In this document: positions 1-64,000 of the stretch, one piece after another
Position numbering within the stretch: the first letter of the stretch is position 1
Layout: each line of letters begins with the position of its first letter
DNA from: Planktothrix agardhii NIES-204
GTDB lineage: Bacteria > Cyanobacteriota > Cyanobacteriia > Cyanobacteriales > Microcoleaceae
Reading direction: 5' to 3'
NCBI GenBank assembly: GCA_003609755.1
Contig: AP017991.1
Coordinates: 3,583,001 to 3,647,000, forward strand
DNA length: 64,000 nucleotides
Made by a program: the position numbers and the translations under genes
Notes under the pieces: model-generated
Seen by the model: only the letters and a program-made list of their open reading frames with translations
What the model was told of the DNA's origin: nothing
Database searches by the model: none

Positions 1-1392
1 AATAGATGCTTCTTTTCCTTGCCATTCTGTAACAGTTTTAATCATAACAGAAGTATACTCGATCGGACAATTGGCAATTAACTGATCTCGCTGAATTTCC
101 GAAAAGGTTAATATTCCTATTTTTGGAATTAATTCTAAATCAAAAGTTTTTAAAAATTCTAATATTTTTTCTCCTTCCTGTTGATTAGGAATATCTTCCC
201 ACCATAACCGATATTCCCACTGTGGAAAATAATCACTCATCTGTTGAAAATTTGTTGATATCCATTCCGAGGAAAACCTATCATAAATTGTAGTTGCTAG
301 TTCGGGATGTAAACGAAATTGTTCTGACAGTTGTAGGGTATAAGCAGGAAGTAAATATTGCAATAACCAAGGAAAACCATAGAGAACACGCTGGAAAAAG
401 TTTCGATTCCGAGAAGCAGGAATAAACCCGGTATTTCCATCACCTAATAATACTAATTTATTGGTTAATCCTGAGATTAAGATTAATTCTAACCAGGTTA
501 ACTGTTGAGCATCTTCAATAATAATTAAATCATAGAAATTTTCCCAGAGGGTTTGACCATCAACACCTAGAAATTCTTTAACAGTTGCTAAACAGGGATT
601 AAGAGGATTTTGACTTAAATATTGCTCCAGAGTTACTATGGCATTTTTTGATAGATTTTGGTAGGATTGAACTAGAATAAGTTGCTGTTTTAATAATGGT
701 TCTAGGCGTTTCAATTGATAAGCAAACCAGTTTAACCTTGCTGTACTTAAATCGGGAAATTCTAAACTCAAAGTTTGGGTGAGTTGCGGGATAGATTGGG
801 TGGTAATTAAGGGTAAATATCTTTCTAGTTTTGCAGGCGATCGCAACTTTTCTAATTCAGTATCAGGTAAACAGTAAAGCGGTAAATAATCTAGTTGTGG
901 TTGTGCTAAATGATCGCGCTGAAGACGTTCAATTATTGCTGATTGATTCCCCGATCTTTCCGACAATAAATAAGGATATCCAGGTAATTGTTGATAAATG
1001 CTTAATGTACTCGGATAATGACTTAAAATTAAAATGCGTTTTTCATCTTTAATTCCAGCATCCGCAAGATTAAACGCTATTCGAGTTTTTCCGGTTGCGG
1101 GTAAACCAGAAATCACCGTAATCGGACTATTAGATAATCCCATTTCTAAAGATTGGATTTGTTGAGGAGAAAGCGGTAAAACAGGATTAATCGCGGTAAA
1201 ATTAAGTTGTGATCGCTCTTGTAAATAAACCGCACAATTACATATTGTTTCGACAATTAATTCCGTCGGTAATGTTAACTCAGTTTGAGTTTTAACCAAC
1301 TGTTCTAACAACCCTAAACGCCATTCTGGGTCGCTTCCAGAATCGTTAATTTGTGCTTTTAATCCTTGCCAAAATTGTTGTTTATTGATCAT
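1..1392 (-). CDS. SF1 superfamily helicase/ATPase, partial (C-terminus beyond left edge)
   Basis: An open frame starts at ATG 1392 (MINKQQFWQG) and runs off the left edge without a stop, so about 464 N-terminal residues are present. Visible helicase features are a Walker A motif (GLPATGKT), a Walker B-like segment (LIIIEDAQQL), a motif III-like LVLLGDG, then QFRLHPEL and a late TEWQGKEASI that resembles the motif V region of UPF1/DNA2-type SF1 helicases. The start overlaps the stop of the DUF2357 gene by 11 bp, so the two are probably translationally coupled. Together with the McrB-like gene upstream it forms a three-gene set. A role in nucleic-acid restriction is inferred from this context. 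The missing C-terminus could hold a nuclease domain that cannot be seen here. Confidence 0.8.
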   Translation of the reverse strand, partial: MINKQQFWQGLKAQINDSGSDPEWRLGLLEQLVKTQTELTLPTELIVETICNCAVYLQERSQLNFTAINPVLPLSPQQIQSLEMGLSNSPITVISGLPATGKTRIAFNLADAGIKDEKRILILSHYPSTLSIYQQLPGYPYLLSERSGNQSAIIERLQRDHLAQPQLDYLPLYCLPDTELEKLRSPAKLERYLPLITTQSIPQLTQTLSLEFPDLSTARLNWFAYQLKRLEPLLKQQLILVQSYQNLSKNAIVTLEQYLSQNPLNPCLATVKEFLGVDGQTLWENFYDLIIIEDAQQLTWLELILISGLTNKLVLLGDGNTGFIPASRNRNFFQRVLYGFPWLLQYLLPAYTLQLSEQFRLHPELATTIYDRFSSEWISTNFQQMSDYFPQWEYRLWWEDIPNQQEGEKILEFLKTFDLELIPKIGILTFSEIQRDQLIANCPIEYTSVMIKTVTEWQGKEASI

Positions 1393-2980
1393 GATTTAAT
1401 AAATTATCCTTAATTAAACGACTGATTAATTCTAAGAGTTGATAAAGTCCCTGTTCTAACAGAAGATCAGGAACTTGACGTACCCAGATTTTTTGACGAC
1501 TAACTTCTTCAATTTTGCTAGGTTGTAATTGACAATTCGGAGGAGTCTGTAAATAAAATACAAGTCCCGATTGAATATTTTTTTTTCTTGTCAATTTATG
1601 CAGATATAAAATAGCTTGTTTCCAAGTTTCCTTAGAAGGAAAATACCAAAATACCCAGACCGGAAACTGCAATTTTGTAAATTCTAGCGTCCGTGAATTT
1701 AAATCGTGAATTTCTACAGTTATTAACCAATCTCCTAAACGAATATCTTCTGGATGTTTAATCTCAAATACATAAACTTTATCTTGTAAATAAACCCGAA
1801 TTTTAGGAGAACAATGCTGGGACGGTTGCAAATATTCTCCCTGCTTGGGGGTTAGAAAACCCGTTAAATAGCTTAAAGCTTCAACATTAGAATCTTTAAA
1901 TCGCAAAAATGTTGTGGTAAATGCTAAATAAATCACATCCTTTAACAGTTGATTTCTGACTCTCCATAACTTCTCTTTTTCTGACCGTTCGGCAATATAA
2001 TCTAAATAGGCTTGATAAAAACCATGATAAATGGGATTTTGTAATAACACATAATTGGGTTTCCCGGGTTTAAAACGGTGTAAAGTTTTTAAAATCGGTT
2101 GAACAGTGGGTTGCTGTATAAACTGTTTAATTGTTTTATAAAATTTTTCGCATTCTGGATAAATAATTTTATAAAGATTTGATTCTCGGTAGAGAACTTT
2201 TCCGGCAAAATAAATGAGAAACTTATTTTCAGGTGTATTATAATCTTGGTGGCGTTTTACCCCCATTAATTCCTGTCGAGATCCGGCTTTTTCGGCGGCG
2301 GTTAAACCCGGACGACGGGTATAATCTCGTAAACAATAAGCATCCATTTCCTGAATATTGCCAACGGGCATTAATTCGGCTTTTCGTCTGAGTTGTTGTC
2401 TGAGTTTTGGGCCAATGAGTTGTAAGTTTTTGTCTAAATTATACTTATTTAATAAAGCAATAATTAAAGGTTTAGTAGCATCGCAAGTCTGGAATTGTTG
2501 AAATTTTTCGGGTAACTCAAGCACTCGAACTTTTTTATTTTTTCCTACTTTTTCAGCGAAAATCTTTTCACATAGTCCCGTAAGAATTTGTAATAGTGTA
2601 GCAACTTTATCATCTAAGCGATCGCCTAATTTTTTTTTCCATTCTTCTAATTGTTTATCATCTTCAATGGTAGCACTATCTAACACTTCACCTCGAATTT
2701 TCAAAACATATAAATGCAGGTTGATTTCCAAGGTTAACTGATAATCAAGTTGATCATTATTATGTTGTAAATCCGTTAAATTTAACCAGGGAAAACCGAT
2801 TTCATAGACCTGATTTGTTTGGTCAATTAACAGAGGACAGAGGGACAAGATATCACCTGGTTCCAATACCAAATAGGGGCGATCTTTAGCTTCAAAAAGA
2901 TGATCAACTCTAACTTCCTGATGATCAACTATAACTTCCTGTTGATTCAAATAAGCGAAAATACTAGAATACAACTTCAT
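1382..2980 (-). CDS. DUF2357 / McrC-like protein
   Basis: This 532-residue protein has the DUF2357 hallmark around residues 250-265 (NTPENKFLIYF), seen in McrC-like partners of McrB GTPases. The C-terminal half has a strand pattern with FEIK near residue 425 that could belong to a PD-(D/E)xK nuclease core, but I cannot place all catalytic acids. The N-terminal ~150 residues are beta-rich and unassigned. The gene lies 40 bp downstream of the McrB-like gene and overlaps the helicase start, an arrangement typical of a co-expressed McrBC-type defence operon. The family assignment rests on motif and context. Nuclease activity is inference. Confidence 0.72.
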   Translation of the reverse strand: MKLYSSIFAYLNQQEVIVDHQEVRVDHLFEAKDRPYLVLEPGDILSLCPLLIDQTNQVYEIGFPWLNLTDLQHNNDQLDYQLTLEINLHLYVLKIRGEVLDSATIEDDKQLEEWKKKLGDRLDDKVATLLQILTGLCEKIFAEKVGKNKKVRVLELPEKFQQFQTCDATKPLIIALLNKYNLDKNLQLIGPKLRQQLRRKAELMPVGNIQEMDAYCLRDYTRRPGLTAAEKAGSRQELMGVKRHQDYNTPENKFLIYFAGKVLYRESNLYKIIYPECEKFYKTIKQFIQQPTVQPILKTLHRFKPGKPNYVLLQNPIYHGFYQAYLDYIAERSEKEKLWRVRNQLLKDVIYLAFTTTFLRFKDSNVEALSYLTGFLTPKQGEYLQPSQHCSPKIRVYLQDKVYVFEIKHPEDIRLGDWLITVEIHDLNSRTLEFTKLQFPVWVFWYFPSKETWKQAILYLHKLTRKKNIQSGLVFYLQTPPNCQLQPSKIEEVSRQKIWVRQVPDLLLEQGLYQLLELISRLIKDNLLNHDQ

Positions 2981-3020
2981 TGGCGTTTACTCCTCCTCTG
3001 GATAAATTAATCCTTTCCAT

Positions 3021-5258
3021 TCAAACTGACCAGAAACGCGAACCTCGCGCTTTTATAAACGCTTCTGTTAAGGAAGCATCGCCCAATTGTTCAATTAAAC
3101 TGGTAAACTTATTTAATTCTTCCTGGTAATCATCAATCATTAATCCTCGCAGTTTTGGTAACAATTTTTGAGCAAATTGATCTACTAAAGCAAAGCGAAA
3201 TTCCTCAGAATTTGAGTCAGAAACCCCAGGATAATTAATCACATATTGAGTAATTGCTTGATACACCCGATGGGCGAAAGGATGTCCGATGCTTTCCATA
3301 ATGTTATTCGCCTGATCTAAATAATCTTTAACTTTTTGAACCACCTCAGAATTTTGATCCGGCGTTTTGAACCATTGTTCAAATATTGAATAACTTACAT
3401 ACATAGAACGTTCAGTTTCAGTAGTTTTCGTCTGACGTAATTGTAAAGTTTTGGGTTTTCCAAAGGTGAGAACATTAGCCCTATCTAACACTTTATCCGA
3501 TAAAGTTTGAGTAGTTTCGTCTTCATTCATAGTTCCCACAAATAAAAATTGTTTAGGAATTTCTAACTTTCTTTGTGCTTCAGTAATTGGTAAACTACCC
3601 ACATCTAATTCTAAAAAGGTAGGACTAGAACGACGGCTTTCTAATTTCGAGAGGAAATCACTAAAATAATATTCTACCCGGGCTAAGTTCATTTCATCTA
3701 ATAATACCAAAACAATCCGATTTTTCATCACTGGATCATGGTTATATTGATAAATTCCTCGAATCAAATCAGTCGGTTTAAATTTCTTCTCCACATAGTT
3801 ATAAAACCCTTGCAAATCTTGAGGAGAATCCCATCGAGGTTGAACCGCTAAAGTTAACCGTTGGGCTCCGATAAAGTCTGCATATCGTTGGGGAAGTTCG
3901 CTTTTTCCAGTTCCACTAATTCCAGCTAAAATCACTAAAGCAGAAATATCTTGCACTTTTAAAGAGGTATGAAACGCATAAACAACCCGCCGAGGAAATG
4001 CTAATCCTTTGGCTTTTAAATACTGTATAAACCCATCTAAAAAAACGTTTTCTGGTGGATTCCACTCTAAATTTGAATTCGGTGTCCATAGATGATCTTG
4101 TAGCGATCGCAAGGCAAAATCCGCCGTATTTTCCGTGCTTTCCCTCAAATTTCTCATCTGATTAATTTCTTCTTGAAGTTCCTCTTTCTCTGCTCTGAGA
4201 CCTTCAATTTTTCCTAATACTACTGATTGCTGTCCTTCTAACTCCTGTACAATTTGTTCAAGTTCTCGTTTTTGAGATTCTTTTTCTCGAAGTTCAAAAG
4301 TCAAATTTCTAATTCTTTGTTTATCTCTTTCTATTTGTTGATAATCTAATGTATGATTTTGAATCGCTTGCAGAATTCTTTGTTTCTCTGCTTCTAAACG
4401 ATCAATTTCAGGACGGAGTTGATTAATTCGGGTTTGAGACTGTTGTTTTTCCAGAGATAAACTATCATAGGTAGCTCTAATTAATTCTAATTCTACGTTT
4501 CTTTGCTCCAGGGTTTTTGTTTCCTCTTGTTTCTTGGCAATATCAGCAATTAATTGTTGCAATTCGACATTTTTTACGATATAATTGGCTTCGGTTTCAC
4601 GGAGCGATCGCTCAAGTTCTTGTAAGTTTTGATTCTGGGATTTTATCGCCGTTATTTCACCCTCCAATTGACTTTTTTCTACTCTTAAATTACCTAATTG
4701 AGTGTTTAATTGTTCTAATTCCGATAAATTGGGAGGATTTTGACGCAAGCTATTAACACGATTTTCTAAATCTTGTTTTTCTTGATTTAATCGGGTTAAT
4801 CTCTCCTGAACTTCCTGTAATTCCGATTGTTTTTGCGTTAACTTCCCTTCAACTTCCCCTAAGTTTGTTCGTTTTTGCTCCAGACTTTCTACCTGATCTT
4901 TTAGTCTAATCAATTTAGTCTGATATTCTTGCCAGTTTTGTTGTGTGTCGAGTTGTTTTTCTAGTGCTTGTAAACGAAATTGATACTCTTGGTCTTTCCG
5001 TTTGCTTAGGTCTTGTAGACTAAGTTGATAATCTTTATCTTTTTGGGCTTGGGAATCTTGTAGACTCCTTTTATGTTTTTGTTCTTTCTGTTTACTATAA
5101 ACCGCCGTCCCGATCAACGCCCCGGTGGTACTTCCTAGCAATGGAGTTCCGAGACCCCCCCCAGGGAAAACCACCGATGCGGCTGTCCCCATCCCCACAC
5201 TCAGAACACCGACCAACAAGATGTCCTTTGGTAGATTCGCCCAAAAATCCTTTCGCAT
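3021..5258 (-). CDS. McrB-like AAA+ GTPase with N-terminal membrane anchor and long coiled coil
   Basis: This 745-residue protein has three visible parts. Residues ~10-55 are hydrophobic and glycine-rich (a membrane hairpin). Residues ~55-375 are almost continuous Glu/Lys/Gln/Leu heptads (a coiled coil). The C-terminal AAA+ domain has Walker A GISGTGKS, Walker B VLVLLDEMNLA and a GTMNED sensor resembling the MNxxD signature of McrB GTPases. The membrane, coiled-coil and GTPase order followed by a DUF2357 partner and an SF1 helicase matches what I recall of CoCoNuT (coiled-coil nuclease tandem) systems, predicted to act on foreign RNA or DNA. There is no DNA-binding N-terminal domain as in E. 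coli McrB. Target and nucleotide preference are inferred. Confidence 0.78.
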   Translation of the reverse strand: MRKDFWANLPKDILLVGVLSVGMGTAASVVFPGGGLGTPLLGSTTGALIGTAVYSKQKEQKHKRSLQDSQAQKDKDYQLSLQDLSKRKDQEYQFRLQALEKQLDTQQNWQEYQTKLIRLKDQVESLEQKRTNLGEVEGKLTQKQSELQEVQERLTRLNQEKQDLENRVNSLRQNPPNLSELEQLNTQLGNLRVEKSQLEGEITAIKSQNQNLQELERSLRETEANYIVKNVELQQLIADIAKKQEETKTLEQRNVELELIRATYDSLSLEKQQSQTRINQLRPEIDRLEAEKQRILQAIQNHTLDYQQIERDKQRIRNLTFELREKESQKRELEQIVQELEGQQSVVLGKIEGLRAEKEELQEEINQMRNLRESTENTADFALRSLQDHLWTPNSNLEWNPPENVFLDGFIQYLKAKGLAFPRRVVYAFHTSLKVQDISALVILAGISGTGKSELPQRYADFIGAQRLTLAVQPRWDSPQDLQGFYNYVEKKFKPTDLIRGIYQYNHDPVMKNRIVLVLLDEMNLARVEYYFSDFLSKLESRRSSPTFLELDVGSLPITEAQRKLEIPKQFLFVGTMNEDETTQTLSDKVLDRANVLTFGKPKTLQLRQTKTTETERSMYVSYSIFEQWFKTPDQNSEVVQKVKDYLDQANNIMESIGHPFAHRVYQAITQYVINYPGVSDSNSEEFRFALVDQFAQKLLPKLRGLMIDDYQEELNKFTSLIEQLGDASLTEAFIKARGSRFWSV

Positions 5259-5391
5259 ATTGATTTAACTCACATTTTAATTATTATATCGCTGGCAAAG
5301 GCAACAATTACGCAAATCCCTAGGATTTTGGCAAAGATATTTTTTAAGAAACAGGGTTTTGCGTTGTATCTCACGCGACAACACACCGCTA

Positions 5392-5434
5392 TATAATAGT
5401 ATTTGACTTAAAAACGGTTCATACTGCGGAGGTG
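5392..5434 (+). promoter_or_regulatory. mtnD -10 element and strong ribosome binding site
   Basis: A consensus TATAAT lies at 5392-5397 and a strong Shine-Dalgarno GGAGGTG at 5428-5434, five bases before the mtnD ATG. No good -35 is visible. The 180-bp gap to the divergent McrB-like gene holds nothing else recognisable. Confidence 0.5.
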
Positions 5435-5438
5435 AAAC

Positions 5439-6011
5439 ATGGCAGTTTTACAGTTAGAAGACGGAACAACTTACACCGAATTAGATGAAATTCAGCGAGA
5501 ATTAGCCAGTCTGAATATTCATTTAAACCATTGGTCTGTGGGTACAGATCCAGAATTGATTAAATTATTGAATCAACTCGGATTAAACGATAACGAAAAA
5601 GCGGAAGTTTTGCAAGGATTAGATCAATATTTTGAACAATTACAACAAACAGCAGGTTATCAGTCCCGTGATTTAATTGTTCTTAATCCTAATACCCCTA
5701 ACCTAGAAACATTATTGGCAAAATTTGAACAGTGTCATATTCATGCTGATAATGAAGTCCGCTATATTGTTGATGGAGAAGGAGTATTTGGTTTTGTCCG
5801 TCCCGATGGTAGTCAAGTGGAATTAACTGTTAAGCCTGAAGAATATATTAATGTTCCGGCTCATACAGAACATTGGTTTTATTTAACAGAAACTCGACGG
5901 ATTAAAGCGGTTCGTTATTTCACGACAACCGAAGGTTGGACTCCCGAATATACCGATACTGAAATTAGAATTTTTTCCAGAAGACCGAAAAAGACCTTGG
6001 CTTTGAATTAA
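5439..6011 (+). CDS. mtnD: Acireductone dioxygenase
   Basis: MtnD oxidises 1,2-dihydroxy-3-keto-5-methylthiopentene to the 2-oxo-acid precursor of methionine (Fe form), or makes CO and methylthiopropionate (Ni form). The 190-residue cupin has the expected metal ligands: His100 and His102 of HIHADNE, Glu106, and His145 in the AHTEHWF segment. Length is normal for the family. A strong GGAGGTG ribosome binding site supports the start. It is first of three methionine-salvage genes in the same orientation (mtnD, mtnW, mtnB), separated from mtnW by a perfect palindrome that may attenuate transcription. Confidence 0.95.
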   Translation: MAVLQLEDGTTYTELDEIQRELASLNIHLNHWSVGTDPELIKLLNQLGLNDNEKAEVLQGLDQYFEQLQQTAGYQSRDLIVLNPNTPNLETLLAKFEQCHIHADNEVRYIVDGEGVFGFVRPDGSQVELTVKPEEYINVPAHTEHWFYLTETRRIKAVRYFTTTEGWTPEYTDTEIRIFSRRPKKTLALN

Positions 6012-6014
6012 TTT

Positions 6015-6042
6015 GTAGAGACGTTGTATACAACGTCTCTAC
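6015..6042. repeat. 28-bp palindrome of the GTAGAGACG family
   Basis: A perfect 28-bp inverted repeat with arms GTAGAGACGTTGTA / TACAACGTCTCTAC, lying four bases after the mtnD stop codon. Related elements with the same outer arms occur at 17619, 43542 and 62956. It can form a strong hairpin and may act as a terminator or processing signal, although no T-run follows. Confidence 0.85.
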
Positions 6043-6074
6043 TTCAATGATAACAATTAGTAGAATAAAAAACC

Positions 6075-7235
6075 ATGACCATTGAAGTTGATTATCGTTT
6101 TCCACCTAATATTGATGCGTTGCGTCAGGCGAAAGTCATTGCTATCGGACAAACCGCAGGAACTTGGGACGAAAGATTTAGCCATCGTGAGGATAATTTG
6201 CGATCGCATTTAGCCCAAGTTATTAATGTTAAAACCGACGAACAAGGTTATAATATTGCAACGGTTAGTTTTCCTGAAATTAACGTTGAAAATGATATTG
6301 CTAGTTTGCTAACGATGATTTTTGGCAAATATTCAATGGCTGGAGTTGGTAAAATAGTTGCGGTTAGACTCGACAATAATTATGGTCAGTTGCCAAAATT
6401 TGGCATATCAGGAATTCGTCAACAATTACAAGTTTTTGATCGTCCCTTAATTATGGCAATTTTTAAACCCGCTTTAGGACTTTCAGCCCAGGATCATGCT
6501 ACAATTTTACAAGAAGTGGCAACGGCCGGATTAGATATTATTAAAGATGATGAAATTATGGGGGATTTAAACACCGCCCCAACCCTAGAAAGATTAAGAG
6601 CTTGTCGTCCGATTTTAGACCAAATTAAACAAGAAACCGGGCGCACGGTTTTGTATGCTATTAATGTTACTGGAAATGCCCAAACCCTATTAGAAAAAGC
6701 CCGAATACTGGTGAAAGAAGGGGCAAATGCCCTATTATTAAACGTTCTCACCTACGGTTTTTCGGTCTTAGAAGCCCTAGCCGCCGATCCAGAATTGAAT
6801 GTTCCAATTTTCGCCCATCCTGCCTTGGCGGGGGCGTTATGTGCCTCTGGTGATACGGGTTTTTCCTATTCCGTGATTTTGGGAACCTTAATGGCCCACG
6901 CTGGGGCGGATGCGGTGTTATATCCCGCCCATTATGGCAGTTTACCCTTTGATTCCGTTGAGGAAAAACGGATTTGTGAGCAGTTGCGATCGCGCAATGT
7001 CTTCCCTGTACCCTCGGCCGGAATTCACCCCGGAATTGTCCCCAAAGCCCTATCGGACTATGGAAATGATGTAATTCTGAATGCCGGGACAGGGATTATG
7101 GAGCATCCAAACGGCCCAGGAGCGGGGGTTAATGCCTTCTTCCAAGCCCTCGACTGGTATCAACGGGGTCTACCCTTTGATGTTAACAAAATGCCCCCCG
7201 GCGCTCTTAGGCAAGCAATGGAAAAATGGGCATGA
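6075..7235 (+). CDS. mtnW: 2,3-diketo-5-methylthiopentyl-1-phosphate enolase (RuBisCO-like protein)
   Basis: This 386-residue type IV RuBisCO-like protein catalyses the enolase step of methionine salvage, with chemistry like the first step of RuBisCO. The metal/carbamate site is conserved as GLDIIKDDE: Lys157 is the expected carbamylated lysine, with Asp159 and Glu160 as metal ligands. Lys131 in FKPALGLS corresponds to the catalytic loop lysine of the superfamily. RuBisCO loop-6 residues needed for CO2 fixation are replaced, so it is not a carboxylase. It sits between mtnD and mtnB. A separate mtnX phosphatase is not seen nearby. A RuBisCO-like protein coexisting with true RuBisCO is known from Microcystis. 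Confidence 0.93.
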   Translation: MTIEVDYRFPPNIDALRQAKVIAIGQTAGTWDERFSHREDNLRSHLAQVINVKTDEQGYNIATVSFPEINVENDIASLLTMIFGKYSMAGVGKIVAVRLDNNYGQLPKFGISGIRQQLQVFDRPLIMAIFKPALGLSAQDHATILQEVATAGLDIIKDDEIMGDLNTAPTLERLRACRPILDQIKQETGRTVLYAINVTGNAQTLLEKARILVKEGANALLLNVLTYGFSVLEALAADPELNVPIFAHPALAGALCASGDTGFSYSVILGTLMAHAGADAVLYPAHYGSLPFDSVEEKRICEQLRSRNVFPVPSAGIHPGIVPKALSDYGNDVILNAGTGIMEHPNGPGAGVNAFFQALDWYQRGLPFDVNKMPPGALRQAMEKWA

Positions 7236-7284
7236 ATTCCTAATTCCTAATTCCTAATTCCTAATTCGTAATTCCTAATCAGTA
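7236..7284. repeat. Heptanucleotide tandem repeat (STRR type)
   Basis: Seven tandem 7-bp units, mostly ATTCCTA with variants ATTCGTA and ATCAGTA, fill the mtnW-mtnB gap. Heptamer tandem repeats between genes are typical of filamentous cyanobacteria. No function is apparent. Confidence 0.85.
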
Positions 7285-7291
7285 ATTGATC

Positions 7292-7921
7292 ATGAACACC
7301 GATCTCCGTCAATCTTTAATTCATGCGTCTCGCCAATTTCATCAACTGGGTTGGATGGCAGGGACGGCCGGAAATCTTTCGGCTAAAATGCCTGATAATA
7401 GTTTTTGGATTACTGCTAGTAGCAAACAAAAAGGCAAATTAGTTACGGAGGATTTTGTGAGAATGTCCCTAACCGGAGAGATATTAGAAAACCCTGCTCC
7501 TAACAATAAACCTTCGGCAGAAACCAGTATTCATCAAGCAATATATTCTTTGTTTCCCGATGCAAATGCCTGTTATCATGTTCATTCAGTTGAAGCCAAA
7601 TTGGTCTCAAACTTTATTGCTCATGAACGACTGCCTTTACCGCCCATTGAAATGTTAAAAGGGTTGGGAATTTGGCAAGAAAACCCTAAAGTTTATATGC
7701 CCGTTTTTGAGAACTATTTAGAAGTATCTCGAATTGCTGAAGATATTATTCAACGGTTTAAACAAACTACTCCTGATGTTCCAGGGTTGTTAATTAGAAA
7801 TCATGGAGTAACGGTTTGGGCAACTTCTCCAGAAGCCGCAGAAAACCATATTGAATTAGTAGAATATATTTTCCGCTATATTGTGGCGGCTCGTCAAGCG
7901 GGATTGAATTTTCAACATTAA
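7292..7921 (+). CDS. mtnB: Methylthioribulose-1-phosphate dehydratase
   Basis: MtnB dehydrates 5-methylthioribulose-1-phosphate to the diketone used by MtnW. The protein belongs to the class II aldolase/adducin family. Visible motifs are GNLSAK near the N-terminus, ASSKQKG, a substrate-binding SAETSIH, the zinc-binding YHVHSVE pair of histidines and a distal NHGVTVW histidine. I prefer ATG 7292 (209 residues) over the in-frame TTG six bases upstream, because MNTDLRQSLI is a normal N-terminus for the family. Heptamer repeats replace most of the upstream spacer, so it may rely on transcription from mtnD-mtnW. Confidence 0.92.
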   Translation: MNTDLRQSLIHASRQFHQLGWMAGTAGNLSAKMPDNSFWITASSKQKGKLVTEDFVRMSLTGEILENPAPNNKPSAETSIHQAIYSLFPDANACYHVHSVEAKLVSNFIAHERLPLPPIEMLKGLGIWQENPKVYMPVFENYLEVSRIAEDIIQRFKQTTPDVPGLLIRNHGVTVWATSPEAAENHIELVEYIFRYIVAARQAGLNFQH

Positions 7922-7924
7922 TAG

Positions 7925-7955
7925 AGTTTGGGCGAGAAGACCTCGCCCCTAAACT
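7925..7955. terminator. Bidirectional hairpin between convergent mtnB and quinone reductase genes
   Basis: The stem AGTTTGGGCGAG pairs with CTCGCCCCTAAACT (two-base bulge) around a five-base loop. It sits exactly between two convergent stop codons, as expected for a bidirectional terminator. There is no long T-run. Confidence 0.6.
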
Positions 7956-8926
7956 TACTCAATATTAATGGTTTGTAACCCTTCATTAACAGTAATTGCA
8001 ATTTTGCCAACGGTGCGCCCCATCTCACTATAGGTATGGGCTTCGGCTAGATCATTTAAGGGATAAGTCCGATCAATTACCGTTTGAATTTTGCCCGCTT
8101 CAATCAAATCTCGCAGCGCATCTAAATCTCGACGAGTCGGTTGAGCTAGGACTAATTTTGATTTTTTACCCGCAAAAAATAAAGTTTGTAAGGTGGCTCC
8201 CATATTATCAATTGTGGGCAAAGTTGAGATATAAATGCCATCGGATTTTAGAATTTTTTCGCAATTAAAAAAGGATTGTTTACCGACCGCATCAAAAATA
8301 ATATCGTATTGAATTTCTTGCCGGGTAAAATCCTCTTGGGTGTAATCAATCACCGTATGAGCCCCCAAACGTTTAACAAGATCAACATTAGAAGTCCCGC
8401 AAACCCCCGTGACATCAGCATTCATGGCCACAGCAATTTGCACCGCAAAGGTTCCCACACCGCCAGACGCCCCATTAATCAAAACCCTTTGTCCGGGTCG
8501 CAGTTGACCTAAATCTAATAACCCCTGCAAGGCCGTCAATCCAGCTATGGGAACCGTTGCAGCCTCCGCATAAGTCATATTTTGAGGTTTATAGGTCAAA
8601 TTCCCGGCAGGCACAGCCACATACTCGGCATAGGCCCCTCCAAATAACGGGTTAACGAAGCCATAAACCTGATCTCCCGCCCGCCAGCGCGTCGCCTGTG
8701 AGCCGACTTCCACCACTTCCCCTGATAAATCTGAGCCTAAAACTTTGGGGAAATTGTAGCCAGATACGGGTTGTAATAATCCCTGCCTAATTTTCCAGTC
8801 CACAGGATTAACACTACTAGCATGAATTTTGACTAAAACTTGATCCGGTTTAATCGTTGGGGTCGGAATATCTTGATAACGAAGAACATCGGGCGACCCA
8901 TATTGATGAATAACAATTGCTTTCAT
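7955..8926 (-). CDS. Zinc-free MDR quinone oxidoreductase / NAD(P)-dependent alcohol dehydrogenase
   Basis: This 323-residue medium-chain dehydrogenase/reductase has an N-terminal GroES-like fold (residues ~25-115, DVSGxVxxVG-type turn DLSGEVVEVG). A Rossmann domain follows with the nucleotide-binding GASGGVGTFAVQIA at ~150. The cysteines and histidine that bind zinc in alcohol dehydrogenases are absent, pointing to the quinone oxidoreductase (QOR/zeta-crystallin-like) branch that reduces quinones or enones with NAD(P)H. It stands alone, convergent with mtnB. The exact substrate cannot be told. Confidence 0.85.
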   Translation of the reverse strand: MKAIVIHQYGSPDVLRYQDIPTPTIKPDQVLVKIHASSVNPVDWKIRQGLLQPVSGYNFPKVLGSDLSGEVVEVGSQATRWRAGDQVYGFVNPLFGGAYAEYVAVPAGNLTYKPQNMTYAEAATVPIAGLTALQGLLDLGQLRPGQRVLINGASGGVGTFAVQIAVAMNADVTGVCGTSNVDLVKRLGAHTVIDYTQEDFTRQEIQYDIIFDAVGKQSFFNCEKILKSDGIYISTLPTIDNMGATLQTLFFAGKKSKLVLAQPTRRDLDALRDLIEAGKIQTVIDRTYPLNDLAEAHTYSEMGRTVGKIAITVNEGLQTINIE

Positions 8927-9301
8927 AACTTATTAATTATCCAAGGAACATCTGTCAGCTTAACACAAATTCCTAGAACCGGGGATGAATAGAGCTAGTC
9001 TAAATCCGTTCTAAAAAATAAGATTGTTGGAAGTAGGGAATAGGCAATGGGGAATGGGTAACAGGGAAAATTTTAATTCCGAATCATCATCGAGTTAATT
9101 TTGTTGAATCTGTTTTGATTTTTGTGATTCCTAGTCTCGATCAAAACAGGCTATTTTTTAGCTTTGGCTTAACACTATAAGGCAAACTCAAGAAGATAAA
9201 AAATAAAATTTTTACTGAATTAATCGTTGTAAATCTGATAAATTTTAACTATGATGGAATTGTAGAAAAAAACTTTGATAGATCCTATCAATTCAATTTT
9301 T
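8927..9301. other. Intergenic region upstream of remA
   Basis: About 375 AT-rich bases between the divergently transcribed quinone reductase-like gene and remA. I see no RNA gene or conserved small open frame. It must hold promoters for both flanking genes, but no convincing -35/-10 pair stands out. Confidence 0.4.
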
Positions 9302-9568
9302 ATGGATATTCAGTTAATCAATATTGGTTTTGGTAATATTGTCTCTGCTAATCGGGTGATTGCCATTGTTAGTCCTGAATCGGCTCCGATTAAGCGGATT
9401 ATTAATGATGCCAGGGAGCGGGGACAGTTAGTTGATGCCACCTACGGACGCAGAACTAGGGCGGTGATTATTACGGATTCTAGCCATGTTATTCTCTCTG
9501 CAATTCAACCGGAAACCGTTGCCCATCGCTTTGTGATGACCAAAGACGGCAATTCCCGCGATGATTAG
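9302..9568 (+). CDS. remA: RemA-like DUF370 regulator
   Basis: This 88-residue protein begins [14 protein letters not shown]. It belongs to DUF370, whose Bacillus member RemA is a DNA-binding activator of matrix genes that forms ring-like oligomers. ATG 9302 is preferred over an upstream in-frame TTG at 9275 because the family's N-terminus begins at this methionine. The conserved [10 protein letters not shown] segment and a basic YGRRTR patch are present. It lies just upstream of gmk, an association seen widely in bacteria. Its targets in cyanobacteria are unknown. Confidence 0.88.
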
Positions 9569-9639
9569 GGGATTTGTTATTTATGCTTCTTGGTTTCCAT
9601 TGGCATAGCATGAGAAGATAGAAAGACTCCGATTCAATT

Positions 9640-9665
9640 CCTTGAATCCATCAGCAGGTTCAAGG
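9640..9665 (+). terminator. Hairpin between remA and gmk
   Basis: CCTTGAA (9640-9646) pairs with TTCAAGG (9659-9665), with two further possible pairs inside. There is no T-run, so this could be a weak terminator or an mRNA stabiliser. Confidence 0.4.
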
Positions 9666-9722
9666 GAAAATCAGGGATTCCCTATTACTTTGTTTGCAAC
9701 CGTCTAACGTGATTAAAATATC

Positions 9723-10280
9723 ATGAAAAAAGGCCGATTAATTGTGATGACAGGCCCTAGCGGGGTCGGAAAAGGAACATTAGTTCGTTCCCTACTCAAA
9801 GATCATCCTGAACTTCATTTATCCGTTTCCGTGACCACTCGTTCTCCCCGTCCCGGTGAAATCAATGGACAAGATTACTATTTTGTTGATCACCTTTGTT
9901 TTCAAAACATGATAGAACGGGGAGAATTGTTAGAATGGGCTGAATTTACGGGAAATTGTTATGGAACTCCCTTAATTGCTGTTAAAGAAAAAATTGAGGC
10001 AGGAATATCGGTTTTGTTAGAGATTGAATTGGAGGGTGCTCGACAAATTCGTTCTACTTTTCCATCGGCTTTAAGCATTTTTATTATGCCTCCTTCTATT
10101 GATGAATTAGAACGGCGTTTACGCGGTAGAGGTCAGGATTCTGAAGATGCCATTCGACGGCGTTTAATGAGGGCTAGAGCGGAAATGGACGCGGCTAGTG
10201 AGTTTGATTTTGAAGTGATTAATGATGATTTAGATTTCGCCTTACGGCGTTTAGAATCCGTATTATATTCTCCTGTTTAA
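9723..10280 (+). CDS. gmk: Guanylate kinase
   Basis: Gmk phosphorylates GMP to GDP with ATP, an essential step in guanine nucleotide supply. The 185-residue protein has the P-loop GPSGVGKGT at residues ~10-18, the GMP-binding [11 protein letters not shown] and YYFVD segments and the lid RLRGRG. Length is typical. It follows remA by ~150 bp and is followed after 10 bp by the TPR-GNAT gene, which may be co-transcribed. Confidence 0.97.
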
Positions 10281-10290
10281 GCCGAAAAAT

Positions 10291-11625
10291 ATGCCCCAGG
10301 AAGACCCGTTAAAACCCGATTCTTTAAATGTGATGGCAAGGGATATCAAATCGGCTGAATCCTATGCAAATTTAGGGCGTTTGTATGATCAGCAGGAACA
10401 ATGGCAAGATGCGATCGCTAATTATCGTCAAGCGATCCAATTAAATCCCCATTGTTCTTGGTTTTATCACCATTTAGCGGATGTTTTTTTGAAACAAGAA
10501 CAATGGCAAGATGCCATTATTAATTATCGTTATGCAATTGAACTCAATCCTAATTTTTCCTGGTCTTATCATAATTTAGGGAATGGATTATTAAAATTAA
10601 AATATTGGGAAGAAGCGGTTCATGTTTATCGGAAAGCTATACAATTAAACCCTCATTTTCATTGGTCTTATTGTAATTTAGCCGATGGGTTAATTCAGCA
10701 AAAAAAATGGAATTTAGCGATTATTAATTATTGGAAAAGTTTGGTGATTCTGCATCAAACTAATCGAGATCAGGATTTTGTATTAATTGCAACTAAATTA
10801 GGGGAAACTCTGGAATATCATTTACCTGAAAAGTTTGATTTGGCGATCGCCCATTATCAAAAAGTCATTCAAAATCATCAACAGTATCCTGAGTATCAAA
10901 CTATTATTCAATTTTTAAGTCAAAATCAAAGCGCGTGGCTGAAAATCGCCGATTTTTTCCAACAAAAACATCTGATCAATGCGGCTTTGATTTTATATAA
11001 AATGGCTGTAGAATTTTATCCTGATCAGATTTATATTGCAGAAAAGTTTAATACTCTATTACAGAAAAAAACTGAATTAGAAACATCAATTAATTTACGA
11101 CATCAAAATATTGATCAGAATTTAAAGAAATGGTCTAAATATGATGATGGTATTACTAATATCACCACCAATAATTTTAATATTCCCTTAGCAACCCATC
11201 AACAACTCGGACAATTTATTTTTAGTACCGATATTAATTTTGACTTAAACCAATTAGATCAACTCTTTAAAGCAGTCAGTTGGATGACTCGTGATCATGA
11301 ACACATGAAAATCTCCCTAAAACACAGTTTTTTAGTTGTCACCCTTTGGTTTGTCACCCCCACCCAAAAACAATTAATTGGGTTTACCCGGGCTGTTTCA
11401 GATCACGTTTATAATGCCACCCTTTGGGATGTGGTAATTCATCCTAGTTTTCAAAATCAAGGATTAGGAAAGTCTTTAATTCGGTATACCTTAGAACAGC
11501 TACAATTGCAAAATATTGAAAATATTACGTTATTTGCTGGGAATAAAGCGGTTAATTTCTATCATAGTTTAGGGTTTATTACCGATCCTAACGGGATTAA
11601 AGGAATGTTTTGGGTTTCACCTTAA
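10291..11625 (+). CDS. TPR-repeat protein with C-terminal GNAT acetyltransferase domain
   Basis: This 444-residue protein has four to five N-terminal tetratricopeptide repeats (residues ~22-210, recurring W-QDAI--YR-AI-LNP pattern). A linker follows, then a GNAT domain over roughly residues 300-444. The acetyl-CoA-binding signature is QNQGLGKSL, followed by the FY-S-GF signature (FYHSLGF). TPRs normally bind protein partners, so the acetyltransferase may be targeted to a protein or complex. Substrate unknown. It lies 10 bp downstream of gmk. The cyanobacterial-style fusion is clear from the sequence, but the function is not. Confidence 0.82.
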   Translation: MPQEDPLKPDSLNVMARDIKSAESYANLGRLYDQQEQWQDAIANYRQAIQLNPHCSWFYHHLADVFLKQEQWQDAIINYRYAIELNPNFSWSYHNLGNGLLKLKYWEEAVHVYRKAIQLNPHFHWSYCNLADGLIQQKKWNLAIINYWKSLVILHQTNRDQDFVLIATKLGETLEYHLPEKFDLAIAHYQKVIQNHQQYPEYQTIIQFLSQNQSAWLKIADFFQQKHLINAALILYKMAVEFYPDQIYIAEKFNTLLQKKTELETSINLRHQNIDQNLKKWSKYDDGITNITTNNFNIPLATHQQLGQFIFSTDINFDLNQLDQLFKAVSWMTRDHEHMKISLKHSFLVVTLWFVTPTQKQLIGFTRAVSDHVYNATLWDVVIHPSFQNQGLGKSLIRYTLEQLQLQNIENITLFAGNKAVNFYHSLGFITDPNGIKGMFWVSP

Positions 11626-11666
11626 TTAAGTTAAACTGTATATCTTAGCTTTGTGTTTCTAGTGGA

Positions 11667-14414
11667 TTAAAATTCAATTTCTGCCCTCACCATCGGTTCA
11701 CCAATAATCTGATTTAAGGTAAATCCTAATTGCTGACAAATATTCTGCATAATCCGATTATCGCTAAGAATTTCGGCAAAAATTAGAGGCATTTTCTCTT
11801 GACGGGCAATATTCAGTAATTGGCGCAATAACTCCGTACCAATTCCTTGACGTTGGTAACTATCACTCACCAGTAAGGAAAATTCCACCTCATCGTTACC
11901 ATAGCCTTTACTCAGTCGTCCCACCCCAATAATTTTAGTTTCCCCTGTTTCCGGGTGTTGATATTCGGCAACTAAGGCCATTTCCCGATCATAATCAATA
12001 AAACACAGTCGTGATAACCGTTCATGGGTGACACGGGAACTGAGTTTCACCAGATGAGCATAACGCAAATAGACGCTTTCCTCCGATAAACTTTGATCGA
12101 ACTTGACCATCAAAGGTTCATCTTCAGGACGGATGGGCCGAATCGTAATCTCCATACCTTTTTGGGATGTCCAATGGCTGATATATTGCCGAGGATAGGG
12201 GCGAATGGCGGGTTTAGGTAAATCTTCGGGTTTGGTGTCGGGGGAATGTAATACCACCCGGGCATCTAAGGCAATTAACTCATTTTCCGAAGCCAATAAA
12301 GGGTTAATATCAATCTCTTTAATCCAAGGCTGCTCAACGACTAAATTAGAAAACCGGACTAATAACTGTTTTAAGGCTTCCATATCCACCGAATGCCGTC
12401 CCCGCACCCCTAACAGGGCTTTATAAATTTTGGTTTGTTCCATCATCCGCCGCGCAAGGGTAGTATTTAAAGGAGGTAAAGCCAAGGCGCGATCTTTGAA
12501 GACTTCTACTAATTGTCCTCCCATGCCAAACAACAACACCGGGCCGAATTGGATATCAAGGCTACTGCCAATAATCAATTCATAGCCTTCTAATTTGACC
12601 ATCTTTTGTACCGTCACTCCTTGGAAATGTTCGGCCCCCACCTGTTGAGTTACGGAGGTTTCAATGGCGGTATAGGCTTGACGGACGGCTTCTGGGGTGT
12701 TGAGGTTGAGTTTTACTCCGCCGACATCGGTTTTATGAGTAATCGTTTTTGACAATAGTTTCAATACCACCGGATACCCTAACTGTTCGGCTGCGTTAAC
12801 GGCTGCATCAATATTTGAGGCGATATAGGTTTGTACAGTGGGAATCCCATAGGCTGAAAGTAGGCGCTTAGATTCAAACTCCGTTAATAGGGTGCGTTCT
12901 TCAGCTAAAACCGAGTTAATCAGATGTTGCACACAATCACAAACCAGACTTTCATTCTCACTAGCCTTTGGTAAACTAGGAATTTCATACAAACCTTTTA
13001 AATTGTAGGTGTAGCGCCACATATAGTTAAACATCCGTACCGCCGAGTCGGGATAGGAAAAAGTGGCAATATTAGCTTGATTCAGAATTTCGATCCCGGA
13101 TGCTACATCCGCGCCCCCCATCCAACTCGCTAAAATCGGTTTATTGGGCATTTTCAGACAGCGCTCTTTTAACTGTGCCGCCGTTTTGCTTGGGTCAGTC
13201 ATGGCTTGGGGGGTTAAAATTACTAAAATACCATCACTATTCGGATCTTCAACCACGATATCAAAGGCTTTCGCATAGCGTTCCGGGTCAGCATCCCCTA
13301 AAATATCAATCGGGTTATCATGACTCCATTGGTTCGGTAACACTTGATTCAGGGCTTCCAGGGTTTCGGTGGAGAGTTGGGCTAGGGTTCCTCCTTCCCC
13401 AATTAGGGTATCTGTGGTTAATACCCCTGGCCCTCCGGCATTGGTTAAAATTGTAAGTCGCGGCCCTTTGGGTCGGGGTTGTTTACTGAGAAGTTCCGCA
13501 ATGGAGAACAAATGGGCAATATGATACACCCGCAGAATGCCACAACGTCTAAAAGCCGCATCTAAGACATGATCACTTCCGGCCATGGCTCCGGTATGGG
13601 AGGCGGCGGCTTTGGCTGCGGCTTCGGTGCGTCCGGCTTTAATCACAATAATTGGTTTAGTCAGGGCTACTTCTCTAGCTGCGGATAAAAAAGATCGGGC
13701 ATCCCCGATAGATTCCATATAAATAACTATACTTTCAGTATGGGGGTCATTGCCTAAATAATAAATTAAATCTCCCCAACCAATATCTAACATTGAACCG
13801 ATGGAAACGAAGGCACTAAAACCGACATTTTCTCGGAAACTCCAATCTAAAATAGAAGTACATAAAGCCCCACTTTGACTAATAAAGCCAACGCTTCCCG
13901 GTTTTGCCATGGCATTAGCAAAGGTGGCATTAAGTCCGGTTAAGGGATTCATTAATCCTAAACAGTTGGGGCCGATAATTCTAATTTTATTTAATCGTGC
14001 AATTTCTAAAACTTTCTGTTCTAATTCTATTCCTTTAGGGCCAATTTCTTTGAATCCAGCCGATAGAATAATCACCCCTTTAACTCCAGCCATGGCGCAT
14101 TCTTCCATGACAGAGGGAACACTTGCGGCTGGGGTGGCAATGATAGCTAAATCAACGGGTTCTGGAGTATCTTTAATACTAGGATAGGCTTTAATTCCTA
14201 AAATACTATTGCGATGGGGATTAACGGGAAAAACCATCCCACCAAAGGGACTACTAATTAAATTCCATAGTAGAGTTCTACCAACACTATTGGGCTTTTC
14301 TGTAGCCCCAATCACAGCAACGGTTTTAGGGTTAAAAATCGCATTCAGAGATTGATGTTCGTAGCGTAAGACATCATGGGCGGGGTCGGAAATTCGGGTT
14401 GTTGTGGCTACCAT
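11667..14414 (-). CDS. ADP-forming acyl-CoA synthetase fused to GNAT acetyltransferase
   Basis: This 915-residue fusion runs in order: CoA-binding Rossmann domain (from ~25, [13 protein letters not shown]), CoA-ligase domain with the phospho-histidine motif [10 protein letters not shown] near residue 270, ATP-grasp domain (~500-710, [16 protein letters not shown]), and a C-terminal GNAT domain (~755-915, acetyl-CoA loop [11 protein letters not shown]). It resembles Pat/PatZ-type proteins. In E. coli PatZ the ligase part is degenerate, but here the catalytic histidine and ATP-grasp motifs look intact, so it may make acetate plus ATP from acetyl-CoA. It is divergent from adhE and may share fermentative regulation with it. 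Confidence 0.9.
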
Positions 14415-14418
14415 AGAA

Positions 14419-14453
14419 ATCAGTTATCAGTTATCAGTTATTAGTTATCAGTG
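14419..14453. repeat. Heptanucleotide tandem repeat
   Basis: Five tandem 7-bp units of ATCAGTT and close variants just upstream of the acyl-CoA synthetase start. The type matches the ATTCCTA array at 7236 but has a different unit. Confidence 0.8.
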
Positions 14454-14653
14454 TAAGAGTTGATTAGTTTATGGATCAATTATACAAAGTTTCTGTCTCT
14501 CAAAATAGGGCTTTAATCTTAAATTAATATTAAATTTATATTAAAATCTAGTAATTTTGTCCCCGCCAGATTCCAAAATCGACAAAAACTATTATGATAT
14601 AAACGAACACCACAACAACCTGAATCCAAACAGAAACAGGAGCATATATCATC

Positions 14654-17320
14654 ATGGAAAAAGTCACAAATATTGATCAACTTGAATCCCTAATCCAACG
14701 GGTCAAGGTTGCAGAACAAAAGTATGCAACCTATACCCAGGAACAGGTAGACTATATTTTTAAAAAAGCGGCTCTAGCGGCAAATGCTGCCCGGATTCCT
14801 TTAGCAAAAATGGCCGTAGAAGAAACCGGAATGGGGGTTGTAGAGGATAAAGTGATTAAAAACCACTTTGCTTCAGAAATTATTTACAACAAATATAAAC
14901 ATGAAAAAACCTGTGGTGTCATCGAAGAAGACAAATCCTTTGGGTTTCAAAAAATCTCCGAACCCGTGGGGATTTTAGCCGGAATTGTTCCGACAACAAA
15001 CCCAACATCAACGGCTATTTTTAAAGCCCTAATTGCCTTGAAAACTCGCAACGGGATTATTTTTTCTCCCCATCCCCGTGCCAAAAATTGTACCACCGCC
15101 GCTGCCAAAATTGTCTTAGATGCAGCCGTCGCCGCCGGAGCCCCAGAAGACATTATCGGCTGGATTGATGCACCCACCGTACCTCTGTCCCAAGCCCTAA
15201 TGCAGCACCCGGATATTAAGCTAATTTTAGCCACTGGAGGGCCAGGAATGGTACGGGCAGCCTATTCTTCCGGTAATCCTTCCCTGGGGGTCGGGGCGGG
15301 GAATACCCCGGCTTTAATTGACGATACCGCCCATATTAAAATGGCCGTTTCCTCAATTATTATTAGTAAAACCTTCGACAATGGCATGATTTGTGCTAGT
15401 GAACAATCGGTAATTGTGGTTGATTCTGTTTACGAAGAAGTCAAGAAAGAATTTACCCTACGCGGCGCCTATTTCCTAACCCCAGAAGAACGGGAACGGA
15501 TGGCAAAGGTTATTTTTGTGAACGGACATTTGAATGGGGAAATTGTCGGTCAACCCGTGCAAAAATTAGGGGAATTAGCCGGAATTAATCTCTCGGAAGA
15601 AACCAGGGTAATTATTGGAGAAGGGATAGAAGTTGATGAAAATGATCCCTTTTCCCATGAAAAACTTTCTCCGATTTTAGCCATGTATCGGGCTAAGGAT
15701 TTCGAGGATGCGGTGGTAAAAGCCGATACTTTAGTACAGTTAGGGGGACGGGGACACACCGCCTCTTTATACACTTCTCCCAACAATATCGACCATATTA
15801 AACGGTTTGAAAATACCGTTCAAACCGCCCGGGTTTTAATTAATACTCCGTCTTCTCAAGGAGCTATTGGTGATATTTATAACTTCCGTCTTGACCCTTC
15901 TTTAACCTTGGGATGTGGCAGTTGGGGAGGCAATTCCATCAGCGAAAACGTCGAACCTCGGCATTTATTAAACATTAAAACCGTCGCCGAACGTCGAGAA
16001 AATATGCTCTGGTTTCGGATTCCTCCCAAAGTATATTTCAAATATGGATCTTTACCCGTTGCTATTCGAGAATTAGCTGGAAAAGAACGGGCTTTTATTG
16101 TCACCGATAAACCCCTATTTGATTTAGGAATTACCCGTTCCCTCGAAGGAGTTTTAGAGGAAATTGGAATAAAATATGATGTGTTCTACGATGTTGAACC
16201 CGACCCTTCTTTAGATACGGTACAACGGGGATTAACTTTAATGAATACGTTTAAACCCGATGTAATTATTGCCATTGGTGGGGGTTCTCCCATGGATGCA
16301 GCTAAAATTATGTGGCTGATGTATGAACATCCTGATATCGAATTTGAAGGGTTAGCAATGCGGTTTATGGATATCCGTAAACGGGTTTATGAATTGCCAC
16401 CTTTGGGCAAAAAAGCGATGTTAGTTGCGATTCCTACTACCTCTGGAACCGGGTCAGAAGTAACGCCTTTTGCCGTTGTCACCGACCGCCGCACTAATAT
16501 TAAATATCCTTTAGCCGACTATGCCTTAACCCCAAATATGGCAATTGTTGACCCGGAATTGGTGTTAAATATGCCCAAAAGTTTAACCTCTTTTGGGGGC
16601 GTTGATGCCCTAACCCATGCCTTAGAATCCTATGTTTCGGTATTAGCTTCGGAATATACCAATGGGTTATCCTTAGAGGCAATTCGGTTAATTTTTAAAT
16701 ACCTGCCGAGTTCCTATAATAATGGAGCAAATGATCCCAAAGCTCGGGAAAAAATGCACTATGCTTCTACTATGGCGGGGATGGCATTTGCTAATGGATT
16801 CCTCGGAATTTGTCACTCCTTAGCCCATCAATTAGGTGGGACTTTCCACATTCCCCACGGGTTAGCAAATGCCTTAATGATTAGTTACGTTATTCGTTAT
16901 AATGCTACCGATGTTCCGTTTAAACAAGCCACTTTCTCCCAGTATAAATATCCGAATGCTAAATGGCGCTATTCTCGGATTGCGGATTATCTGCGCTTAG
17001 GGGGAGACACCGAAGATCAAAAAATCGATCATTTGATTTTAGCCATCGAAGAATTAAAGCGCCAAGTGGGAATTCCGGCTTCAATTAAGGAGGTTTTAAA
17101 AGATATCAGTGAAGCGGAATTTCTGGCTAAATTAGATGAAGTTGCTGACCAAGCTTTTGATGATCAATGTACCGGAGCCAATCCCCGTTATCCTTTAATT
17201 AAGGACTTGAAACAACTGTTAATTGATGCCTATTATGGTCATCCTTTAGTTTCTAATGATTACAATGGCGATCGCATTTTCCCCGTCTTTGAACCCCAAC
17301 CAACTATGATTGGCGGTTAA
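14654..17320 (+). CDS. adhE: Bifunctional acetaldehyde-CoA / alcohol dehydrogenase
   Basis: AdhE reduces acetyl-CoA to acetaldehyde and then ethanol, regenerating NAD+ in dark anoxic fermentation. The 888-residue protein carries an N-terminal aldehyde dehydrogenase domain (to ~440, catalytic cysteine in NGMICASEQS). The C-terminal iron-dependent alcohol dehydrogenase (~455-888) has GGGSPMDAAK, VDALTHALES, GICHSLAHQLGG and HIPHGLANAL holding the metal histidines. Both active sites look complete. It is divergent from the ADP-forming acyl-CoA synthetase, so acetate- and ethanol-forming routes from acetyl-CoA start from one 240-bp intergenic region. Confidence 0.96.
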   Translation: MEKVTNIDQLESLIQRVKVAEQKYATYTQEQVDYIFKKAALAANAARIPLAKMAVEETGMGVVEDKVIKNHFASEIIYNKYKHEKTCGVIEEDKSFGFQKISEPVGILAGIVPTTNPTSTAIFKALIALKTRNGIIFSPHPRAKNCTTAAAKIVLDAAVAAGAPEDIIGWIDAPTVPLSQALMQHPDIKLILATGGPGMVRAAYSSGNPSLGVGAGNTPALIDDTAHIKMAVSSIIISKTFDNGMICASEQSVIVVDSVYEEVKKEFTLRGAYFLTPEERERMAKVIFVNGHLNGEIVGQPVQKLGELAGINLSEETRVIIGEGIEVDENDPFSHEKLSPILAMYRAKDFEDAVVKADTLVQLGGRGHTASLYTSPNNIDHIKRFENTVQTARVLINTPSSQGAIGDIYNFRLDPSLTLGCGSWGGNSISENVEPRHLLNIKTVAERRENMLWFRIPPKVYFKYGSLPVAIRELAGKERAFIVTDKPLFDLGITRSLEGVLEEIGIKYDVFYDVEPDPSLDTVQRGLTLMNTFKPDVIIAIGGGSPMDAAKIMWLMYEHPDIEFEGLAMRFMDIRKRVYELPPLGKKAMLVAIPTTSGTGSEVTPFAVVTDRRTNIKYPLADYALTPNMAIVDPELVLNMPKSLTSFGGVDALTHALESYVSVLASEYTNGLSLEAIRLIFKYLPSSYNNGANDPKAREKMHYASTMAGMAFANGFLGICHSLAHQLGGTFHIPHGLANALMISYVIRYNATDVPFKQATFSQYKYPNAKWRYSRIADYLRLGGDTEDQKIDHLILAIEELKRQVGIPASIKEVLKDISEAEFLAKLDEVADQAFDDQCTGANPRYPLIKDLKQLLIDAYYGHPLVSNDYNGDRIFPVFEPQPTMIGG

Positions 17321-17328
17321 TACCGAGG

Positions 17329-17371
17329 GGGTGATGGGGTGAATTTATCAAAATTTTCATCCCTATCACCC
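17329..17371 (+). terminator. Inverted repeat downstream of adhE
   Basis: GGGTGATGGGGTGAA pairs imperfectly with TTCATCCCTATCACCC, starting nine bases after the adhE stop. This is plausible as a transcription terminator or 3' stabilising hairpin. Confidence 0.5.
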
Positions 17372-17472
17372 GATCATTTCATCGGCTCTCTTTGGAAAAA
17401 TCACTAATCATCGTAAAGTAAGTATTTGGTAGCTATTCTAAGTGTTACCTTAATCGAAAAATATTATGCTAA

Positions 17473-17622
17473 AACGGCTCTACGTGGTACGACAATCAGC
17501 TTTTACTAAAATTTGAGTTGGGAGAAGTTCAGCTTTATCGAGACAATTATGCGGAATATGTACAACATCCTAATCCTTTAGTTGCTGCCAAATCATTTCG
17601 CCAAACCCTGAAAAACTTGTAG
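17473..17622 (+). pseudogene. Fragment of an unidentified coding sequence
   Basis: A 49-codon stretch without a start codon (segments include QLLLKFELGEVQLYRDNYAE and QHPNPLVAAKSFRQ) ends at TAG 17620-17622. It reads like the C-terminal tail of a real protein rather than random sequence, and its stop lies inside the 17619 palindrome. I do not recognise the parent family. It is probably the remnant of a deleted gene. Confidence 0.35.
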
Positions 17623-17646
17623 AGACGTGCCATGGCGCGTCTCTAC
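17619..17646. repeat. 28-bp palindrome of the GTAGAGACG family
   Basis: Arms GTAGAGACGTGCCA / TGGCGCGTCTCTAC with one mismatch. The outer nine bases match the elements at 6015, 43542 and 62956, and the centre carries an NcoI-like CCATGG shared with 43542. Confidence 0.8.
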
Positions 17647-17663
17647 GGGGATGAAATAAAAAT

Positions 17664-17966
17664 TTACTGTTGACTCAATTCAATGTTTAATAAGGCTTTG
17701 CCATGAATGACCGAGGCAATGGTAACAATGTCTTCTTGGATTTGATAAATGACTCGATAGGTGTAAGCAAATTGTTCACGGATGTTTTCATCGCCAAATT
17801 CTTGAACAATCATTCCCGCTTCAGGAGCCTTGCTCAAGTTGCGCGTAACATCAATGATTCTCTGGACAACCGCCGCCGCATAAGAAATTGAATCTCGTGC
17901 AATGTAAGCAGCAATTGCATCAATATCATCTATGGCTTGAGGCGACCAAACTACTTGATAACCCAT
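17664..17966 (-). CDS. RelE/ParE-family toxin
   Basis: This 100-residue protein has the RelE/ParE profile: an N-terminal VVWSPQAIDDIDAIAAYIA helix pair, a central PEAGMIVQEFGD turn and a C-terminal YRVIYQIQEDIVTIASVIHG strand pair. Members inhibit gyrase or cleave ribosome-bound mRNA; which applies here is unknown. Its start overlaps the upstream antitoxin gene by 16 bp, giving the usual antitoxin-first toxin-antitoxin order on the minus strand. Confidence 0.83.
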   Translation of the reverse strand: MGYQVVWSPQAIDDIDAIAAYIARDSISYAAAVVQRIIDVTRNLSKAPEAGMIVQEFGDENIREQFAYTYRVIYQIQEDIVTIASVIHGKALLNIELSQQ

Positions 17967-18139
17967 TTACTTAATAAACCTTCTGCTTCCTCTTGTATGA
18001 GATTCCTGGTCGTTTCGTGAATCTTAAGTCCATGACGGACTTTTTCGATTACATAGAGATGGTACTGTACATCCTCCAGTGAACAATCATCAGGTAGGTT
18101 ACTCAACAAAGATTCTACTTCCTTTTTGGTTCCACTCAT
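17951..18139 (-). CDS. Antitoxin partner of the RelE/ParE toxin
   Basis: This 62-residue acidic-then-basic protein (starts MSGTKKEVESLLSNLPDDCS) directly precedes and overlaps the toxin. The size, the SLEDVQYHLYVIEKVRHGL helix and the position match short antitoxins of ParE-type modules. Identification rests mainly on context. No DNA-binding fold can be assigned with certainty. Confidence 0.72.
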   Translation of the reverse strand: MSGTKKEVESLLSNLPDDCSLEDVQYHLYVIEKVRHGLKIHETTRNLIQEEAEGLLSKWVIK

Positions 18140-18509
18140 AATTTTTTTGGGTTTTTTTTATAGTTATTATAGTTTTCGATAACTGAAGCACCCGAAAGAT
18201 AGTGTTAGCCCCGACTTTATCGGTGAATAAGGTTGTCATAATAAAAGATAAATTGTATGTCCCGATGGAAAATGTCCCAGGGGAATCGAATGCTTCAGTC
18301 ATTGTTTATAGCAGGGAACACCGGAACAGCCCCCCAAACCCCCCGTGCACGCAGGGCTGGTGGGGGAGGGAACAGGGGGAAATACTTCACCGTCTGGGTT
18401 CCAAGATCCGTCTGGTGTCCTAACTGCCTTGGCGGTTGCTATAAAATCCAGCCTATAGTTATGACAGATCAATCCTATCAGATGGTTCTGTCCAGGTGTA
18501 AACCTGAAT
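18140..18509. other. Intergenic region between toxin-antitoxin pair and thrS
   Basis: About 370 bases with a G/C-rich patch at 18325-18385 (runs of C and G). No supported gene or RNA is seen. Open frames on either strand lack coding character. Confidence 0.4.
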
Positions 18510-20351
18510 TTATACCGTCTTGGTAAAATTGCCGTAACTAGAAATAGCCTGTTGCAGTTGTTGAATTACATCCTCAACCGGAATAGCCCCTAACTCTCCA
18601 TCCGCACGAGTTCTGATATTCAAGCAATTTGCTTCTATTTCCTTGGCCCCAACCACAGCCATCACCGGAATTTTATCCTTCTCAGCATTTCTAATTAATT
18701 TCCCTAAACGCTCGCTACTCGCATCCGCCTCCGCCCGAATTCCAGCAGACCGCATTCTGAGAGCAATTTCTTGAGCAAAGGGAAGAAATTCTTGGCTCAC
18801 GGGTAATAGTCGAAATTGTACGGGTGCTAACCAGATGGGGAAATCCCCAACATATTCCTCTATTAATATTCCCACTAATCGTTCCAAAGAACCAAAGGGT
18901 GCACGATGAATCATTACTGGACGTTGACGGGTTCCATCTTCAGCAACATATTCTAAATCAAAGCGTTCAGGTAAATTATAATCAACTTGAACTGTTCCCA
19001 ATTGCCATTCTCTTTCTAAAGCATCTTGAAAGATAAAGTCTAATTTCGGGCCATAGAAAGCGGCTTCTCCGATCCCTTCAAAGTAGTTCATTCCTAAAGT
19101 TTCTACCGCCCGACGAATTGCTCCTTCTGATTTATTCCAAACTTCATCTGACCCGATATATTTATCTAAACTAGGGTCACGGAAACTTAGTCTGGCTTTA
19201 AAGTTGGTTAGTTGTAAACTCTTAAATACAAATAGAATTAAATCGACAACTTTGACAAATTCATCATCCAATTGTTCAGGAGTAACAAATAAATGGGAAT
19301 CATCTACGGTGAAACCTCTAACCCTGGTTAACCCTCCTAATTCTCCCGATTGTTCATAACGATATACTGTTCCAAATTCTGCTAACCGCATCGGAAGTTC
19401 CCGATAGGAACGTAACTCACTTTTATAAATTTGGATATGAAAAGGACAGTTCATGGGTTTCAAAACAAATCCCTGTTCATTGGTCTTGGCTTCCTCATCG
19501 TCGGCCATCATCGGGAACATATCTTCTTGATATTTCTGCCAATGTCCTGATGTTTTAAATAAATCTACCCGACCAATATGGGGAGTCGTTACACCTAAAT
19601 AGCCCCGCTTAACTTGTTCTTTTTTGAGAAAATCTTCTAGGGTACTTCTTAATAGGGTTCCTTTCGGTGTCCAGAGGGGTAATCCTGGCCCCACTAAATC
19701 GGAGAAGATAAACAGTCCCAACTCCTTACCCAAACGGCGATGGTCACGTCGGATGGCTTCTTGCTTGCGGCGTTTATGTTCGGCTAATTGTTCGGGAGTT
19801 TCCCAAGCTGTGCCATAAATTCGTTGTAATTGAGCTTTGGTTTCATCCCCACGCCAATAAGCCCCCGCTACACTTTCGAGTTCAATCGCATTAGGGTCAA
19901 TATCAACCGTATTCTCAACATGGGGCCCCGCACACAAATCCCACCATTGTTCGCCTAGATGATAGAGGGTAATGGGTTCCTGTAGGCCTTGTAGGATTTC
20001 TAGTTTATAGGATTCTCCTATTTTCTGGATGCGTTGTTGGGCTTCTTCCCGACTAACTTCTTCCCGAATTACGGGGAGTTTCCGTTTGATAATCTTAACC
20101 ATCTCCTTTTGGATGGATTTTAAATCCTTTTCGGTAAAGGGTTCGGGACTATCAAAATCATAATAAAACCCATTTTCAATCCAAGGGCCAATGGTGACTT
20201 GTGCCTTGGGAAACAGTTTTTGAACTGCCATTGCCATAACATGGGACGCAGTATGCCTAATCCGTTTTAAACTCTCGGATTCACTGGTTTTAGGCAAATG
20301 GACTTTTTTCTCTAAGGGTTCTTGAGAACCCTCTAACTCTGATATAGACAT
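18510..20351 (-). CDS. thrS: Threonyl-tRNA synthetase
   Basis: ThrS charges tRNA-Thr and edits Ser-tRNA-Thr. The 613-residue protein lacks the N-terminal TGS domain and begins near the editing domain (HTASHVMAMAVQKLF and the later CAGPHV zinc-like editing motif). The class II catalytic core follows, with NCPFH (zinc cysteine), RYEQSGELGGLTRVRGFT (motif 2) and HRAPFGSLERLVGILIE (motif 3), then a C-terminal anticodon-binding domain from ~510. Absence of TGS is common in cyanobacterial ThrS. No T-box leader is seen. Confidence 0.96.
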   Translation of the reverse strand: MSISELEGSQEPLEKKVHLPKTSESESLKRIRHTASHVMAMAVQKLFPKAQVTIGPWIENGFYYDFDSPEPFTEKDLKSIQKEMVKIIKRKLPVIREEVSREEAQQRIQKIGESYKLEILQGLQEPITLYHLGEQWWDLCAGPHVENTVDIDPNAIELESVAGAYWRGDETKAQLQRIYGTAWETPEQLAEHKRRKQEAIRRDHRRLGKELGLFIFSDLVGPGLPLWTPKGTLLRSTLEDFLKKEQVKRGYLGVTTPHIGRVDLFKTSGHWQKYQEDMFPMMADDEEAKTNEQGFVLKPMNCPFHIQIYKSELRSYRELPMRLAEFGTVYRYEQSGELGGLTRVRGFTVDDSHLFVTPEQLDDEFVKVVDLILFVFKSLQLTNFKARLSFRDPSLDKYIGSDEVWNKSEGAIRRAVETLGMNYFEGIGEAAFYGPKLDFIFQDALEREWQLGTVQVDYNLPERFDLEYVAEDGTRQRPVMIHRAPFGSLERLVGILIEEYVGDFPIWLAPVQFRLLPVSQEFLPFAQEIALRMRSAGIRAEADASSERLGKLIRNAEKDKIPVMAVVGAKEIEANCLNIRTRADGELGAIPVEDVIQQLQQAISSYGNFTKTV

Positions 20352-20436
20352 TGATTAAAGTTACAAAAGCAAAATAAAAGTTTCTTAATTCAATTGTACA
20401 GAACAGAGGAAACAAAGAGAAAAAACAGACTTAACA

Positions 20437-20473
20437 CTCCCCAACTCCCCTGCTCCCCAACTCCCCTGCTCCC
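20437..20473. repeat. 16-bp direct repeat
   Basis: CTCCCCAACTCCCCTG occurs twice in tandem followed by a partial CTCCC, between thrS and the BON-like gene. It is a low-complexity intergenic repeat with no evident function. Confidence 0.7.
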
Positions 20474-20818
20474 TTACTCAATTGTCACTTGGGACGTATC
20501 AACGCTCAAAGTTCCGGCTTGAAATTCGGCAATATTAACTGCTTTTTCCAGAAAACCTGGGCTGGGGACTTTGCCTTTGAGAACAACAGTTCCGCCTTTC
20601 TGGGACACCCACAGGGAACCAATATCTTTGAGTTCGGGGTCTTCATCAAAAGCTAAAGTCACCCGTTTAGCTAATCCGCTTTCATCATATTCTCCCGCAA
20701 TTCCAATGCGTTCCGGGGGAAGGGAAGCACTAGCCGCCGCCTGTTTTACCACATCATTATCCGGTTTACCAGGAATTCCACCAGTGAGACTACCAAAAAT
20801 ACGTTCAAACCATGCCAT
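20474..20818 (-). CDS. Small BON-like domain protein
   Basis: This 114-residue soluble protein opens MAWFERIFGSLTGG. Its C-terminal half (LWVSQKGGTVVLKGKVPSPG, then an EKAVNIAEF helix and a terminal beta strand) has the alpha-beta pattern of BON domains, which often bind phospholipid surfaces. No signal peptide is seen. Its role is unknown. It is a single gene between thrS and a protein kinase, all on the minus strand. Confidence 0.6.
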   Translation of the reverse strand: MAWFERIFGSLTGGIPGKPDNDVVKQAAASASLPPERIGIAGEYDESGLAKRVTLAFDEDPELKDIGSLWVSQKGGTVVLKGKVPSPGFLEKAVNIAEFQAGTLSVDTSQVTIE

Positions 20819-20859
20819 AAAATCAAATATCCTAATTTAATTAATAATAATATTTTAGT

Positions 20860-22329
20860 TTAATGGAGATCGGTTTTAGAAGCAAGCCATTTTTGCAATT
20901 CTTGTTTTAATCCTTTTAATTCTTCTTCGGGTAATTGATGCCCAAAACGATAGGTTTTGCGACGTGATAAAAATAAAATATTGGGTTCTTGGGTCACAAT
21001 TTCTAAGCTCGGATAAAAATTACCCTGATTATCGGTGGTTCTAATTAAGTTAATTTGTTGAATTTGGGAGATTTCTCCTCGTTTGCGAAAGGGTAAATAA
21101 GAAGACCAGAAAATCTCAAAGGTTTTATTATTAAAATTGAGTTGAACTTTTTCAAAGGGTTTATAATCAATAATAGCCTTATATATCAATAATACTATAC
21201 TAACAGGAATCCCCAATAAAGTCAAATAAAATAGAATAATTAACCCTAAATCAATCTGTTCAAAAATAGCCGGATTTAAAATAGTATAAAGTTTGTAGGT
21301 AATGAAAGAAGCGATCGCACCCAATCCCAATCCTTTAATGATCATCGATCCTGGAATAATTTGCCAACCCTTTTTTAATAAACTGATTTGATTTAATAAA
21401 ATTTTCTGGACTGGAGAAATATATTGTAGGGAAAACTGAGAGGGAATATCAACTTTTAAATTATTAGAAGATTGGGATAATTTTAAATGGGGTTCTGAGG
21501 TCTTTTTCAAAGACTGTTTGGGTTGATAGTTTAACGCATATAAAGCCATTTGAGCAGTAGCAAAACGAGATTCTACTGCGGGTTCTATTAAGGTTTCTAA
21601 CCAACTTTTAAACGCCGGATCTAGGATATCCCCGTTAAACTTCATTTTAAACTTTTCTTGAGGTAATTCCGCCGGAGGAACACCCGTTAAGAGATGAATT
21701 AATGTGGCTCCTAAACTATATAAATCAGAAGATTGAACGGCTAAACCGCCAAATTGTTCAATAGGAGTATATCCAAAAGTTCCCACCACAGTAAAACTTG
21801 ATCCGGGGGTTCTCGGTTGAATTTGTACCGAACCTAAATCAATTAAATAAATATGATGATCTTCTCCCCAAATTAAATTACTAGGTTTAATATCTCGATG
21901 TAAAATAGGGGGATGAAGTTGATGTAAATAATTGAGATTTTCTAAAACTTCAAATCCGATCCAGTAGAGTTGTTGTTGAGTAAATAGATGATGATTGTCT
22001 AGTTTTTGTTTAAGAGAATGACCAGGAATATATTCAGTAACTAAAGCAAACCAAATATTTTGATCATCTAGGGAAAAATAATCTCGATATTTAACTAAAC
22101 GAGGATGATTTAATTGTTTTAAAACCTGTGCTTCCCGTTCTAATAATTTTAAATCCTCCCATTGCATTGAACCTCCTAATGCTAATAATTTGACAACCGC
22201 TTTATCTTTAAGTAATAAATCATCCGCTAACCAGGTTTGGCGAATCGGATTTTCATTCAGTTGGCGTTTCAGTCGAAACCGATGATTAAGCAAAGTTCCC
22301 GCAGTTAGCATGATCTGGTGAGCGCTCAA
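20860..22329 (-). CDS. Ser/Thr protein kinase with C-terminal membrane region
   Basis: This 489-residue protein has an N-terminal kinase domain (~15-275): the catalytic loop LHRDIKPSNLIW and a metal-binding DLG in place of DFG (YLIDLGSVQ). The G-loop is degenerate. After a linker, two hydrophobic segments (~340-360 and ~370-395) suggest a membrane hairpin, followed by a ~90-residue C-terminal domain of beta character. Such Hanks-type kinases are abundant in cyanobacteria and their signals are mostly unknown. It is an isolated gene. Confidence 0.85.
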   Translation of the reverse strand: MSAHQIMLTAGTLLNHRFRLKRQLNENPIRQTWLADDLLLKDKAVVKLLALGGSMQWEDLKLLEREAQVLKQLNHPRLVKYRDYFSLDDQNIWFALVTEYIPGHSLKQKLDNHHLFTQQQLYWIGFEVLENLNYLHQLHPPILHRDIKPSNLIWGEDHHIYLIDLGSVQIQPRTPGSSFTVVGTFGYTPIEQFGGLAVQSSDLYSLGATLIHLLTGVPPAELPQEKFKMKFNGDILDPAFKSWLETLIEPAVESRFATAQMALYALNYQPKQSLKKTSEPHLKLSQSSNNLKVDIPSQFSLQYISPVQKILLNQISLLKKGWQIIPGSMIIKGLGLGAIASFITYKLYTILNPAIFEQIDLGLIILFYLTLLGIPVSIVLLIYKAIIDYKPFEKVQLNFNNKTFEIFWSSYLPFRKRGEISQIQQINLIRTTDNQGNFYPSLEIVTQEPNILFLSRRKTYRFGHQLPEEELKGLKQELQKWLASKTDLH

Positions 22330-22430
22330 ATAAAGGTTGCTATTATATTGTATAGCAGGGAACAGGGAACGCCGGATCTGGGTGGAGGATGTGTAATTGA
22401 TTTTGCTTAGGTACTTATTATCAAAGAAAT

Positions 22431-23552
22431 TTATTGTAACTTTCCCCGTCTAATTTTTCCCCATAACTGTTGATACTGTTTCACGGAATTGGGCGAAAGG
22501 GGTTCGAGAAAATCACTTTTTTTTAAAATAGCTTGATCAGGAAATAATAGAGGATTTTCCCTTAAAGATTGGGGTAACTCTTGGGGGTTCATTCCCAAAA
22601 TAATTGGGGATGTTGTTCCGGTTAATAATGATAGTTGAGTCGCAACTTGAGGCAACCAACAAAAATCAATCCAATTATCTGCTAAAGTGGCGGTAGGAGA
22701 AGATTGAACCTCCGCAGGTTTGACCCATAAATCTGACCATAAAGCCGTCCCAGATTGAGGAACAACGGCGGCTAACCCGTTTTGATATTGAACTTCTGGA
22801 GAAATATCCGTAGACCAACCCACCGCCAACCAAGTATCCCCTAAAATCAACGGTTTGAGATAACTATTAGAATCATAAAGTTTAATATTTTGATGGAGTT
22901 TAAGCAGTTCAGATTCTAAGTTTTTGACTTTACTTAAATCGGCTGTATTATAAGAATGACCTAATTTTTTCAAGGTTAAACCAATCACTTCCCGGGCTTG
23001 ATCAGGTAAAGAAATTCGGTGACGTAATTCGGGACGCCATAAATCACTCCAATCTTTCGGTGTCCATCCCAACCCATGAAACTTATCAACCCGATAAATA
23101 ATTACTGTACTACCCGAACGATAGGGCGCCGCCCAAATTTGACCTTGAGGATCAACTTCACCCTGGGTATTGCGTTGGACAATATTTTGCCAACGGGAAG
23201 GAAGTTGTGACCAAGCGGGCCATAATTTCGGATCAAGGGGTTGAATCAGTTTTTGTTGAATGGCCGAATGTAACCAAAAATCCCCAATCATCACCAAATT
23301 AGCTTGGGACGAAGGCTGAGTTGGAGGTTTGGACTGGCCTTTTTCCAAGCGTTCAAATAAATCTTTGAGTTGGGTTTGGGGGACAAAATTCACCGCCCCT
23401 CGGCCGAATTGTTGTCGAAACTTGTTCGCCACTTGGGCGGGAACAGAACCCTTGAGAACTTCAACCGTCAGTGCCACAGCTTGTTTACATCCAGCTACGA
23501 CCTGACTTAAAGTTAAAGCACCGATTCCCTGTAGAAAAAACCTTCGCTTCAC
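22431..23552 (-). CDS. Extracellular solute-binding lipoprotein (PotD-like)
   Basis: This 373-residue periplasmic binding protein has an N-terminus combining a twin-arginine-like RRFFLQG motif with a lipobox (VVAGC, Cys22), so it is probably Tat-exported and lipid-anchored. The body follows the type II binding-protein pattern of spermidine/iron family proteins (ending VKQYQQLWGKIRRGK). No permease or ATPase genes are adjacent, so the ligand cannot be assigned. It lies 5 bp downstream of the bilin lyase gene and probably shares its transcript. Confidence 0.75.
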   Translation of the reverse strand: MKRRFFLQGIGALTLSQVVAGCKQAVALTVEVLKGSVPAQVANKFRQQFGRGAVNFVPQTQLKDLFERLEKGQSKPPTQPSSQANLVMIGDFWLHSAIQQKLIQPLDPKLWPAWSQLPSRWQNIVQRNTQGEVDPQGQIWAAPYRSGSTVIIYRVDKFHGLGWTPKDWSDLWRPELRHRISLPDQAREVIGLTLKKLGHSYNTADLSKVKNLESELLKLHQNIKLYDSNSYLKPLILGDTWLAVGWSTDISPEVQYQNGLAAVVPQSGTALWSDLWVKPAEVQSSPTATLADNWIDFCWLPQVATQLSLLTGTTSPIILGMNPQELPQSLRENPLLFPDQAILKKSDFLEPLSPNSVKQYQQLWGKIRRGKLQ

Positions 23553-23557
23553 GGTCG

Positions 23558-24097
23558 CTATTCAATCCGTTTCTCTAAATACTGACCGATCATAGTTTGT
23601 TCCCCAGCCCGTGAAATAATCGTTTGCCGCGTGCGGTATCGTTGGCCAATCAGTTTAATTTCTTCTTCAAACATAGAACCATTGTACTCGCTTCTCAGAC
23701 ATAACGTATTGACATCGAGCATATAAAATTCAGCCACAACGGGTTTGGGTGTCATAAATCCCCGATCTCGATAAAGCCAGGTGTCACAGACCCCAAACCG
23801 AGTTGATCCGGTGGACATTTTTTTACCGGAGATGGAATTAGAACTTTTCCAAGTCACTTTTGACCCACAACTGAGGAGCATCGGGTCATCTAATTGGTGT
23901 AATTGAGCAATATCGAGCAAATCAGGACAGCCCGGTTCTAAAAACTCTACGTTAATTTCGCTGGCGACTTCTTGGGTATTTCCCTCTGGAAGTGTGTAGT
24001 AGCGCCGTTCTGAATACCAATTTCCCACACTGCGGCTAAAATAGTCTGCCACTTGGGAGGCAATCTCACGGGGGTTTTGCTGGATCAGGGCTTTCAT
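23558..24097 (-). CDS. CpcS/CpeS-family phycobiliprotein lyase
   Basis: This 179-residue protein matches the CpcS/CpeS lyases, lipocalin-like beta barrels that attach phycocyanobilin (or phycoerythrobilin) to Cys-84 of phycobiliprotein subunits. Visible family traits are VGNWYSERRYYTLPEG near residue 25-40, a central WKSSN segment, GVCDTWLYRDRGFMTPKP and SEYNGSMFEEEIKL. Length is typical. Which bilin and subunit it serves cannot be told from sequence. It precedes the substrate-binding protein on the same strand, with no phycobilisome structural gene nearby. Confidence 0.82.
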   Translation of the reverse strand: MKALIQQNPREIASQVADYFSRSVGNWYSERRYYTLPEGNTQEVASEINVEFLEPGCPDLLDIAQLHQLDDPMLLSCGSKVTWKSSNSISGKKMSTGSTRFGVCDTWLYRDRGFMTPKPVVAEFYMLDVNTLCLRSEYNGSMFEEEIKLIGQRYRTRQTIISRAGEQTMIGQYLEKRIE

Positions 24098-24364
24098 TGT
24101 GGCTGCTCCTCAACACGATATGAACGGGTGGAATCCTTCCCTCACAGGAGAGGAAAACTCAAATGTTTGTCACAATTCTTAATTTAATCATAACAGACTT
24201 AAAGTGGCAATGATTTTCCGACGATGGGCAGAAAAAGTTTAATTGAGACCGTTGATAATATCTACTGGGTGGTAGAGTTAGGCTACAAATACACTAATTG
24301 TTTCAATTTTTCAATGTCTCTGTGTTCAAAAATCTAAATTTCATCACAAAACAATGAATAATCC
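24098..24364. other. Intergenic region at left border of the cyanobactin cluster
   Basis: About 270 AT-rich bases between the lyase start and the macrocyclase stop. No gene or repeat is recognised. Confidence 0.4.
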
Positions 24365-26437
24365 CTACTTAGGTACAGACCAAGAACGAACTTGCCCCAA
24401 TGTCACTGGAATCATATAACTCACATCAATACTAAAAAGATAAACCTTTTTGGCTCTCAAACCCCGTTCAGGATCAAAAAACTTTAATTTCACATCCCAA
24501 CAATCACTATTAACCCGACAGAAGGGACTTTTTTCGATTTCAATTGTATCTAATTCCATCCCGGTAGAAACAGCTTGAGCAAAACTAGAAGCGGCTTGAA
24601 AAGCGTTAGTTGCTGCAAAATTTAACGCCCGGTCTTTAGAGGTTTTTCCTAAATTTTGCAAATCAAAATAGACTCTTTTCAGGAAACTACTTAAACTTCT
24701 TCGCATTTGAATCTCGTTAGCGTCAGCTAGTTCTTCAGAAAGGGTTTGTAAGGCTGCATCCACTAAACCGTTTACTTTCCAGCCGTACATTCCCCTAATA
24801 TTATTAATCGTAATTACAGGAACTTCTTGACCGGAAAATAGGGTAATTGTTTTATCAGTAATTTGCCCAGGAATACTCACCCTTTCAACATAATCATCAC
24901 TGCTTTCGGGTTCAATTTGTCCGGCTAACATTAAGTTTAACATTTCATAAACATCAGCCGCAAATCCTCCTTTTACTTCCAGGGCATAAACTGGGTTAAA
25001 TTCTTGGTTAATTGTCCAAATTAAGGACTTACTTTCTGAAGAATTTTCTGCTAAATAATTAACTATTTGAGAAGCATCATAGGGATTAGCTGGAATGGTT
25101 ATTCCGTCAATTTCTACGGGTGGCATTAATTGTTTAAAACTGTCTCGTCTCGCTTCACTCCCGAAGTCATAACCAATTGTTCCTAAAACATAAACTAATT
25201 TGGATGCAGCACTAGCAGTAATACCATTAGTAGGTTGACTAGCGGTAATATTAGCCACAGCTACGGCCGAAGAATTGCTGGCAATTACATTACTTAAAGT
25301 TAGTAATGGGCTGTTAATTGGGTTTTCTATTTTAGTGAGAGGAGTAATATTATTAACAGGAATAGTAATTTCTGATTGTCTGATTTCAGAAGTTTTAACC
25401 GTTGTTAATCGTTCTCCTGTTAATAAGTTATAAGCCCCCGGAATATTGAGTTTTCCTAATAAACAACGTTCCGGTTCTTCTACTTCATTCTGGTCGCAAG
25501 GAATCGCACTTTTTAAAATAGCCTGTCGCACGGTTTCAGCATTAGGTTTTTCCCCTCTTTGCAGTTGCATACTCATTAATAAAGCTGAAATTCCAGTAAC
25601 AATAGGAGCGGCACAACTTGTTCCTTTTTCTCTAACAGGTTCATCGGTACCAGGATTCGCACCTAAGATATTTTCACCGTTAGCCATTACGCCTTTATGT
25701 TGATATTCACCACCATAATTACTAAATTTAAAAGGCTGTCCATCATCACGCATTGCACCCACTGTTAAAACATCGGGTAAAATCGAAGGAATACACCAAC
25801 ATTCACCTTTATCATTACCACCCGGAGCCACAATTAAAATATTACTATCTTGGCATTGTTTCACAGCACGAGCAAAGATTTCTTGAGCCATTCCTGATTG
25901 AGTAGGATGACAAGCCGCAATATGAATAATATTAACTTCGGCTTTTAATGCTTCATTAATCGCATGGGTGAGATTAACAAAGGAAATAAAATCATCTCCA
26001 GCGAAGGAAATCGGAATATTAATCGCCGTACAATTAGGCGCAATACCCTCCACGGGAGAGCCATGCTGTCCTAAAATTGTACTCGAAATATGAGTAGCAT
26101 GACTAGATAAATCAATCCGTCTTTTAATGTCTTCAGGGAAATCTTTAAAAAAGGCTTCTCTTTCTTTTTTTGCTTCTTCTTTATCGTGATCTGGGTCTTC
26201 TTTTTTAGCCTTTTGTTGTTGATTAAATTCTGTCGCTAATTTTAAATAATGATAATACTCATCATTGAGTTCAATATCTTCTGCCCAATAGGGTTTAAAT
26301 TGAGTAATCTTTGCACCTTTAAAGCAAGCTCGATCTAAATCTGCTGCACCGTCAAGAATAGCAATTTTAATCCGAGAATCGCCTTTTGTATGAGTCCAAA
26401 GTTCGGGTATTCCAGGTATAGTAATTAAATCTGGCAT
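24365..26437 (-). CDS. Cyanobactin macrocyclase (PatG-type subtilisin-like protease)
   Basis: This 690-residue S8 protease has triad Asp29 (AILDGAAD), His113 (SSHATHIS) and Ser274 (GTSCAAP). Asp-His spacing is 84 residues, against 35 in the PatA-type protease of this cluster. The extra ~49 residues (43-100, rich in Lys/Glu/Asp) sit where PatG macrocyclases carry the lid that excludes water and holds the follower peptide. It should cleave before FAGDDAE and join the core head to tail. From ~410 it shares a domain with the PatA protein (GYDFGSEARRDSFKQLMP in both). No N-terminal oxidase domain is present, consistent with a pathway without thiazoles. It is divergent from precursor A. Confidence 0.88.
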   Translation of the reverse strand: MPDLITIPGIPELWTHTKGDSRIKIAILDGAADLDRACFKGAKITQFKPYWAEDIELNDEYYHYLKLATEFNQQQKAKKEDPDHDKEEAKKEREAFFKDFPEDIKRRIDLSSHATHISSTILGQHGSPVEGIAPNCTAINIPISFAGDDFISFVNLTHAINEALKAEVNIIHIAACHPTQSGMAQEIFARAVKQCQDSNILIVAPGGNDKGECWCIPSILPDVLTVGAMRDDGQPFKFSNYGGEYQHKGVMANGENILGANPGTDEPVREKGTSCAAPIVTGISALLMSMQLQRGEKPNAETVRQAILKSAIPCDQNEVEEPERCLLGKLNIPGAYNLLTGERLTTVKTSEIRQSEITIPVNNITPLTKIENPINSPLLTLSNVIASNSSAVAVANITASQPTNGITASAASKLVYVLGTIGYDFGSEARRDSFKQLMPPVEIDGITIPANPYDASQIVNYLAENSSESKSLIWTINQEFNPVYALEVKGGFAADVYEMLNLMLAGQIEPESSDDYVERVSIPGQITDKTITLFSGQEVPVITINNIRGMYGWKVNGLVDAALQTLSEELADANEIQMRRSLSSFLKRVYFDLQNLGKTSKDRALNFAATNAFQAASSFAQAVSTGMELDTIEIEKSPFCRVNSDCWDVKLKFFDPERGLRAKKVYLFSIDVSYMIPVTLGQVRSWSVPK

Positions 26438-26618
26438 AGTTATCGATCAAATAATTTTAGTTTACATTAGAAGCACTCTACTCTTGAGCATTGTACAGAG
26501 AAACTTTACCTATTTGCTAATAAGCATTGTTAATAATCATTACAAAGACTCAACCACCAGCATAACCTTAGATTATCATCCAGTCAGTCAAACTTCAACT
26601 AATCTGGACACACAAACA

Positions 26619-26774
26619 ATGATCAAGAAAAATATCCGTCCCCAACAATCTGCCCCGGTACAACGTCAAGTGACAACAACTTCTGGTCAAGGTGAAAAAG
26701 CATTATTTGCTAGTACAGAGTGTGATATTTTAACCAGACAATGTACTCCCTTTGCTGGAGACGACGCGGAGTAG
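26619..26774 (+). CDS. Cyanobactin precursor peptide A (Cys-containing core)
   Basis: A 51-residue precursor: leader MIKKNIRPQQSAPVQRQV, variable segment ending ECDILTRQCTP, follower FAGDDAE before TAG. The follower and the MxKKNxxPQQ leader are those of anacyclamide/piricyclamide/prenylagaramide precursors. The leader is more divergent than in the main array, and this is the only core with cysteines (two). With no heterocyclase in the cluster, they may stay free or form a disulfide. The gene is divergent from the macrocyclase, with a ~180-bp shared upstream region. Confidence 0.88.
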   Translation: MIKKNIRPQQSAPVQRQVTTTSGQGEKALFASTECDILTRQCTPFAGDDAE

Positions 26775-26817
26775 TCCCTTTAATCCTTAGCACTCACCTG
26801 AGTTTCTACCCCCCTAG

Positions 26818-26923
26818 CCCCCCTTAGTAAGGGGGGAATAATAAGCACAGCACTTTTAATCATCTTTAGTAAGGGGGAATAATAAGCAACTTTAGCCACT
26901 ATTACTAAGGGGGGAATAAGGAG
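26818..26923. repeat. REP-like palindrome cluster
   Basis: One complete palindrome CCCCCCTTAGTAAGGGGGG (26818-26836) is followed by two degenerate half-copies (TTAGTAAGGGGG and TTACTAAGGGGGG), each followed by AATAA-type tails. Relatives occur at 36935, 37505 and 39641, all within the cyanobactin locus. Confidence 0.75.
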
Positions 26924-26945
26924 CAACATAAATTACTAATCGGTT

Positions 26946-27152
26946 TCAAGCGACCTGTAATGTCTTTGGTTCTGGCAAAATTTTCCCTATTTGCTCATAA
27001 CCATACACTAAATCTTCTAAAACTTCCTTCGCGTTTTCTAGTGCTTCTTCATAGGTTTCGCCGTGAGTCCGTGCATATTGTCCCCACTCAGGTAAACTAG
27101 CAATATAAGCTTGATCTTCTTCAGACCACTGAATCAAAATACTATATTTCAT
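26946..27152 (-). CDS. hicB: HicB-family antitoxin
   Basis: A 68-residue HicB-like protein with the partial RNase H-like fold typical of the family (MKYSILIQWSEEDQAYIASL, then THGETYEEALENAKEVLE). It lacks an obvious C-terminal DNA-binding domain. Its ATG overlaps the hicA stop by four bases (ATGA), and toxin-first order is the norm for hicAB. It neutralises HicA. Confidence 0.9.
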   Translation of the reverse strand: MKYSILIQWSEEDQAYIASLPEWGQYARTHGETYEEALENAKEVLEDLVYGYEQIGKILPEPKTLQVA

Positions 27153-27376
27153 TGTTCATTTCCTTGTTCTAATTGTTCTAGTTCTTTTATGCTTGCCATT
27201 ATATCTTTTTCCTGATAGGTTTTTGCATCCTTGCTGTCTTTACCAGAGAGAACGACAGGTTTCGGTAAAAGGGGATGAATCCAGTAAGAATGACTACCTT
27301 TTCCCCGTTTATTAGGCAAGAGTATAAATCCTGCTTTCTGTAACATTTGTTTCAATTCTCCAACTTTTTTGGGCAT
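27149..27376 (-). CDS. hicA: HicA-family mRNA interferase toxin
   Basis: A 75-residue HicA with a dsRBD-like fold. The catalytic histidine lies in GKGSHSYWIHP, preceded by the AGFILLPNKRG strand. I choose the ATG at 27376 (MPKKVGELKQ). The longer reading upstream runs into the precursor B leader on the opposite strand and is an artefact. The toxin start lies only 34 bp from precursor B's ATG, where other cassettes have their promoter, so the module has replaced that promoter. Confidence 0.9.
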   Translation of the reverse strand: MPKKVGELKQMLQKAGFILLPNKRGKGSHSYWIHPLLPKPVVLSGKDSKDAKTYQEKDIMASIKELEQLEQGNEQ

Positions 27377-27410
27377 TTGTCGTAACTCATAAAATGTGGA
27401 GACACAAACC

Positions 27411-27497
27411 ATGACTAAGAAAAACCCCAAACCCCAACAAACCGCACCCGTACAACGGGAAATCAATACCACTTCCTCTGTGGGTGGTACAGGGTGA
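27411..27497 (+). pseudogene. Cyanobactin precursor B, N-terminal fragment
   Basis: A complete leader (begins MTKKNPKPQQTAPVQREIN, ends SSVGGTG) is followed at once by TGA. The core and follower are missing here, but a decayed follower lies at 28068-28095 beyond the RelE-like toxin-antitoxin pair. The usual upstream promoter is also gone, replaced by hicA. This is a precursor gene split by insertion and is not functional. Confidence 0.85.
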
Positions 27498-27510
27498 AAT
27501 TAAACAACTA

Positions 27511-27786
27511 TTATTTCGTACCAAGAATTTTATCGTACTCAGCATGAGAACCAATCCAAAACCAAACTATCTTGTCTTCATTGGGTTTCATTACTCCCAA
27601 TGCTCTCCATCCGATTCCTACTCTAACTGACCAAATATTTTCTTTGGGTTTGACTTTCTTAAACTCTAAACTCGGATGAAATGGATTTTCTTTCCAAAGC
27701 TCATAATTTTTATAGGAAGTTTCTTTGATTCTTTGAGGTAATACTGTAAATAATTTTCTAAAACTTCTAGTTCTTGATGATCGCAT
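27511..27786 (-). CDS. RelE-like toxin
   Basis: A 91-residue basic protein with the RelE-like pattern (RIKETSYKNYELWKENPFHP, then VRVGIGWRALG and a C-terminal WFWIGSHAEYDKIL). The HAEYDKIL ending is typical of a cyanobacterial ParE/RelE toxin subgroup. Its ATG overlaps the antitoxin stop (TAATG), giving tight coupling. The pair sits inside cyanobactin precursor B. Confidence 0.8.
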   Translation of the reverse strand: MRSSRTRSFRKLFTVLPQRIKETSYKNYELWKENPFHPSLEFKKVKPKENIWSVRVGIGWRALGVMKPNEDKIVWFWIGSHAEYDKILGTK

Positions 27787-28013
27787 TATTTCTCACCAAA
27801 ACCCTTATCTTCAGTCTTACCTTCTTCATCTTCAAGTAATGCTAACTGAGCCATTTCTTGAAAAATACCTAAATCCATATCTGGATTAGATAAACTTTCT
27901 TGCCATTTTAACTCATTCTCGATATCTTCGAGTAATTGTTGTGCAAGTTCATCCTGAAGATAATTTGAGAGTTTTTGAGCTTCTTGGAATGCTTTTTCTA
28001 GTAAATGAGTCAT
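27786..28013 (-). CDS. Antitoxin of RelE-like pair
   Basis: A 75-residue acidic, helical protein; start MTHLLEKAFQEAQKL at 28013. The longer upstream reading crosses the boundary into the precursor tail and is rejected. The long leucine-rich helix and Glu/Asp-rich C-terminus, with position directly before the toxin, support antitoxin identity. The family is the unnamed short antitoxin common next to such toxins in cyanobacteria. Confidence 0.78.
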   Translation of the reverse strand: MTHLLEKAFQEAQKLSNYLQDELAQQLLEDIENELKWQESLSNPDMDLGIFQEMAQLALLEDEEGKTEDKGFGEK

Positions 28014-28067
28014 AGATTCTTCCTGAGTTTCTGAAAACAAACAAAAGCAAAACCAATCTGGCAACAC

Positions 28068-28095
28068 CCTTTTGCGGGCGATGACGGGGGAGTAG
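28068..28095 (+). pseudogene. Cyanobactin precursor B, detached follower
   Basis: CCT TTT GCG GGC GAT GAC encodes PFAGDD exactly as in intact precursors, then an extra G shifts the frame so that the usual stop TAG (28093-28095) is out of register. It is separated from its leader (27411) by the toxin-antitoxin pair. Confidence 0.8.
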
Positions 28096-28128
28096 TCCCC
28101 CTAATTTTAGCACTCACCTCAAAAAATG

Positions 28129-28218
28129 TCAAAACTCTTTTTCTACTTGCCATGGGGTACGGTTAGCCTCAACGAATTGACGGACAATCCTTATAGGGCT
28201 TTCGGATACCTGGCACGG
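28129..28218 (-). pseudogene. REP-associated transposase 3' fossil (precursor B spacer)
   Basis: Ninety bases on the minus strand read PCQVSESP then RIVRQFVEANR and KEF with a stop. This matches the last ~30 residues of the intact transposase at 34832-35299, with one two-residue deletion. It keeps CQVSESP, which the main-array fossils have changed to CQVWSSP. Confidence 0.75.
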
Positions 28219-28310
28219 TGGGGAAGTTAAACGAGACTTAAATTTTTTGGGGGTGAGATTGGAGTCTTATTCGAGAGATAGAAATAATTAAAGAACAAGT
28301 TTTAGAAATC

Positions 28311-28895
28311 CTAGTTTGTTCCTAATTCCTCAAAAATAATATCCTCATAAACGGACTCAATGGGAAAGATTAAACCAATACTTTGTAAATCAATATTATC
28401 CCCCGATTGATAATTAAAAATTTCCCAATTACCACGATCATTTTTGCGGTATAAATCGATCGCTATTTTCTCGGCATCAACTAAAACATAATCTTGCAAA
28501 CTAGGATTGCGACGATACATCCTAAATTTATCCCCTCGGTCATAATTGGCTGTACTTGCAGATAAAACCTCAATAATTAGACAAGGATATTGAATCGCCT
28601 GAATTGCAGTGCGATCGCGCTCATCACAAGTAACGCTCACATCAGGATAAACATAATCTTTAGTTTCAAAAATATTTACACGACAATCGGAATTACCTAC
28701 CTGACAACCACCGCCCCGTAAATGACCTTTAAGGATAAAAATAATATTACTAGCAATTCGCCCATGATTTTGAGTCCCCTCACTCATGGCATAAACTCTA
28801 CCACTAAGATACTCATGGCGCAGCAGTTGTTGTTCTTCCCAAATAAAATATTCTTCGGGTGTTAACTTAGGAAATTTATCTTTTACAGCAATCAT
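28311..28895 (-). CDS. Uma2-family (DUF820) putative endonuclease
   Basis: This 194-residue protein has the Uma2 pattern: LTPEEYFIWEEQ at the start, LSGRVYAMSEGTQNHGRI, a YPDVSVTCD metal-binding segment and CLIIEVLSASTANYDRG-KF with the PD-(D/E)xK-like E-V core. Such genes are extremely numerous in cyanobacteria and their role is unknown. It lies next to the PIN-domain pair inside the cyanobactin array and probably arrived with it. Confidence 0.85.
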   Translation of the reverse strand: MIAVKDKFPKLTPEEYFIWEEQQLLRHEYLSGRVYAMSEGTQNHGRIASNIIFILKGHLRGGGCQVGNSDCRVNIFETKDYVYPDVSVTCDERDRTAIQAIQYPCLIIEVLSASTANYDRGDKFRMYRRNPSLQDYVLVDAEKIAIDLYRKNDRGNWEIFNYQSGDNIDLQSIGLIFPIESVYEDIIFEELGTN

Positions 28896-28913
28896 TTGAA
28901 TAGCCCTATTTTT

Positions 28914-29378
28914 TTATTTTAAAGGATTTAGATACTTATTCACAAATTCAGACGGCGTTAAACATTCAAATTCACCTGATTGTTCAACTAAAACCTTAAT
29001 TAACTTATGATTAGCAGATATAAAACATTGACATTGACCAACTTTTGCTGTTAAATAAACACCCACATCTTCACGAGGGATTACTCCCAAATCTTCCATT
29101 TCAGCTAACTCAACATCATCAATCTGAACATAACAAAACTTTAAATTTTGCCAAATTCTTCCAATTATTTCTCCACTCCAATCTTTATTTTTTAAACGTT
29201 TAGCAACTCTGGCAATTTGATCAATAAGTTCTTCAGAAATTATTACCCCCACAGAATTATCGTTTGGGGCTTCCCAACCTAACCATTTTAGAATTAAACC
29301 TTCAGGGCTTTGTCGCTCAACTGCGCCAATCAAATAAACATTGGTATCTAAAAAAATTAATTCAGGAATTTTCGTCAT
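28914..29378 (-). CDS. PIN-domain protein (VapC-like toxin)
   Basis: This 154-residue protein starts with the PIN signature (IFLDTNVYLIGA) and continues with acidic residues in EDVGVYLTAKVGQCQCFISANHK, consistent with the metal-binding core of PIN RNases. The final FECLTPSEFVNKYL matches the family ending. The ATG overlaps the upstream small gene by four bases, as in a toxin-antitoxin operon. RNA target unknown. Confidence 0.78.
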   Translation of the reverse strand: MTKIPELIFLDTNVYLIGAVERQSPEGLILKWLGWEAPNDNSVGVIISEELIDQIARVAKRLKNKDWSGEIIGRIWQNLKFCYVQIDDVELAEMEDLGVIPREDVGVYLTAKVGQCQCFISANHKLIKVLVEQSGEFECLTPSEFVNKYLNPLK

Positions 29379-29701
29379 TGTATTGAATCTTGTTTTTGTT
29401 GACGTTCTTGAGATATTTCCCGTTTAATATCTTGGACAAGATCAACAATTTTCTCCCTTGAATCATAACCTGCTTCGGTCAAAGATTGTTTTAATTCCAG
29501 TTGTAATTGTTCTGCTGACATTAAAGGATATTGTTGATATTCTTTGATTTGTTCCCAAAAGTCATTAACCTCTGTTTCTGTTTCTTCCCAAAGAATAATA
29601 ACTCTTACCGAACTGGGTGGAGTCCCTTTAATTGGATAGTCTAAAGATAATTGACCCACCCTATCTATCTTTCCAGTAGATTGAATTACTTTTTTCATCA
29701 T
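29375..29701 (-). CDS. Antitoxin-like partner of the PIN protein
   Basis: This 108-residue protein has an N-terminal beta-strand segment (IDRVGQLSLDYPIKGTPPSS, with VRVIILWEE) and a helical C-terminus ending in a charged tail. It resembles the small DUF-type antitoxins preceding PIN genes in cyanobacteria. Assignment rests on the four-base overlap and size. Confidence 0.68.
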   Translation of the reverse strand: MMKKVIQSTGKIDRVGQLSLDYPIKGTPPSSVRVIILWEETETEVNDFWEQIKEYQQYPLMSAEQLQLELKQSLTEAGYDSREKIVDLVQDIKREISQERQQKQDSIQ

Positions 29702-29877
29702 GAATCTCCTTTTATCCTTTATGATGATAGCTTGTAAGCAAAAGCCTTTGTATTTTCTGGCACATTCTTCTAAACTGTTCCCTAATTGTTAGAAAAGCGG
29801 GATGCCATATTGCCATCATATTATGTTAAAAATTATCGTCAAGTCAAATTTCACCTTAAATTCTGGAGAAACAAACC

Positions 29878-30090
29878 ATGACTAAGAAAAACCTCAAACC
29901 CCAACAAGCCGCACCCGTGCAACGGGAAATTAATACCACTTCCTCTGTGGGTGGTACAGGGCTGACACCCCAAAATATAGCATATAGTATTATTGGAGCG
30001 ATTTTGGGTCACAAAACTCCTTTCAGTTCGGGGCTTTCCGTTACCTGGCACGGTAGAGAAGTGAAACGAGATTTAGATTTTTTGGGGTGA
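29878..30090 (+). pseudogene. Cyanobactin precursor C, follower lost
   Basis: An intact leader (SSVGGTGLTP class) is followed by a core-like QNIAYSIIGAILGHKTPF. The frame then jumps into SSGLSVTWHGREVKRD, the sequence that in other units lies within and after the transposase fossil (CAGTTCGGGGCTT). A deletion has fused the Pro-Phe codons to the spacer and removed AGDDAE, so the macrocyclase should not recognise it. The canonical -35/-10 pair seen in later cassettes is also missing upstream. Confidence 0.85.
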
Positions 30091-30169
30091 GTGATTGATG
30101 ATAGCTTGTAAGCGATATTACTTAATATTAATTACAGGAAGCATTTAGTCAAGAATTCCCACAAAAATA

Positions 30170-30199
30170 TTGACAAGTCCTGAGCTATTTGGTTACGAT
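30170..30199 (+). promoter_or_regulatory. Promoter of cassette D
   Basis: TTGACA (30170-30175), 18-bp spacer, TACGAT (30194-30199), 45 bp before the ATG. A sigma-70 type pair repeated in nearly every cassette. Confidence 0.65.
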
Positions 30200-30243
30200 A
30201 CCCGTCAAGTCAAATTTCACCTTAAATTCTGGAGAAACCAACC

Positions 30244-30414
30244 ATGACTAAGAAAAACCTCAAACCCCAACAAGCCGCTCCTGTACAACGGGAAATCAAT
30301 ACCACTTCCTCTATGGGTCGTGATGGTGCGATCGCACCTTCCGAATGGACGAGGGATAACGAAGGAAATATGCTATGGGTGAGAAAAGACTATTATGGAA
30401 ATGTAATAGGTTAG
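30244..30414 (+). pseudogene. Cyanobactin precursor D, degenerate follower
   Basis: The leader is intact up to SSMGRDGAIAP. The variable part WTRDNEGNMLWVRKDYYGN then ends in VIG and TAG (30412-30414). Beyond the stop, in the same frame, GDSLTGRIE and TAA occupy the place of PFAGDDAE, so the follower has mutated and is cut off by a nonsense codon. It contains a GCGATCGC octamer in the altered leader end, not seen in other units. It is probably non-functional, or a linear peptide at most. Confidence 0.75.
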
Positions 30415-30692
30415 GGGGGTGATTCCTTGACCGGACGCATCGAGTAATCCCCTTGATTCTAACACTCACCTCAAAAAGTGTCAAAAGTCTTTTTCTGTCT
30501 CCATTGGCGCACGGTTAGCCTCTATGAATTGACTCACAATCCTAGTCAGTTCGAGGCTTGACCATACCTGGCACGGTAGAAAAGTAAAACGAGATTTAGA
30601 TTTTTTGGGGTGAGTGATTGATGATAGCTTGTAAGCGATATTACTTAATATTAATTACAGGAAGCATTTAGTCAAGAAATCTCACAAAAATA

Positions 30693-30722
30693 TTGACAAG
30701 TCTTGAGCTATTTGGTTACGAT
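30693..30722 (+). promoter_or_regulatory. Promoter of cassette E
   Basis: TTGACA (30693-30698), 18-bp spacer, TACGAT (30717-30722). The ribosome binding site here reads TAGAG instead of TGGAG, a one-base weakening shared with cassette H. Confidence 0.65.
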
Positions 30723-30766
30723 CCCCATCAAGTCAAATTTCACCTTAAATTCTAGAGAAACAAACC

Positions 30767-30922
30767 ATGACTAAGAAAAACCTCAAACCCCAACAAGCCG
30801 CTCCTGTGCAACGGGAAATCAATACCACTTCCTCTGAGGCTGGTACAGGGCTGACACCCCTTGTGACAACCAGCAGCTACGAGTTATATAAGGATCCTTT
30901 TGCGGGCGACGACGCGGAGTAG
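30767..30922 (+). CDS. Cyanobactin precursor peptide E
   Basis: A 51-residue precursor. The leader (MTKKNLKPQQAAPVQR, SSEAGTGLTP class) is followed by the core region LVTTSSYELYKDP, follower FAGDDAE and TAG. The Pro before the follower is the usual last core residue needed for macrocyclisation. Two tyrosines could accept a prenyl group from the PagF-like enzyme. The exact N-terminal cleavage point is not defined by sequence alone. Confidence 0.9.
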   Translation: MTKKNLKPQQAAPVQREINTTSSEAGTGLTPLVTTSSYELYKDPFAGDDAE

Positions 30923-31167
30923 TCCTCTTGATTCTAACACTCACCTCAAAAAGTGTCAAAAGTCTTTTTCTGTCTCCATTGGCGCACGGTTAGCTTCTAT
31001 GAATTGACTCACAATCCTTGTCAGTTCGGGGCTTGACCATACCTGGCACGGTAGAAAAGTAAAACGAGATTTAGATTTTTTGGGGTGAGTGGTTGATGAT
31101 AGCTTGTAAGCAATATTACTTAATATTAATTACAGGAAGCATTTAGTCAAGAATTCTCACAAAAATA

Positions 31168-31197
31168 TTGACAAGTCCTGAGATATTTGGTTACGAT
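31168..31197 (+). promoter_or_regulatory. Promoter of cassette F
   Basis: TTGACA (31168-31173), 18-bp spacer, TACGAT (31192-31197), 45 bp before ATG. Confidence 0.65.
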
Positions 31198-31241
31198 ACC
31201 CATCAAGTCAAATTTCACCTTAAATTCTGGAGAAACAAACC

Positions 31242-31382
31242 ATGACTAAGAAAAACCTCAAACCCCAACAAGCCGCTCCTGTGCAACGGGAAATCAATAC
31301 CACTTCCTCTGAGGGTGGTACAGGGCTGACACCCCAGAATGTACATTATTTAGAGCCTTTTGCGGGCGACGACGCAGAGTAG
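31242..31382 (+). CDS. Cyanobactin precursor peptide F
   Basis: A 46-residue precursor with leader class SSEGGTGLTP, a very short core region QNVHYLEP (eight residues or fewer, depending on the cleavage site), FAGDDAE and TAG. The single Tyr is a candidate O-prenylation site. With cassette L it is the shortest of the array, close in size to known prenylagaramides and anacyclamides. Confidence 0.9.
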   Translation: MTKKNLKPQQAAPVQREINTTSSEGGTGLTPQNVHYLEPFAGDDAE

Positions 31383-31630
31383 TCCCCTTGATTCTAACAC
31401 TAACCTCAAAAAAAAGTGTCAAAAGTCTTTTTCTACTTGCCATGGCGCACGGTTCGCATCTATGAATTGACTCACAATCCTAGTCAGTTCGGGGCTTGAC
31501 CATACCTGGCACGGTAGAAAAGTAAAACAAGATTTAGATTTTTTGGGGTGAGTGATTGGGAATAGCTTGCAAGCAATATTACTTAATATTATTTACAGGA
31601 AGCATTTGGTTAAGAACTCTCACAAAAATA

Positions 31631-31660
31631 TTGACAAGTCCTGAGCTATTTGGTTACGAT
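31631..31660 (+). promoter_or_regulatory. Promoter of cassette G
   Basis: TTGACA (31631-31636), 18-bp spacer, TACGAT (31655-31660). The upstream block carries TTTGGTTAAGAACTCTC, shared only with cassette J. Confidence 0.65.
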
Positions 31661-31704
31661 ACCCATCAAGTCAAATTTCACCTTAAATTCTGGAGAAACA
31701 AACC

Positions 31705-31885
31705 ATGACTAAGAAAAACCTCAAACCCCAACAAGCCGCTCCTGTACAACGGGAAATCAATACCACTTCCTCCACTTCCTCTGTGGATGGTACAGGGCTG
31801 ACACCCCATATCACCGGGGAGTGGGCACAGGGGAAGGAGATAAAGAGATGGAGGTGATCCTTTTGCAGGCGACGACGCAGAGTAG
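31705..31885 (+). pseudogene. Cyanobactin precursor G, frameshifted core
   Basis: The leader is variant, with a duplicated TCCACTTCC giving SSTSSVDGTGLTP. The core frame reads HITGEWAQGKEIKRWR and stops at TGA 31855-31857. The follower DPFAGDDAE with TAG (31883-31885) is intact but one register off, so a single indel in the core separates leader and follower. Either a true decay event or a sequencing error would explain it. Cassette M shows the same kind of lesion. Confidence 0.82.
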
Positions 31886-32130
31886 TCCCCTTGATTCTAA
31901 CACTCACCTCAAAACGTGTCAAAAGTCTTTTTCTGCCTCCCTTGGCGCACGGTTTGCCTCTATGAATTGACTCACAATCCTAGTCAGTTCGAGGCTTGAC
32001 CATACCTGGCACGGTAGAAAAGTAAAACAAGATTTAGATTTTTTGGGGTAAGTGATTGGGAATAGCTTGCAAGCAATATTACTTAATATTAATTACAGGA
32101 AGCATTTAGTCAAGAATTCCCACAAAAGTA

Positions 32131-32160
32131 TTGACAAGTCCTGAGCTATTTGGTTACGAT
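32131..32160 (+). promoter_or_regulatory. Promoter of cassette H
   Basis: TTGACA (32131-32136), 18-bp spacer, TACGAT (32155-32160). Ribosome binding site is the weaker TAGAG, as in cassette E. Confidence 0.65.
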
Positions 32161-32204
32161 ACCCATCAAGTCAAATTTCACCTTAAATTCTAGAGAAACA
32201 AACC

Positions 32205-32348
32205 ATGACTAAGAAAAACCTCAAACCCCAACAAGCCGCTCCCGTACAACGGGAAATCAATACCACTTCTTCTGAGGGTGGTACAGGGCTGACACCCCTT
32301 TGGGTGTGGCTCCCATGGGCTCCTTTTGCGGGCGACGATGCGGAATAG
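32205..32348 (+). CDS. Cyanobactin precursor peptide H (Trp-rich core)
   Basis: A 47-residue precursor with leader class SSEGGTGLTP, core region LWVWLPWAP, FAGDDAE and TAG. Three tryptophans and no tyrosine make a very hydrophobic predicted macrocycle. If the local prenyltransferase is Tyr-specific like PagF, this product should stay unmodified. The follower uses GAT and GAA codons differing from neighbours, a sign of slight independent drift. Confidence 0.9.
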   Translation: MTKKNLKPQQAAPVQREINTTSSEGGTGLTPLWVWLPWAPFAGDDAE

Positions 32349-32604
32349 TTCCCTTGATTCTAACACTCACCTCAAAAAGTATTAAAAGTCTTTTTCTGCC
32401 TCCCTTGGCGCACGGTTAGCTTCTATGAATTGACTCACAATCCTAGTCAGTTCGGGGCTTGACCATACCTGGCACGGTAGAAAAGTAAAACGAGATTTAG
32501 ATTTTTTGGGGTAAGTGGTTGATGATAGCTTGCAAGCAATATTACTTAAGTATTACTTAATATTAATTACAGGAAGCATTTAGTCAAGAATTCCCACAAA
32601 AATA

Positions 32605-32634
32605 TTGACAAGTCCTGAGATATTCGGTTACGAT
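32605..32634 (+). promoter_or_regulatory. Promoter of cassette I
   Basis: TTGACA (32605-32610), 18-bp spacer, TACGAT (32629-32634). The block upstream carries a small TTACTTAAGTATTACTTAA duplication shared with cassette L. Confidence 0.65.
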
Positions 32635-32678
32635 ACCCATCAAGTCAAATTTCACCTTAAATTCTGGAGAAACAAACC

Positions 32679-32834
32679 ATGACTAAGAAAAACCTCAAAC
32701 CCCAACAAGCCGCTCCTGTGCAACGGGAAATCAATACCACTTCCTCTGAGGCTGGTACAGGGCTGACACCCCTATTTTACGGATTCTACACAGACGACTT
32801 TGGAATTCCTTTTGCGGGCGACGACGCGGAGTAG
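32679..32834 (+). CDS. Cyanobactin precursor peptide I
   Basis: A 51-residue precursor with leader class SSEAGTGLTP, core region LFYGFYTDDFGIP, FAGDDAE and TAG. It is aromatic-rich, with two Tyr and three Phe, plus two adjacent Asp. The tyrosines are candidate prenylation sites. The downstream fossil uses TAA instead of TGA as its minus-strand stop, as do the one after H and the intact transposase gene. Confidence 0.9.
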   Translation: MTKKNLKPQQAAPVQREINTTSSEAGTGLTPLFYGFYTDDFGIPFAGDDAE

Positions 32835-33079
32835 TCCTCTTGATTCTATCACTCACCTCAAAAAGTATTAAAAGTCTTTTTCTGCCTCCCTTGGCGCACG
32901 GTTTGCCTCTATGAATTGACGCACAATCCTAGTCAGTTCGGGGCTTGACCATACCTGGCACGGTAGAAAAGTAAAACAAGATTTAGATTTTTTGGGGTGA
33001 GTGATTGGGAATAGCTTGCAAGCAATATTACTTAATATTATTTACAGGAAGCATTTGGTTAAGAACTCTCACAAAAATA

Positions 33080-33109
33080 TTGACAAGTCCTGAGATATTC
33101 GGTTACGAT
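33080..33109 (+). promoter_or_regulatory. Promoter of cassette J
   Basis: TTGACA (33080-33085), 18-bp spacer, TACGAT (33104-33109). The upstream block matches that of cassette G. Confidence 0.65.
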
Positions 33110-33153
33110 ACCCATCAAGTCAAATTTCACCTTAAATTCTGGAGAAACAAACC

Positions 33154-33321
33154 ATGACTAAGAAAAACCTCAAACCCCAACAAGCCGCTCCTGTGCAACG
33201 GGAAATCAACACCACTTCCTCTGAGGGTGGTACAGGGCTGACACCCCAGATGGTTATTGAAGAGTTGGGGGGAGCGATTGACGGTATTTACGGGCCTTTT
33301 GCGGGCGACGACGCAGAGTAG
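33154..33321 (+). CDS. Cyanobactin precursor peptide J
   Basis: A 55-residue precursor with leader class SSEGGTGLTP, core region QMVIEELGGAIDGIYGP (17 residues), FAGDDAE and TAG. The core is acidic and longer than typical cyanobactin cores (about 6-20 residues). One Tyr lies close to the C-terminal Pro. Confidence 0.88.
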   Translation: MTKKNLKPQQAAPVQREINTTSSEGGTGLTPQMVIEELGGAIDGIYGPFAGDDAE

Positions 33322-33562
33322 TCCCCTTGATTCTAACACTAACCTCAAAAAGTGTCAAAAGTCTTTTTCTACTTGCCAAGGCGCACGGTTCGCCTCTATG
33401 AATTGACGCACAATCCTTGTTAATTCAGGGCTTTCGGATACCTGATACCCTTGGGAAGTAAAACGAGACTTGGATTGAAGTGAGTGGTTGATGATAGCTT
33501 GTAAGCAATATTACTTAATATTAATTACAGGAAGCATTTAGTCAAGAATTCCCACAAAAATA

Positions 33563-33596
33563 TTGACAAGTCCTGAGATATTCGTTCGGTTACGAT
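33563..33596 (+). promoter_or_regulatory. Altered promoter of cassette K
   Basis: TTGACA (33563-33568) and TACGAT (33591-33596) are separated by 22 bp instead of 18, because of a four-base insertion (TTCGTTCGG). Such spacing should weaken sigma-70 promoter activity strongly. Confidence 0.6.
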
Positions 33597-33640
33597 ACCC
33601 ATCAAGTCAAATTTCACCTTAAATTGTGGAGACACAAACC

Positions 33641-33832
33641 ATGACTAAGAAAAACCTCAAACCCCAACAAGCCGCACCCGTGCAACGGGAAATTAATACC
33701 ACTTCCTCTGTGGGTGGTACAGGGCTGACACCAGTCAGAATGGGTAGTAATTATGACATTCCAGAGGGACAATCATATCAGCAGCTATTGGATTCAAATG
33801 ACACTCCTTTTGCGGGCGACGACGCAGAGTAG
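33641..33832 (+). CDS. Cyanobactin precursor peptide K (unusually long core)
   Basis: A 63-residue precursor with leader class SSVGGTGLTP. The variable segment is 25 residues (VRMGSNYDIPEG, then QSYQQLLDSNDTP) before FAGDDAE and TAG. It holds an internal Pro as well as the terminal one, so a smaller product is possible if the N-terminal cut is deeper. The upstream sequence GTGGAGACACAAACC is shared only with precursor B. An in-frame GTG at 33626 is an alternative start but ATG 33641 matches all siblings. The promoter spacing is abnormal, so expression may be low. Confidence 0.85.
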   Translation: MTKKNLKPQQAAPVQREINTTSSVGGTGLTPVRMGSNYDIPEGQSYQQLLDSNDTPFAGDDAE

Positions 33833-34088
33833 TCCCCTTGATTCTAACACTAACCTCAAAAAGTGTCAAAAGTCTTTTTCTACTTGCCAAGGCGCACGGT
33901 TAGCCTCTATGAATTGACGCACAATCCTAGTCAGTTCGGGGCTTGACCATACCTGGCACGGTAGAAAAGTAAAACGAGATTTAGATTTTTTGGGGTAAGT
34001 GGTTGATGATAGCTTGCAAGCAATATTACTTAAGTATTACTTAATATTAATTACAGGAAGCATTTTGTCAAGAATTCCCACAAAAGTA

Positions 34089-34118
34089 TTGACAAGTCTT
34101 GAGCTATTTGGTTACGAT
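34089..34118 (+). promoter_or_regulatory. Promoter of cassette L
   Basis: TTGACA (34089-34094), 18-bp spacer, TACGAT (34113-34118). Confidence 0.65.
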
Positions 34119-34162
34119 ACCCATCAAGTCAAATTTCACCTTAAATTCTGGAGAAACAAACC

Positions 34163-34303
34163 ATGACTAAGAAAAACCTCAAACCCCAACAAGCCGCTCC
34201 TGTGCAACGGGAAATCAACACCACTTCCTCTGAGGGTGGTACAGGGCTGACACCCCAGTGGTTACATGGTTGGGGGCCTTTTGCGGGCGACGACGCAGAG
34301 TAA
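34163..34303 (+). CDS. Cyanobactin precursor peptide L
   Basis: A 46-residue precursor with leader class SSEGGTGLTP, core region QWLHGWGP, FAGDDAE and TAA (most others use TAG). It carries two Trp and no Tyr. With F it is the shortest core of the array. Confidence 0.9.
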   Translation: MTKKNLKPQQAAPVQREINTTSSEGGTGLTPQWLHGWGPFAGDDAE

Positions 34304-34548
34304 TCCCCTTGATTCTAACACTCACCTCAAAAAATGTCAAAAGTCTTTTTCTGCCTCCCTTGGCGCACGGTTAGCCTCTATGAATTGACTCACAATCCTA
34401 GTCAGTTCGGGGCTTGACCATACCTGGCACGGTAGAGAAGTAAAACGAGATTTAGATTTTTGGAGGTGAGTGGTTGGGAATAGCTTGCAAGCAATATTAC
34501 TTAATATTAATTACAGGAAGCATTTAGTCAAGAAATCTCACAAAAGTA

Positions 34549-34578
34549 TTGACAAGTCCTGAGATATTTGGTTACGAT
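34549..34578 (+). promoter_or_regulatory. Promoter of cassette M
   Basis: TTGACA (34549-34554), 18-bp spacer, TACGAT (34573-34578). Confidence 0.65.
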
Positions 34579-34622
34579 ACCCATCAAGTCAAATTTCACC
34601 TTAAATTCTGGAGAAACAAACC

Positions 34623-34798
34623 ATGACTAAGAAAAACCTCAAACCCCAACAAGCCGCTCCTGTGCAACGGGAAATCAATACCACTTCCTCTGAGGCTGGT
34701 ACAGGGCTGACACCCCTTGACTGGAACCGAATGAACGACAACCTTTCGTGGTATCAACCGAGGGTATAGATCCTTTTGCGGGCGACGACGCGGAGTAG
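34623..34798 (+). pseudogene. Cyanobactin precursor M, frameshifted core
   Basis: The leader is intact (SSEAGTGLTP class), then LDWNRMNDNLSWYQPRV and TAG at 34767-34769. The follower DPFAGDDAE with TAG 34796-34798 is intact but lies in the other register, the same offset as in cassette G. It is the last unit of the array and directly precedes the complete transposase gene. Confidence 0.82.
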
Positions 34799-34831
34799 TC
34801 CTCTTGATTCTATCACTCACCTCAAAAAGTA

Positions 34832-35299
34832 TTAAAAGTCTTTTTCTGCCTCCCTTGGCGCACGGTTTGCCTCTATGAATTGACGCACAATCCTAGTCAG
34901 TTCGGGGCTTTCGGATACCTGGCACGGGGTTTTGTAGCGCAGGGTATTTAAAGCCCTGTCCTTGTCTGAAGCAGGAAAGCCATCACTAAAATAGCGTTTT
35001 TCCCAAAAGTGTCCTGTTCTCCTTAACATACGGTTGAAACACATCGCCGTGTACCAATTGAGAAAGTGCATAATTTTAGGTAAATCTTCGGGTTGGGCAG
35101 GTTCAATCAGGTAATGGACATGATTAGACATGATACAGAGAGCATAAAGCTTGAAATTGTATTTGTTCAAAGCCTTCTTGATCGCGTAAAGAAACACTTC
35201 CCGACATTCACGCTTTTGCAGTTTAAACTCACGGTTATTGCAACGGATGGTGATATGGTAAGAATATCCAGACTGTAAATTTCGAGGTTTTCTAGGCAT
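34832..35299 (-). CDS. REP-associated tyrosine transposase (Y1/IS200-like)
   Basis: A 155-residue Y1-type transposase. I choose the start MPRKPRNLQSGYSYHITIRC at 35299 over a longer reading to 35371. Visible motifs are the metal-binding HVHYLIEP (HUH) and a later MHFLNWYTAMCFNRML, where the catalytic tyrosine is expected, plus GHFWEKRYFS. RAYT-class enzymes act on short REP palindromes and are usually single-copy domesticated genes. Its last ~31 codons recur as fossils after nearly every precursor cassette. It ends inside the shared spacer of cassette M and is divergent from the prenyltransferase by 30 bp. Confidence 0.85.
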   Translation of the reverse strand: MPRKPRNLQSGYSYHITIRCNNREFKLQKRECREVFLYAIKKALNKYNFKLYALCIMSNHVHYLIEPAQPEDLPKIMHFLNWYTAMCFNRMLRRTGHFWEKRYFSDGFPASDKDRALNTLRYKTPCQVSESPELTRIVRQFIEANRAPREAEKDF

Positions 35300-35329
35300 A
35301 CCTTTTAACAAGATAAAAACTAGCCATTT

Positions 35330-36253
35330 ATGATAGCTGATGTAATCCAAAAAGACAGACTCAAAGAACAAAAACTACAGTTTATTCGCAATCATCAACA
35401 AGCCTTTGATGTTGAACCAATTTATCCGCTCCCCCTGTTTGAAGACTTTGTAATGGGTGTAGAAGGTGACTGTAGTATTGAAGTATCTTGTAAGATAGAA
35501 TCAGACAAGTTGATTGCCTCAAGATTCTTGCTTTTTTTCAAAGATAAGACGCAACAATGGCAAAAATATCTCCATCAATCTTTGACATTTTTTAGTCAAG
35601 TAGAAAACCGTGTTGGTGTGCAAATTGACTATTCTCTATTACAGCAATTTTTAGGATCTAATTTTGATTTTAGTAAAGTGAGGACTTTTACTACGGGTAT
35701 TGATTTACGAAATAACCTTGCTGACTCAAGTTTGAAAATTCACTTTAGAATTGAAGACTATCCCGAAAAACTAGAAACTAGCCTAGCCTTGAGCGGTGAT
35801 AGCATTAGTAGTTTAATAAAAGAACTTCCTAGTTATCCTCTCACTAAACTAATTCCTCAAATCGGCTTTGATTTTTATTTCAATGGCAGTAATGAAATCG
35901 AGCTTTATATTGAAGTAGGAGAAGATGATTTTCAACATCCTGAAATCAAAGAATTTCTATGGCAGAGATTTTCAAAGATTGCTTTAGAACCACTAAAAGC
36001 ATCTAGTCTGTTCCATCTTGGGTTATCTAAGGCGAATAACGATCCTGTCCTCTACTATCATCTTAAAAACAAAAAAGACTTAGTAAACTACTTCAATCTT
36101 AATGATATGGGGCAAAGAGTTCACAGTTTTTATCAGCACCAAGATGTTGGAGTACCAATGTGGGTAGGTACTGCCCAAAAAGAGTTAGAAAAAACAAGAA
36201 TTGAAAATATTAGACTGTATTATTACAAATCATTTAAAATGGAGTCAAATTGA
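35330..36253 (+). CDS. pagF: Cyanobactin prenyltransferase (PagF/LynF/TruF family)
   Basis: A 307-residue ABBA-fold prenyltransferase. Long segments (VIQKDRLKEQKLQFIRNHQQ, FDVEPIYPLPLFEDFV, the ending ENIRLYYYKSFKMESN) match, as I recall, PagF of the prenylagaramide pathway, which adds dimethylallyl to tyrosine oxygen of cyclic peptides. It therefore probably prenylates Tyr in cores E, F, I, J or K. A geranyl donor (as for PirF) or Trp acceptor (as for KgpF) cannot be ruled out without aligning active-site residues. Its stop overlaps the next gene by four bases (ATGA). It starts right after the transposase promoter region. Confidence 0.92.
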   Translation: MIADVIQKDRLKEQKLQFIRNHQQAFDVEPIYPLPLFEDFVMGVEGDCSIEVSCKIESDKLIASRFLLFFKDKTQQWQKYLHQSLTFFSQVENRVGVQIDYSLLQQFLGSNFDFSKVRTFTTGIDLRNNLADSSLKIHFRIEDYPEKLETSLALSGDSISSLIKELPSYPLTKLIPQIGFDFYFNGSNEIELYIEVGEDDFQHPEIKEFLWQRFSKIALEPLKASSLFHLGLSKANNDPVLYYHLKNKKDLVNYFNLNDMGQRVHSFYQHQDVGVPMWVGTAQKELEKTRIENIRLYYYKSFKMESN

Positions 36254-36831
36254 TGTTAATCACGAAACCCCGCTTTCAAACTTTTGCTGAGTATTTACAA
36301 TATGACGATAATTCAGAAAAACTCTGTGAATTATTTAATGGAGAATTGGTAGAAATGCCTCCAGAATCTGGACTTAACTTTCAAATTGCTAATCGCCTTT
36401 TTTTGGTTTTTGCTTTAATACTAGGAACTGATAGAGTTAGAGGTCATGGCTTAGAATTAGAAGTCAGAGGTGAACCGAAAAACCGTTACCCTGATTTGAC
36501 CATTATTCGAGAAGAACATATTCAATTACTCTCCAAGAGAAATACTATTCTTCTTTCCATGTCACCACCTTTATTAGTCATTGAAGTGGTTAGTCCTGGA
36601 GAAATTCAAAGAGATAGAGATTACATCGCCAAAAAATTACAATATCAAGATTGTGGCATTCCCGAATACTGGATTGTTGATCCTCAAACTCAAACCATTT
36701 TAGTCTTAGAACTAACTGGAGATACCTATAGGGAAATCGGTAATTTTACCAACGATGATTTAGTTGCCTCTCCTGGACTTAAAGAATTAAACTTAAAAGT
36801 CTCCGAGGTATTTAATTCAACCAGTTTATAA
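36250..36831 (+). CDS. Uma2-family (DUF820) putative endonuclease
   Basis: A 193-residue Uma2 protein (FAEYLQYDDNSEKLCELFNG near the start; YPDLTIIREEH; LLVIEVVSPGEIQRDRDYI with the catalytic-type E-V core; PEYWIVDPQTQTI). Start MLITKPRFQTF follows the ATGATG that overlaps the prenyltransferase stop, so both are translated from one mRNA. No role of Uma2 in cyanobactin maturation is known. It may be a passenger or a regulatory addition. Confidence 0.87.
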   Translation: MMLITKPRFQTFAEYLQYDDNSEKLCELFNGELVEMPPESGLNFQIANRLFLVFALILGTDRVRGHGLELEVRGEPKNRYPDLTIIREEHIQLLSKRNTILLSMSPPLLVIEVVSPGEIQRDRDYIAKKLQYQDCGIPEYWIVDPQTQTILVLELTGDTYREIGNFTNDDLVASPGLKELNLKVSEVFNSTSL

Positions 36832-36922
36832 ATATTAGACTTTGTTATTACAAATCCTTGACAAATTAAATAACCAAGAAAAACATCAACATGAACAAAA
36901 TGACTAACATTCCCATCTGTTT

Positions 36923-37083
36923 CTACCCCCCTAACCCCCCTTACTAAGGGGGGATAAGAGGAAGCAGGAAGCACCTCTAGCTACTCTTACTAAAGGGGGA
37001 ATAAGAGGAAGCATCCCTAGCTACTCTTACTCAGGGGAAATTAAAAGCTTTTAGCCCCCCTTACTAATGGGGGTTGGGGGGTT
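36923..37083. repeat. REP-like palindrome cluster
   Basis: A perfect CCCCCCTTACTAAGGGGGG (36935-36953) is followed by partial copies near 36985, 37025 and 37053. These fill the gap between the Uma2 and DUF559 genes. Confidence 0.75.
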
Positions 37084-37126
37084 ATGTATTAAAGAACAAA
37101 ATTATGATTAAATATGACTAAACTAT

Positions 37127-37516
37127 ATGACCGAACTTTATAACAGAAATTCTGAAAAAGAGAAACGACAATTTTTACGCAATAACATGACTCCTGCGGA
37201 ACAAAAATTGTGGTTACAACTTAAAGGAAAGCAATTAGAAAACTGTAAATTTCGGCGACAATATAGTGTAGCTCAATTTATTATTGATTTTTATAGCCCA
37301 GAAATTAAACTTGCTATTGAAGTTGATGGCGACAGTCATTTTCAAGAAGGAGTGCAAGAATACGACCAAGAAAGACAACAGTTTATCGAGTCAGCTAGAA
37401 TTACTTTTCTGAGGTTTACCAATGATGACGTATATGATAATATTTCAGCAGTTTGTGAAATCATCAGAGATAAAATTCAATCCTTGAGAAATCTTCCAGA
37501 AGCTCCCCCTTACTAA
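37127..37516 (+). CDS. DUF559 (Vsr-like) endonuclease-domain protein
   Basis: A 129-residue protein with the DUF559 pattern (RNNMTPAEQKLWLQLKGKQ, then KFRRQYSVAQFIIDFYSPE and LAIEVDGDSH), a PD-(D/E)xK fold related to very-short-patch repair nucleases. Catalytic-type Asp, Glu-Val-Asp and the final FLRFTNDDV strand are present. The last codons (PEAPPY and stop) are supplied by the start of the 38-bp tandem repeat. It is frequent in cyanobacteria as a mobile passenger. A link to the cyanobactin pathway is not evident. Confidence 0.82.
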   Translation: MTELYNRNSEKEKRQFLRNNMTPAEQKLWLQLKGKQLENCKFRRQYSVAQFIIDFYSPEIKLAIEVDGDSHFQEGVQEYDQERQQFIESARITFLRFTNDDVYDNISAVCEIIRDKIQSLRNLPEAPPY

Positions 37517-37640
37517 AGGAGGTGGGGGTTTTTTATTAAAGCCCCCCTTACTAAAGGAGGTGGGGGTTTTTTATTAAAGCCCCCCTTACTAAAGGAGGTG
37601 GGGGTTTTTTATTAAAGCCCCCCTTAGTAAGGGGGGTTGG
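37505..37640. repeat. 38-bp tandem direct repeat, 3.6 copies
   Basis: Units begin at 37505, 37543, 37581 and 37619 (period exactly 38 bp), each starting CCCCCTTACTAAAGGAGG and continuing into a T6 run. The last copy reverts to the standard TTAGTAAGGGGGG form. Each unit contains a hairpin followed by T's, so the set could terminate transcription before the PatA-type protease gene. Confidence 0.88.
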
Positions 37641-37672
37641 GGGGGTAAAACAAATACAATCAGATAACCAAA

Positions 37673-39640
37673 ATGACTAACATTCCCGGACTGAAAAAAC
37701 TATGGACAGAAACGAGAGGTGATCCTAAAATTTGTGTCGCTGTCCTTGACGGTATAGTTGACCAAAATCACCCCTGTTTCGACGGTGCAGACCTCACCCG
37801 ACTGCCCAGCTTAGTCTCAGGAGAAGCCAGCGAAAACGGTTCTATGTCCACTCACGGAACCCATGTTGCTAGTATTATCTTCGGTCAGCATGATTCACCA
37901 GTAACAGGCATTGCTCCCAATTGTCGAGGCTTAATTGTTCCCGTTTTTGCAGATGAAAGCTTGAGACTATCGCAGTTAGATTTATCCCGTGCGATCGAAC
38001 AAGCTGTTAATAATGGTGCTAATATTATTAATGTTAGTGCGGGACAATTAACCGATGCAGGGGAAGCAGATACTTGGCTAGAAAAAGCCATTCAATTATG
38101 CCAGGAAAAGAACGTTTTGCTAATAGCGGCAACGGGAAATGATGGCTGTGAATGTTTGCACGTCCCCGCATCTTTGCCTACTGTTTTAGCAGTGGGAGCA
38201 ATGGATGACCAAGGTAAGCCCGTTAACTTTAGTAACTGGGGAGACGCTTACCAAAAGCAAGGCATTCTTGCCCCTGGAAAAGATATTTTAGGTGCAAAAC
38301 CGGGTGGTGGTACAGTCAAATTGAGTGGTACAAGTTTTGCGACTCCGATTGTCAGTGGAGTTGCCGCTTTATTACTGAGTTTGCAAATAAAAAGAGGAGA
38401 AAAACCTGACCCCCAAAAAGTTAAAACTGCCCTCCTAGCAACAGCCACCCCTTGTAACCCTAAAGACACCGATGATCAAAGTCGCTGTTTAATGGGAAAA
38501 TTAAACATCCTTGATGCGATAGAATACTTAACAGGAGAAACAATGTCCGAAGACTTAGAATTAGAAAGCGTAGAAGCTTCTGGTTGTGGTTGCCAAGACA
38601 CTCAAATTAACGAGTCTGAATTGGATAATCAACTAGAAACAGCATCAGAAATCAAACCTGATGAAATAGTTGCTTCTGTAACTACCCAAACCCCGATTAA
38701 TATTCCTTCATTCCCTCAACAAACTACAAACCAACCTACTATGTCAAACCGTACTTCAAATTTTGTTACCGCCAGTGAAGCACCTAGCGAACTTGAAGGC
38801 AAAAATTTAGTTTATGCTTTAGGTGTATTGGGCTATGATTTCGGTTCGGAAGCTCGTAGAGATTCCTTTAAACAGTTAATGCCGGGTGTTAGTATTGAAG
38901 GAACAATGATTCCTGCTAATCCCTACGATGCTCGTCAAATGGTGGATTATTTAGGGGAAAATTTACCCGAAGCTAAAGCGTTAATTTGGACATTAAATTT
39001 AGAATTAACTCCTATTTATGCGATCGAACCCGTAGGTGGTTTTTCCCGTGATGTTTATGAAGTATTACAGGGACTTTTAAGCGGACAAATTCAAGAAGAA
39101 AATAGCCCTGAATTTGTACAAAGAGTTAGTATTCCTGGTGTTTTAACCGGACGGAGTGTTAAATTATTCTCAGGGCAAGTTGTTCCCGTAATTGAGATTA
39201 ATAATACTCGTGGTTTGTACGGTTGGAAAGTTAACTCTTTAGTTAGTGCTGCGATTGAAAGTGTGCAATCAGAAGCTGGTGATGCTCAAGAAGATGCAAT
39301 TCGCCGCACCTTAAGCAGCTTCTTAAATCGGATTTATTATGATTTACGCAACTTAGGTACAACTTCTCAAGATAGAGCCTTAAATTTTGCTTCTACTAAT
39401 GCTTTCCAAGCAGCCCAAACCTTTGCTCAAGCGGTGGGTGCAGGTTATGAATTAGATAGTATTACCGTAGAAAAGAGTCCTTTCTGTCGTTTAGATAGTG
39501 ATTGTTGGGATGTTAAACTGAAATTCTTTGACCCTGAAAATAGCCGTCGCGCCAAAAAAATCTATCGCTTTACTATTGATGTTAGTGATACAATTCCTGT
39601 CACCTTGGGTGAAGTTCGTTCTTGGTCAAGTGCTTATTAA
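37673..39640 (+). CDS. Cyanobactin leader protease (PatA-type subtilisin)
   Basis: A 655-residue S8 protease with triad Asp26 (AVLDGIVD), His61 (STHGTHVAS) and Ser221 (GTSFATP), with Asn155 (ATGNDG) as the oxyanion residue. It lacks the Asp-His insertion of the macrocyclase, as expected for the N-terminal (leader-removing) protease. A linker with GCGCQ (~305) precedes a C-terminal domain (~375-655) homologous to that of the macrocyclase, possibly for substrate binding. It should cut the leader from every precursor of the array. PatB- and PatC-like genes follow at 65 and 47 bp, giving the conserved A-B-C order. Confidence 0.92.
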   Translation: MTNIPGLKKLWTETRGDPKICVAVLDGIVDQNHPCFDGADLTRLPSLVSGEASENGSMSTHGTHVASIIFGQHDSPVTGIAPNCRGLIVPVFADESLRLSQLDLSRAIEQAVNNGANIINVSAGQLTDAGEADTWLEKAIQLCQEKNVLLIAATGNDGCECLHVPASLPTVLAVGAMDDQGKPVNFSNWGDAYQKQGILAPGKDILGAKPGGGTVKLSGTSFATPIVSGVAALLLSLQIKRGEKPDPQKVKTALLATATPCNPKDTDDQSRCLMGKLNILDAIEYLTGETMSEDLELESVEASGCGCQDTQINESELDNQLETASEIKPDEIVASVTTQTPINIPSFPQQTTNQPTMSNRTSNFVTASEAPSELEGKNLVYALGVLGYDFGSEARRDSFKQLMPGVSIEGTMIPANPYDARQMVDYLGENLPEAKALIWTLNLELTPIYAIEPVGGFSRDVYEVLQGLLSGQIQEENSPEFVQRVSIPGVLTGRSVKLFSGQVVPVIEINNTRGLYGWKVNSLVSAAIESVQSEAGDAQEDAIRRTLSSFLNRIYYDLRNLGTTSQDRALNFASTNAFQAAQTFAQAVGAGYELDSITVEKSPFCRLDSDCWDVKLKFFDPENSRRAKKIYRFTIDVSDTIPVTLGEVRSWSSAY

Positions 39641-39671
39641 CCCCCCCTACCCCCCCTTACTAATGGGGGGA
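39641..39671. repeat. REP-like palindrome after the PatA gene
   Basis: A C-run, CCCCCCCTTACTAATGGGGGG, placed immediately after the stop codon. It belongs to the same family as the elements at 26818, 36935 and 37505 and may act as a hairpin. Confidence 0.65.
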
Positions 39672-39705
39672 ATTAAAAATAAATAATCAATAAGGATTAA
39701 ATCAA

Positions 39706-39915
39706 ATGAGATTACCTAACCTTTCCCCTCCAGTCAAAAGACCCGATGTTATTTATCCCCATCGCTCTGTAGATGTGGTTAACGGTACAGAAGAAGAATT
39801 ACTTAGTATTAGATTGAAATTATTACACGGTGCAAATTACAATGATCCGGCGGCTTTTGCTCACAGAAGCTATCAACAACTTAAGTCTTCTGGTAGTTGT
39901 GGATGTGGATTTTAA
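39706..39915 (+). CDS. PatB-like conserved cyanobactin cluster protein
   Basis: A 69-residue protein, MRLPNLSPPVKRPDV ... ending SSGSCGCGF. Its position directly after the leader protease, its size and the opening proline-rich segment match PatB-type proteins conserved in cyanobactin clusters. Their function is unknown and they are reported as dispensable for patellamide production in E. coli. The Cys-Gly-Cys tail echoes the GCGC motif in the linker of the adjacent protease. Confidence 0.78.
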   Translation: MRLPNLSPPVKRPDVIYPHRSVDVVNGTEEELLSIRLKLLHGANYNDPAAFAHRSYQQLKSSGSCGCGF

Positions 39916-39962
39916 TATAGGTTGTTTATCTAACTTAAATTTAACTAGGAGTTAAGAGAATT

Positions 39963-40160
39963 ATGAGCAAAGAAAAGAAGACAACGGCAGAAAATAAAGT
40001 GACTAAATCTGTTGGTAAACCCGAAAAAAAAGAAATTCAACAAGATTGTATGATGACTGGACTTTCGGATTATGGTTTTTGGTCACAAAAGGTTAAAGAA
40101 GAAGTTGCAGCCCGAAAAGAGCCTGATGCTCCTTTCCGTCGGGGTCGAATTTGGTGTTAG
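39963..40160 (+). CDS. PatC-like conserved cyanobactin cluster protein
   Basis: A 65-residue protein with a very Lys/Glu-rich N-terminal third, then DCMMTGLSDYGFWSQKVKEE and a C-terminal RRGRIWC. It follows the PatB-like gene by 47 bp in the usual A-B-C order. PatC-type proteins have no established function. Family assignment rests on order, size and the DYGFW-type centre, recalled rather than aligned. Confidence 0.7.
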   Translation: MSKEKKTTAENKVTKSVGKPEKKEIQQDCMMTGLSDYGFWSQKVKEEVAARKEPDAPFRRGRIWC

Positions 40161-40245
40161 TTTTAGTGCGATCGCAATTAAGGATAAAGTGGGGGTAATT
40201 CATGAATTACTACCACTTTAGATTTTTGGGAGTTTGCTATGATCA

Positions 40246-40929
40246 TCAAACTGGCATTCTTTTGACAAAATCTTGATGTTCTCCGGTTGATAAACCCTGT
40301 TGTAAAACAGCTAATACTTGAGCTAAATTTCCGGCTAATAAAGAATCTTTATCTAACCATAATCCAGGGAATACTTGAGAGCAAATGACACCATCTATAT
40401 TAGGATCAAGTTGAATATATTCTCCATTATTTAATCTAAACCAATCAAATTGACAGTCATAAACTCGCCACACTAGATATTCTTGTACTTGATGGTGAAG
40501 ATAAACTTGCAGTTTTTGATGTAAGTCAATGGAGACTGTACTAGCAGCAATTTCAGCAATTAATTCCGGCGCACCTTCTACATAGCCATCGTCACTAATG
40601 GTGGATTGTCCCCCCAGTTCAATTCTTAGCAGCGCATCAGGTTGAGGCTCGTTATCACCATCTAAACGGACTGTCGCATTGTCTCCCAATTCAATACCCG
40701 GTGTAGCTGACCAATAGTTTCCTAACCAAGTGATAATCCGAGCATGGGGATTTCCATGTTGGGTGATTCTAAGAGGGGATGCCATATAAACGATTCCTGC
40801 AATCAATTCTGCTTTTTGATGGTCAGGCATTGCTTGATAGCGACGTTCAAATTCATCACGAGTTAGTTTGTCGCCGTTTTCTAAGATCGGAATTGTTAAG
40901 TTTGTCGAAATTTCATTCGCAGCTATCAT
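40246..40929 (-). CDS. Uma2-family (DUF820) putative endonuclease
   Basis: A 227-residue Uma2 protein (KLTRDEFERRYQAMPDHQKA, AELIAGIVYMASP, QPDALLRIE, APELIAEIAASTVSIDLHQK, VQEYLVWRVYD). The PD-(D/E)xK-like residues are in PDALL and ELIAEIA. Stand-alone and convergent with the PatC-like gene, it marks the right border of the cyanobactin region. Role unknown. Confidence 0.87.
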   Translation of the reverse strand: MIAANEISTNLTIPILENGDKLTRDEFERRYQAMPDHQKAELIAGIVYMASPLRITQHGNPHARIITWLGNYWSATPGIELGDNATVRLDGDNEPQPDALLRIELGGQSTISDDGYVEGAPELIAEIAASTVSIDLHQKLQVYLHHQVQEYLVWRVYDCQFDWFRLNNGEYIQLDPNIDGVICSQVFPGLWLDKDSLLAGNLAQVLAVLQQGLSTGEHQDFVKRMPV

Positions 40930-40967
40930 AAGTTTTTTCTGCTCTTTGCTATGCTGTTATTATAATT

Positions 40968-41996
40968 TTAATTCAGATAAGCTGATTGACAGCTAATCAT
41001 AATTTCCTGAGTCCGGGGATAGGATTGTAAATATTGCGAAAACAGTTGACCATCAAAACTTCTAGGATCTCGCCTTTCCCCTGAACGGTCAACCGCTGCA
41101 TGGGTTGTAATTCTAGCATCAGGAACCCCAGTTTTTGCTACTAACCAGGCTAAAGATTGATATTGTGCATTCGTATAACCACTGTGAGAATTAGCATTAT
41201 TTCGACCATCCACAGGGGTTTCTAAAGAAACATGATAAGCAAAATTATTCACCGAAGGTGGACGTTTAGCATGGGTTTTTACGGTTTCCGTTCCCGTTGA
41301 ACTAGCAAATACCGAATTTCCCGCGCCAAAAGCTCTTAAATCCGGGGGAACAATATAAACAATATCCCCAGTTAACATAATTAAAGTATGATAACTGGCT
41401 TGATTATCCTCCGAAGCTTGGGGATTTTGGAACAAATTTACCGCACTATAAACATCCGATACGGTTTCATGTAACACCACAATCGGGGCATTATTCACAG
41501 GCTGACCATTAATATCATATAAAAATCTTTGTCCGTAATTCGTCGCATTCGCCATGGCTTGATATTCATTGGGAGTGTAACCCGCCCCCCCTTGAAGATT
41601 GGCCGTTTGCACATCCGTTGGCCGACGAAACCGATATAACGTGACTGGATTAACGGCTGGCCCAGGTCTACCATTAACTGGGGGGTTCGGGTCGGGTTGT
41701 AGGGCGCAGGTTCCCTGGACAGGAATATTATTAGCATTAACCATCATTTTCGCTTCTGGCTCCTTCAACTTGGGCGGTTCTGGGGGTTTCTCATCGTCCA
41801 CCAGTTTGACCTCTGCGGGTTTTGGGGGTGAAGATACCATTTCCGCCGTCACCCGCTCCAAGGTTACAGGAGCAGGCTGTTGTTGCCATAATGTCATCCC
41901 CTGTGCCAGAATCCAATCTTGATTTTTTAGTCCAATTGTTACCCCCACCGCCAGTAAATACAGGGTTAACAGTAGAATCGGAGTCCATTTTCTCAT
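40968..41996 (-). CDS. N-acetylmuramoyl-L-alanine amidase (amidase_2 / PGRP type)
   Basis: This protein cleaves the bond between muramic acid and the peptide stem of peptidoglycan. The start at 41996 (MRKWTPILLLTLYLLAV) gives an N-terminal membrane anchor or signal segment, followed by a proline-rich linker (~45-90) and an amidase_2 domain (~140-330). Zinc ligands are expected at the His of VVLHETVS, the His of TTHAAVD and the Asp of RRDPRSF. The upstream extension to 42047 lacks a signal-like start. It is probably involved in cell-wall remodelling or septal breakage. Length about 342 residues. Confidence 0.85.
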   Translation of the reverse strand: MRKWTPILLLTLYLLAVGVTIGLKNQDWILAQGMTLWQQQPAPVTLERVTAEMVSSPPKPAEVKLVDDEKPPEPPKLKEPEAKMMVNANNIPVQGTCALQPDPNPPVNGRPGPAVNPVTLYRFRRPTDVQTANLQGGAGYTPNEYQAMANATNYGQRFLYDINGQPVNNAPIVVLHETVSDVYSAVNLFQNPQASEDNQASYHTLIMLTGDIVYIVPPDLRAFGAGNSVFASSTGTETVKTHAKRPPSVNNFAYHVSLETPVDGRNNANSHSGYTNAQYQSLAWLVAKTGVPDARITTHAAVDRSGERRDPRSFDGQLFSQYLQSYPRTQEIMISCQSAYLN

Positions 41997-42204
41997 GGGT
42001 GAATTCAGCCCGGTTGAAGTGCAGTGTTTTCCAGTGTACAACAACAAATAATCAAGTAAAAAAAATCCACTGGTGATGAGCCAGTGGTGAGGAACGAAAC
42101 GTGATTTTGGTGTGAGGAGTTAACTTGCCTTTGATTTATAGATTATCGTCACGATATGAAGTTAATGTGTCAATCCGATGACATTAATTTGACGTTTTGC
42201 CCAT

Positions 42205-43314
42205 CTAAGCTAGACAACGAACGGGAGAAGTTTCTAATACCTGACGGATTATATCAGAAGTGACAATATCTGTCACCGTTGCGGCTCCGATGCGGGTCGG
42301 TAAAACAAATCGGACTTTTCCAGCTTTAACTTTTTTATCCGTTTGTAGACTCTCTAAAATTTCATCAATATTCAGTCCGGGGGGAAGTTGGGTCGGTAAT
42401 TTCGCCTTTTCAATAATATCAAATTGACGGAGATCGCTATCTTCATCCCATAATCCTAATTTAAGCGCAATTTGACTGGCGGCTACCATACCAATTGCTA
42501 CTGCTTCCCCATGAATTACCACGGTATATCCGGTTAAACTTTCGACCGCATGACCAATGGTATGACCATAATTCAAAATTGCTCTTAACCCCGATTCTTT
42601 TTCATCTTGACTCACCACATCGGCCTTACTTTGACAGGAACGGGTTAAAATTTCTTGTAATAATCCAGTATCCAAAGATTGAATATTATCTAAGTTTTGG
42701 GATTGTTCTAATTTATCAAATAATTTATGATCCCAAATTACACCATATTTAATTACTTCTGCCATTCCCGCTCTAAATTCTCGTTCAGGAAGGGTTTGCA
42801 AAACATCTGGATCAATTAATACTAATTTCGGTTGATAAAACGCCCCAATTAAATTTTTTCCTTGGGGATGATTTACCCCAGTTTTCCCGCCAATAGAAGC
42901 ATCGACCATCGCTAATAAAGAAGTGGGAATCTGAACTACATTAATTCCCCGTAACCACGTCGCCGCCGCAAATCCGGTCATATCTCCAATGATTCCTCCT
43001 CCTAAAGCAACCATTGTGGAGGAACGTTCTAGTTTATGTTTTAAAGCCACATCATAAATTTTTTGCAGGGTTTGGGGAGTTTTATATTCTTCTCCGGCGG
43101 GAAGGGTACAAATAGCCACATTAAACCCCGCTTTTTCTAAAGCTGTGCGGGTTCGTTCTCCATAATAGTTAAAGATTTCCGGGTTAGAAACTAATAATAT
43201 TTTTTTGCCTAAATTTAAAGGCGTGAGTAATTCCCCCAATCGCTCTAAATTTCCTGCACCGATGGCAATATCATAAGATAATAAACCTAAATTAACTCGA
43301 ATCAACGACTCCAT
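42205..43314 (-). CDS. aroB: 3-dehydroquinate synthase
   Basis: AroB converts DAHP to 3-dehydroquinate, the second step of the shikimate pathway. The 369-residue protein shows the NAD-binding segments [26 protein letters not shown] and [19 protein letters not shown]. Zinc ligands lie in Glu of [14 protein letters not shown], His of [12 protein letters not shown] and His of [11 protein letters not shown]. Length is typical. It is divergent from petL, with only a short shared intergenic region. Confidence 0.97.
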
Positions 43315-43427
43315 ATTTTTTCCTTATTAACTCATTCTTAAAAATTGTATTCGATTTTTAACCCGTTACGGATAGTCACAGAATGATCACTCATGATTCA
43401 ATAGAGTAATGTTTATGGAGATGTCTA

Positions 43428-43532
43428 ATGATTACAGCCGATGGCGCGATCGCTTACCTGGTCATCTATGCGGGTGCCTTAGTCGCAGCAGCAGGAATCA
43501 TGTTTACCCTGCGGGCAGTTAAACTGATTTAA
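43428..43532 (+). CDS. petL: Cytochrome b6f complex subunit PetL
   Basis: A 34-residue single-span membrane protein: MITADGAIAYLVIYAG, a hydrophobic helix, and a C-terminal LRAVKLI. The conserved basic-KLI ending and size match cyanobacterial PetL, a peripheral stabilising subunit of cytochrome b6f in the thylakoid membrane. The gene contains a GCGATCGC octamer and is followed ten bases later by a GTAGAGACG palindrome that may end its transcript. It is easily missed because of its length. The start is ATG 43428. Confidence 0.72.
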   Translation: MITADGAIAYLVIYAGALVAAAGIMFTLRAVKLI

Positions 43533-43541
43533 TTCTACCCT

Positions 43542-43569
43542 GTAGAGACGCGCCATGGCTCGTCTCTAC
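43542..43569. repeat. 28-bp palindrome of the GTAGAGACG family
   Basis: Arms GTAGAGACGCGCCA / TGGCTCGTCTCTAC with one mismatch, centre CCATGG as in 17619. It lies just downstream of petL. Confidence 0.8.
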
Positions 43570-43639
43570 CCGTTGTCGCGCCGTTGTTGCGCTTAAGCGC
43601 ATCTTAATAGAGGCGTAAACACCTCACTACGTTGTTTAA

Positions 43640-45910
43640 TTAAATCTCCTCCCCCTTCAAGAAAATTCGAGTTTGATCAGATAATCCCGCATTATTCCCT
43701 AATTTAACCCCAACAATTTGTGCTTGGGAAATCCCACTACGAAATAGATTAGCGCCCTGTAAATCTGCATATAATAAAATCGCATCTTTGAGATTAGTAT
43801 GACGAACAATTGCATTTCTTAAAGACGCATAAGTGAAATCAACCTGCATCAAATTAGCTCGAGTTAAATCGGCTTTAGTTAAATCAGCATAACTCAGATT
43901 ACTTTGGGCTAAATTAGTATCTCTCAGTTGGGAATTGATTAAAATAGCCTGACTTAAATTGGCTTGATTAACCATTGCACCCATGAGATTTACATTAGAT
44001 AAATTCGTGGATTGTAGGTTAGCTTGAGATAAAATTGCCCGCTCTAAAATAGCATTTTCCAGATTAGCACCTTCGAGATTAGCACCTTCGAGATTAGCAC
44101 CTTCGAGATTAGCACCTTCGAGATTCACACCTTCGAGATTAGCACTTTTTAAATTAGCCCCTTTTAAATTAGCCCCTTTTAAATTAGCCCCTTTTAAATT
44201 AGCTCGATTCAGGTTAGTCCCTTGTAAATTTGATTCTGATAAATCTACTTCAGTTAAATCAGTATTTTCTAAATTCGCTTCTTGTAAATTCGCTTTTATG
44301 ATAATTGCTCCCATTAAATCAGCCCGATTAAAATTAGCGTGTTGTAAATCCGTAGAAGTTAAGTTAGCGTGTTTCAATTCAGCCCGACGAAAATCTGTTT
44401 TGATTAAATTAGCCCCGGTCAGATTCGTATAATTAAGATTAGAAATAAAAAATTTAGTTTCTGTAAAAATTCCCTGACTTAAATCCGCATGGCTGAGTTT
44501 AGCTAGACTTAAATCTACTCGAATCAGTTTAATAGATTTTAAATCCATATCGCGCAAATCTGCACCGCGTAAATCCTGACCTTTTAACTCAATTTCTTTG
44601 AGATTGGTACGGCGTAAATCTGGCCCTTTAAATTGAGAAAATAAACGATAGGTGTCTAATTCTGTTCCCGACTGAGTTCCGGGTTCTAAATCTTTAGTTT
44701 TGACTAAAAAATATTGGATATTTTCTGTAAATAAGGTAAAGACTAAATTAAAAATTTCTAAAAATTGGATTAAACCCTGACACTCGAATTCTGCATGGTC
44801 TTGATAGAATTGAACCAAATTGGCAATACAAATTTCTAAATAGGTTCGACAGGGACTCCCCAATAATACTAATTTCAGCAGTAAAATCACTAAGGTCAGT
44901 TGACTTCCCTGACGAATCATTAAGTTAAATAAAAATGAAGGAGGTTTCCCGGGTTCAATTAATAAAAACTCTAGCAGTCGGTTACAACTTCTAATAATCA
45001 GAGCCTTATTAACAATTTTCTGATCATGGAGACGGTACAGAGATTGCAATTTTTCTTCTATTTTTTCCCTGAGAATATTCGCCGGATATTGCTGACTGAC
45101 ATTAAACATCAAATATTGTGGCAAACATTGTTTAAATTTTTGATAATCAAAATCTTGAGTATTTTGTAAAAACAAGTTAGCCTGAGTCCCATAATTAAAC
45201 ACACGCTGGGTAGAAATTGTTTGTTTAATTAAATTTATGACTTCATCCCCAAGTTGGGTAGGATTATTCAGTTTGTGATTTTTACCCATTGGAGAGTCTA
45301 AACGGGTAATATACATCGCCAAATCAAATTTATATTTATCTTTAAGCTGTTTTGCTAAATTACGAGCGACTTCTTTTTGTTCCCTAGAATTGCGAGGATT
45401 AAGATATTGAGGAACTAATAAATAGGATTGATAACGGCTACTCCAATTATTGCGATCAAAATTCGCACATTGGAGTAAATTTTGATAATCTTCACTGTTT
45501 AAAAAGTTGTTCAGCCATAGAATTAGTCGGCTTTCTTGAATGGATAAACAAGTTTGATAAATATCCGGGGAGTTTGATAATCTTTGGATCAGGTTTTTAA
45601 TCAACTTTTGCTGACGTTTAAGTAACCAATTATTAATCAGAATATAGCAACATCTTTGAATCGTTGAATGAAAGCAAGATTCTCCCGTTTCCACACTCAA
45701 AATAGTCTCTAAAGCTCTTTGCACCTCGGGCTGGCGTGGACACAGCAGGTAGAAAAATAGTTGTTCAAAGCCATCTAAAACGACTTCTGGACTGGAAGTT
45801 TGTACCCCATGCAGGAAAAACTCATAGATCACTTCTGCTGTCATCCCTAAAGAGACAGAAAAGGAGTGACCCGTAGAATGGTCGGAAGTGTGATAAGATT
45901 TGCTAATCAA
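43640..45910 (-). CDS. Pentapeptide-repeat protein with long N-terminal domain
   Basis: This 756-residue protein has two halves. Residues ~1-430 are helical, without a recognised domain. Residues ~435-740 are pentapeptide repeats A(D/N)LxX (for example GANLKGANLKGANLKSANLE), forming a right-handed quadrilateral beta helix of some 55-60 pentads. A run of near-identical GANLE units (~600-625) reflects recent internal duplication, visible in DNA as repeated CACCTTCGAGATTAG. The function of such proteins in cyanobacteria is mostly unknown. The N-terminal half may be an interaction module. Confidence 0.85.
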   Translation of the reverse strand: MISKSYHTSDHSTGHSFSVSLGMTAEVIYEFFLHGVQTSSPEVVLDGFEQLFFYLLCPRQPEVQRALETILSVETGESCFHSTIQRCCYILINNWLLKRQQKLIKNLIQRLSNSPDIYQTCLSIQESRLILWLNNFLNSEDYQNLLQCANFDRNNWSSRYQSYLLVPQYLNPRNSREQKEVARNLAKQLKDKYKFDLAMYITRLDSPMGKNHKLNNPTQLGDEVINLIKQTISTQRVFNYGTQANLFLQNTQDFDYQKFKQCLPQYLMFNVSQQYPANILREKIEEKLQSLYRLHDQKIVNKALIIRSCNRLLEFLLIEPGKPPSFLFNLMIRQGSQLTLVILLLKLVLLGSPCRTYLEICIANLVQFYQDHAEFECQGLIQFLEIFNLVFTLFTENIQYFLVKTKDLEPGTQSGTELDTYRLFSQFKGPDLRRTNLKEIELKGQDLRGADLRDMDLKSIKLIRVDLSLAKLSHADLSQGIFTETKFFISNLNYTNLTGANLIKTDFRRAELKHANLTSTDLQHANFNRADLMGAIIIKANLQEANLENTDLTEVDLSESNLQGTNLNRANLKGANLKGANLKGANLKSANLEGVNLEGANLEGANLEGANLEGANLENAILERAILSQANLQSTNLSNVNLMGAMVNQANLSQAILINSQLRDTNLAQSNLSYADLTKADLTRANLMQVDFTYASLRNAIVRHTNLKDAILLYADLQGANLFRSGISQAQIVGVKLGNNAGLSDQTRIFLKGEEI

Positions 45911-45996
45911 TTTTTTCCTGACCTAATAAACTGTTAGATGCCCGGAGTAAGAATACTCCCGCTAACCCATCCTTAACCCCTGAAAATCTATTAGTG

Positions 45997-46176
45997 ATGC
46001 CGAGGGAATGGATTATTGCTCTACAAGAATCCTGTCTTCTCTGTGATGAAGAAGAAGTTCTACATTTAGTTCAACAAATTCCCTCGGAACACCAAACTTT
46101 ATCCACCGGTCTGAGATCTTTAGCCCGGGATTTTCAATTTCAACAGATTCGACAGTTAACCTTAGATAATCCTTAA
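45997..46176 (+). CDS. Small protein resembling the C-terminal tail of cyanobacterial hybrid sensor kinases
   Basis: 59 residues (MPREWIIALQESCLLCDEEE, then LVQQIPSEHQTLSTGL and FQFQQIRQLT). The QIP-E--------L--L---F-F--I--LT pattern is what I know from the extreme C-terminus of large multi-domain histidine kinases in cyanobacteria. Here it stands alone between two genes on the opposite strand. It may be a real small HPt-interacting protein or the leftover 3' end of a deleted kinase gene. An in-frame GTG lies one codon upstream. Confidence 0.5.
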   Translation: MPREWIIALQESCLLCDEEEVLHLVQQIPSEHQTLSTGLRSLARDFQFQQIRQLTLDNP

Positions 46177-46187
46177 GCTCAAACCCA

Positions 46188-47486
46188 TTATTTAGACTCG
46201 TTAATAGCTAAGGGTCGATTTCCACCCAGCCCCGCGAGAATAGAAATGGCTTTGGCGTAAAAAGGATCTTGGGGTGTCCCAATTAACTTCGGATCAGTAG
46301 CCAATTGTTTTTTCTGATCATCGGAGATATCGACTTTAACATCAGGAGTGACCCCTTTGTGGCTAATATCAATACCATTGGGCGTGTAATAATGGGCGAT
46401 TGTCACCGCCAACCCGGAACCATCGGACAGGGAAAACACCGATTGGACTAAAGCCTTGCCAAAGGTTTGAGTTCCCATCACCACACCCCGTTGATTATCC
46501 TTCAATGCTCCGGCTAAAATCTCACTAGCACTGGCAGAATTACTATCGACTAACACGACAACAGGTAATTTTGTGATCGAGGTGCGGTTATTACGAATTT
46601 CCTGGGTTTTGCCATTACGATCAACGGTACTCACAATTGCCCCCGTATCCATCCACATCCGAGCAATATCAATACTGGTACGCAATAATCCCCCAGGATT
46701 TCCCCGTAAATCCAGAACAAAAGCCTGAACATTTTCTTTGGTTAAGGCTTGAATCGCAGCTTGCATTTGTTCGGCTGCATGGGAATTAAATTCTCGCAGT
46801 TGAATATAACCAATTTTGCGATTTCCTTCGTTATTGACACGATAGGTAACGGTTTCTAATTCAATTCGGGCGCGAGTCAGGGTCAAATCAAATTCTTTTT
46901 CTCCTTCCCGTCCCATGCGTAAATTGACATTTGTGCCAACAGACCCCCGAATTTTATTGGCCGCTTGTTCCACGGTCATACCCGTGGTGGAGACTCCATC
47001 AATAGCAAGTACCCGATCCCCCGACTGAATTCCCGCCTTGATGGCCGGAGAATTTTTAATCGGTTCGACAACGGTAATCGCTTTGGTTTTTTCATCCAGG
47101 GTCAACTGCATTCCCACCCCAGAAAGTTCCCCGGCTGTTTGATTCGTCAACGCTTCATACTGTTTGGGATCCATGAAGCGGGTATAGGGATCTTGGAGTT
47201 TTTCTAGGGCTTTTCGCAGGGCTGTATAGGCTTCTTCCCGGGAAGTATAGTTCTTGCTCAGGAGTTCTTCCCTTTGGGCTTGCCAGTTAACTTGGTTAAA
47301 CTTCCCATCAACAAATTCTCGAAAAACAAGCTGCCAAGCCTCATCCAATACGGCTTTAGGACTATCTTTGAGGGGGGCACTGACGCTACTACTCCAAGCG
47401 GGCATGACGAAAGCGGTAACAGCTGCGATCGCGCCTGTAAATAAGGCCTGACGGAGCGGAGAAAAGCGTTTAACGTTTTGATTCAT
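46188..47486 (-). CDS. C-terminal processing peptidase (S41 family, Ctp)
   Basis: A 432-residue exported serine protease. An N-terminal signal-like segment (~12-35, ending around AWSSSVSA) is followed by a PDZ domain (~105-200, GVGMQLTLDE and AGIQSGDRVLAIDG) and a S41 catalytic domain with the serine in DSNSASASEILAGAL and the lysine in GTQTFGKALVQ. Cyanobacteria have CtpA (D1 maturation), CtpB and CtpC; which one this is cannot be fixed without alignment. It should work in the thylakoid lumen or periplasm. Confidence 0.9.
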   Translation of the reverse strand: MNQNVKRFSPLRQALFTGAIAAVTAFVMPAWSSSVSAPLKDSPKAVLDEAWQLVFREFVDGKFNQVNWQAQREELLSKNYTSREEAYTALRKALEKLQDPYTRFMDPKQYEALTNQTAGELSGVGMQLTLDEKTKAITVVEPIKNSPAIKAGIQSGDRVLAIDGVSTTGMTVEQAANKIRGSVGTNVNLRMGREGEKEFDLTLTRARIELETVTYRVNNEGNRKIGYIQLREFNSHAAEQMQAAIQALTKENVQAFVLDLRGNPGGLLRTSIDIARMWMDTGAIVSTVDRNGKTQEIRNNRTSITKLPVVVLVDSNSASASEILAGALKDNQRGVVMGTQTFGKALVQSVFSLSDGSGLAVTIAHYYTPNGIDISHKGVTPDVKVDISDDQKKQLATDPKLIGTPQDPFYAKAISILAGLGGNRPLAINESK

Positions 47487-47903
47487 TGAGTCTCCCTATA
47501 TCGCTTGATATCCTTAACTTCTCGTTAGAGTTAGGATTGAAAGCCTAGATTTAATTTTAAAGTGATCTGATTCTGAATTGACTGGCTAAAGGAAAAAACG
47601 GGTTAAGATTGGTGATCTTTACTGTTTTCCCACGCAATTTTTCCCGATTTAAGAGGGATTGACAACAATCAAGTCATGCCAGATCCCGATCTGACCCATT
47701 GCCAAATTTAGGGGATGCAAAATCGTTGCCTGAAAAAAACCTCTAGTTGCTCCCTCATGATGGCGTGTCGATTTTCCTGACTAAATTGTTTTAGCTGCTC
47801 TGATTATAGCTCGACTTAGAATTGGACGGGTAGGGTTACTATTAAATCGGGTCAAAAAATTCATGGTATTATTGCAAAAGCACCAGGAGTTCTAGCAAAA
47901 ATT
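47487..47903. other. Intergenic region between divergent ctp-like and membrane-protein genes
   Basis: About 415 bases with no coding or RNA signal that I can support. The region must contain promoters for both flanking genes. Confidence 0.4.
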
Positions 47904-48749
47904 GTGGTTCGTCTTTTAGTTAAGTCTGCTTTGCCAAAAGGATTATCTTTTCTGATGCCGATGGCGATCGCTGGAATCGCCTTAGTCAGTATTATGGGAA
48001 TACAGCTCTATGCTCCGGGCGGGTTGGAAGTTTCTCGGGTGCAAACGGCACAATTGGATAAGGAAGCTATAATCGCAGCCCAACAACAGAAAGAAAGGGA
48101 GGCGGCGCGGTTAGGATTACTAAAAAAATCACCCACATTGGGTTATGGGAATTTACTGGCGGGTTGGACATTTTTAAACTTTCTACAATATTTTGGGGAT
48201 AATTTAGCCCGTGAGCAAACAGATTATGAACTGTTAGATAATTATTTCGAGGTCATCGTGGCTCACGATCCCCTTTGGGTGGAAATGTATAATTTTTTAT
48301 CGACATCGGTTTCTTTTTACCAAGCCCGACCTGATTTAACAGTTAAACTGATAGAACAGGGGTTAAAGTCTATTTCTCCAGAAAAAAATCCTCGATCTTG
48401 GTTGGTTTGGAGAACTAAAGGGGTTGATGAATTATTATTAATTGGTGATACTCAGGCTGCAATTAAATCCCATGAAATGGCAGCAAAATGGGCAGAAGGA
48501 ACACCGGATCAAGATTTTGCTCCTCGTTTACGAGAATTTGCTGAAATTTTAAGAAAAAATCCCGATAATAAATTAATCCGCATTCAATCTTGGTTGATGG
48601 TTTATAGTGCGACACAAGATAAGCTAGTTAGAAAAAGAGCGATTCAAGAATTAACTAAATTAGGAGTTAAACTGGAAGTTCAGAAAGATGGGGAGTTAAA
48701 GTATACTATTCCTGATGAATCTCCAAAAGCTGAAATTAAAAAGAAATAA
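47904..48749 (+). CDS. Conserved cyanobacterial membrane-anchored protein
   Basis: A 281-residue protein with one N-terminal membrane helix (~15-35, FLMPMAIAGIALVSIMGIQL). A short basic/charged helix follows, then an all-helical region with TPR-like spacing (WLVWRTKGVDELLLIGDTQA, SHEMAAKWAEGTP). I know this as a conserved hypothetical type in cyanobacteria, with no assigned role. The start is the GTG at 47904. The Lys-rich tail is predicted to be disordered. A GC-rich hairpin 50 bp downstream probably terminates its transcript. Confidence 0.7.
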   Translation: MVRLLVKSALPKGLSFLMPMAIAGIALVSIMGIQLYAPGGLEVSRVQTAQLDKEAIIAAQQQKEREAARLGLLKKSPTLGYGNLLAGWTFLNFLQYFGDNLAREQTDYELLDNYFEVIVAHDPLWVEMYNFLSTSVSFYQARPDLTVKLIEQGLKSISPEKNPRSWLVWRTKGVDELLLIGDTQAAIKSHEMAAKWAEGTPDQDFAPRLREFAEILRKNPDNKLIRIQSWLMVYSATQDKLVRKRAIQELTKLGVKLEVQKDGELKYTIPDESPKAEIKKK

Positions 48750-48799
48750 AATAGTTTGGTATTTAAACTATATAATCTAGCGAGGAATATTTGATTTCA

Positions 48800-48819
48800 A
48801 AACCCGCGTCGGCGGGTTT
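48800..48819 (+). terminator. Hairpin downstream of the membrane-protein gene
   Basis: AAACCCGC - GTCG - GCGGGTTT: an eight-base perfect stem with a four-base loop and T's at the end of the stem. Terminator-like, 50 bp after the stop. Confidence 0.65.
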
Positions 48820-48830
48820 CGTCTGTGTAG

Positions 48831-48850
48831 CGACAGATTTCAATCTGTCG
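48831..48850. repeat. Second hairpin, perfect inverted repeat
   Basis: CGACAGATT / AATCTGTCG with a two-base loop, between the GC hairpin and the convergent kinase stop codon. It may terminate the kinase transcript arriving from the right. Confidence 0.6.
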
Positions 48851-48867
48851 GAATCTGAAAACTATAA

Positions 48868-50649
48868 CTAATTTCTAAACCATCGCAATAGGGGAAGAAT
48901 AAAATAGTGAGTTATCCCCAAACAGAAAGCTGTTGTGCCACTGAGTAAGGCCATAAACCCTAAATTATGCCGAAATTGGGGTAAATTAAAGTTTTGCATT
49001 TCGGTAGGAAACTTTAACATCTCTTGAGGCAAAAAAATATGAAATTGATTAAAACCCAAAAATAGGGTAGTAACGGTTAATAAAACAAAGATTCCCTGAA
49101 ATATTTGATCACTGCGTAACCCTAAACCTAAAGTTACTAACCCGGCGGCTATTCCGAAAGGGAGTTGATGAAACAATTCTTCCCATCCCGCAATATCTGT
49201 ATCTTTTGTATTTTCTAACAACTGATTAATCAGTTGTCCACTAGCTCCCCCCACAATATAACCTAATATTCCCATGATTCCAGCTAACCAATAACGGCGA
49301 CGTTGACCAAACCCTCCAGCATTGGTTAATCCAATTCCGGCGCCTAATCCGGCGAATCCCCAAACCAATACTTCCGCACCTAAAATTATGGGATCATTAT
49401 CTAAAGTTAGGGAATCATTCGGTAAAATCTGGCGTAATACTTGGTCTAAAACTGGAGTAATTTGGTCTGCTAATCCCGGAAAACAAAAAACTAATATTGA
49501 TCCAATTATTGTTCCTACAATTGATCCGGTTGTGGTTAAGGCAATTTCCCAACTGGTTTCGACTAAACCCCGAACAGAATGTATGGTTAATTTTCCTAGT
49601 CCAAATACCAGTTGAATTAATTTTTTATCCCATTTAATTAAAGTCGTTGTCAGGGTATCAAGAAACCGTTGATGGGAAGACATCATTCGTCGAGGATGTT
49701 TTTTCTGTCGAATAATTCTAAAAATATCCGTTTGAATTTCTTTAGCGGTTTGGGGACGTTGACGGGGATCGAGTTGCACCATCCGATCTAATAAATGAGC
49801 AAACCCAGGACTCACCTGGGCTTTTTCTCGCCAACGTAATTCCCCGGTGTAAGCATCATCTAAATCCCCGGGAAATTGACCAGTTAATAAATGAATACAG
49901 GTGCGCCCCAAGGCGTAGAAATCCGTGGCTGGCCCAACCATCGCCCCCATCACCTGTTCCGGGGGACTGTATCCGGCGGAAATTAGGCGGGTGCTACTGC
50001 GGGGGCTACTTTCGCGATCGCCATGGGGGATAGGGCCAATTTGTTTTGCACCTCCAAAGTCAATCATCACCAGTTGGGTGTCCGAAACTTGGCCCCCCTT
50101 GCCGCCAGATGTCATCCGTAACATCAGGTTTGAAGGTTTGATGTCTCGATGAATAATTTGATAGCCATGCAATTCCCGTAGGATATCTAAGGCTTGGGAA
50201 AGCCAACTGATCACCCAGTCTTCGGGACAGCCTTGGGGATATTGCTCCAAAATTTCCTGTAGGGTGTGGCCATGAATCTTTTCCATTACCAAACAGGGAA
50301 GATGGCCTTCGGAGACGTTACGTTTTTTTAAATAAAAATAGCCATCTGCTTCGACCCTAGGCACTCCTGGGTGGCGTAATTGGGCTAAAACCTCCGCTTC
50401 TTGTTCAAAGAGTTCTAGGGCTTTGGGGGAGGGTTCCAGCAGGACTTTCAGGACTTTTTCGGTTTGGGTTTTGAGATCCCAGACGGTATAAAGACGGGAA
50501 AACCCCCCAGTCCCTAAATTATGTAAGGGAATATAGCGTTGGTTGAGTTGTAGGGGGGCGCCGCAACTCTGACAAAATTTATTCCCCCAAGGTTGATTTG
50601 AGGGATGGGAGCATTGGGGATTAATACAATGGATGGTGGGTGAAGTCAC
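48868..50649 (-). CDS. Ser/Thr protein kinase with N-terminal zinc ribbon and C-terminal membrane domain
   Basis: A 593-residue Hanks-type kinase. Residues ~9-32 form a four-cysteine zinc ribbon (CINPQCSHP, FCQSCGAPL). The kinase domain (~40-310) has GTGGFSRLYTV (G-loop), VLKVLL, HRDIKPSNLML and MIDFGGAKQ. The C-terminal ~200 residues hold five to six hydrophobic segments (glycine-rich, GTIIGSILVFCF). This architecture is common in filamentous cyanobacteria. Signals and substrates are unknown. It is divergent from rbcL. Confidence 0.9.
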   Translation of the reverse strand: MTSPTIHCINPQCSHPSNQPWGNKFCQSCGAPLQLNQRYIPLHNLGTGGFSRLYTVWDLKTQTEKVLKVLLEPSPKALELFEQEAEVLAQLRHPGVPRVEADGYFYLKKRNVSEGHLPCLVMEKIHGHTLQEILEQYPQGCPEDWVISWLSQALDILRELHGYQIIHRDIKPSNLMLRMTSGGKGGQVSDTQLVMIDFGGAKQIGPIPHGDRESSPRSSTRLISAGYSPPEQVMGAMVGPATDFYALGRTCIHLLTGQFPGDLDDAYTGELRWREKAQVSPGFAHLLDRMVQLDPRQRPQTAKEIQTDIFRIIRQKKHPRRMMSSHQRFLDTLTTTLIKWDKKLIQLVFGLGKLTIHSVRGLVETSWEIALTTTGSIVGTIIGSILVFCFPGLADQITPVLDQVLRQILPNDSLTLDNDPIILGAEVLVWGFAGLGAGIGLTNAGGFGQRRRYWLAGIMGILGYIVGGASGQLINQLLENTKDTDIAGWEELFHQLPFGIAAGLVTLGLGLRSDQIFQGIFVLLTVTTLFLGFNQFHIFLPQEMLKFPTEMQNFNLPQFRHNLGFMALLSGTTAFCLGITHYFILPLLRWFRN

Positions 50650-51187
50650 AATGGGCGGTGAACAGTGATTGGTATTGAGTTAACCACCATCTTAACGAAC
50701 AGTCTTACGGATCACCCAGTTTTGTTTTAATAGACTTCAATCAATCATTAATTAATTTACTATAGACTATATACTATTTATAAACCTTGAGACTTAAACT
50801 ACTACCAATCTGAAGTGGACAAGACTTAATTTTCATCGCCTAACCTGAATTTAAAATACGGAATTACTGATGATGTTCTGCTTGACAAAAGACTATGATT
50901 GTGCAATCTAAATTTTAGAAAATAGTTAAGTAAAATCACTTATTCTGTTATCCAGAATTTATTTCATAAGACTTAATATAAAAAAAGTCATTTTGGTGAT
51001 ATGTAAGCGAAAAAATAACAGGGATTTGAGGTAAATCTGGCAAAACAAGAAGAAATATAAACAAATGTTATAAAAATATTAAAAATATTCAACGTTGCAA
51101 TGACTCGTTTCTTGATACTATTTTAATCAATTGCCAATCTGTGCATAAAATAATCGATTCCTAAACAAAGGGAGCTTTAAGGGAGAT
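50650..51187 (+). promoter_or_regulatory. rbcL upstream regulatory region
   Basis: 538 very AT-rich bases between the kinase and rbcL, long enough for an extended rbc leader. Immediately upstream of rbcL is a TTGCAA/TACTAT pair (15-bp spacing, suboptimal) near 51094-51120. A GGGAG ribosome binding site lies four bases before the ATG (51188). No RNA gene is recognised. Binding sites for CbbR/NdhR-type regulators are expected but cannot be assigned. Confidence 0.45.
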
Positions 51188-52618
51188 ATGTCTTACTCTC
51201 AAACACAAACCAAGTCCAAGTCTGGCTATAAAGCTGGTGTACAGGACTATAAACTGACCTATTACACGCCTGACTATACACCAAAAGATACAGACGTTCT
51301 GGCTGCCTTTCGGATGAGTCCTCAACCTGGAGTCCCCCCGGAAGAAGCTGGTGCTGCTGTTGCTGCTGAATCCTCGACTGGAACTTGGACAACGGTGTGG
51401 ACGGACTTACTGACTGACCTCGACCGCTATAAAGGTCGTTGCTATGAAGTCGAACCCGTTCCCGGTGAAGATAACCAATATATCTGCTACGTTGCCTATC
51501 CTCTGGATCTGTTTGAAGAAGGTTCCGTTACCAACTTACTGACATCTTTAGTCGGTAACGTATTTGGTTTCAAAGCCCTGCGGTCACTGCGTTTAGAAGA
51601 TTTACGCATCCCCATCGCTTACCTGAAAACCTTCCAAGGCCCTCCTCACGGGATTACCGTTGAGCGCGATAAATTAAACAAATACGGTCGTCCTCTGCTC
51701 GGTTGTACGATTAAACCCAAACTCGGTCTGTCTGCGAAAAACTACGGTCGCGCCGTTTATGAAGTTCTGCGCGGTGGTTTAGACTTCACCAAAGACGACG
51801 AAAACATCAACTCCCAGCCCTTCATGCGCTGGCGCGATCGCTTCCTGTTCGTTCAAGAAGCCATCGAAAAAGCTCAAGCAGAAACCGGGGAAATCAAAGG
51901 CCACTACTTAAACGTGACCGCCCCCACCTGCGAAGAAATGATGGAACGGGCTGAATTCGCTAAAGAAATCAAAACCCCGATCATCATGCACGACTACCTT
52001 ACAGGTGGTTTCACTGCTAATACCAGCTTGGCCAAATGGTGTCGTCGCAATGGCATTCTGCTGCACATTCACCGTGCGATGCACGCTGTGATTGACCGTC
52101 AGAAAAATCACGGGATTCACTTCCGTGTGTTAGCCAAATGCTTACGGATGTCTGGTGGTGACCACCTGCACTCGGGAACCGTTGTGGGTAAACTCGAAGG
52201 GGAAAAAGGCATCACCATGGGCTTCGTTGACCTGATGCGTGAAGATCACGTTGAGGTTGATCGCTCTCGTGGGATCTACTTCACCCAAGATTGGGCTTCT
52301 ATGCCTGGTGTTATGCCCGTGGCTTCCGGTGGGATTCACGTTTGGCATATGCCCGCCCTGGTGGAAATCTTCGGCGATGACTCTTGCTTACAGTTCGGTG
52401 GTGGAACCCTCGGACATCCCTGGGGTAATGCTCCTGGTGCTACCGCTAACCGTGTGGCCCTCGAAGCTTGTGTTCAAGCGCGTAACGAAGGTCGTAACCT
52501 GATGCGTGAAGGCGGCGACGTCATCCGTGAAGCTTGCAAATGGTCTCCTGAACTGGCCGTTGCTTGCGAACTCTGGAAAGAAATCAAGTTTGAGTTCGAG
52601 TCAATGGATACCGTCTAA
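51188..52618 (+). CDS. rbcL: Ribulose-1,5-bisphosphate carboxylase/oxygenase large subunit (form IB)
   Basis: RbcL fixes CO2 onto ribulose bisphosphate in carboxysomes. The 476-residue protein contains the carbamylation/metal site [14 protein letters not shown], catalytic [18 protein letters not shown], and loop 6 in the [10 protein letters not shown] segment. The form IB type is clear from the [21 protein letters not shown]-terminus and association with rbcX. Codon use is markedly more C-rich than in neighbours, typical of highly expressed genes. It is followed by rbcX and rbcS in the standard cyanobacterial order. Confidence 0.99.
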
Positions 52619-52641
52619 TTGATTCCAGATTGAAGATTGAG

Positions 52642-52706
52642 GATTTTGGATTGTGGGTCAGACTTGACAAGTCAGGTCGGTTGTGGTTACAACTCAATCC
52701 AAAATC
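52642..52706 (+). promoter_or_regulatory. Nested hairpin in the rbcL-rbcX spacer
   Basis: GATTTTGGATTG (52642-52653) pairs perfectly with CAATCCAAAATC (52695-52706). Inside is a second palindrome, GACTTGACAAGTC (52661-52673). No T-run follows. It could be an attenuator or an mRNA processing/stability element that lowers rbcX and rbcS levels relative to, or protects, rbcL mRNA. Confidence 0.6.
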
Positions 52707-52746
52707 TAAAATCTAAATCCATCATCAAGAGGGTTAGGGTCAGCCT

Positions 52747-53151
52747 ATGGACATCAAACAAGTTGCGAAAGAAACATCAAAAGTGCTGGCAAGTTACCTG
52801 ACCTATCAGGCTGTAAGGATTATCACGGATCAACTATGGGAAACTAACCCTGGACAAGCGATCTGGCTGAGTGAATTTTCCTCAACCGGGAAGATTCAGG
52901 ACGGAGAAGCCTATCTACAGGAAATGCTCCAAGAAAATCAGGAGATGGCGTTTCGGATGATGACGGTACGGGAACATCTCGTGCAGGAAGTAGCCGATTA
53001 TTTACCGGAAATGGTTCGTGAAAATATTCAAAAAGCCAATATAGATTATCGGCGCCAGTATTTAGAACGAATTACGCAACTGAGTAGTGTTGAATCTAAC
53101 CCAGAAATCGAATTACAAACCGATTCAGAACCGAACCCCGACTTGCGGTGA
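52747..53151 (+). CDS. rbcX: RuBisCO assembly chaperone RbcX
   Basis: RbcX binds the C-terminal tail of RbcL and helps assemble the RbcL8 core before RbcS joins. The 134-residue helical protein starts MDIKQVAKETSKVLASYLTY, with the TYQAVRIITDQL groove-forming helix and FRMMTVREHLVQEVADYLPE typical of the family. It lies between rbcL and rbcS as in most cyanobacteria. Confidence 0.97.
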   Translation: MDIKQVAKETSKVLASYLTYQAVRIITDQLWETNPGQAIWLSEFSSTGKIQDGEAYLQEMLQENQEMAFRMMTVREHLVQEVADYLPEMVRENIQKANIDYRRQYLERITQLSSVESNPEIELQTDSEPNPDLR

Positions 53152-53217
53152 GTTTCAAGGATGATGACCACTGCGATCGCCTATTAACCTTTAGTGGATT
53201 TAACTTTAGAAACAACA

Positions 53218-53553
53218 ATGCGGACATTACCAAAAGAACGTCGTTTTGAAACGTTATCCTATCTTCCCCCCTTGACCGATGCTCAAATCGTCAAGCAAGT
53301 CCAATATATTCTGGATCAAGGATATATCCCCGGTGTGGAGTTTAGCGAATCTTCCGAACCCACCCAACATTATTGGACGCTGTGGAAACTGCCTTTATTC
53401 AATGCCACTACTTCTCAAGAAGTTTTGAATGAAGTTCAAGCTTGCCGCCAAGAAAATTCTAAATCCTATATCCGTGTGATGGGTTTTGATAACGTGAAGC
53501 AATGCCAAGTGTTAAGCTTCATCGTCCACAAACCCAGTAGCTCTTTATACTAA
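53218..53553 (+). CDS. rbcS: RuBisCO small subunit
   Basis: RbcS caps the L8 core to form L8S8 RuBisCO. The 111-residue protein starts [23 protein letters not shown] 53218 is chosen because family members begin here; the reading extended to 53194 adds eight unsupported residues. WTLWKLPLF and the C-terminal [20 protein letters not shown] are diagnostic. Last gene of the operon, followed by a strong terminator. Confidence 0.97.
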
Positions 53554-53645
53554 GTAGGGTTTGAGATGGAATGAGTTAGGGCGACATGAATCATCCCCTA
53601 ACTCGCTAATTTCTTAAAACTATTTTAGAACTTGAGCCAAATTCA

Positions 53646-53670
53646 AGCAGGGGATTTCCCTGCTTTTTTT
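53646..53670 (+). terminator. Rho-independent terminator of the rbc operon
   Basis: AGCAGGG - GATTT - CCCTGCT followed by T6: a seven-base perfect stem and a U-run, ~90 bp after rbcS. This is the clearest intrinsic terminator in the window. Confidence 0.88.
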
Positions 53671-53725
53671 AGTCAGAAGCTTTAAAATTAAATTTTATAA
53701 ATCCAACTTAATTTAAACAGATTTT

Positions 53726-55339
53726 ATGTGGCGTCTCTGGAACTTTTTTAAAAGAATTCGTCCTCAAATTCTGAGGTTATTTTTAATAATTGTTATTGTC
53801 ATTGGTATCGCCTTTCGATTTGTGGCTTTAGATGGAAAAATCTATTGGCATGATGAAGTTTATACTACCTTGCGAGCCGCTGGATATACGGGTGAAGAAT
53901 TTGCTCATGAATTCTATCAAAATCGTATGGTTTCCCCCATTGATCTCCTCAAATATCAACAACTTAAACCGGGTAGTACCCCCCTAGATACCCTCAATTC
54001 CATAGCTACAGAAGATCCTCAACATTCTCCCTTTTATTTTTTATTAGCACGGGTTGGGATGTTTTTATTCGGTCATTCCATAATTACTTCTCGCTTTTTA
54101 CCCGTTTTAATTAGTTTAATTTCCCTGCCTTTTATGTATTTATTGGCTTGGGAATTATTTCAATCTCCACAAACCGCTTTACTAGCTACGGCTTTTTTAG
54201 CCCTATCTCCCTTTGATATTTTATTTGCTCAAACTGCCCGACAATATAGTTTATTCACCTTACTGGTAATTGCCAGTGGTTATGCTTTACTCAAAGCAAT
54301 TCGTTGGCGACATCCGCTATTTTGGGCGGGTTATAGTTTAGCCTGTATTTTTGGACTCTATACCCATGTTTTATTCGGGTTAACCATGATGGGTCATGGG
54401 GCTTATATTCTGTTACTGAGTATGGAGTCCTCACGATCTTTTGGAAAACGAAAACGCTTTCCTTTTTATCAGTTATTATTGGAATTTTTAGGTGCTATTG
54501 TGATCGCTATTTTGGCTTTTAGTCCTTGGTTAATTATTTTAATCAATAATTTACAACGGGTGATGGATGTTACTAATTTGTCGAGTTATCCCACCAGTTT
54601 ACTAAATTTAAGCAAGTTTTGGATTTTGAGTTTTACTTCTGTATTAGTTGATATAAATTTCGATTTCAACAGTATTCAGATGTATTTACTTAGACTTCCT
54701 TTTGTGATATTGATTGTGGTGGCATTATTTAAAATTAGTCAAGAAACTAATCGAAAAACTCGCCTATTTATTTGGACATCTATTTTAGTTCCCTTTTTCA
54801 TGTTAGCCTTACCCGATGTGCTTTTAGGGGGAGGACGTTCCGGGGTAACTCGCTTTTTAATTTCCTGTTTTCCTGGCGTTCAATTATCCATTGCTTATTT
54901 GTTTTCTACTCATATTAAAAATAATAAAAATTCCTTAATTGATGGAGAAATATTTTGGCGATCACTCCTAGCCATAGTTTTTACATTTAGCTTAATTTCT
55001 ATTAGTATGAGTGCTAATTCTCAAAGCTGGTGGCATCAAATTCCCAGTTCTGAAAATCCTCAAATTGTTCAACAATTAAATAAAAATAAATCTGCCACTC
55101 TCATTGTTGATCGCGGGAGTGATTATACAAATTTAGGGAATATTATTTCTCTAAGTTATGAATTAAACCCTGATATTAAACTAATGATGGTTAATTCCCA
55201 ACCCAATCTATTATTACTCCCCATAGGGCCAAAAGTTTTCGTTCTTAATCCCTCCGAGGAATTACGCCAAATCATTAAAAATGAAAACTATCAATTAGAA
55301 AAAGTTGATCAACAATCACAACTCTGGGAACTCAAGTAA
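53726..55339 (+). CDS. GT39-like membrane glycosyltransferase
   Basis: A 537-residue integral membrane protein with about ten predicted helices. The first luminal loop has the acidic pair of the PMT/ArnT (GT-C) fold (WHDEVYTTLRAAGYTG; Asp-Glu near residue 41-42), followed by DPQHSPFYFLLAR. These are hallmarks of polyprenyl-phosphate-sugar dependent transferases. The C-terminal ~120 residues form a soluble domain. Acceptor unknown. It is separated from rbcS by the operon terminator, so it is an independent unit. Confidence 0.82.
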   Translation: MWRLWNFFKRIRPQILRLFLIIVIVIGIAFRFVALDGKIYWHDEVYTTLRAAGYTGEEFAHEFYQNRMVSPIDLLKYQQLKPGSTPLDTLNSIATEDPQHSPFYFLLARVGMFLFGHSIITSRFLPVLISLISLPFMYLLAWELFQSPQTALLATAFLALSPFDILFAQTARQYSLFTLLVIASGYALLKAIRWRHPLFWAGYSLACIFGLYTHVLFGLTMMGHGAYILLLSMESSRSFGKRKRFPFYQLLLEFLGAIVIAILAFSPWLIILINNLQRVMDVTNLSSYPTSLLNLSKFWILSFTSVLVDINFDFNSIQMYLLRLPFVILIVVALFKISQETNRKTRLFIWTSILVPFFMLALPDVLLGGGRSGVTRFLISCFPGVQLSIAYLFSTHIKNNKNSLIDGEIFWRSLLAIVFTFSLISISMSANSQSWWHQIPSSENPQIVQQLNKNKSATLIVDRGSDYTNLGNIISLSYELNPDIKLMMVNSQPNLLLLPIGPKVFVLNPSEELRQIIKNENYQLEKVDQQSQLWELK

Positions 55340-55424
55340 CAAAATCTTGCAATTCTTCTCGAAACTGCTATCAGGTTAATCACCTGAACTAACATAGAGA
55401 TATCGGGTTCAATAGGTTAGAGTT

Positions 55425-57008
55425 ATGGTTGTATTGCATCACTCCCAGGAAAATACTATTCAACGGTTTCGAGAACTGCAAACTCAACTTCGCCAACGCT
55501 TTCAAACCTTAAGCGATCAAGAATTAGATGATCAAGATGTCGTAGTGATTCCGTCGTTGAGTTTAGATAACCACCAGTTAGAAAAAATTCCTGGGGCCCA
55601 TCAATATGAAGAACGATTACTGTTTTCTTTAATTAGATTACGAAATCCTAGAATGCGGTTAATTTATGTATCTTCCCAACCCATTCACCCCACCGTAATT
55701 GATTATTATTTACACCTAATGCCCGGAATTCCTATTAGTCATATTCGGGATCGTTTATTGTTATTTTCAACCTATGATACTTCTCCCAAACCTTTAACCC
55801 AAAAAATTTTAGAACGTCCGCGTTTAATTTCTCGAATTCATCAAGTTTTAAGACCGAATCAATCCTACATGATTTGTTTTAATTCCACACCCCTAGAACG
55901 GGAATTATCTGTACAATTAGATATCCCATTATTTGGGGTTGATCCTGACTTAAATTATTGGGGAACTAAAAGTGGCAGTCGGCAAATCTTTGCTGAAGCA
56001 GGTATTCCCCATCCCGACGGTAGTGGTTTAGTTTTTAATACTGAAGATTTAACTAAAGTAACCTTGGAGTTATGGAGTCGTCAACCGAACTTAAACCGAA
56101 TTGTGGTTAAACTCAATCAGGGATTTTCTGGAGAAGGAAATGCCCTATTAGATTTAAGACCTTTGAAAGATTTAAACCTTGATGAAAGGGCGAAAATTCT
56201 TAAAAATTACTGGGATAAATTAAGTTTTCAAGCCCCGAATGAAACCTGGGAAACTTTTCGCGATCGCATTTCTCAATTAGGGGCAATTGTAGAGGTTTTT
56301 ATTGAAGGAGAAATCAAAGAATCTCCTAGTGTTCAGTGTGAAATTGATCCCAATGGCAAGACTAAAATTATCTCCACCCATGATCAAATATTAGGTGGCC
56401 CCGATGGTCAAATTTTCCAAGGTTGTCGATTTCCAGCCCAAGCCGCCTATCGATTAAAATTGCAAGAAATGGGAGAAAAAATCGGTCAAAATTTAGCCAA
56501 TAAAGGCGCATTAGAACGGTTTGGTGTAGATTTTATTGCGGTCTATAAACCAGATAGTTTAGATTGGGATTTACAGGCGATAGAAATTAACCTGCGTCGA
56601 GGGGGAACCACCCATCCATTTATGACTTTAAAGTTATTAACTAATGGATATTATGATTTACAAACCGGGTTATTTTATAGTCGAAAATCTCAACCTAAAT
56701 TTTATATAGCTTCGGATAATTTGCAACATAACAAGTATCAGGGTTTATTACCTAATGATTTAATGGATATTATTGTTAATCATCAATTGCATTTTGATAG
56801 TAGTACGGAAACGGGAACGGTTTTTCACTTAATGGGGTGTTTATCTCGTTATGGAAAGTTAGGATTAACTTGTATTGGTGATTCTCCTGAACAGGCGCAA
56901 GACATTTATGATCGGGTGGTGGATGTTCTCAATCAAGAAACAGAAATTCAACCCTTTAAGAGTTGGGAAAACTATTGTTTATCCACAGCTATTCCTCTAG
57001 TTTTTTGA
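55425..57008 (+). CDS. ATP-grasp peptide-ligase-like protein (PGM1-related)
   Basis: A 527-residue protein whose central and C-terminal portions show ATP-grasp features: VVKLNQGFSGEGNALLDL (ATP-binding loop), VEVFIEGEIKESPSVQCEID, and a metal-binding FGVDFIAVYKPD / AIEINLRRGGTTHP. It resembles proteins annotated as PGM1-related peptide ligases (PGM1 joins a peptide in pheganomycin biosynthesis). The family is common in cyanobacteria outside such clusters, so its substrate is unknown. It has no biosynthetic neighbours here. Confidence 0.75.
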   Translation: MVVLHHSQENTIQRFRELQTQLRQRFQTLSDQELDDQDVVVIPSLSLDNHQLEKIPGAHQYEERLLFSLIRLRNPRMRLIYVSSQPIHPTVIDYYLHLMPGIPISHIRDRLLLFSTYDTSPKPLTQKILERPRLISRIHQVLRPNQSYMICFNSTPLERELSVQLDIPLFGVDPDLNYWGTKSGSRQIFAEAGIPHPDGSGLVFNTEDLTKVTLELWSRQPNLNRIVVKLNQGFSGEGNALLDLRPLKDLNLDERAKILKNYWDKLSFQAPNETWETFRDRISQLGAIVEVFIEGEIKESPSVQCEIDPNGKTKIISTHDQILGGPDGQIFQGCRFPAQAAYRLKLQEMGEKIGQNLANKGALERFGVDFIAVYKPDSLDWDLQAIEINLRRGGTTHPFMTLKLLTNGYYDLQTGLFYSRKSQPKFYIASDNLQHNKYQGLLPNDLMDIIVNHQLHFDSSTETGTVFHLMGCLSRYGKLGLTCIGDSPEQAQDIYDRVVDVLNQETEIQPFKSWENYCLSTAIPLVF

Positions 57009-57175
57009 GACTTAATTGTTGTGAGCGATCGCCCTTTATTAAGTTACTACCTAAAGAATGCAATCTCAACGCTAATTTCTGAGCTAAAAGCCCAGTTTCT
57101 CCCGTGAATCATACCTTTTTCCGAACTTCAAATAGTGTATAATAAGACTGAATTAGATTATAAAAGGATAGTTCT

Positions 57176-57541
57176 ATGACCGCCAACTTAATTCAAGCGT
57201 CATCTCCATCTATTGCCAAATTGACTTATCCTGTGTTAATTCAACAACAAAATCAAGAATATATAGTAACAGTATTAGGTTTAGATTGTAAAGCTAAGGG
57301 TGCAAGTCGAGAAGCAGCACTAGAACAATTATTAGAACAAGTTAATGCTATTCTGAAACAAGGTGAAATTGTGCAATTAGAAATTCCTCTACCCAAACCG
57401 GAACATCCTTGGATGAAGTTTGCAGGAATGTTTAAAGATGATCCGTATTTTGACGAAATGCTCAAAGATATTGAAGATTATCGTCGTGAAAGAGATGCTG
57501 AAACGGAAGAATATTATCGTCAACTTGATGGAGAGGAGTAG
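57176..57541 (+). CDS. Antitoxin-like protein (VapB position)
   Basis: A 121-residue protein: the HicB-like N-terminal strand segment (YPVLIQQQNQEYIVTVLGLD, then GASREAALEQLLEQVN) is followed by an acidic helical tail (EMLKDIEDYRRERDAETEEY). It is five bases upstream of a VapC-type PIN gene, so it most likely neutralises it. A TATAAT-like box lies at ~57137 upstream. Confidence 0.75.
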   Translation: MTANLIQASSPSIAKLTYPVLIQQQNQEYIVTVLGLDCKAKGASREAALEQLLEQVNAILKQGEIVQLEIPLPKPEHPWMKFAGMFKDDPYFDEMLKDIEDYRRERDAETEEYYRQLDGEE

Positions 57542-57546
57542 AAAAA

Positions 57547-57981
57547 GTGAGTTTTTGGATATTAGATACTGATCATATTTCCTTATTTCAACGACAACAT
57601 CCTGTTGTAACACAACGAGTGATGACAGTTAATCCTGAAGAAGTTGCAGTTACTATTGTTACAGTAGAAGAACAGTTTTATGGACGTTTAAACCAAATTA
57701 AAAAAGCAAAATCTGCTGATCAGCTTCTATTTGCTTACGCAAGATTAGAAGAAACTTTAAAGTATTATCAAACTATTAATGTGATAAATTTTGATCAAGA
57801 ATCTTATCATTGTTATTTTGAGTTATTGCGTCAAAAAATTCGGATTGGTACGCAAGATTTACGCATCGCTGCTCTTGTAATGGCAAATAATGGAATTTTA
57901 GTAACACGAAATCGACAGGATTTTGAACGAGTTCCTGGGTTGAGGTTTGAAGATTGGAGTATTGAAAATATGGGTGTTTAA
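57547..57981 (+). CDS. vapC: VapC-type PIN-domain RNase toxin
   Basis: A 144-residue PIN protein with acidic residues in ILDTDHISLFQ, TVEEQFYG, GTQDLRIAALVMANNGILVTRNRQDFERVPGL. The GT-DLRIAA and VT-N--DF elements are typical of VapC toxins cleaving initiator tRNA or rRNA. It starts with GTG 57547, five bases after the antitoxin stop. Target unknown. Confidence 0.88.
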   Translation: MSFWILDTDHISLFQRQHPVVTQRVMTVNPEEVAVTIVTVEEQFYGRLNQIKKAKSADQLLFAYARLEETLKYYQTINVINFDQESYHCYFELLRQKIRIGTQDLRIAALVMANNGILVTRNRQDFERVPGLRFEDWSIENMGV

Positions 57982-58022
57982 AGGGTGCGATCGCATCTTT
58001 AAAACAATAATTTTTAGTTAAA

Positions 58023-58712
58023 TTATTCACCTAAATTCCATACTGTTGTACCAGGAGTTACTGTTACTACAAAGGCTTTCATCATCACTTTTTTCTCACC
58101 TATTTCATTACAAGGCATTTGATTAGCATTGATAAAATCAAATACTCTTAAACTATTAACACAAAAAGATAAATCAGGCAAATTTGAATTCCAAAATCTA
58201 GTTTCGCTGTGTCCGTACATATAAACACTACCTGTATAGCTTTTTCCTACATCAACCTCTTCACATTTACTCGGATAAATAGTCAACCATCCCTTTGTTC
58301 GCAGTTCTGTTCCATTATTTCCACCCCAGTAACCCACTGCAAGATTAATCGTTTCGCCACGAGTTTGATTACAAAAACGAACAATTGTTGTTTGAGGTAA
58401 TGGGTCGCGTTGTGTTTGTAACCCATCTCTTTCTCGCTGAAGATTTTGAATCTTCAGGTTAAGTGAAATAATATGTAAACCTAACTTCAAACCAGCGAAG
58501 AAGACTAAACTAAAAACCATTCCTAAAAAAATAGCTGTAATAAAACTCAACTTACTTTGCTTCTTTTTGGCATCAGAGATTATTGTTTTTTTTACAGGTT
58601 TTGAAATTGGTTCTAAAGCAACTAAATTTTTACCTCCACAAATATCACATTCTAAAGGTAATACATCTACTCTAAACTCATGAGTGCAAGTCTTACATTT
58701 ATAAAGAGACAT
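58023..58712 (-). CDS. Zinc-ribbon, single-span membrane protein with DUF1036-like domain
   Basis: A 229-residue protein. A four-cysteine zinc ribbon (YKCKTCTHEF, ECDICGGKN) at the N-terminus is followed by a Lys-rich linker and one membrane helix (~57-80), a short coiled coil (~85-105), and a C-terminal domain with FCNQTRGETINLAVGYWGGN, GWLTIYPSKCEEV and SFCVNS, the pattern of DUF1036 proteins. It lies 13 bp downstream of the kinase of the TerY-P triad and is probably in its operon. The zinc ribbon inside the cell and DUF1036 outside suggest a signal-transmitting role (inference). Confidence 0.72.
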   Translation of the reverse strand: MSLYKCKTCTHEFRVDVLPLECDICGGKNLVALEPISKPVKKTIISDAKKKQSKLSFITAIFLGMVFSLVFFAGLKLGLHIISLNLKIQNLQRERDGLQTQRDPLPQTTIVRFCNQTRGETINLAVGYWGGNNGTELRTKGWLTIYPSKCEEVDVGKSYTGSVYMYGHSETRFWNSNLPDLSFCVNSLRVFDFINANQMPCNEIGEKKVMMKAFVVTVTPGTTVWNLGE

Positions 58713-58725
58713 AAGAATTTAAAAA

Positions 58726-59802
58726 TTAATCTTTTTTGAAATTTGTTTTAACTCGAGTTCCATCCGTTTTTATTTCTGCACTAGATGAAGTTGTATCTAT
58801 ATTTTCTTTTGGTAGGGTATCATGATGATAAAGATGTTTTAAAATCCTATGAACTTCTACAATAGACGGGCGATTTTCTGGCTTTAAAACTAACATTTTT
58901 TCAATTAATAGTTTGAGTTTATTATGGGTGGGATTAGAATAGCTTTTACTGCGCGTCAAACCCTTGCCAATAGTGAGGCGACTTGGGCTTGGTGGAGGAA
59001 TTTCACCGCTTAAACACTCAGGAAGTGTTAATATTGGATCGGTGGAAACTGTTTGATAAGCGTATTGATAACGTTTGGGATAGTTTGGGAGTGAACCTGT
59101 CCAGTATTGACAAAAAATTAAACCTAGTGAAAAAATATCAGATTTTTGATTGGGTGCTGGAGTTTTACCTTCTGTATTAATATATTCAGCAAACTCTGGT
59201 GAATAGTAGACTTGATCTCCCACTAAAACTTCTGGTGTTGTTGGCTCTCCTTCTAATATACTATTATCAAAATCAATAATCTTAGCGATTAAACTACTTC
59301 CCCATTCTTGAATCAGAATATTATCGGGTTTGAGATCAAGGTGAATAATTCTACTCCCATGAAGAATCTTTAAAGCTCCTGCTGCTGTTAACATAACAAA
59401 CAGCCGTTTTTTCATTTCCAAGTCATGGACTTGATCAGATAAGGTGCTAGTATCAACTTTTTGAGAAACTTTAAAGTAATGACTTCCATGATCATCACCA
59501 TGTTTAAAGAAGTCTATTGTCCTGACGACTAACCCGCCATCACCACAAGCGGAAAGAGCTTTCATAATAGCTAACTGTTTTTTTTCAAAAACTTCACATT
59601 GATCTCGTCTTTTTTGTTTCCCTTTTTCACTTCCTGGTGCAGAGTTACCTGGATAAACAGGACTTAAGAATTTTTTAATAAAAACCTCCTCTGCTCCCGC
59701 TTTTGCTTTTGCAAATCCCCATTGACACTGACCGCCATTAGTGCTGTCAAAATCACGACTGACGGTATATTTACCAATAACATCGCCTGTTTTGTAAGAC
59801 AT
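58726..59802 (-). CDS. Ser/Thr protein kinase of TerY-P triad
   Basis: A 358-residue soluble Hanks-type kinase with catalytic loop IIHLDLKPDNILIQ, a metal motif DFD (KIIDFDNSILEG) instead of DFG, an activation segment with YYSPEFAEY, and a C-lobe ending LVLKPENRPSIVEVHRIL. The G-loop is weak. It starts three bases after the PP2C stop. Kinase, phosphatase and vWA protein together form the TerY-P signalling triad known from tellurite-resistance-type stress systems and linked to some phage-defence loci. Confidence 0.88.
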   Translation of the reverse strand: MSYKTGDVIGKYTVSRDFDSTNGGQCQWGFAKAKAGAEEVFIKKFLSPVYPGNSAPGSEKGKQKRRDQCEVFEKKQLAIMKALSACGDGGLVVRTIDFFKHGDDHGSHYFKVSQKVDTSTLSDQVHDLEMKKRLFVMLTAAGALKILHGSRIIHLDLKPDNILIQEWGSSLIAKIIDFDNSILEGEPTTPEVLVGDQVYYSPEFAEYINTEGKTPAPNQKSDIFSLGLIFCQYWTGSLPNYPKRYQYAYQTVSTDPILTLPECLSGEIPPPSPSRLTIGKGLTRSKSYSNPTHNKLKLLIEKMLVLKPENRPSIVEVHRILKHLYHHDTLPKENIDTTSSSAEIKTDGTRVKTNFKKD

Positions 59803-59805
59803 AAT

Positions 59806-61281
59806 TTAGTTTTCTCCTTCTGAAATTTGTGGTAAATTGTCAATATTGTGGATTAATTCTTGCATTTTTCTCTTTTTTTCATAGTTGTTTGTAACCGTTT
59901 CGTCACTTAACTTACTTTGATAATATTGACTTGCTTCATTGCAATAATACCTCGCTTTAACTAAGTTATTAGATAGGTAGTTAATCCATCCTATAAAATA
60001 GTGTAAATTTGCTATAAGATCACGATCACTTATATTCAGATGTTCTTCTAGCAGTTGTCCTAAATCTTCAAACCGAGAATCTTCTTTAACCTGAGAATCA
60101 ATATTTTCATCTGCAAACACTGTTTCTAAATCGTGAATAGCATCCTTAATATTATTATTTTTTAAGTTTACTTTAGCTAATTCTAAGTTATTTGGAATTT
60201 TGTTTTCTTCATCACTATGTGGGATTATTTCTACTACAGGATCTACGGTAGGTTCATTATTTTCAGATGAGACAGAAATAATTTCTGGACTTGGAACAGA
60301 ATCTCTATTGATTTCTCCAATAGTTTGATCAATTTCCTGTTTTTCTTCCTGTTTTAAATAGAATTCATAATTTTCTCTATATTCCTGCCATAACGTTTGT
60401 AATTCCCCCAAATTTTTGTTTTTGAAATCAAATTTTTCTGTTAAATAACCCAATCTTTCTTCATAGGATTGTTTTAAATCAGCAAAACTATTATATCCCA
60501 TTGAGCAAAGAATAAGAGATACATCATCTTGTTTAATATCTTGATACCGTTGATTTAACGAATCTTCCCATCGTTTGATATCCTCAGATTGACTCAATGT
60601 ATTTAACAATAACTTTTCAAACTCCCAAGGCGCAGGTAAATATTGAAAGCATCCGTCGGTACAAGCAAGAATACATCCACGTTGATCCAATTCTTGTAAT
60701 TTAAAATGAATCTGCCAATTTTTCTTCATGTCTGCACTTAAATATTGCGACATAGGTGGATCTTCTCGAATCATTTCAAACGCATCTTTTTTTACTTCTA
60801 AATCATCTTGAGTAAGTTGCTGTAAGCCTTTTTCTGGGCTGAGGAAGTATAACCGGGAATCTCCAATCCAAGCCAAACTAACTTCATATTTTGTTGGCAA
60901 TTCACCTAACTTTGGAATGCTGGCTAGTGCCATTGTTGTACACAAGCGCTGACCCGCTAAAGAACCTCCCAGACGAGATGGCCTAATATTTTTATCGGCT
61001 GCTTGTTTTAAAGTTGTATAAACTTTATCTCGCATTTCCCTAACCATTTCATGATTTAGTTTTCCATACCATTGAGGCAAAAATTCTTGCACCGTTTCCG
61101 AAGTTTTTTGTGAAGCAATTTTTCCACCTGTCTGTTCATCATAACCTGCTGAACGCCCTCCTAAACCATCAAAAACTCCGATGACTATAACATCAGAATA
61201 ATCATCATCATTAAATAGATGAGCATCCTCACCTTTGTTATGAACACTTTCTATATTGACAGTTATCTTAGAGGATTTCAT
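59806..61281 (-). CDS. PP2C-type protein phosphatase of TerY-P triad
   Basis: A 491-residue protein with an N-terminal PP2C domain (~1-270). Metal-binding acids are in GVFDGLGGRSAGYD, CTDGCFQYLPA and KQDDVSLILCS, with LAWIGDSRLYFL in between. The C-terminal half is acidic and helical: a coiled-coil-like region (~280-310), a disordered Pro/Ser/Glu linker and a short TPR-like domain (~370-485). It should reverse phosphorylation by the adjacent kinase. Confidence 0.88.
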   Translation of the reverse strand: MKSSKITVNIESVHNKGEDAHLFNDDDYSDVIVIGVFDGLGGRSAGYDEQTGGKIASQKTSETVQEFLPQWYGKLNHEMVREMRDKVYTTLKQAADKNIRPSRLGGSLAGQRLCTTMALASIPKLGELPTKYEVSLAWIGDSRLYFLSPEKGLQQLTQDDLEVKKDAFEMIREDPPMSQYLSADMKKNWQIHFKLQELDQRGCILACTDGCFQYLPAPWEFEKLLLNTLSQSEDIKRWEDSLNQRYQDIKQDDVSLILCSMGYNSFADLKQSYEERLGYLTEKFDFKNKNLGELQTLWQEYRENYEFYLKQEEKQEIDQTIGEINRDSVPSPEIISVSSENNEPTVDPVVEIIPHSDEENKIPNNLELAKVNLKNNNIKDAIHDLETVFADENIDSQVKEDSRFEDLGQLLEEHLNISDRDLIANLHYFIGWINYLSNNLVKARYYCNEASQYYQSKLSDETVTNNYEKKRKMQELIHNIDNLPQISEGEN

Positions 61282-61294
61282 AGCTTACAAATAG

Positions 61295-61447
61295 AGGTTA
61301 ATCATCCTAGATTTTGAAAAATTAGAAACTAAATTAACTCAAGAAAATCCTAAGTATTTTCATCTTGAAGATTTTCTTGATTTTTATAAACAGCGTGAAC
61401 AAGTTCAGTTTTTAAGAAATTTACACACTATTAGCAATGACATCTAA
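61295..61447 (+). pseudogene. Possible coding remnant antisense to the TerY-P spacer
   Basis: A 50-codon plus-strand stretch without a start codon (contains TKLTQENPKYFHLEDFLDFY and KQREQVQFLRNLH) fills the 139-bp gap between the PP2C and vWA genes and ends inside the latter. Its amino-acid composition looks protein-like. I cannot name a parent. It may be a remnant of a displaced gene or chance. Confidence 0.25.
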
Positions 61448-62107
61448 AATTTCATCCATTTCAAATTCTTCTAATCCTTGACCTGCTTTAGATGCAAAAT
61501 GTATTGTGTTATCCCAACTGCTGGCAATCATTGTCCAAGGAGAAGCATCAGGAGTAAACAATAGTAATCGTTTAGCAGGACTTGACATTTCTGACCAATA
61601 ATCAGTCAGATCATCTAAAGTTGAAGAAATTTCTTTAGGATAATGGGCGGGTTTAGAGCTTTTTTCTAAACTATGGGCACTGGCATCAGTATAAACAATA
61701 ATGACATACCGTTGTTTAGCAAAATCTTGGGCTTTTTCCCATTTTGATTTTAAGGCTAAATCCAAACCTTCTAAGCCATTTTCTGGTTCGTCCCCACCCC
61801 CTTCTGCTTGAATTTTAGAAACAAAACCAGCAAATTCAGTGTTTTCTGTACGAAGATTAAAGAACTTAGACTGTACCATTGCTTTATCAGGTGCATCAGC
61901 CCAGTAATCCCGAAATACGATCACTTTAGCCCTAAGTTGATCAATTTTTTTCTGTTTAGTCTCCATCTTTGCTTCTAGTTTGGGATAGAAGTTGAGGGCT
62001 GTAGACTTGACTGCATCAATTAAGTGGCCCATTGAACCTGTGCCATCAATGCACATGACTAAATCAACGGCATACTTGACATATTTGTCCTCTGGTTCGT
62101 TTGCCAT
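61421..62107 (-). CDS. TerY-like von Willebrand factor A domain protein
   Basis: A 228-residue vWA protein with a MIDAS motif at Asp21/Thr23/Ser25 (VMCIDGTGSMG), followed by GGGDEPENGLEGLDLAL and IIVYTDASAH, which supply the other metal-contact residues. It belongs with the TerY class, thought to nucleate protein complexes in Ter/stress systems and to be controlled by the companion kinase and phosphatase. First gene of the minus-strand run vWA, PP2C, kinase, DUF1036. Confidence 0.87.
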   Translation of the reverse strand: MANEPEDKYVKYAVDLVMCIDGTGSMGHLIDAVKSTALNFYPKLEAKMETKQKKIDQLRAKVIVFRDYWADAPDKAMVQSKFFNLRTENTEFAGFVSKIQAEGGGDEPENGLEGLDLALKSKWEKAQDFAKQRYVIIVYTDASAHSLEKSSKPAHYPKEISSTLDDLTDYWSEMSSPAKRLLLFTPDASPWTMIASSWDNTIHFASKAGQGLEEFEMDEILDVIANSV

Positions 62108-62402
62108 ACTGAGTCTTAACCTCCAGACGATTATGGGTAATCAGATTTGTCCTAAATATCTATAGGCTAGACTTGCGAACTTTACGCAAATTTCTCAAAA
62201 AATTTTTTAACCTGGATTTTGTGATCATCGGGGGATGATGGCACAACGGAAATCCAAATCAAGAATGTTTCCTAAGTAGTAGCGAGTTAGAGATGAGGTA
62301 AGCTGGCTCATTGTTAAGTATAAATTGATTGATCCTATTTATTCCCTACATTTAAACAGGATTTGTGTTAGGATAGTAACAGGATATTGAGGACGCGACA
62401 TC
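62108..62402. other. Intergenic region between divergent terY-like and HTH genes
   Basis: About 295 bases. A TTGTTA...TAGGATAGT stretch near 62312-62380 could serve the HTH gene, but no clear consensus promoter is seen. No RNA gene recognised. Confidence 0.35.
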
Positions 62403-62909
62403 ATGACTTCCCTTGATCAACAGTTCAACCAGGCTGCACTCCATTGGGACTTGGACACGCTTTATACTGACCTCGCCTCTGCTAAGGGAAAACGCCTGAC
62501 GCCGATGGAAAAGCTGCATTTGCGGGGGTTGTTGTGTGGGTTTAGTCCGGCGGAAATTGCCGAACAACTGGGAAAAAACGTTAAAGGAGTGAAAACTGAC
62601 CTCTGTGTGACGTTATATAGATATGTGAAAAGTTTGGTAGATAAATTAGATGCTCGGATTGAAAGTTGGCGAGAAGTTACAGAATGGTTAGAAGAAGCCG
62701 GATATAAACGACAGACACCCCCAGAGATTCCCGTTGATAGTTTGCTTACCGAAAAAAGTGTTGTTAATATTTCTAATATTCATATTGATAAAAATCAGTT
62801 AGTTATTGCTTTTAATTTAAAAATCCCTACAACATCCGCCACTTCAGAATCAAAGAAATATTCAGAGATTACAGAAAATTCAATAATTGCCAAGAATTTA
62901 GTTAATTAA
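62403..62909 (+). CDS. HTH-domain protein
   Basis: A 168-residue protein. Residues ~28-75 form a sigma-factor/LuxR-like helix-turn-helix (LTPMEKLHLRGLLCGFSPAE then IAEQLGKNVKGVKTDL). I have seen this module at the N-terminus of large cyanobacterial WD40 or NACHT-type proteins. Here it is a stand-alone protein with a C-terminal ~90-residue tail that looks partly disordered (Ser/Thr/Asn-rich). It is probably DNA-binding or an adaptor. Function unknown. Confidence 0.65.
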   Translation: MTSLDQQFNQAALHWDLDTLYTDLASAKGKRLTPMEKLHLRGLLCGFSPAEIAEQLGKNVKGVKTDLCVTLYRYVKSLVDKLDARIESWREVTEWLEEAGYKRQTPPEIPVDSLLTEKSVVNISNIHIDKNQLVIAFNLKIPTTSATSESKKYSEITENSIIAKNLVN

Positions 62910-62949
62910 CAGTTAAATATCAATCCTTTAATGTTTGCTACATATTCCC

Positions 62950-62989
62950 CCTTCTGTAGAGACGTTGCATACAACGTCTCTACAGAAGG
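62950..62989. repeat. 40-bp extended palindrome of the GTAGAGACG family
   Basis: The 28-bp core (62956-62983; arms GTAGAGACGTTGCA / TACAACGTCTCTAC, one mismatch) is extended on both sides by CCTTCT/AGAAGG. It lies between the HTH gene and dnaG, and its centre is closest to the copy at 6015. Confidence 0.85.
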
Positions 62990-63045
62990 ATCATTTAGGA
63001 TATTTTATGGCAAAATAAAGACTAATCATTCTAGTTTAATCCCCA

Positions 63046-64000
63046 ATGCTGACTCCCCGGATTCATCCAGAAACCATAGAAGAAGTCAAAGAAAGGGCGG
63101 ATATTTATGATATCGTGTCCGAAAAAGTTTCCTTGAAACGACGGGGGAAAGATTTTGTCGGTTTATGTCCTTTTCATGATGAAAAAACCCCTAGTTTTAC
63201 GGTGAGTCCCACGAAACAAATGTTTTATTGTTTTGGATGTGGGGCGGCGGGAAATGCGATTAAATTTATTATGGATTTGGATAAAAGTTCTTTTAGTGAG
63301 ACGGTTTTAGAGTTAGCTAAACGGTATCAAGTTCCTGTGAAGACTTTGGAACCGGAAAAACGTCAGGAATTACAAAGACAGATTTCTTTACGAGAACAAT
63401 TATATGAGATTTTAGCGATCGCTACGGGTTTTTATCAATATACTTTAAGACAACCGGAAGGAATTCAAGCCTTAGATTATTTAAAATTAAAACGCAATCT
63501 CAAAGAAAATACTATTCAATATTTTCAGTTAGGATATGCCCCCCAAGGATGGGAAACACTGTATGATTATTTGGTAGAACAAAAACATTTTCCGGCGGAA
63601 TTAGTCGAACAAGCCGGGTTAATTGTACCTCGAAAAACGGGCAATGGATATTATGATCGGTTTAGAGATCGGTTGATGATTCCGATTCATGATAGTCAAG
63701 GAAAAATTATTGGATTTGGGGGCAGAAGTTTAGGGGATGAACTGCCAAAATATCTTAATTCTCCTGAAACTGAATTATTTGATAAAGGTAAGACTTTATT
63801 TGCATTAGATAAAGCTAAAAATGCGATTAGTAAGCAAGATCAAGCGATTGTTGTTGAGGGATATTTTGATGTAATTGCTTTACATACCGCCGGAATAGAA
63901 AATGCTGTGGCTTCTTTAGGGACTGCGTTAAGTTTGAATCAAGTTCGGCAGTTAGTTAGATATACGGAATCTAAACAAATTATTCTTAATTTTGATGCAG
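63046..64000 (+). CDS. dnaG: DNA primase, partial (C-terminus beyond right edge)
   Basis: DnaG makes RNA primers at the replication fork. The first 318 codons are present from ATG 63046 (MLTPRIHPETIEEVKERADI). The zinc-binding CHC2 domain is visible (LCPFHDEKTPSF and FYCFGCGAAGN), then the catalytic-core N-terminal region and the TOPRIM motif AIVVEGYFDVIALH. The frame is open to the window end. The helicase-binding C-terminal domain lies outside. Confidence 0.97.
   Translation, partial: MLTPRIHPETIEEVKERADIYDIVSEKVSLKRRGKDFVGLCPFHDEKTPSFTVSPTKQMFYCFGCGAAGNAIKFIMDLDKSSFSETVLELAKRYQVPVKTLEPEKRQELQRQISLREQLYEILAIATGFYQYTLRQPEGIQALDYLKLKRNLKENTIQYFQLGYAPQGWETLYDYLVEQKHFPAELVEQAGLIVPRKTGNGYYDRFRDRLMIPIHDSQGKIIGFGGRSLGDELPKYLNSPETELFDKGKTLFALDKAKNAISKQDQAIVVEGYFDVIALHTAGIENAVASLGTALSLNQVRQLVRYTESKQIILNFDA

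Follow-up and report, generated by a model that had tools for sequence, protein, structure and literature searches.

A pag-type cyanobactin cluster of Planktothrix with thirteen precursor loci and hypervariable, apparently block-swapped cores

Introduction

How RiPP precursors keep their leader while changing their core is the larger question raised by a locus of Planktothrix agardhii NIES-204, a bloom-forming cyanobacterium. It lies in the window analysed here, a stretch of 64,000 nucleotides, and combines one set of cyanobactin enzymes with a long array of precursor genes.

According to the available excerpts of the published accounts, the pag clusters of Planktothrix hold 1 to 12 pagE copies per strain, with 12 in No66 and 7 in NIES-596, and their products are prenylagaramides B and C and planktocyclin (PMC9366434, PMC4663559). 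The same excerpts give 9+1 thcE in Cyanothece PCC 7425 and 6 artE in Arthrospira, another strain having 3 more (PMC9366434, PMC4663559), and a review puts the number of precursors at up to 10 per cyanobactin cluster (PMC4663559). A further excerpt names pag as the biosynthetic cluster with the lowest conservation in a set of 20 designated 'P.'. As far as these sources go, two claims of the original prediction have to be given up, namely that known clusters carry no more than a handful of precursors, since 1 to 12 pagE have been published in the same genus (PMC9366434), and that the system is undescribed, since the same pag cluster had already been described there (PMC9366434, PMC4663559).

Results

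Enzymes and class of the locus

Judged by its gene content, the locus is a Planktothrix-type pag (prenylagaramide/planktocyclin) cyanobactin cluster, with pagG, F, A, B and C and 13 precursor loci. The enzyme and accessory genes are the following.

24365..26437, minus strand: pagG, macrocyclase (PatG-type subtilase); TIGR03895 at 837 bits, Pfam Peptidase_S8, PatG_D and PatG_C
35330..36253, plus strand: pagF, prenyltransferase; TIGR04445 at 409 bits
37673..39640, plus strand: pagA, N-terminal (leader) protease; TIGR03895 at 950 bits
39706..39915, plus strand: pagB; TIGR04220
39963..40160, plus strand: pagC; TIGR04447

The matches to TIGR04445, TIGR04220 and TIGR04447 are all above cut-off and identify a LynF/TruF/PatF-type prenyltransferase and PatB and PatC proteins. 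When solved chains were compared, the subtilase part of pagG was matched better by 4H6X/4AKS than by A-type chains, pagA showed few differences over 303 aa from 4H6W, a solved 'N-terminal cyanobactin protease', and the chains nearest to pagF were PagF (5TTY/6PGN), with PirF (6PGM) next. A PatA-type protease, a PatG-type macrocyclase and TIGR04446 precursors, each with a leader, a core whose last residue is Pro and a FAGDDAE follower, are thus found together, and curated families match each of the three enzymes originally predicted, one macrocyclase, one leader protease and one prenyltransferase. A Pfam scan of the 16 non-precursor ORFs between 24 and 41 kb gave no YcaO-type domain and hence no PatD heterocyclase, and Rfam gave nothing at gathering scores within 23000-42000. 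The genome consists of 5 contigs and the array is placed inside a 4.78-Mb one, a position that does not suggest a collapsed or broken assembly. Two plasmid stretches matched Planktothrix records, one in 8 of 8 records and the other in 11 of 13, the latter mostly through insertion sequences.

The precursor loci

A six-frame scan found 13 leaders, with starts from 26619 (A) to 34623 (M). TIGR04446 run over the whole genome returned the same 13 loci, all above cut-off, and none elsewhere, and 0 of the 14 control genomes gave a match.

26619..26774, plus strand: precursor A, intact, ending ...ALFASTECDILTRQCTP-FAGDDAE; TIGR04446 above cut-off
27411..28091, plus strand: precursor B, broken, leader at 27411 and follower relic at about 28071; six-frame scan, TIGR04446
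29878..30090, plus strand: precursor C, most of the follower lost; six-frame scan
30244..30414, plus strand: precursor D, degenerate core and follower; six-frame scan
30767..30922, plus strand: precursor E, intact, core LVTTSSYELYKDP; TIGR04446
31242..31382, plus strand: precursor F, intact, core QNVHYLEP; TIGR04446
31705..31885, plus strand: precursor G, core of 52 nt, out of frame; six-frame scan
32205..32348, plus strand: precursor H, intact, core LWVWLPWAP; six-frame scan, TIGR04446
32679..32834, plus strand: precursor I, intact, core LFYGFYTDDFGIP; six-frame scan, TIGR04446
33154..33321, plus strand: precursor J, intact, core QMVIEELGGAIDGIYGP; six-frame scan, TIGR04446
33641..33832, plus strand: precursor K, intact, 25-residue core VRMGSNYDIPEGQSYQQLLDSNDTP; TIGR04446
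34163..34303, plus strand: precursor L, intact, core QWLHGWGP; six-frame scan, TIGR04446
34623..34798, plus strand: precursor M, core of 56 nt, out of frame; sequence comparison with I

Eight of the 13 (A, E, F, H, I, J, K and L) run intact from ATG to FAGDDAE and stop, all with Pro as the last core residue; in B, two ORFs on the minus strand (27511-28067), one for a ParE-like toxin and one small, separate the leader from the follower relic. The predicted count of 13 loci, eight of them apparently functional, was therefore recovered, and the cores that had been given as examples are present as written. Thirteen is slightly above any count found in the literature and genomes searched. With another precursor family, TIGR03678, as a yardstick over 388 genomes, the highest numbers in other genomes were 6 (G302, a cross-match below the cut-off) and 5 (G313).

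With the published pag clusters the locus has in common the genus, the genes A, B, C, E, F and G, a GLTP site in many of the active precursors and the presence of several inactive precursors, while it differs in its 13 loci, 8 of them intact. Three published cores, INPYLYP, QAYLGIPLP and the planktocyclin core PGLVMFGV, taken from the available excerpts, are all absent from the window, and in an alignment its pagF is clearly diverged from the solved PagF. As described in the part of the source at hand, the pir (piricyclamide) clusters of Microcystis share the precursor family, the lack of a heterocyclase, the hypervariable cores and the prenyltransferase, but have 1 to 4 precursors (PMC3428304).

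Variation of leaders, cores and followers

Mean identity across the 7 intact array units was 0.97 in the leaders, 0.92 on the follower side, 0.93 upstream and 0.50 in the cores, the last value being slightly above those of three sets of shuffled cores (0.42-0.45). The expected contrast of near-invariant leaders and followers with differing cores is thus found in the array. Precursor A has no LTP and belongs to a separate lineage. Its core pattern TxCDxxTxxCxP is kept between genera, its orthologue in Planktothrix sp. PCC 11201 has 2 core changes, and among the pir clusters of Microcystis it resembles pirE4 (TFCDLATKQCYP), itself also near G. The notion of a natural combinatorial library is not new; a 2006 paper reportedly already carries it in its title.

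In units E-M, 7 of the 9 variable leader columns fall at third codon positions. I and M differ at 0 of 93 leader bases and 0 of 126 follower-side bases, that is, the 219 bases nearest the core are identical, and yet their cores are unrelated (36 nt and 56 nt), which argues for core replacement as blocks; farther upstream the two units differ at 11 of 209 bases and by a gap. The leaders of J and L are also identical (0/93), and the follower side of J is close to that of K (2/126 differ). The pattern in these sequences is that of leaders under purifying selection, cores swapped as whole blocks and some copies dying.

When left and right unit halves were compared for independent assortment, the correlation was r = -0.02 (p = 0.49), and four contiguous controls were likewise non-significant (p 0.10-0.63). 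The search for templated core copies covered K and the D stretch: core K (72 nt) had no copy beyond chance level in its own genome and 19 others (best outside itself, E = 0.12), and the best match of the D stretch (118 nt) outside itself in the 20 genomes had E = 0.009. Strict conservation of synonymous sites in the follower codons was absent among 50 precursors, most follower residues using 2-4 codons.

Flanks of the array units

Promoter-like and transposase-derived sequences accompany the units.

30170..34578, plus strand: promoter-like TTGACA-18-TACGAT, some 45 nt upstream of the ATG in all units from C to M other than C and K (9 of 11); consensus scan
34832..35299, minus strand: RAYT-like Y1/HUH transposase gene, truncated (residues 1-122 and a tail), convergent with M; Pfam Y1_Tnp
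30484..34466, minus strand: behind units D-L, leftover 3' ends of a RAYT-like transposase gene in convergent orientation; tblastn
28132-28266: transposase-tail relic after B; tblastn

The promoter-like sites are sequence matches to a consensus and not evidence of function; no terminator-like site was found between the array cassettes, so separate transcription of the units is only a guess.

Behind each of units E-M, 33-36 nt past the stop, a convergent RAYT-like Y1/HUH transposase gene has its 3' end; in E-L the two stop codons are separated by 33 or 36 nt. No such tail follows the A-type precursor of either the window or PCC 11201; the precursor of G182, which is similar to A, does carry one. 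Residues 1-122 of the window transposase are 95% identical to a 253-aa gene of PCC 11201, and the gene has the PF01797 (Y1_Tnp) domain. This copy has HUH only, whereas all 6 copies examined outside the window have both HUH, at residue 59, and LRYIHxNP, the Tyr of LRY being presumably the catalytic one. Against NCBIfam NF047646 (RAYT) it scored 53 bits, and four full-length relatives scored 62, 62.4, 56.4 and 67.6; all are below the cut-off of 80, and the genes are for this reason named RAYT-like only. Features in common with RAYT are the Y1_Tnp domain, the HUH motif and the single copy in the genome of the window, while the lineage differs in its sub-cut-off score and its tie to cyanobactin genes.

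In the sph and art clusters a transposase gene also lies between E and F, known in the available excerpts as an annotation only, so that the likeness is one of position (PMC6162287, PMC4663559); compared by eye, the reverse complement of the published sphE primer PreR equals 28 of 28 bases of the G409 tail DNA. No paper containing both 'cyanobactin' and 'RAYT' was found in the literature searched, and the constant neighbourhood of precursors with one special transposase lineage may be a new observation.

Other readings of the sequence past the stop were considered and set aside. An antisense promoter (TTGACA-17-TAGAAT, minus strand, past each stop in several genera) was dropped as the main explanation because the block is the 3' end of a minus-strand coding sequence. 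Coding on the opposite strand also accounts for the conservation otherwise read as an RNA hairpin, for which RNAalifold gave a weak stem of -2.8 kcal/mol (50 column shuffles: mean -0.3, lowest -3.25). A hidden +1 frame ORF past the follower is open in many genera, but it meets a stop in units H, I and M of the window and is shifted in L045, and the minus-strand gene was preferred.

Discussion

Our main reading, to which we give a probability of about nine in ten on sequence grounds, is that of a pag cluster in which one enzyme set would yield up to eight different products from an array formed by duplication and exchange of cassettes with block-swapped cores. Each intact precursor would be expressed from its own small transcription unit, if the guess made above is right; PagA would cut the leader off ahead of the core, PagG would cut ahead of FAGDDAE and cyclise the core end to end, and PagF would prenylate Tyr in some rings, which is doubtful for A, H and L because these 3 of the 8 intact cores have no Tyr. 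We infer this chemistry from the characterised pag and pir clusters, family membership coming from sequence; product masses were predicted for 7 array cores. For the cyclic forms the predicted [M+H]+ values are 1497.747 (E), 981.479 (F), 1149.624 (H), 1536.705 (I), 1743.862 (J), 2809.273 (K) and 962.463 (L), with 68.063 more for every prenyl group, and they would be lower by one residue if the PagA cut were a residue further on. The array would have grown by tandem duplication and exchange of cassettes of ~475 bp, each running from the promoter through leader, core and follower to the 3' end of the convergent RAYT-like transposase gene, and the cores would have been swapped as whole blocks by a mechanism that we infer.

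The cassettes might instead have been imported whole from other strains or genera by homologous recombination in the conserved leader and follower arms, with ready-made cores and a hitch-hiking transposase. A cassette of a Snowella MAG points in this direction: its leader is identical to that of unit E over all 93 bases (fourfold sites: 0 of 19 differ), and the cassette aligns at 91% over 251 nt, promoter region included, and the fourfold sites of the linked genes differ at 105/250 (pagA), 136/222 (pagG) and 33/55 (pagF). However, the Snowella contig stops inside the cassette, so that a chimeric assembly is possible, and among the listed cassettes no core was seen to be common to different species, the sole repeated one being LFSVLGNQSNP, twice within G302. 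Import seems to us rather unlikely. That the array is mostly decaying, with one or two precursors expressed and the others relics, we regard as unlikely; 5 of the 13 loci are broken, the transposase is truncated and some Planktothrix strains are described, in the available text, as lacking an active pagE (PMC9366434), but the 8 intact loci have in-frame cores that all end in Pro and the leader changes are mainly at third positions.

A more active role for the transposase, which by family is a single-strand DNA nuclease of the Y1/HUH type, would be to cut at or near the cassettes and promote copying or core exchange, the tails being its traces. Convergent full-length or nearly full-length genes (239-271 aa) stand beside cyanobactin genes at 6 further loci (L043, L017, L018, L021, L044, L047), where the HUH and LRYIHxNP motifs are kept; a tail follows 34 of the 49 distinct precursors scored (control maximum 43 in 2000 random one-strand window stretches), and of the 22 precursors with a tail that were measured, 20 have a stop-to-stop distance of 33 nt. 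The five best transposase matches in 388 genomes are all within cyanobactin clusters, and the 7 cyanobactin-linked transposases form one clade (100/100) as against 19 unlinked ones, which include second copies from two of the same genomes. Their dN/dS was 0.06-0.22 in 13 of 21 pairs, the non-saturated ones, although several pairs are near saturation. Yet the tails do not prove a role, as any duplication ending beyond the precursor takes along part of a gene whose end lies 33 nt away, 15 of the 49 precursors are without a tail, and among the 34 tailed ones L062 12478 scores 44, barely above the control. Moreover, the window copy is truncated, lacks the second motif and is itself the sole match in its genome at E 1e-30, just 5 of the 9 copies examined are intact, the one array unit searched for palindromes had AT-rich ones only and no clear REP site, and the array break points differ between genera (G302 and the window), which fits independent duplications. 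On balance, such cutting is quite improbable in our view. We are equally hesitant about its wider form, in which one RAYT-like HUH lineage would have been recruited to cyanobactin clusters as a dedicated precursor diversifier, making tandem cassettes and core block exchange, with hypervariable precursors tailed and the conserved-core A not.

The locus extends a known family by up to eight predicted ring peptides and by an array slightly longer than before, and the I/M pair shows block replacement with the adjoining bases unchanged. For core turnover, the transposase lineage, which in this sample occurs only in cyanobactin clusters, is a candidate that can be tested, or failing that a marker; if it did act as a diversifier, it would represent, beside retroelement-type diversity generation, a natural way to aim sequence turnover at one short coding segment.

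Cluster layout and precursor number

The region from 24.3 to 40.2 kb is a complete pag-type (prenylagaramide/planktocyclin) cyanobactin cluster, in agreement with the cyanobactin locus originally predicted, and lies in the largest contig of a 5.08-Mb genome in five contigs, of which the window spans positions 3,583,001-3,647,000; the NIES-204 genome is described as comprising one chromosome and four plasmids (AP017991 to AP017995; PMC9398003). Two plasmid stretches of this genome matched chiefly Planktothrix plasmids, one of them for the most part via insertion sequences. The order is pagG (minus strand), thirteen precursor loci (A, B and the array C-M), a transposase gene, pagF, a Uma2 gene, a DUF559 gene, pagA, pagB and pagC. 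Several other small genes, toxin-antitoxin-like ones included, are interspersed among precursors A-C. The two subtilases were distinguished because of their respective solved relatives.

24365-26437, minus strand: PatG-like subtilase (solved relatives 4H6X and 4AKS)
36250-36831: Uma2-family gene, after pagF
37673-39640: A protease (subtilase, pagA; solved relative 4H6W)

At a position governing the choice between prenyl and geranyl, occupied by Phe and Ala in two solved PagF chains and by Gly in PirF, the PagF of the window (35330-36253, residues SSLFHLGLSK) and that of Snowella carry His. An ORF similar to Uma2 likewise follows the prenyltransferase in Snowella (locus L048, 1833-2408), and a Uma2 gene is given after SphF in the sph cluster (PMC6162287, accessible portion). 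Between the DUF559 gene and pagA, a repeat with CCCCCTTACTAAAGGAGG occurs in three copies spaced 38 bp (37505-37642), and similar pieces are found at 26803-26920 and 36905-37079. ORFs for HicA and for a HicB-like protein (under the cut-off) occupy 26946-27472. In precursor B, the leader and the follower relic are separated by two minus-strand ORFs (27511-28067), one for a ParE-like toxin and a small one in antitoxin position with no Pfam match, which look like an insertion into the core.

The prediction of thirteen precursor loci, eight of them apparently functional, was confirmed at sequence level: scanning the window in six frames and searching the whole genome with TIGR04446 gave the same thirteen leaders, the genome search adding no other precursor of this family, and 8/13 are intact. 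TIGR04446 matches were present in 11 of 388 genomes of the class (8 above the cut-off), where the next highest count was six; among 59 relatives, including the window genome, it was four, one of these under the cut-off, and nothing higher appeared in two samples centred elsewhere (77 and 80 genomes). Many of the sampled genomes are drafts, and their arrays may have collapsed. Thirteen is the highest number in this comparison; arrays of this kind are already in print. Planktothrix strains carry 1 to 12 pagE copies (PMC9366434, available in part), which contradicts the expectation that known clusters have one to a handful of precursors, and a review from 2015 puts the maximum at 10 per cluster (PMC4663559, in the part accessible). 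The array is consequently of a known kind, of which thirteen is a modest extension, and its proposed status as an undescribed system is not supported.

Array units and core change

Units are spaced 460-523 bp apart (366 from C to D), and nine of the eleven units C-M share a promoter-like site, recognized by consensus only. Minus-strand TTGACA-17-TAGAAT sites (30931-34340) are located just past several precursor stops, face the precursors and may be due to chance; the transposase tail described below overlaps them. Leaders are maintained by selection, since seven of the nine variable leader columns in units E-M are third codon positions. Similarity between cores is only slightly above that of shuffled sequence. 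Units I and M are identical in 93/93 leader bases and 126/126 post-core bases and have unrelated cores, with 11/209 differences plus a gap farther upstream, and unit J combines the leader of L with a follower side that is nearly that of K. Point mutation cannot explain this pattern; blocks were exchanged. A search of two stretches for the source of new cores gave nothing convincing. At 25 residues, the core of precursor K (33641-33832) exceeds those given for piricyclamides, which have 7-17 residues and, by prediction, 22 at most (PMC3428304, available in part).

A conserved precursor and possible movement between genera

The core of precursor A differs at two positions from its counterpart in Planktothrix sp. 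PCC 11201. The TxCDxxTxxCxP pattern is also found in cores of Snowella (STHCDIATRQCFP), of G182, a genome from the family of Dolichospermum (CTYCDIETRMCTP), and of pirE4 from Microcystis PCC 7005 (TFCDLATKQCYP; PMC4663559, accessible part). Precursor A adjoins pagG in the window, the Snowella A-type precursor is between C and G, judging from coordinates, and pirE4 is placed between PirC and PirG with a single intervening ORF (PMC3428304, portion available). Given the conservation of this core across genera, the cluster seems to pair a conserved product, probably of the disulfide type, with a library that changes.

A cassette in Snowella has exactly the leader of unit E, whereas its linked enzyme genes have diverged widely from those of the window at fourfold sites. 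This pattern suggests that cassettes by themselves were exchanged between genera, although the Snowella contig breaks off within the cassette and its assembly may be chimeric. G302, a genome from another order than that of the window, carries a pag-type cluster whose pagA is 93% identical to the window's and whose prenyltransferase is only 45% identical; its contig also bears nifB, nifEN and nifS, so contamination from Planktothrix seems unlikely. Two of the six precursors of this cluster (locus L062) have the identical core LFSVLGNQSNP.

A transposase lineage associated with cyanobactin clusters

Each precursor of the array is followed by the 3' end ("tail") of a convergent Y1/HUH transposase gene, here called RAYT-like because the linked transposases, those beside cyanobactin genes, score under the NCBIfam cut-off for REP-associated transposases. 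The window gene is truncated (residues 1-122 plus tail) and looks dead. Five of nine copies read are intact, in PCC 11201 (253 aa), in the sampled genomes G409, G337 and G093, and in locus L047 (LacPavin MAG); besides the window's, the others are a Dolichospermum copy of 239 aa with a different end (L044) and two interrupted Microcystis copies (L045, L049). Tails follow 34 of the 49 distinct precursors scored in fetched loci, one of them reaching just 44 where the control maximum is 43. Fifteen precursors have no tail: both A-type loci (window and PCC 11201), another PCC 11201 precursor, five with a leader of a different type (L009-L013), two in Microcystis (L046), four of the six in G302 and one in locus L065. 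Precursor and transposase stops are 33 nt apart in 20 of 22 tail-bearing precursors measured and 36 and 34 nt apart in the remaining two; nine of the 22 are window units E-M.

Matches to the transposase at E 1e-30 occur in 75/388 genomes, and the five best (72-87% identical) are all inside cyanobactin clusters. Those of G409, G337, G093 and G227 neighbour precursors, and that of G403 neighbours the prenyltransferase, in a cluster where no TIGR04446 precursor was found. In a tree that omits the two interrupted Microcystis copies and includes a long L047 row, seven linked transposases form one clade with full support against 19 unlinked ones (a subset of the better other matches); the clade excludes the second copies that two of these genomes carry. 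One transposase lineage has been retained next to cyanobactin genes in no fewer than four families, those of the window, of G409/G337/G403, of G093 and of G227. This lineage is under purifying selection, with dN/dS of 0.06-0.22 in 13 of 21 pairs, the other eight being saturated and a few more nearly so.

The transposase may act on the precursor cassettes, or it may merely be carried along as clusters move. The array tails do not prove the former, as they follow from geometry under either reading, and the state of the window's own copy speaks against action on the cassettes there. A transposase is placed between E and F in the sph (PMC6162287) and art (PMC4663559) clusters, with no further comment in the accessible parts of either source, and the published sphE primer PreR corresponds to tail DNA as in G409 (28/28 bases, by eye). 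A literature search, with most subscription papers outside its reach, returned no paper joining 'cyanobactin' and 'RAYT', nor 'REP-associated' in cyanobactin papers among the matches listed. The cluster is of a known kind, with an unexpected and testable companion gene, the transposase.
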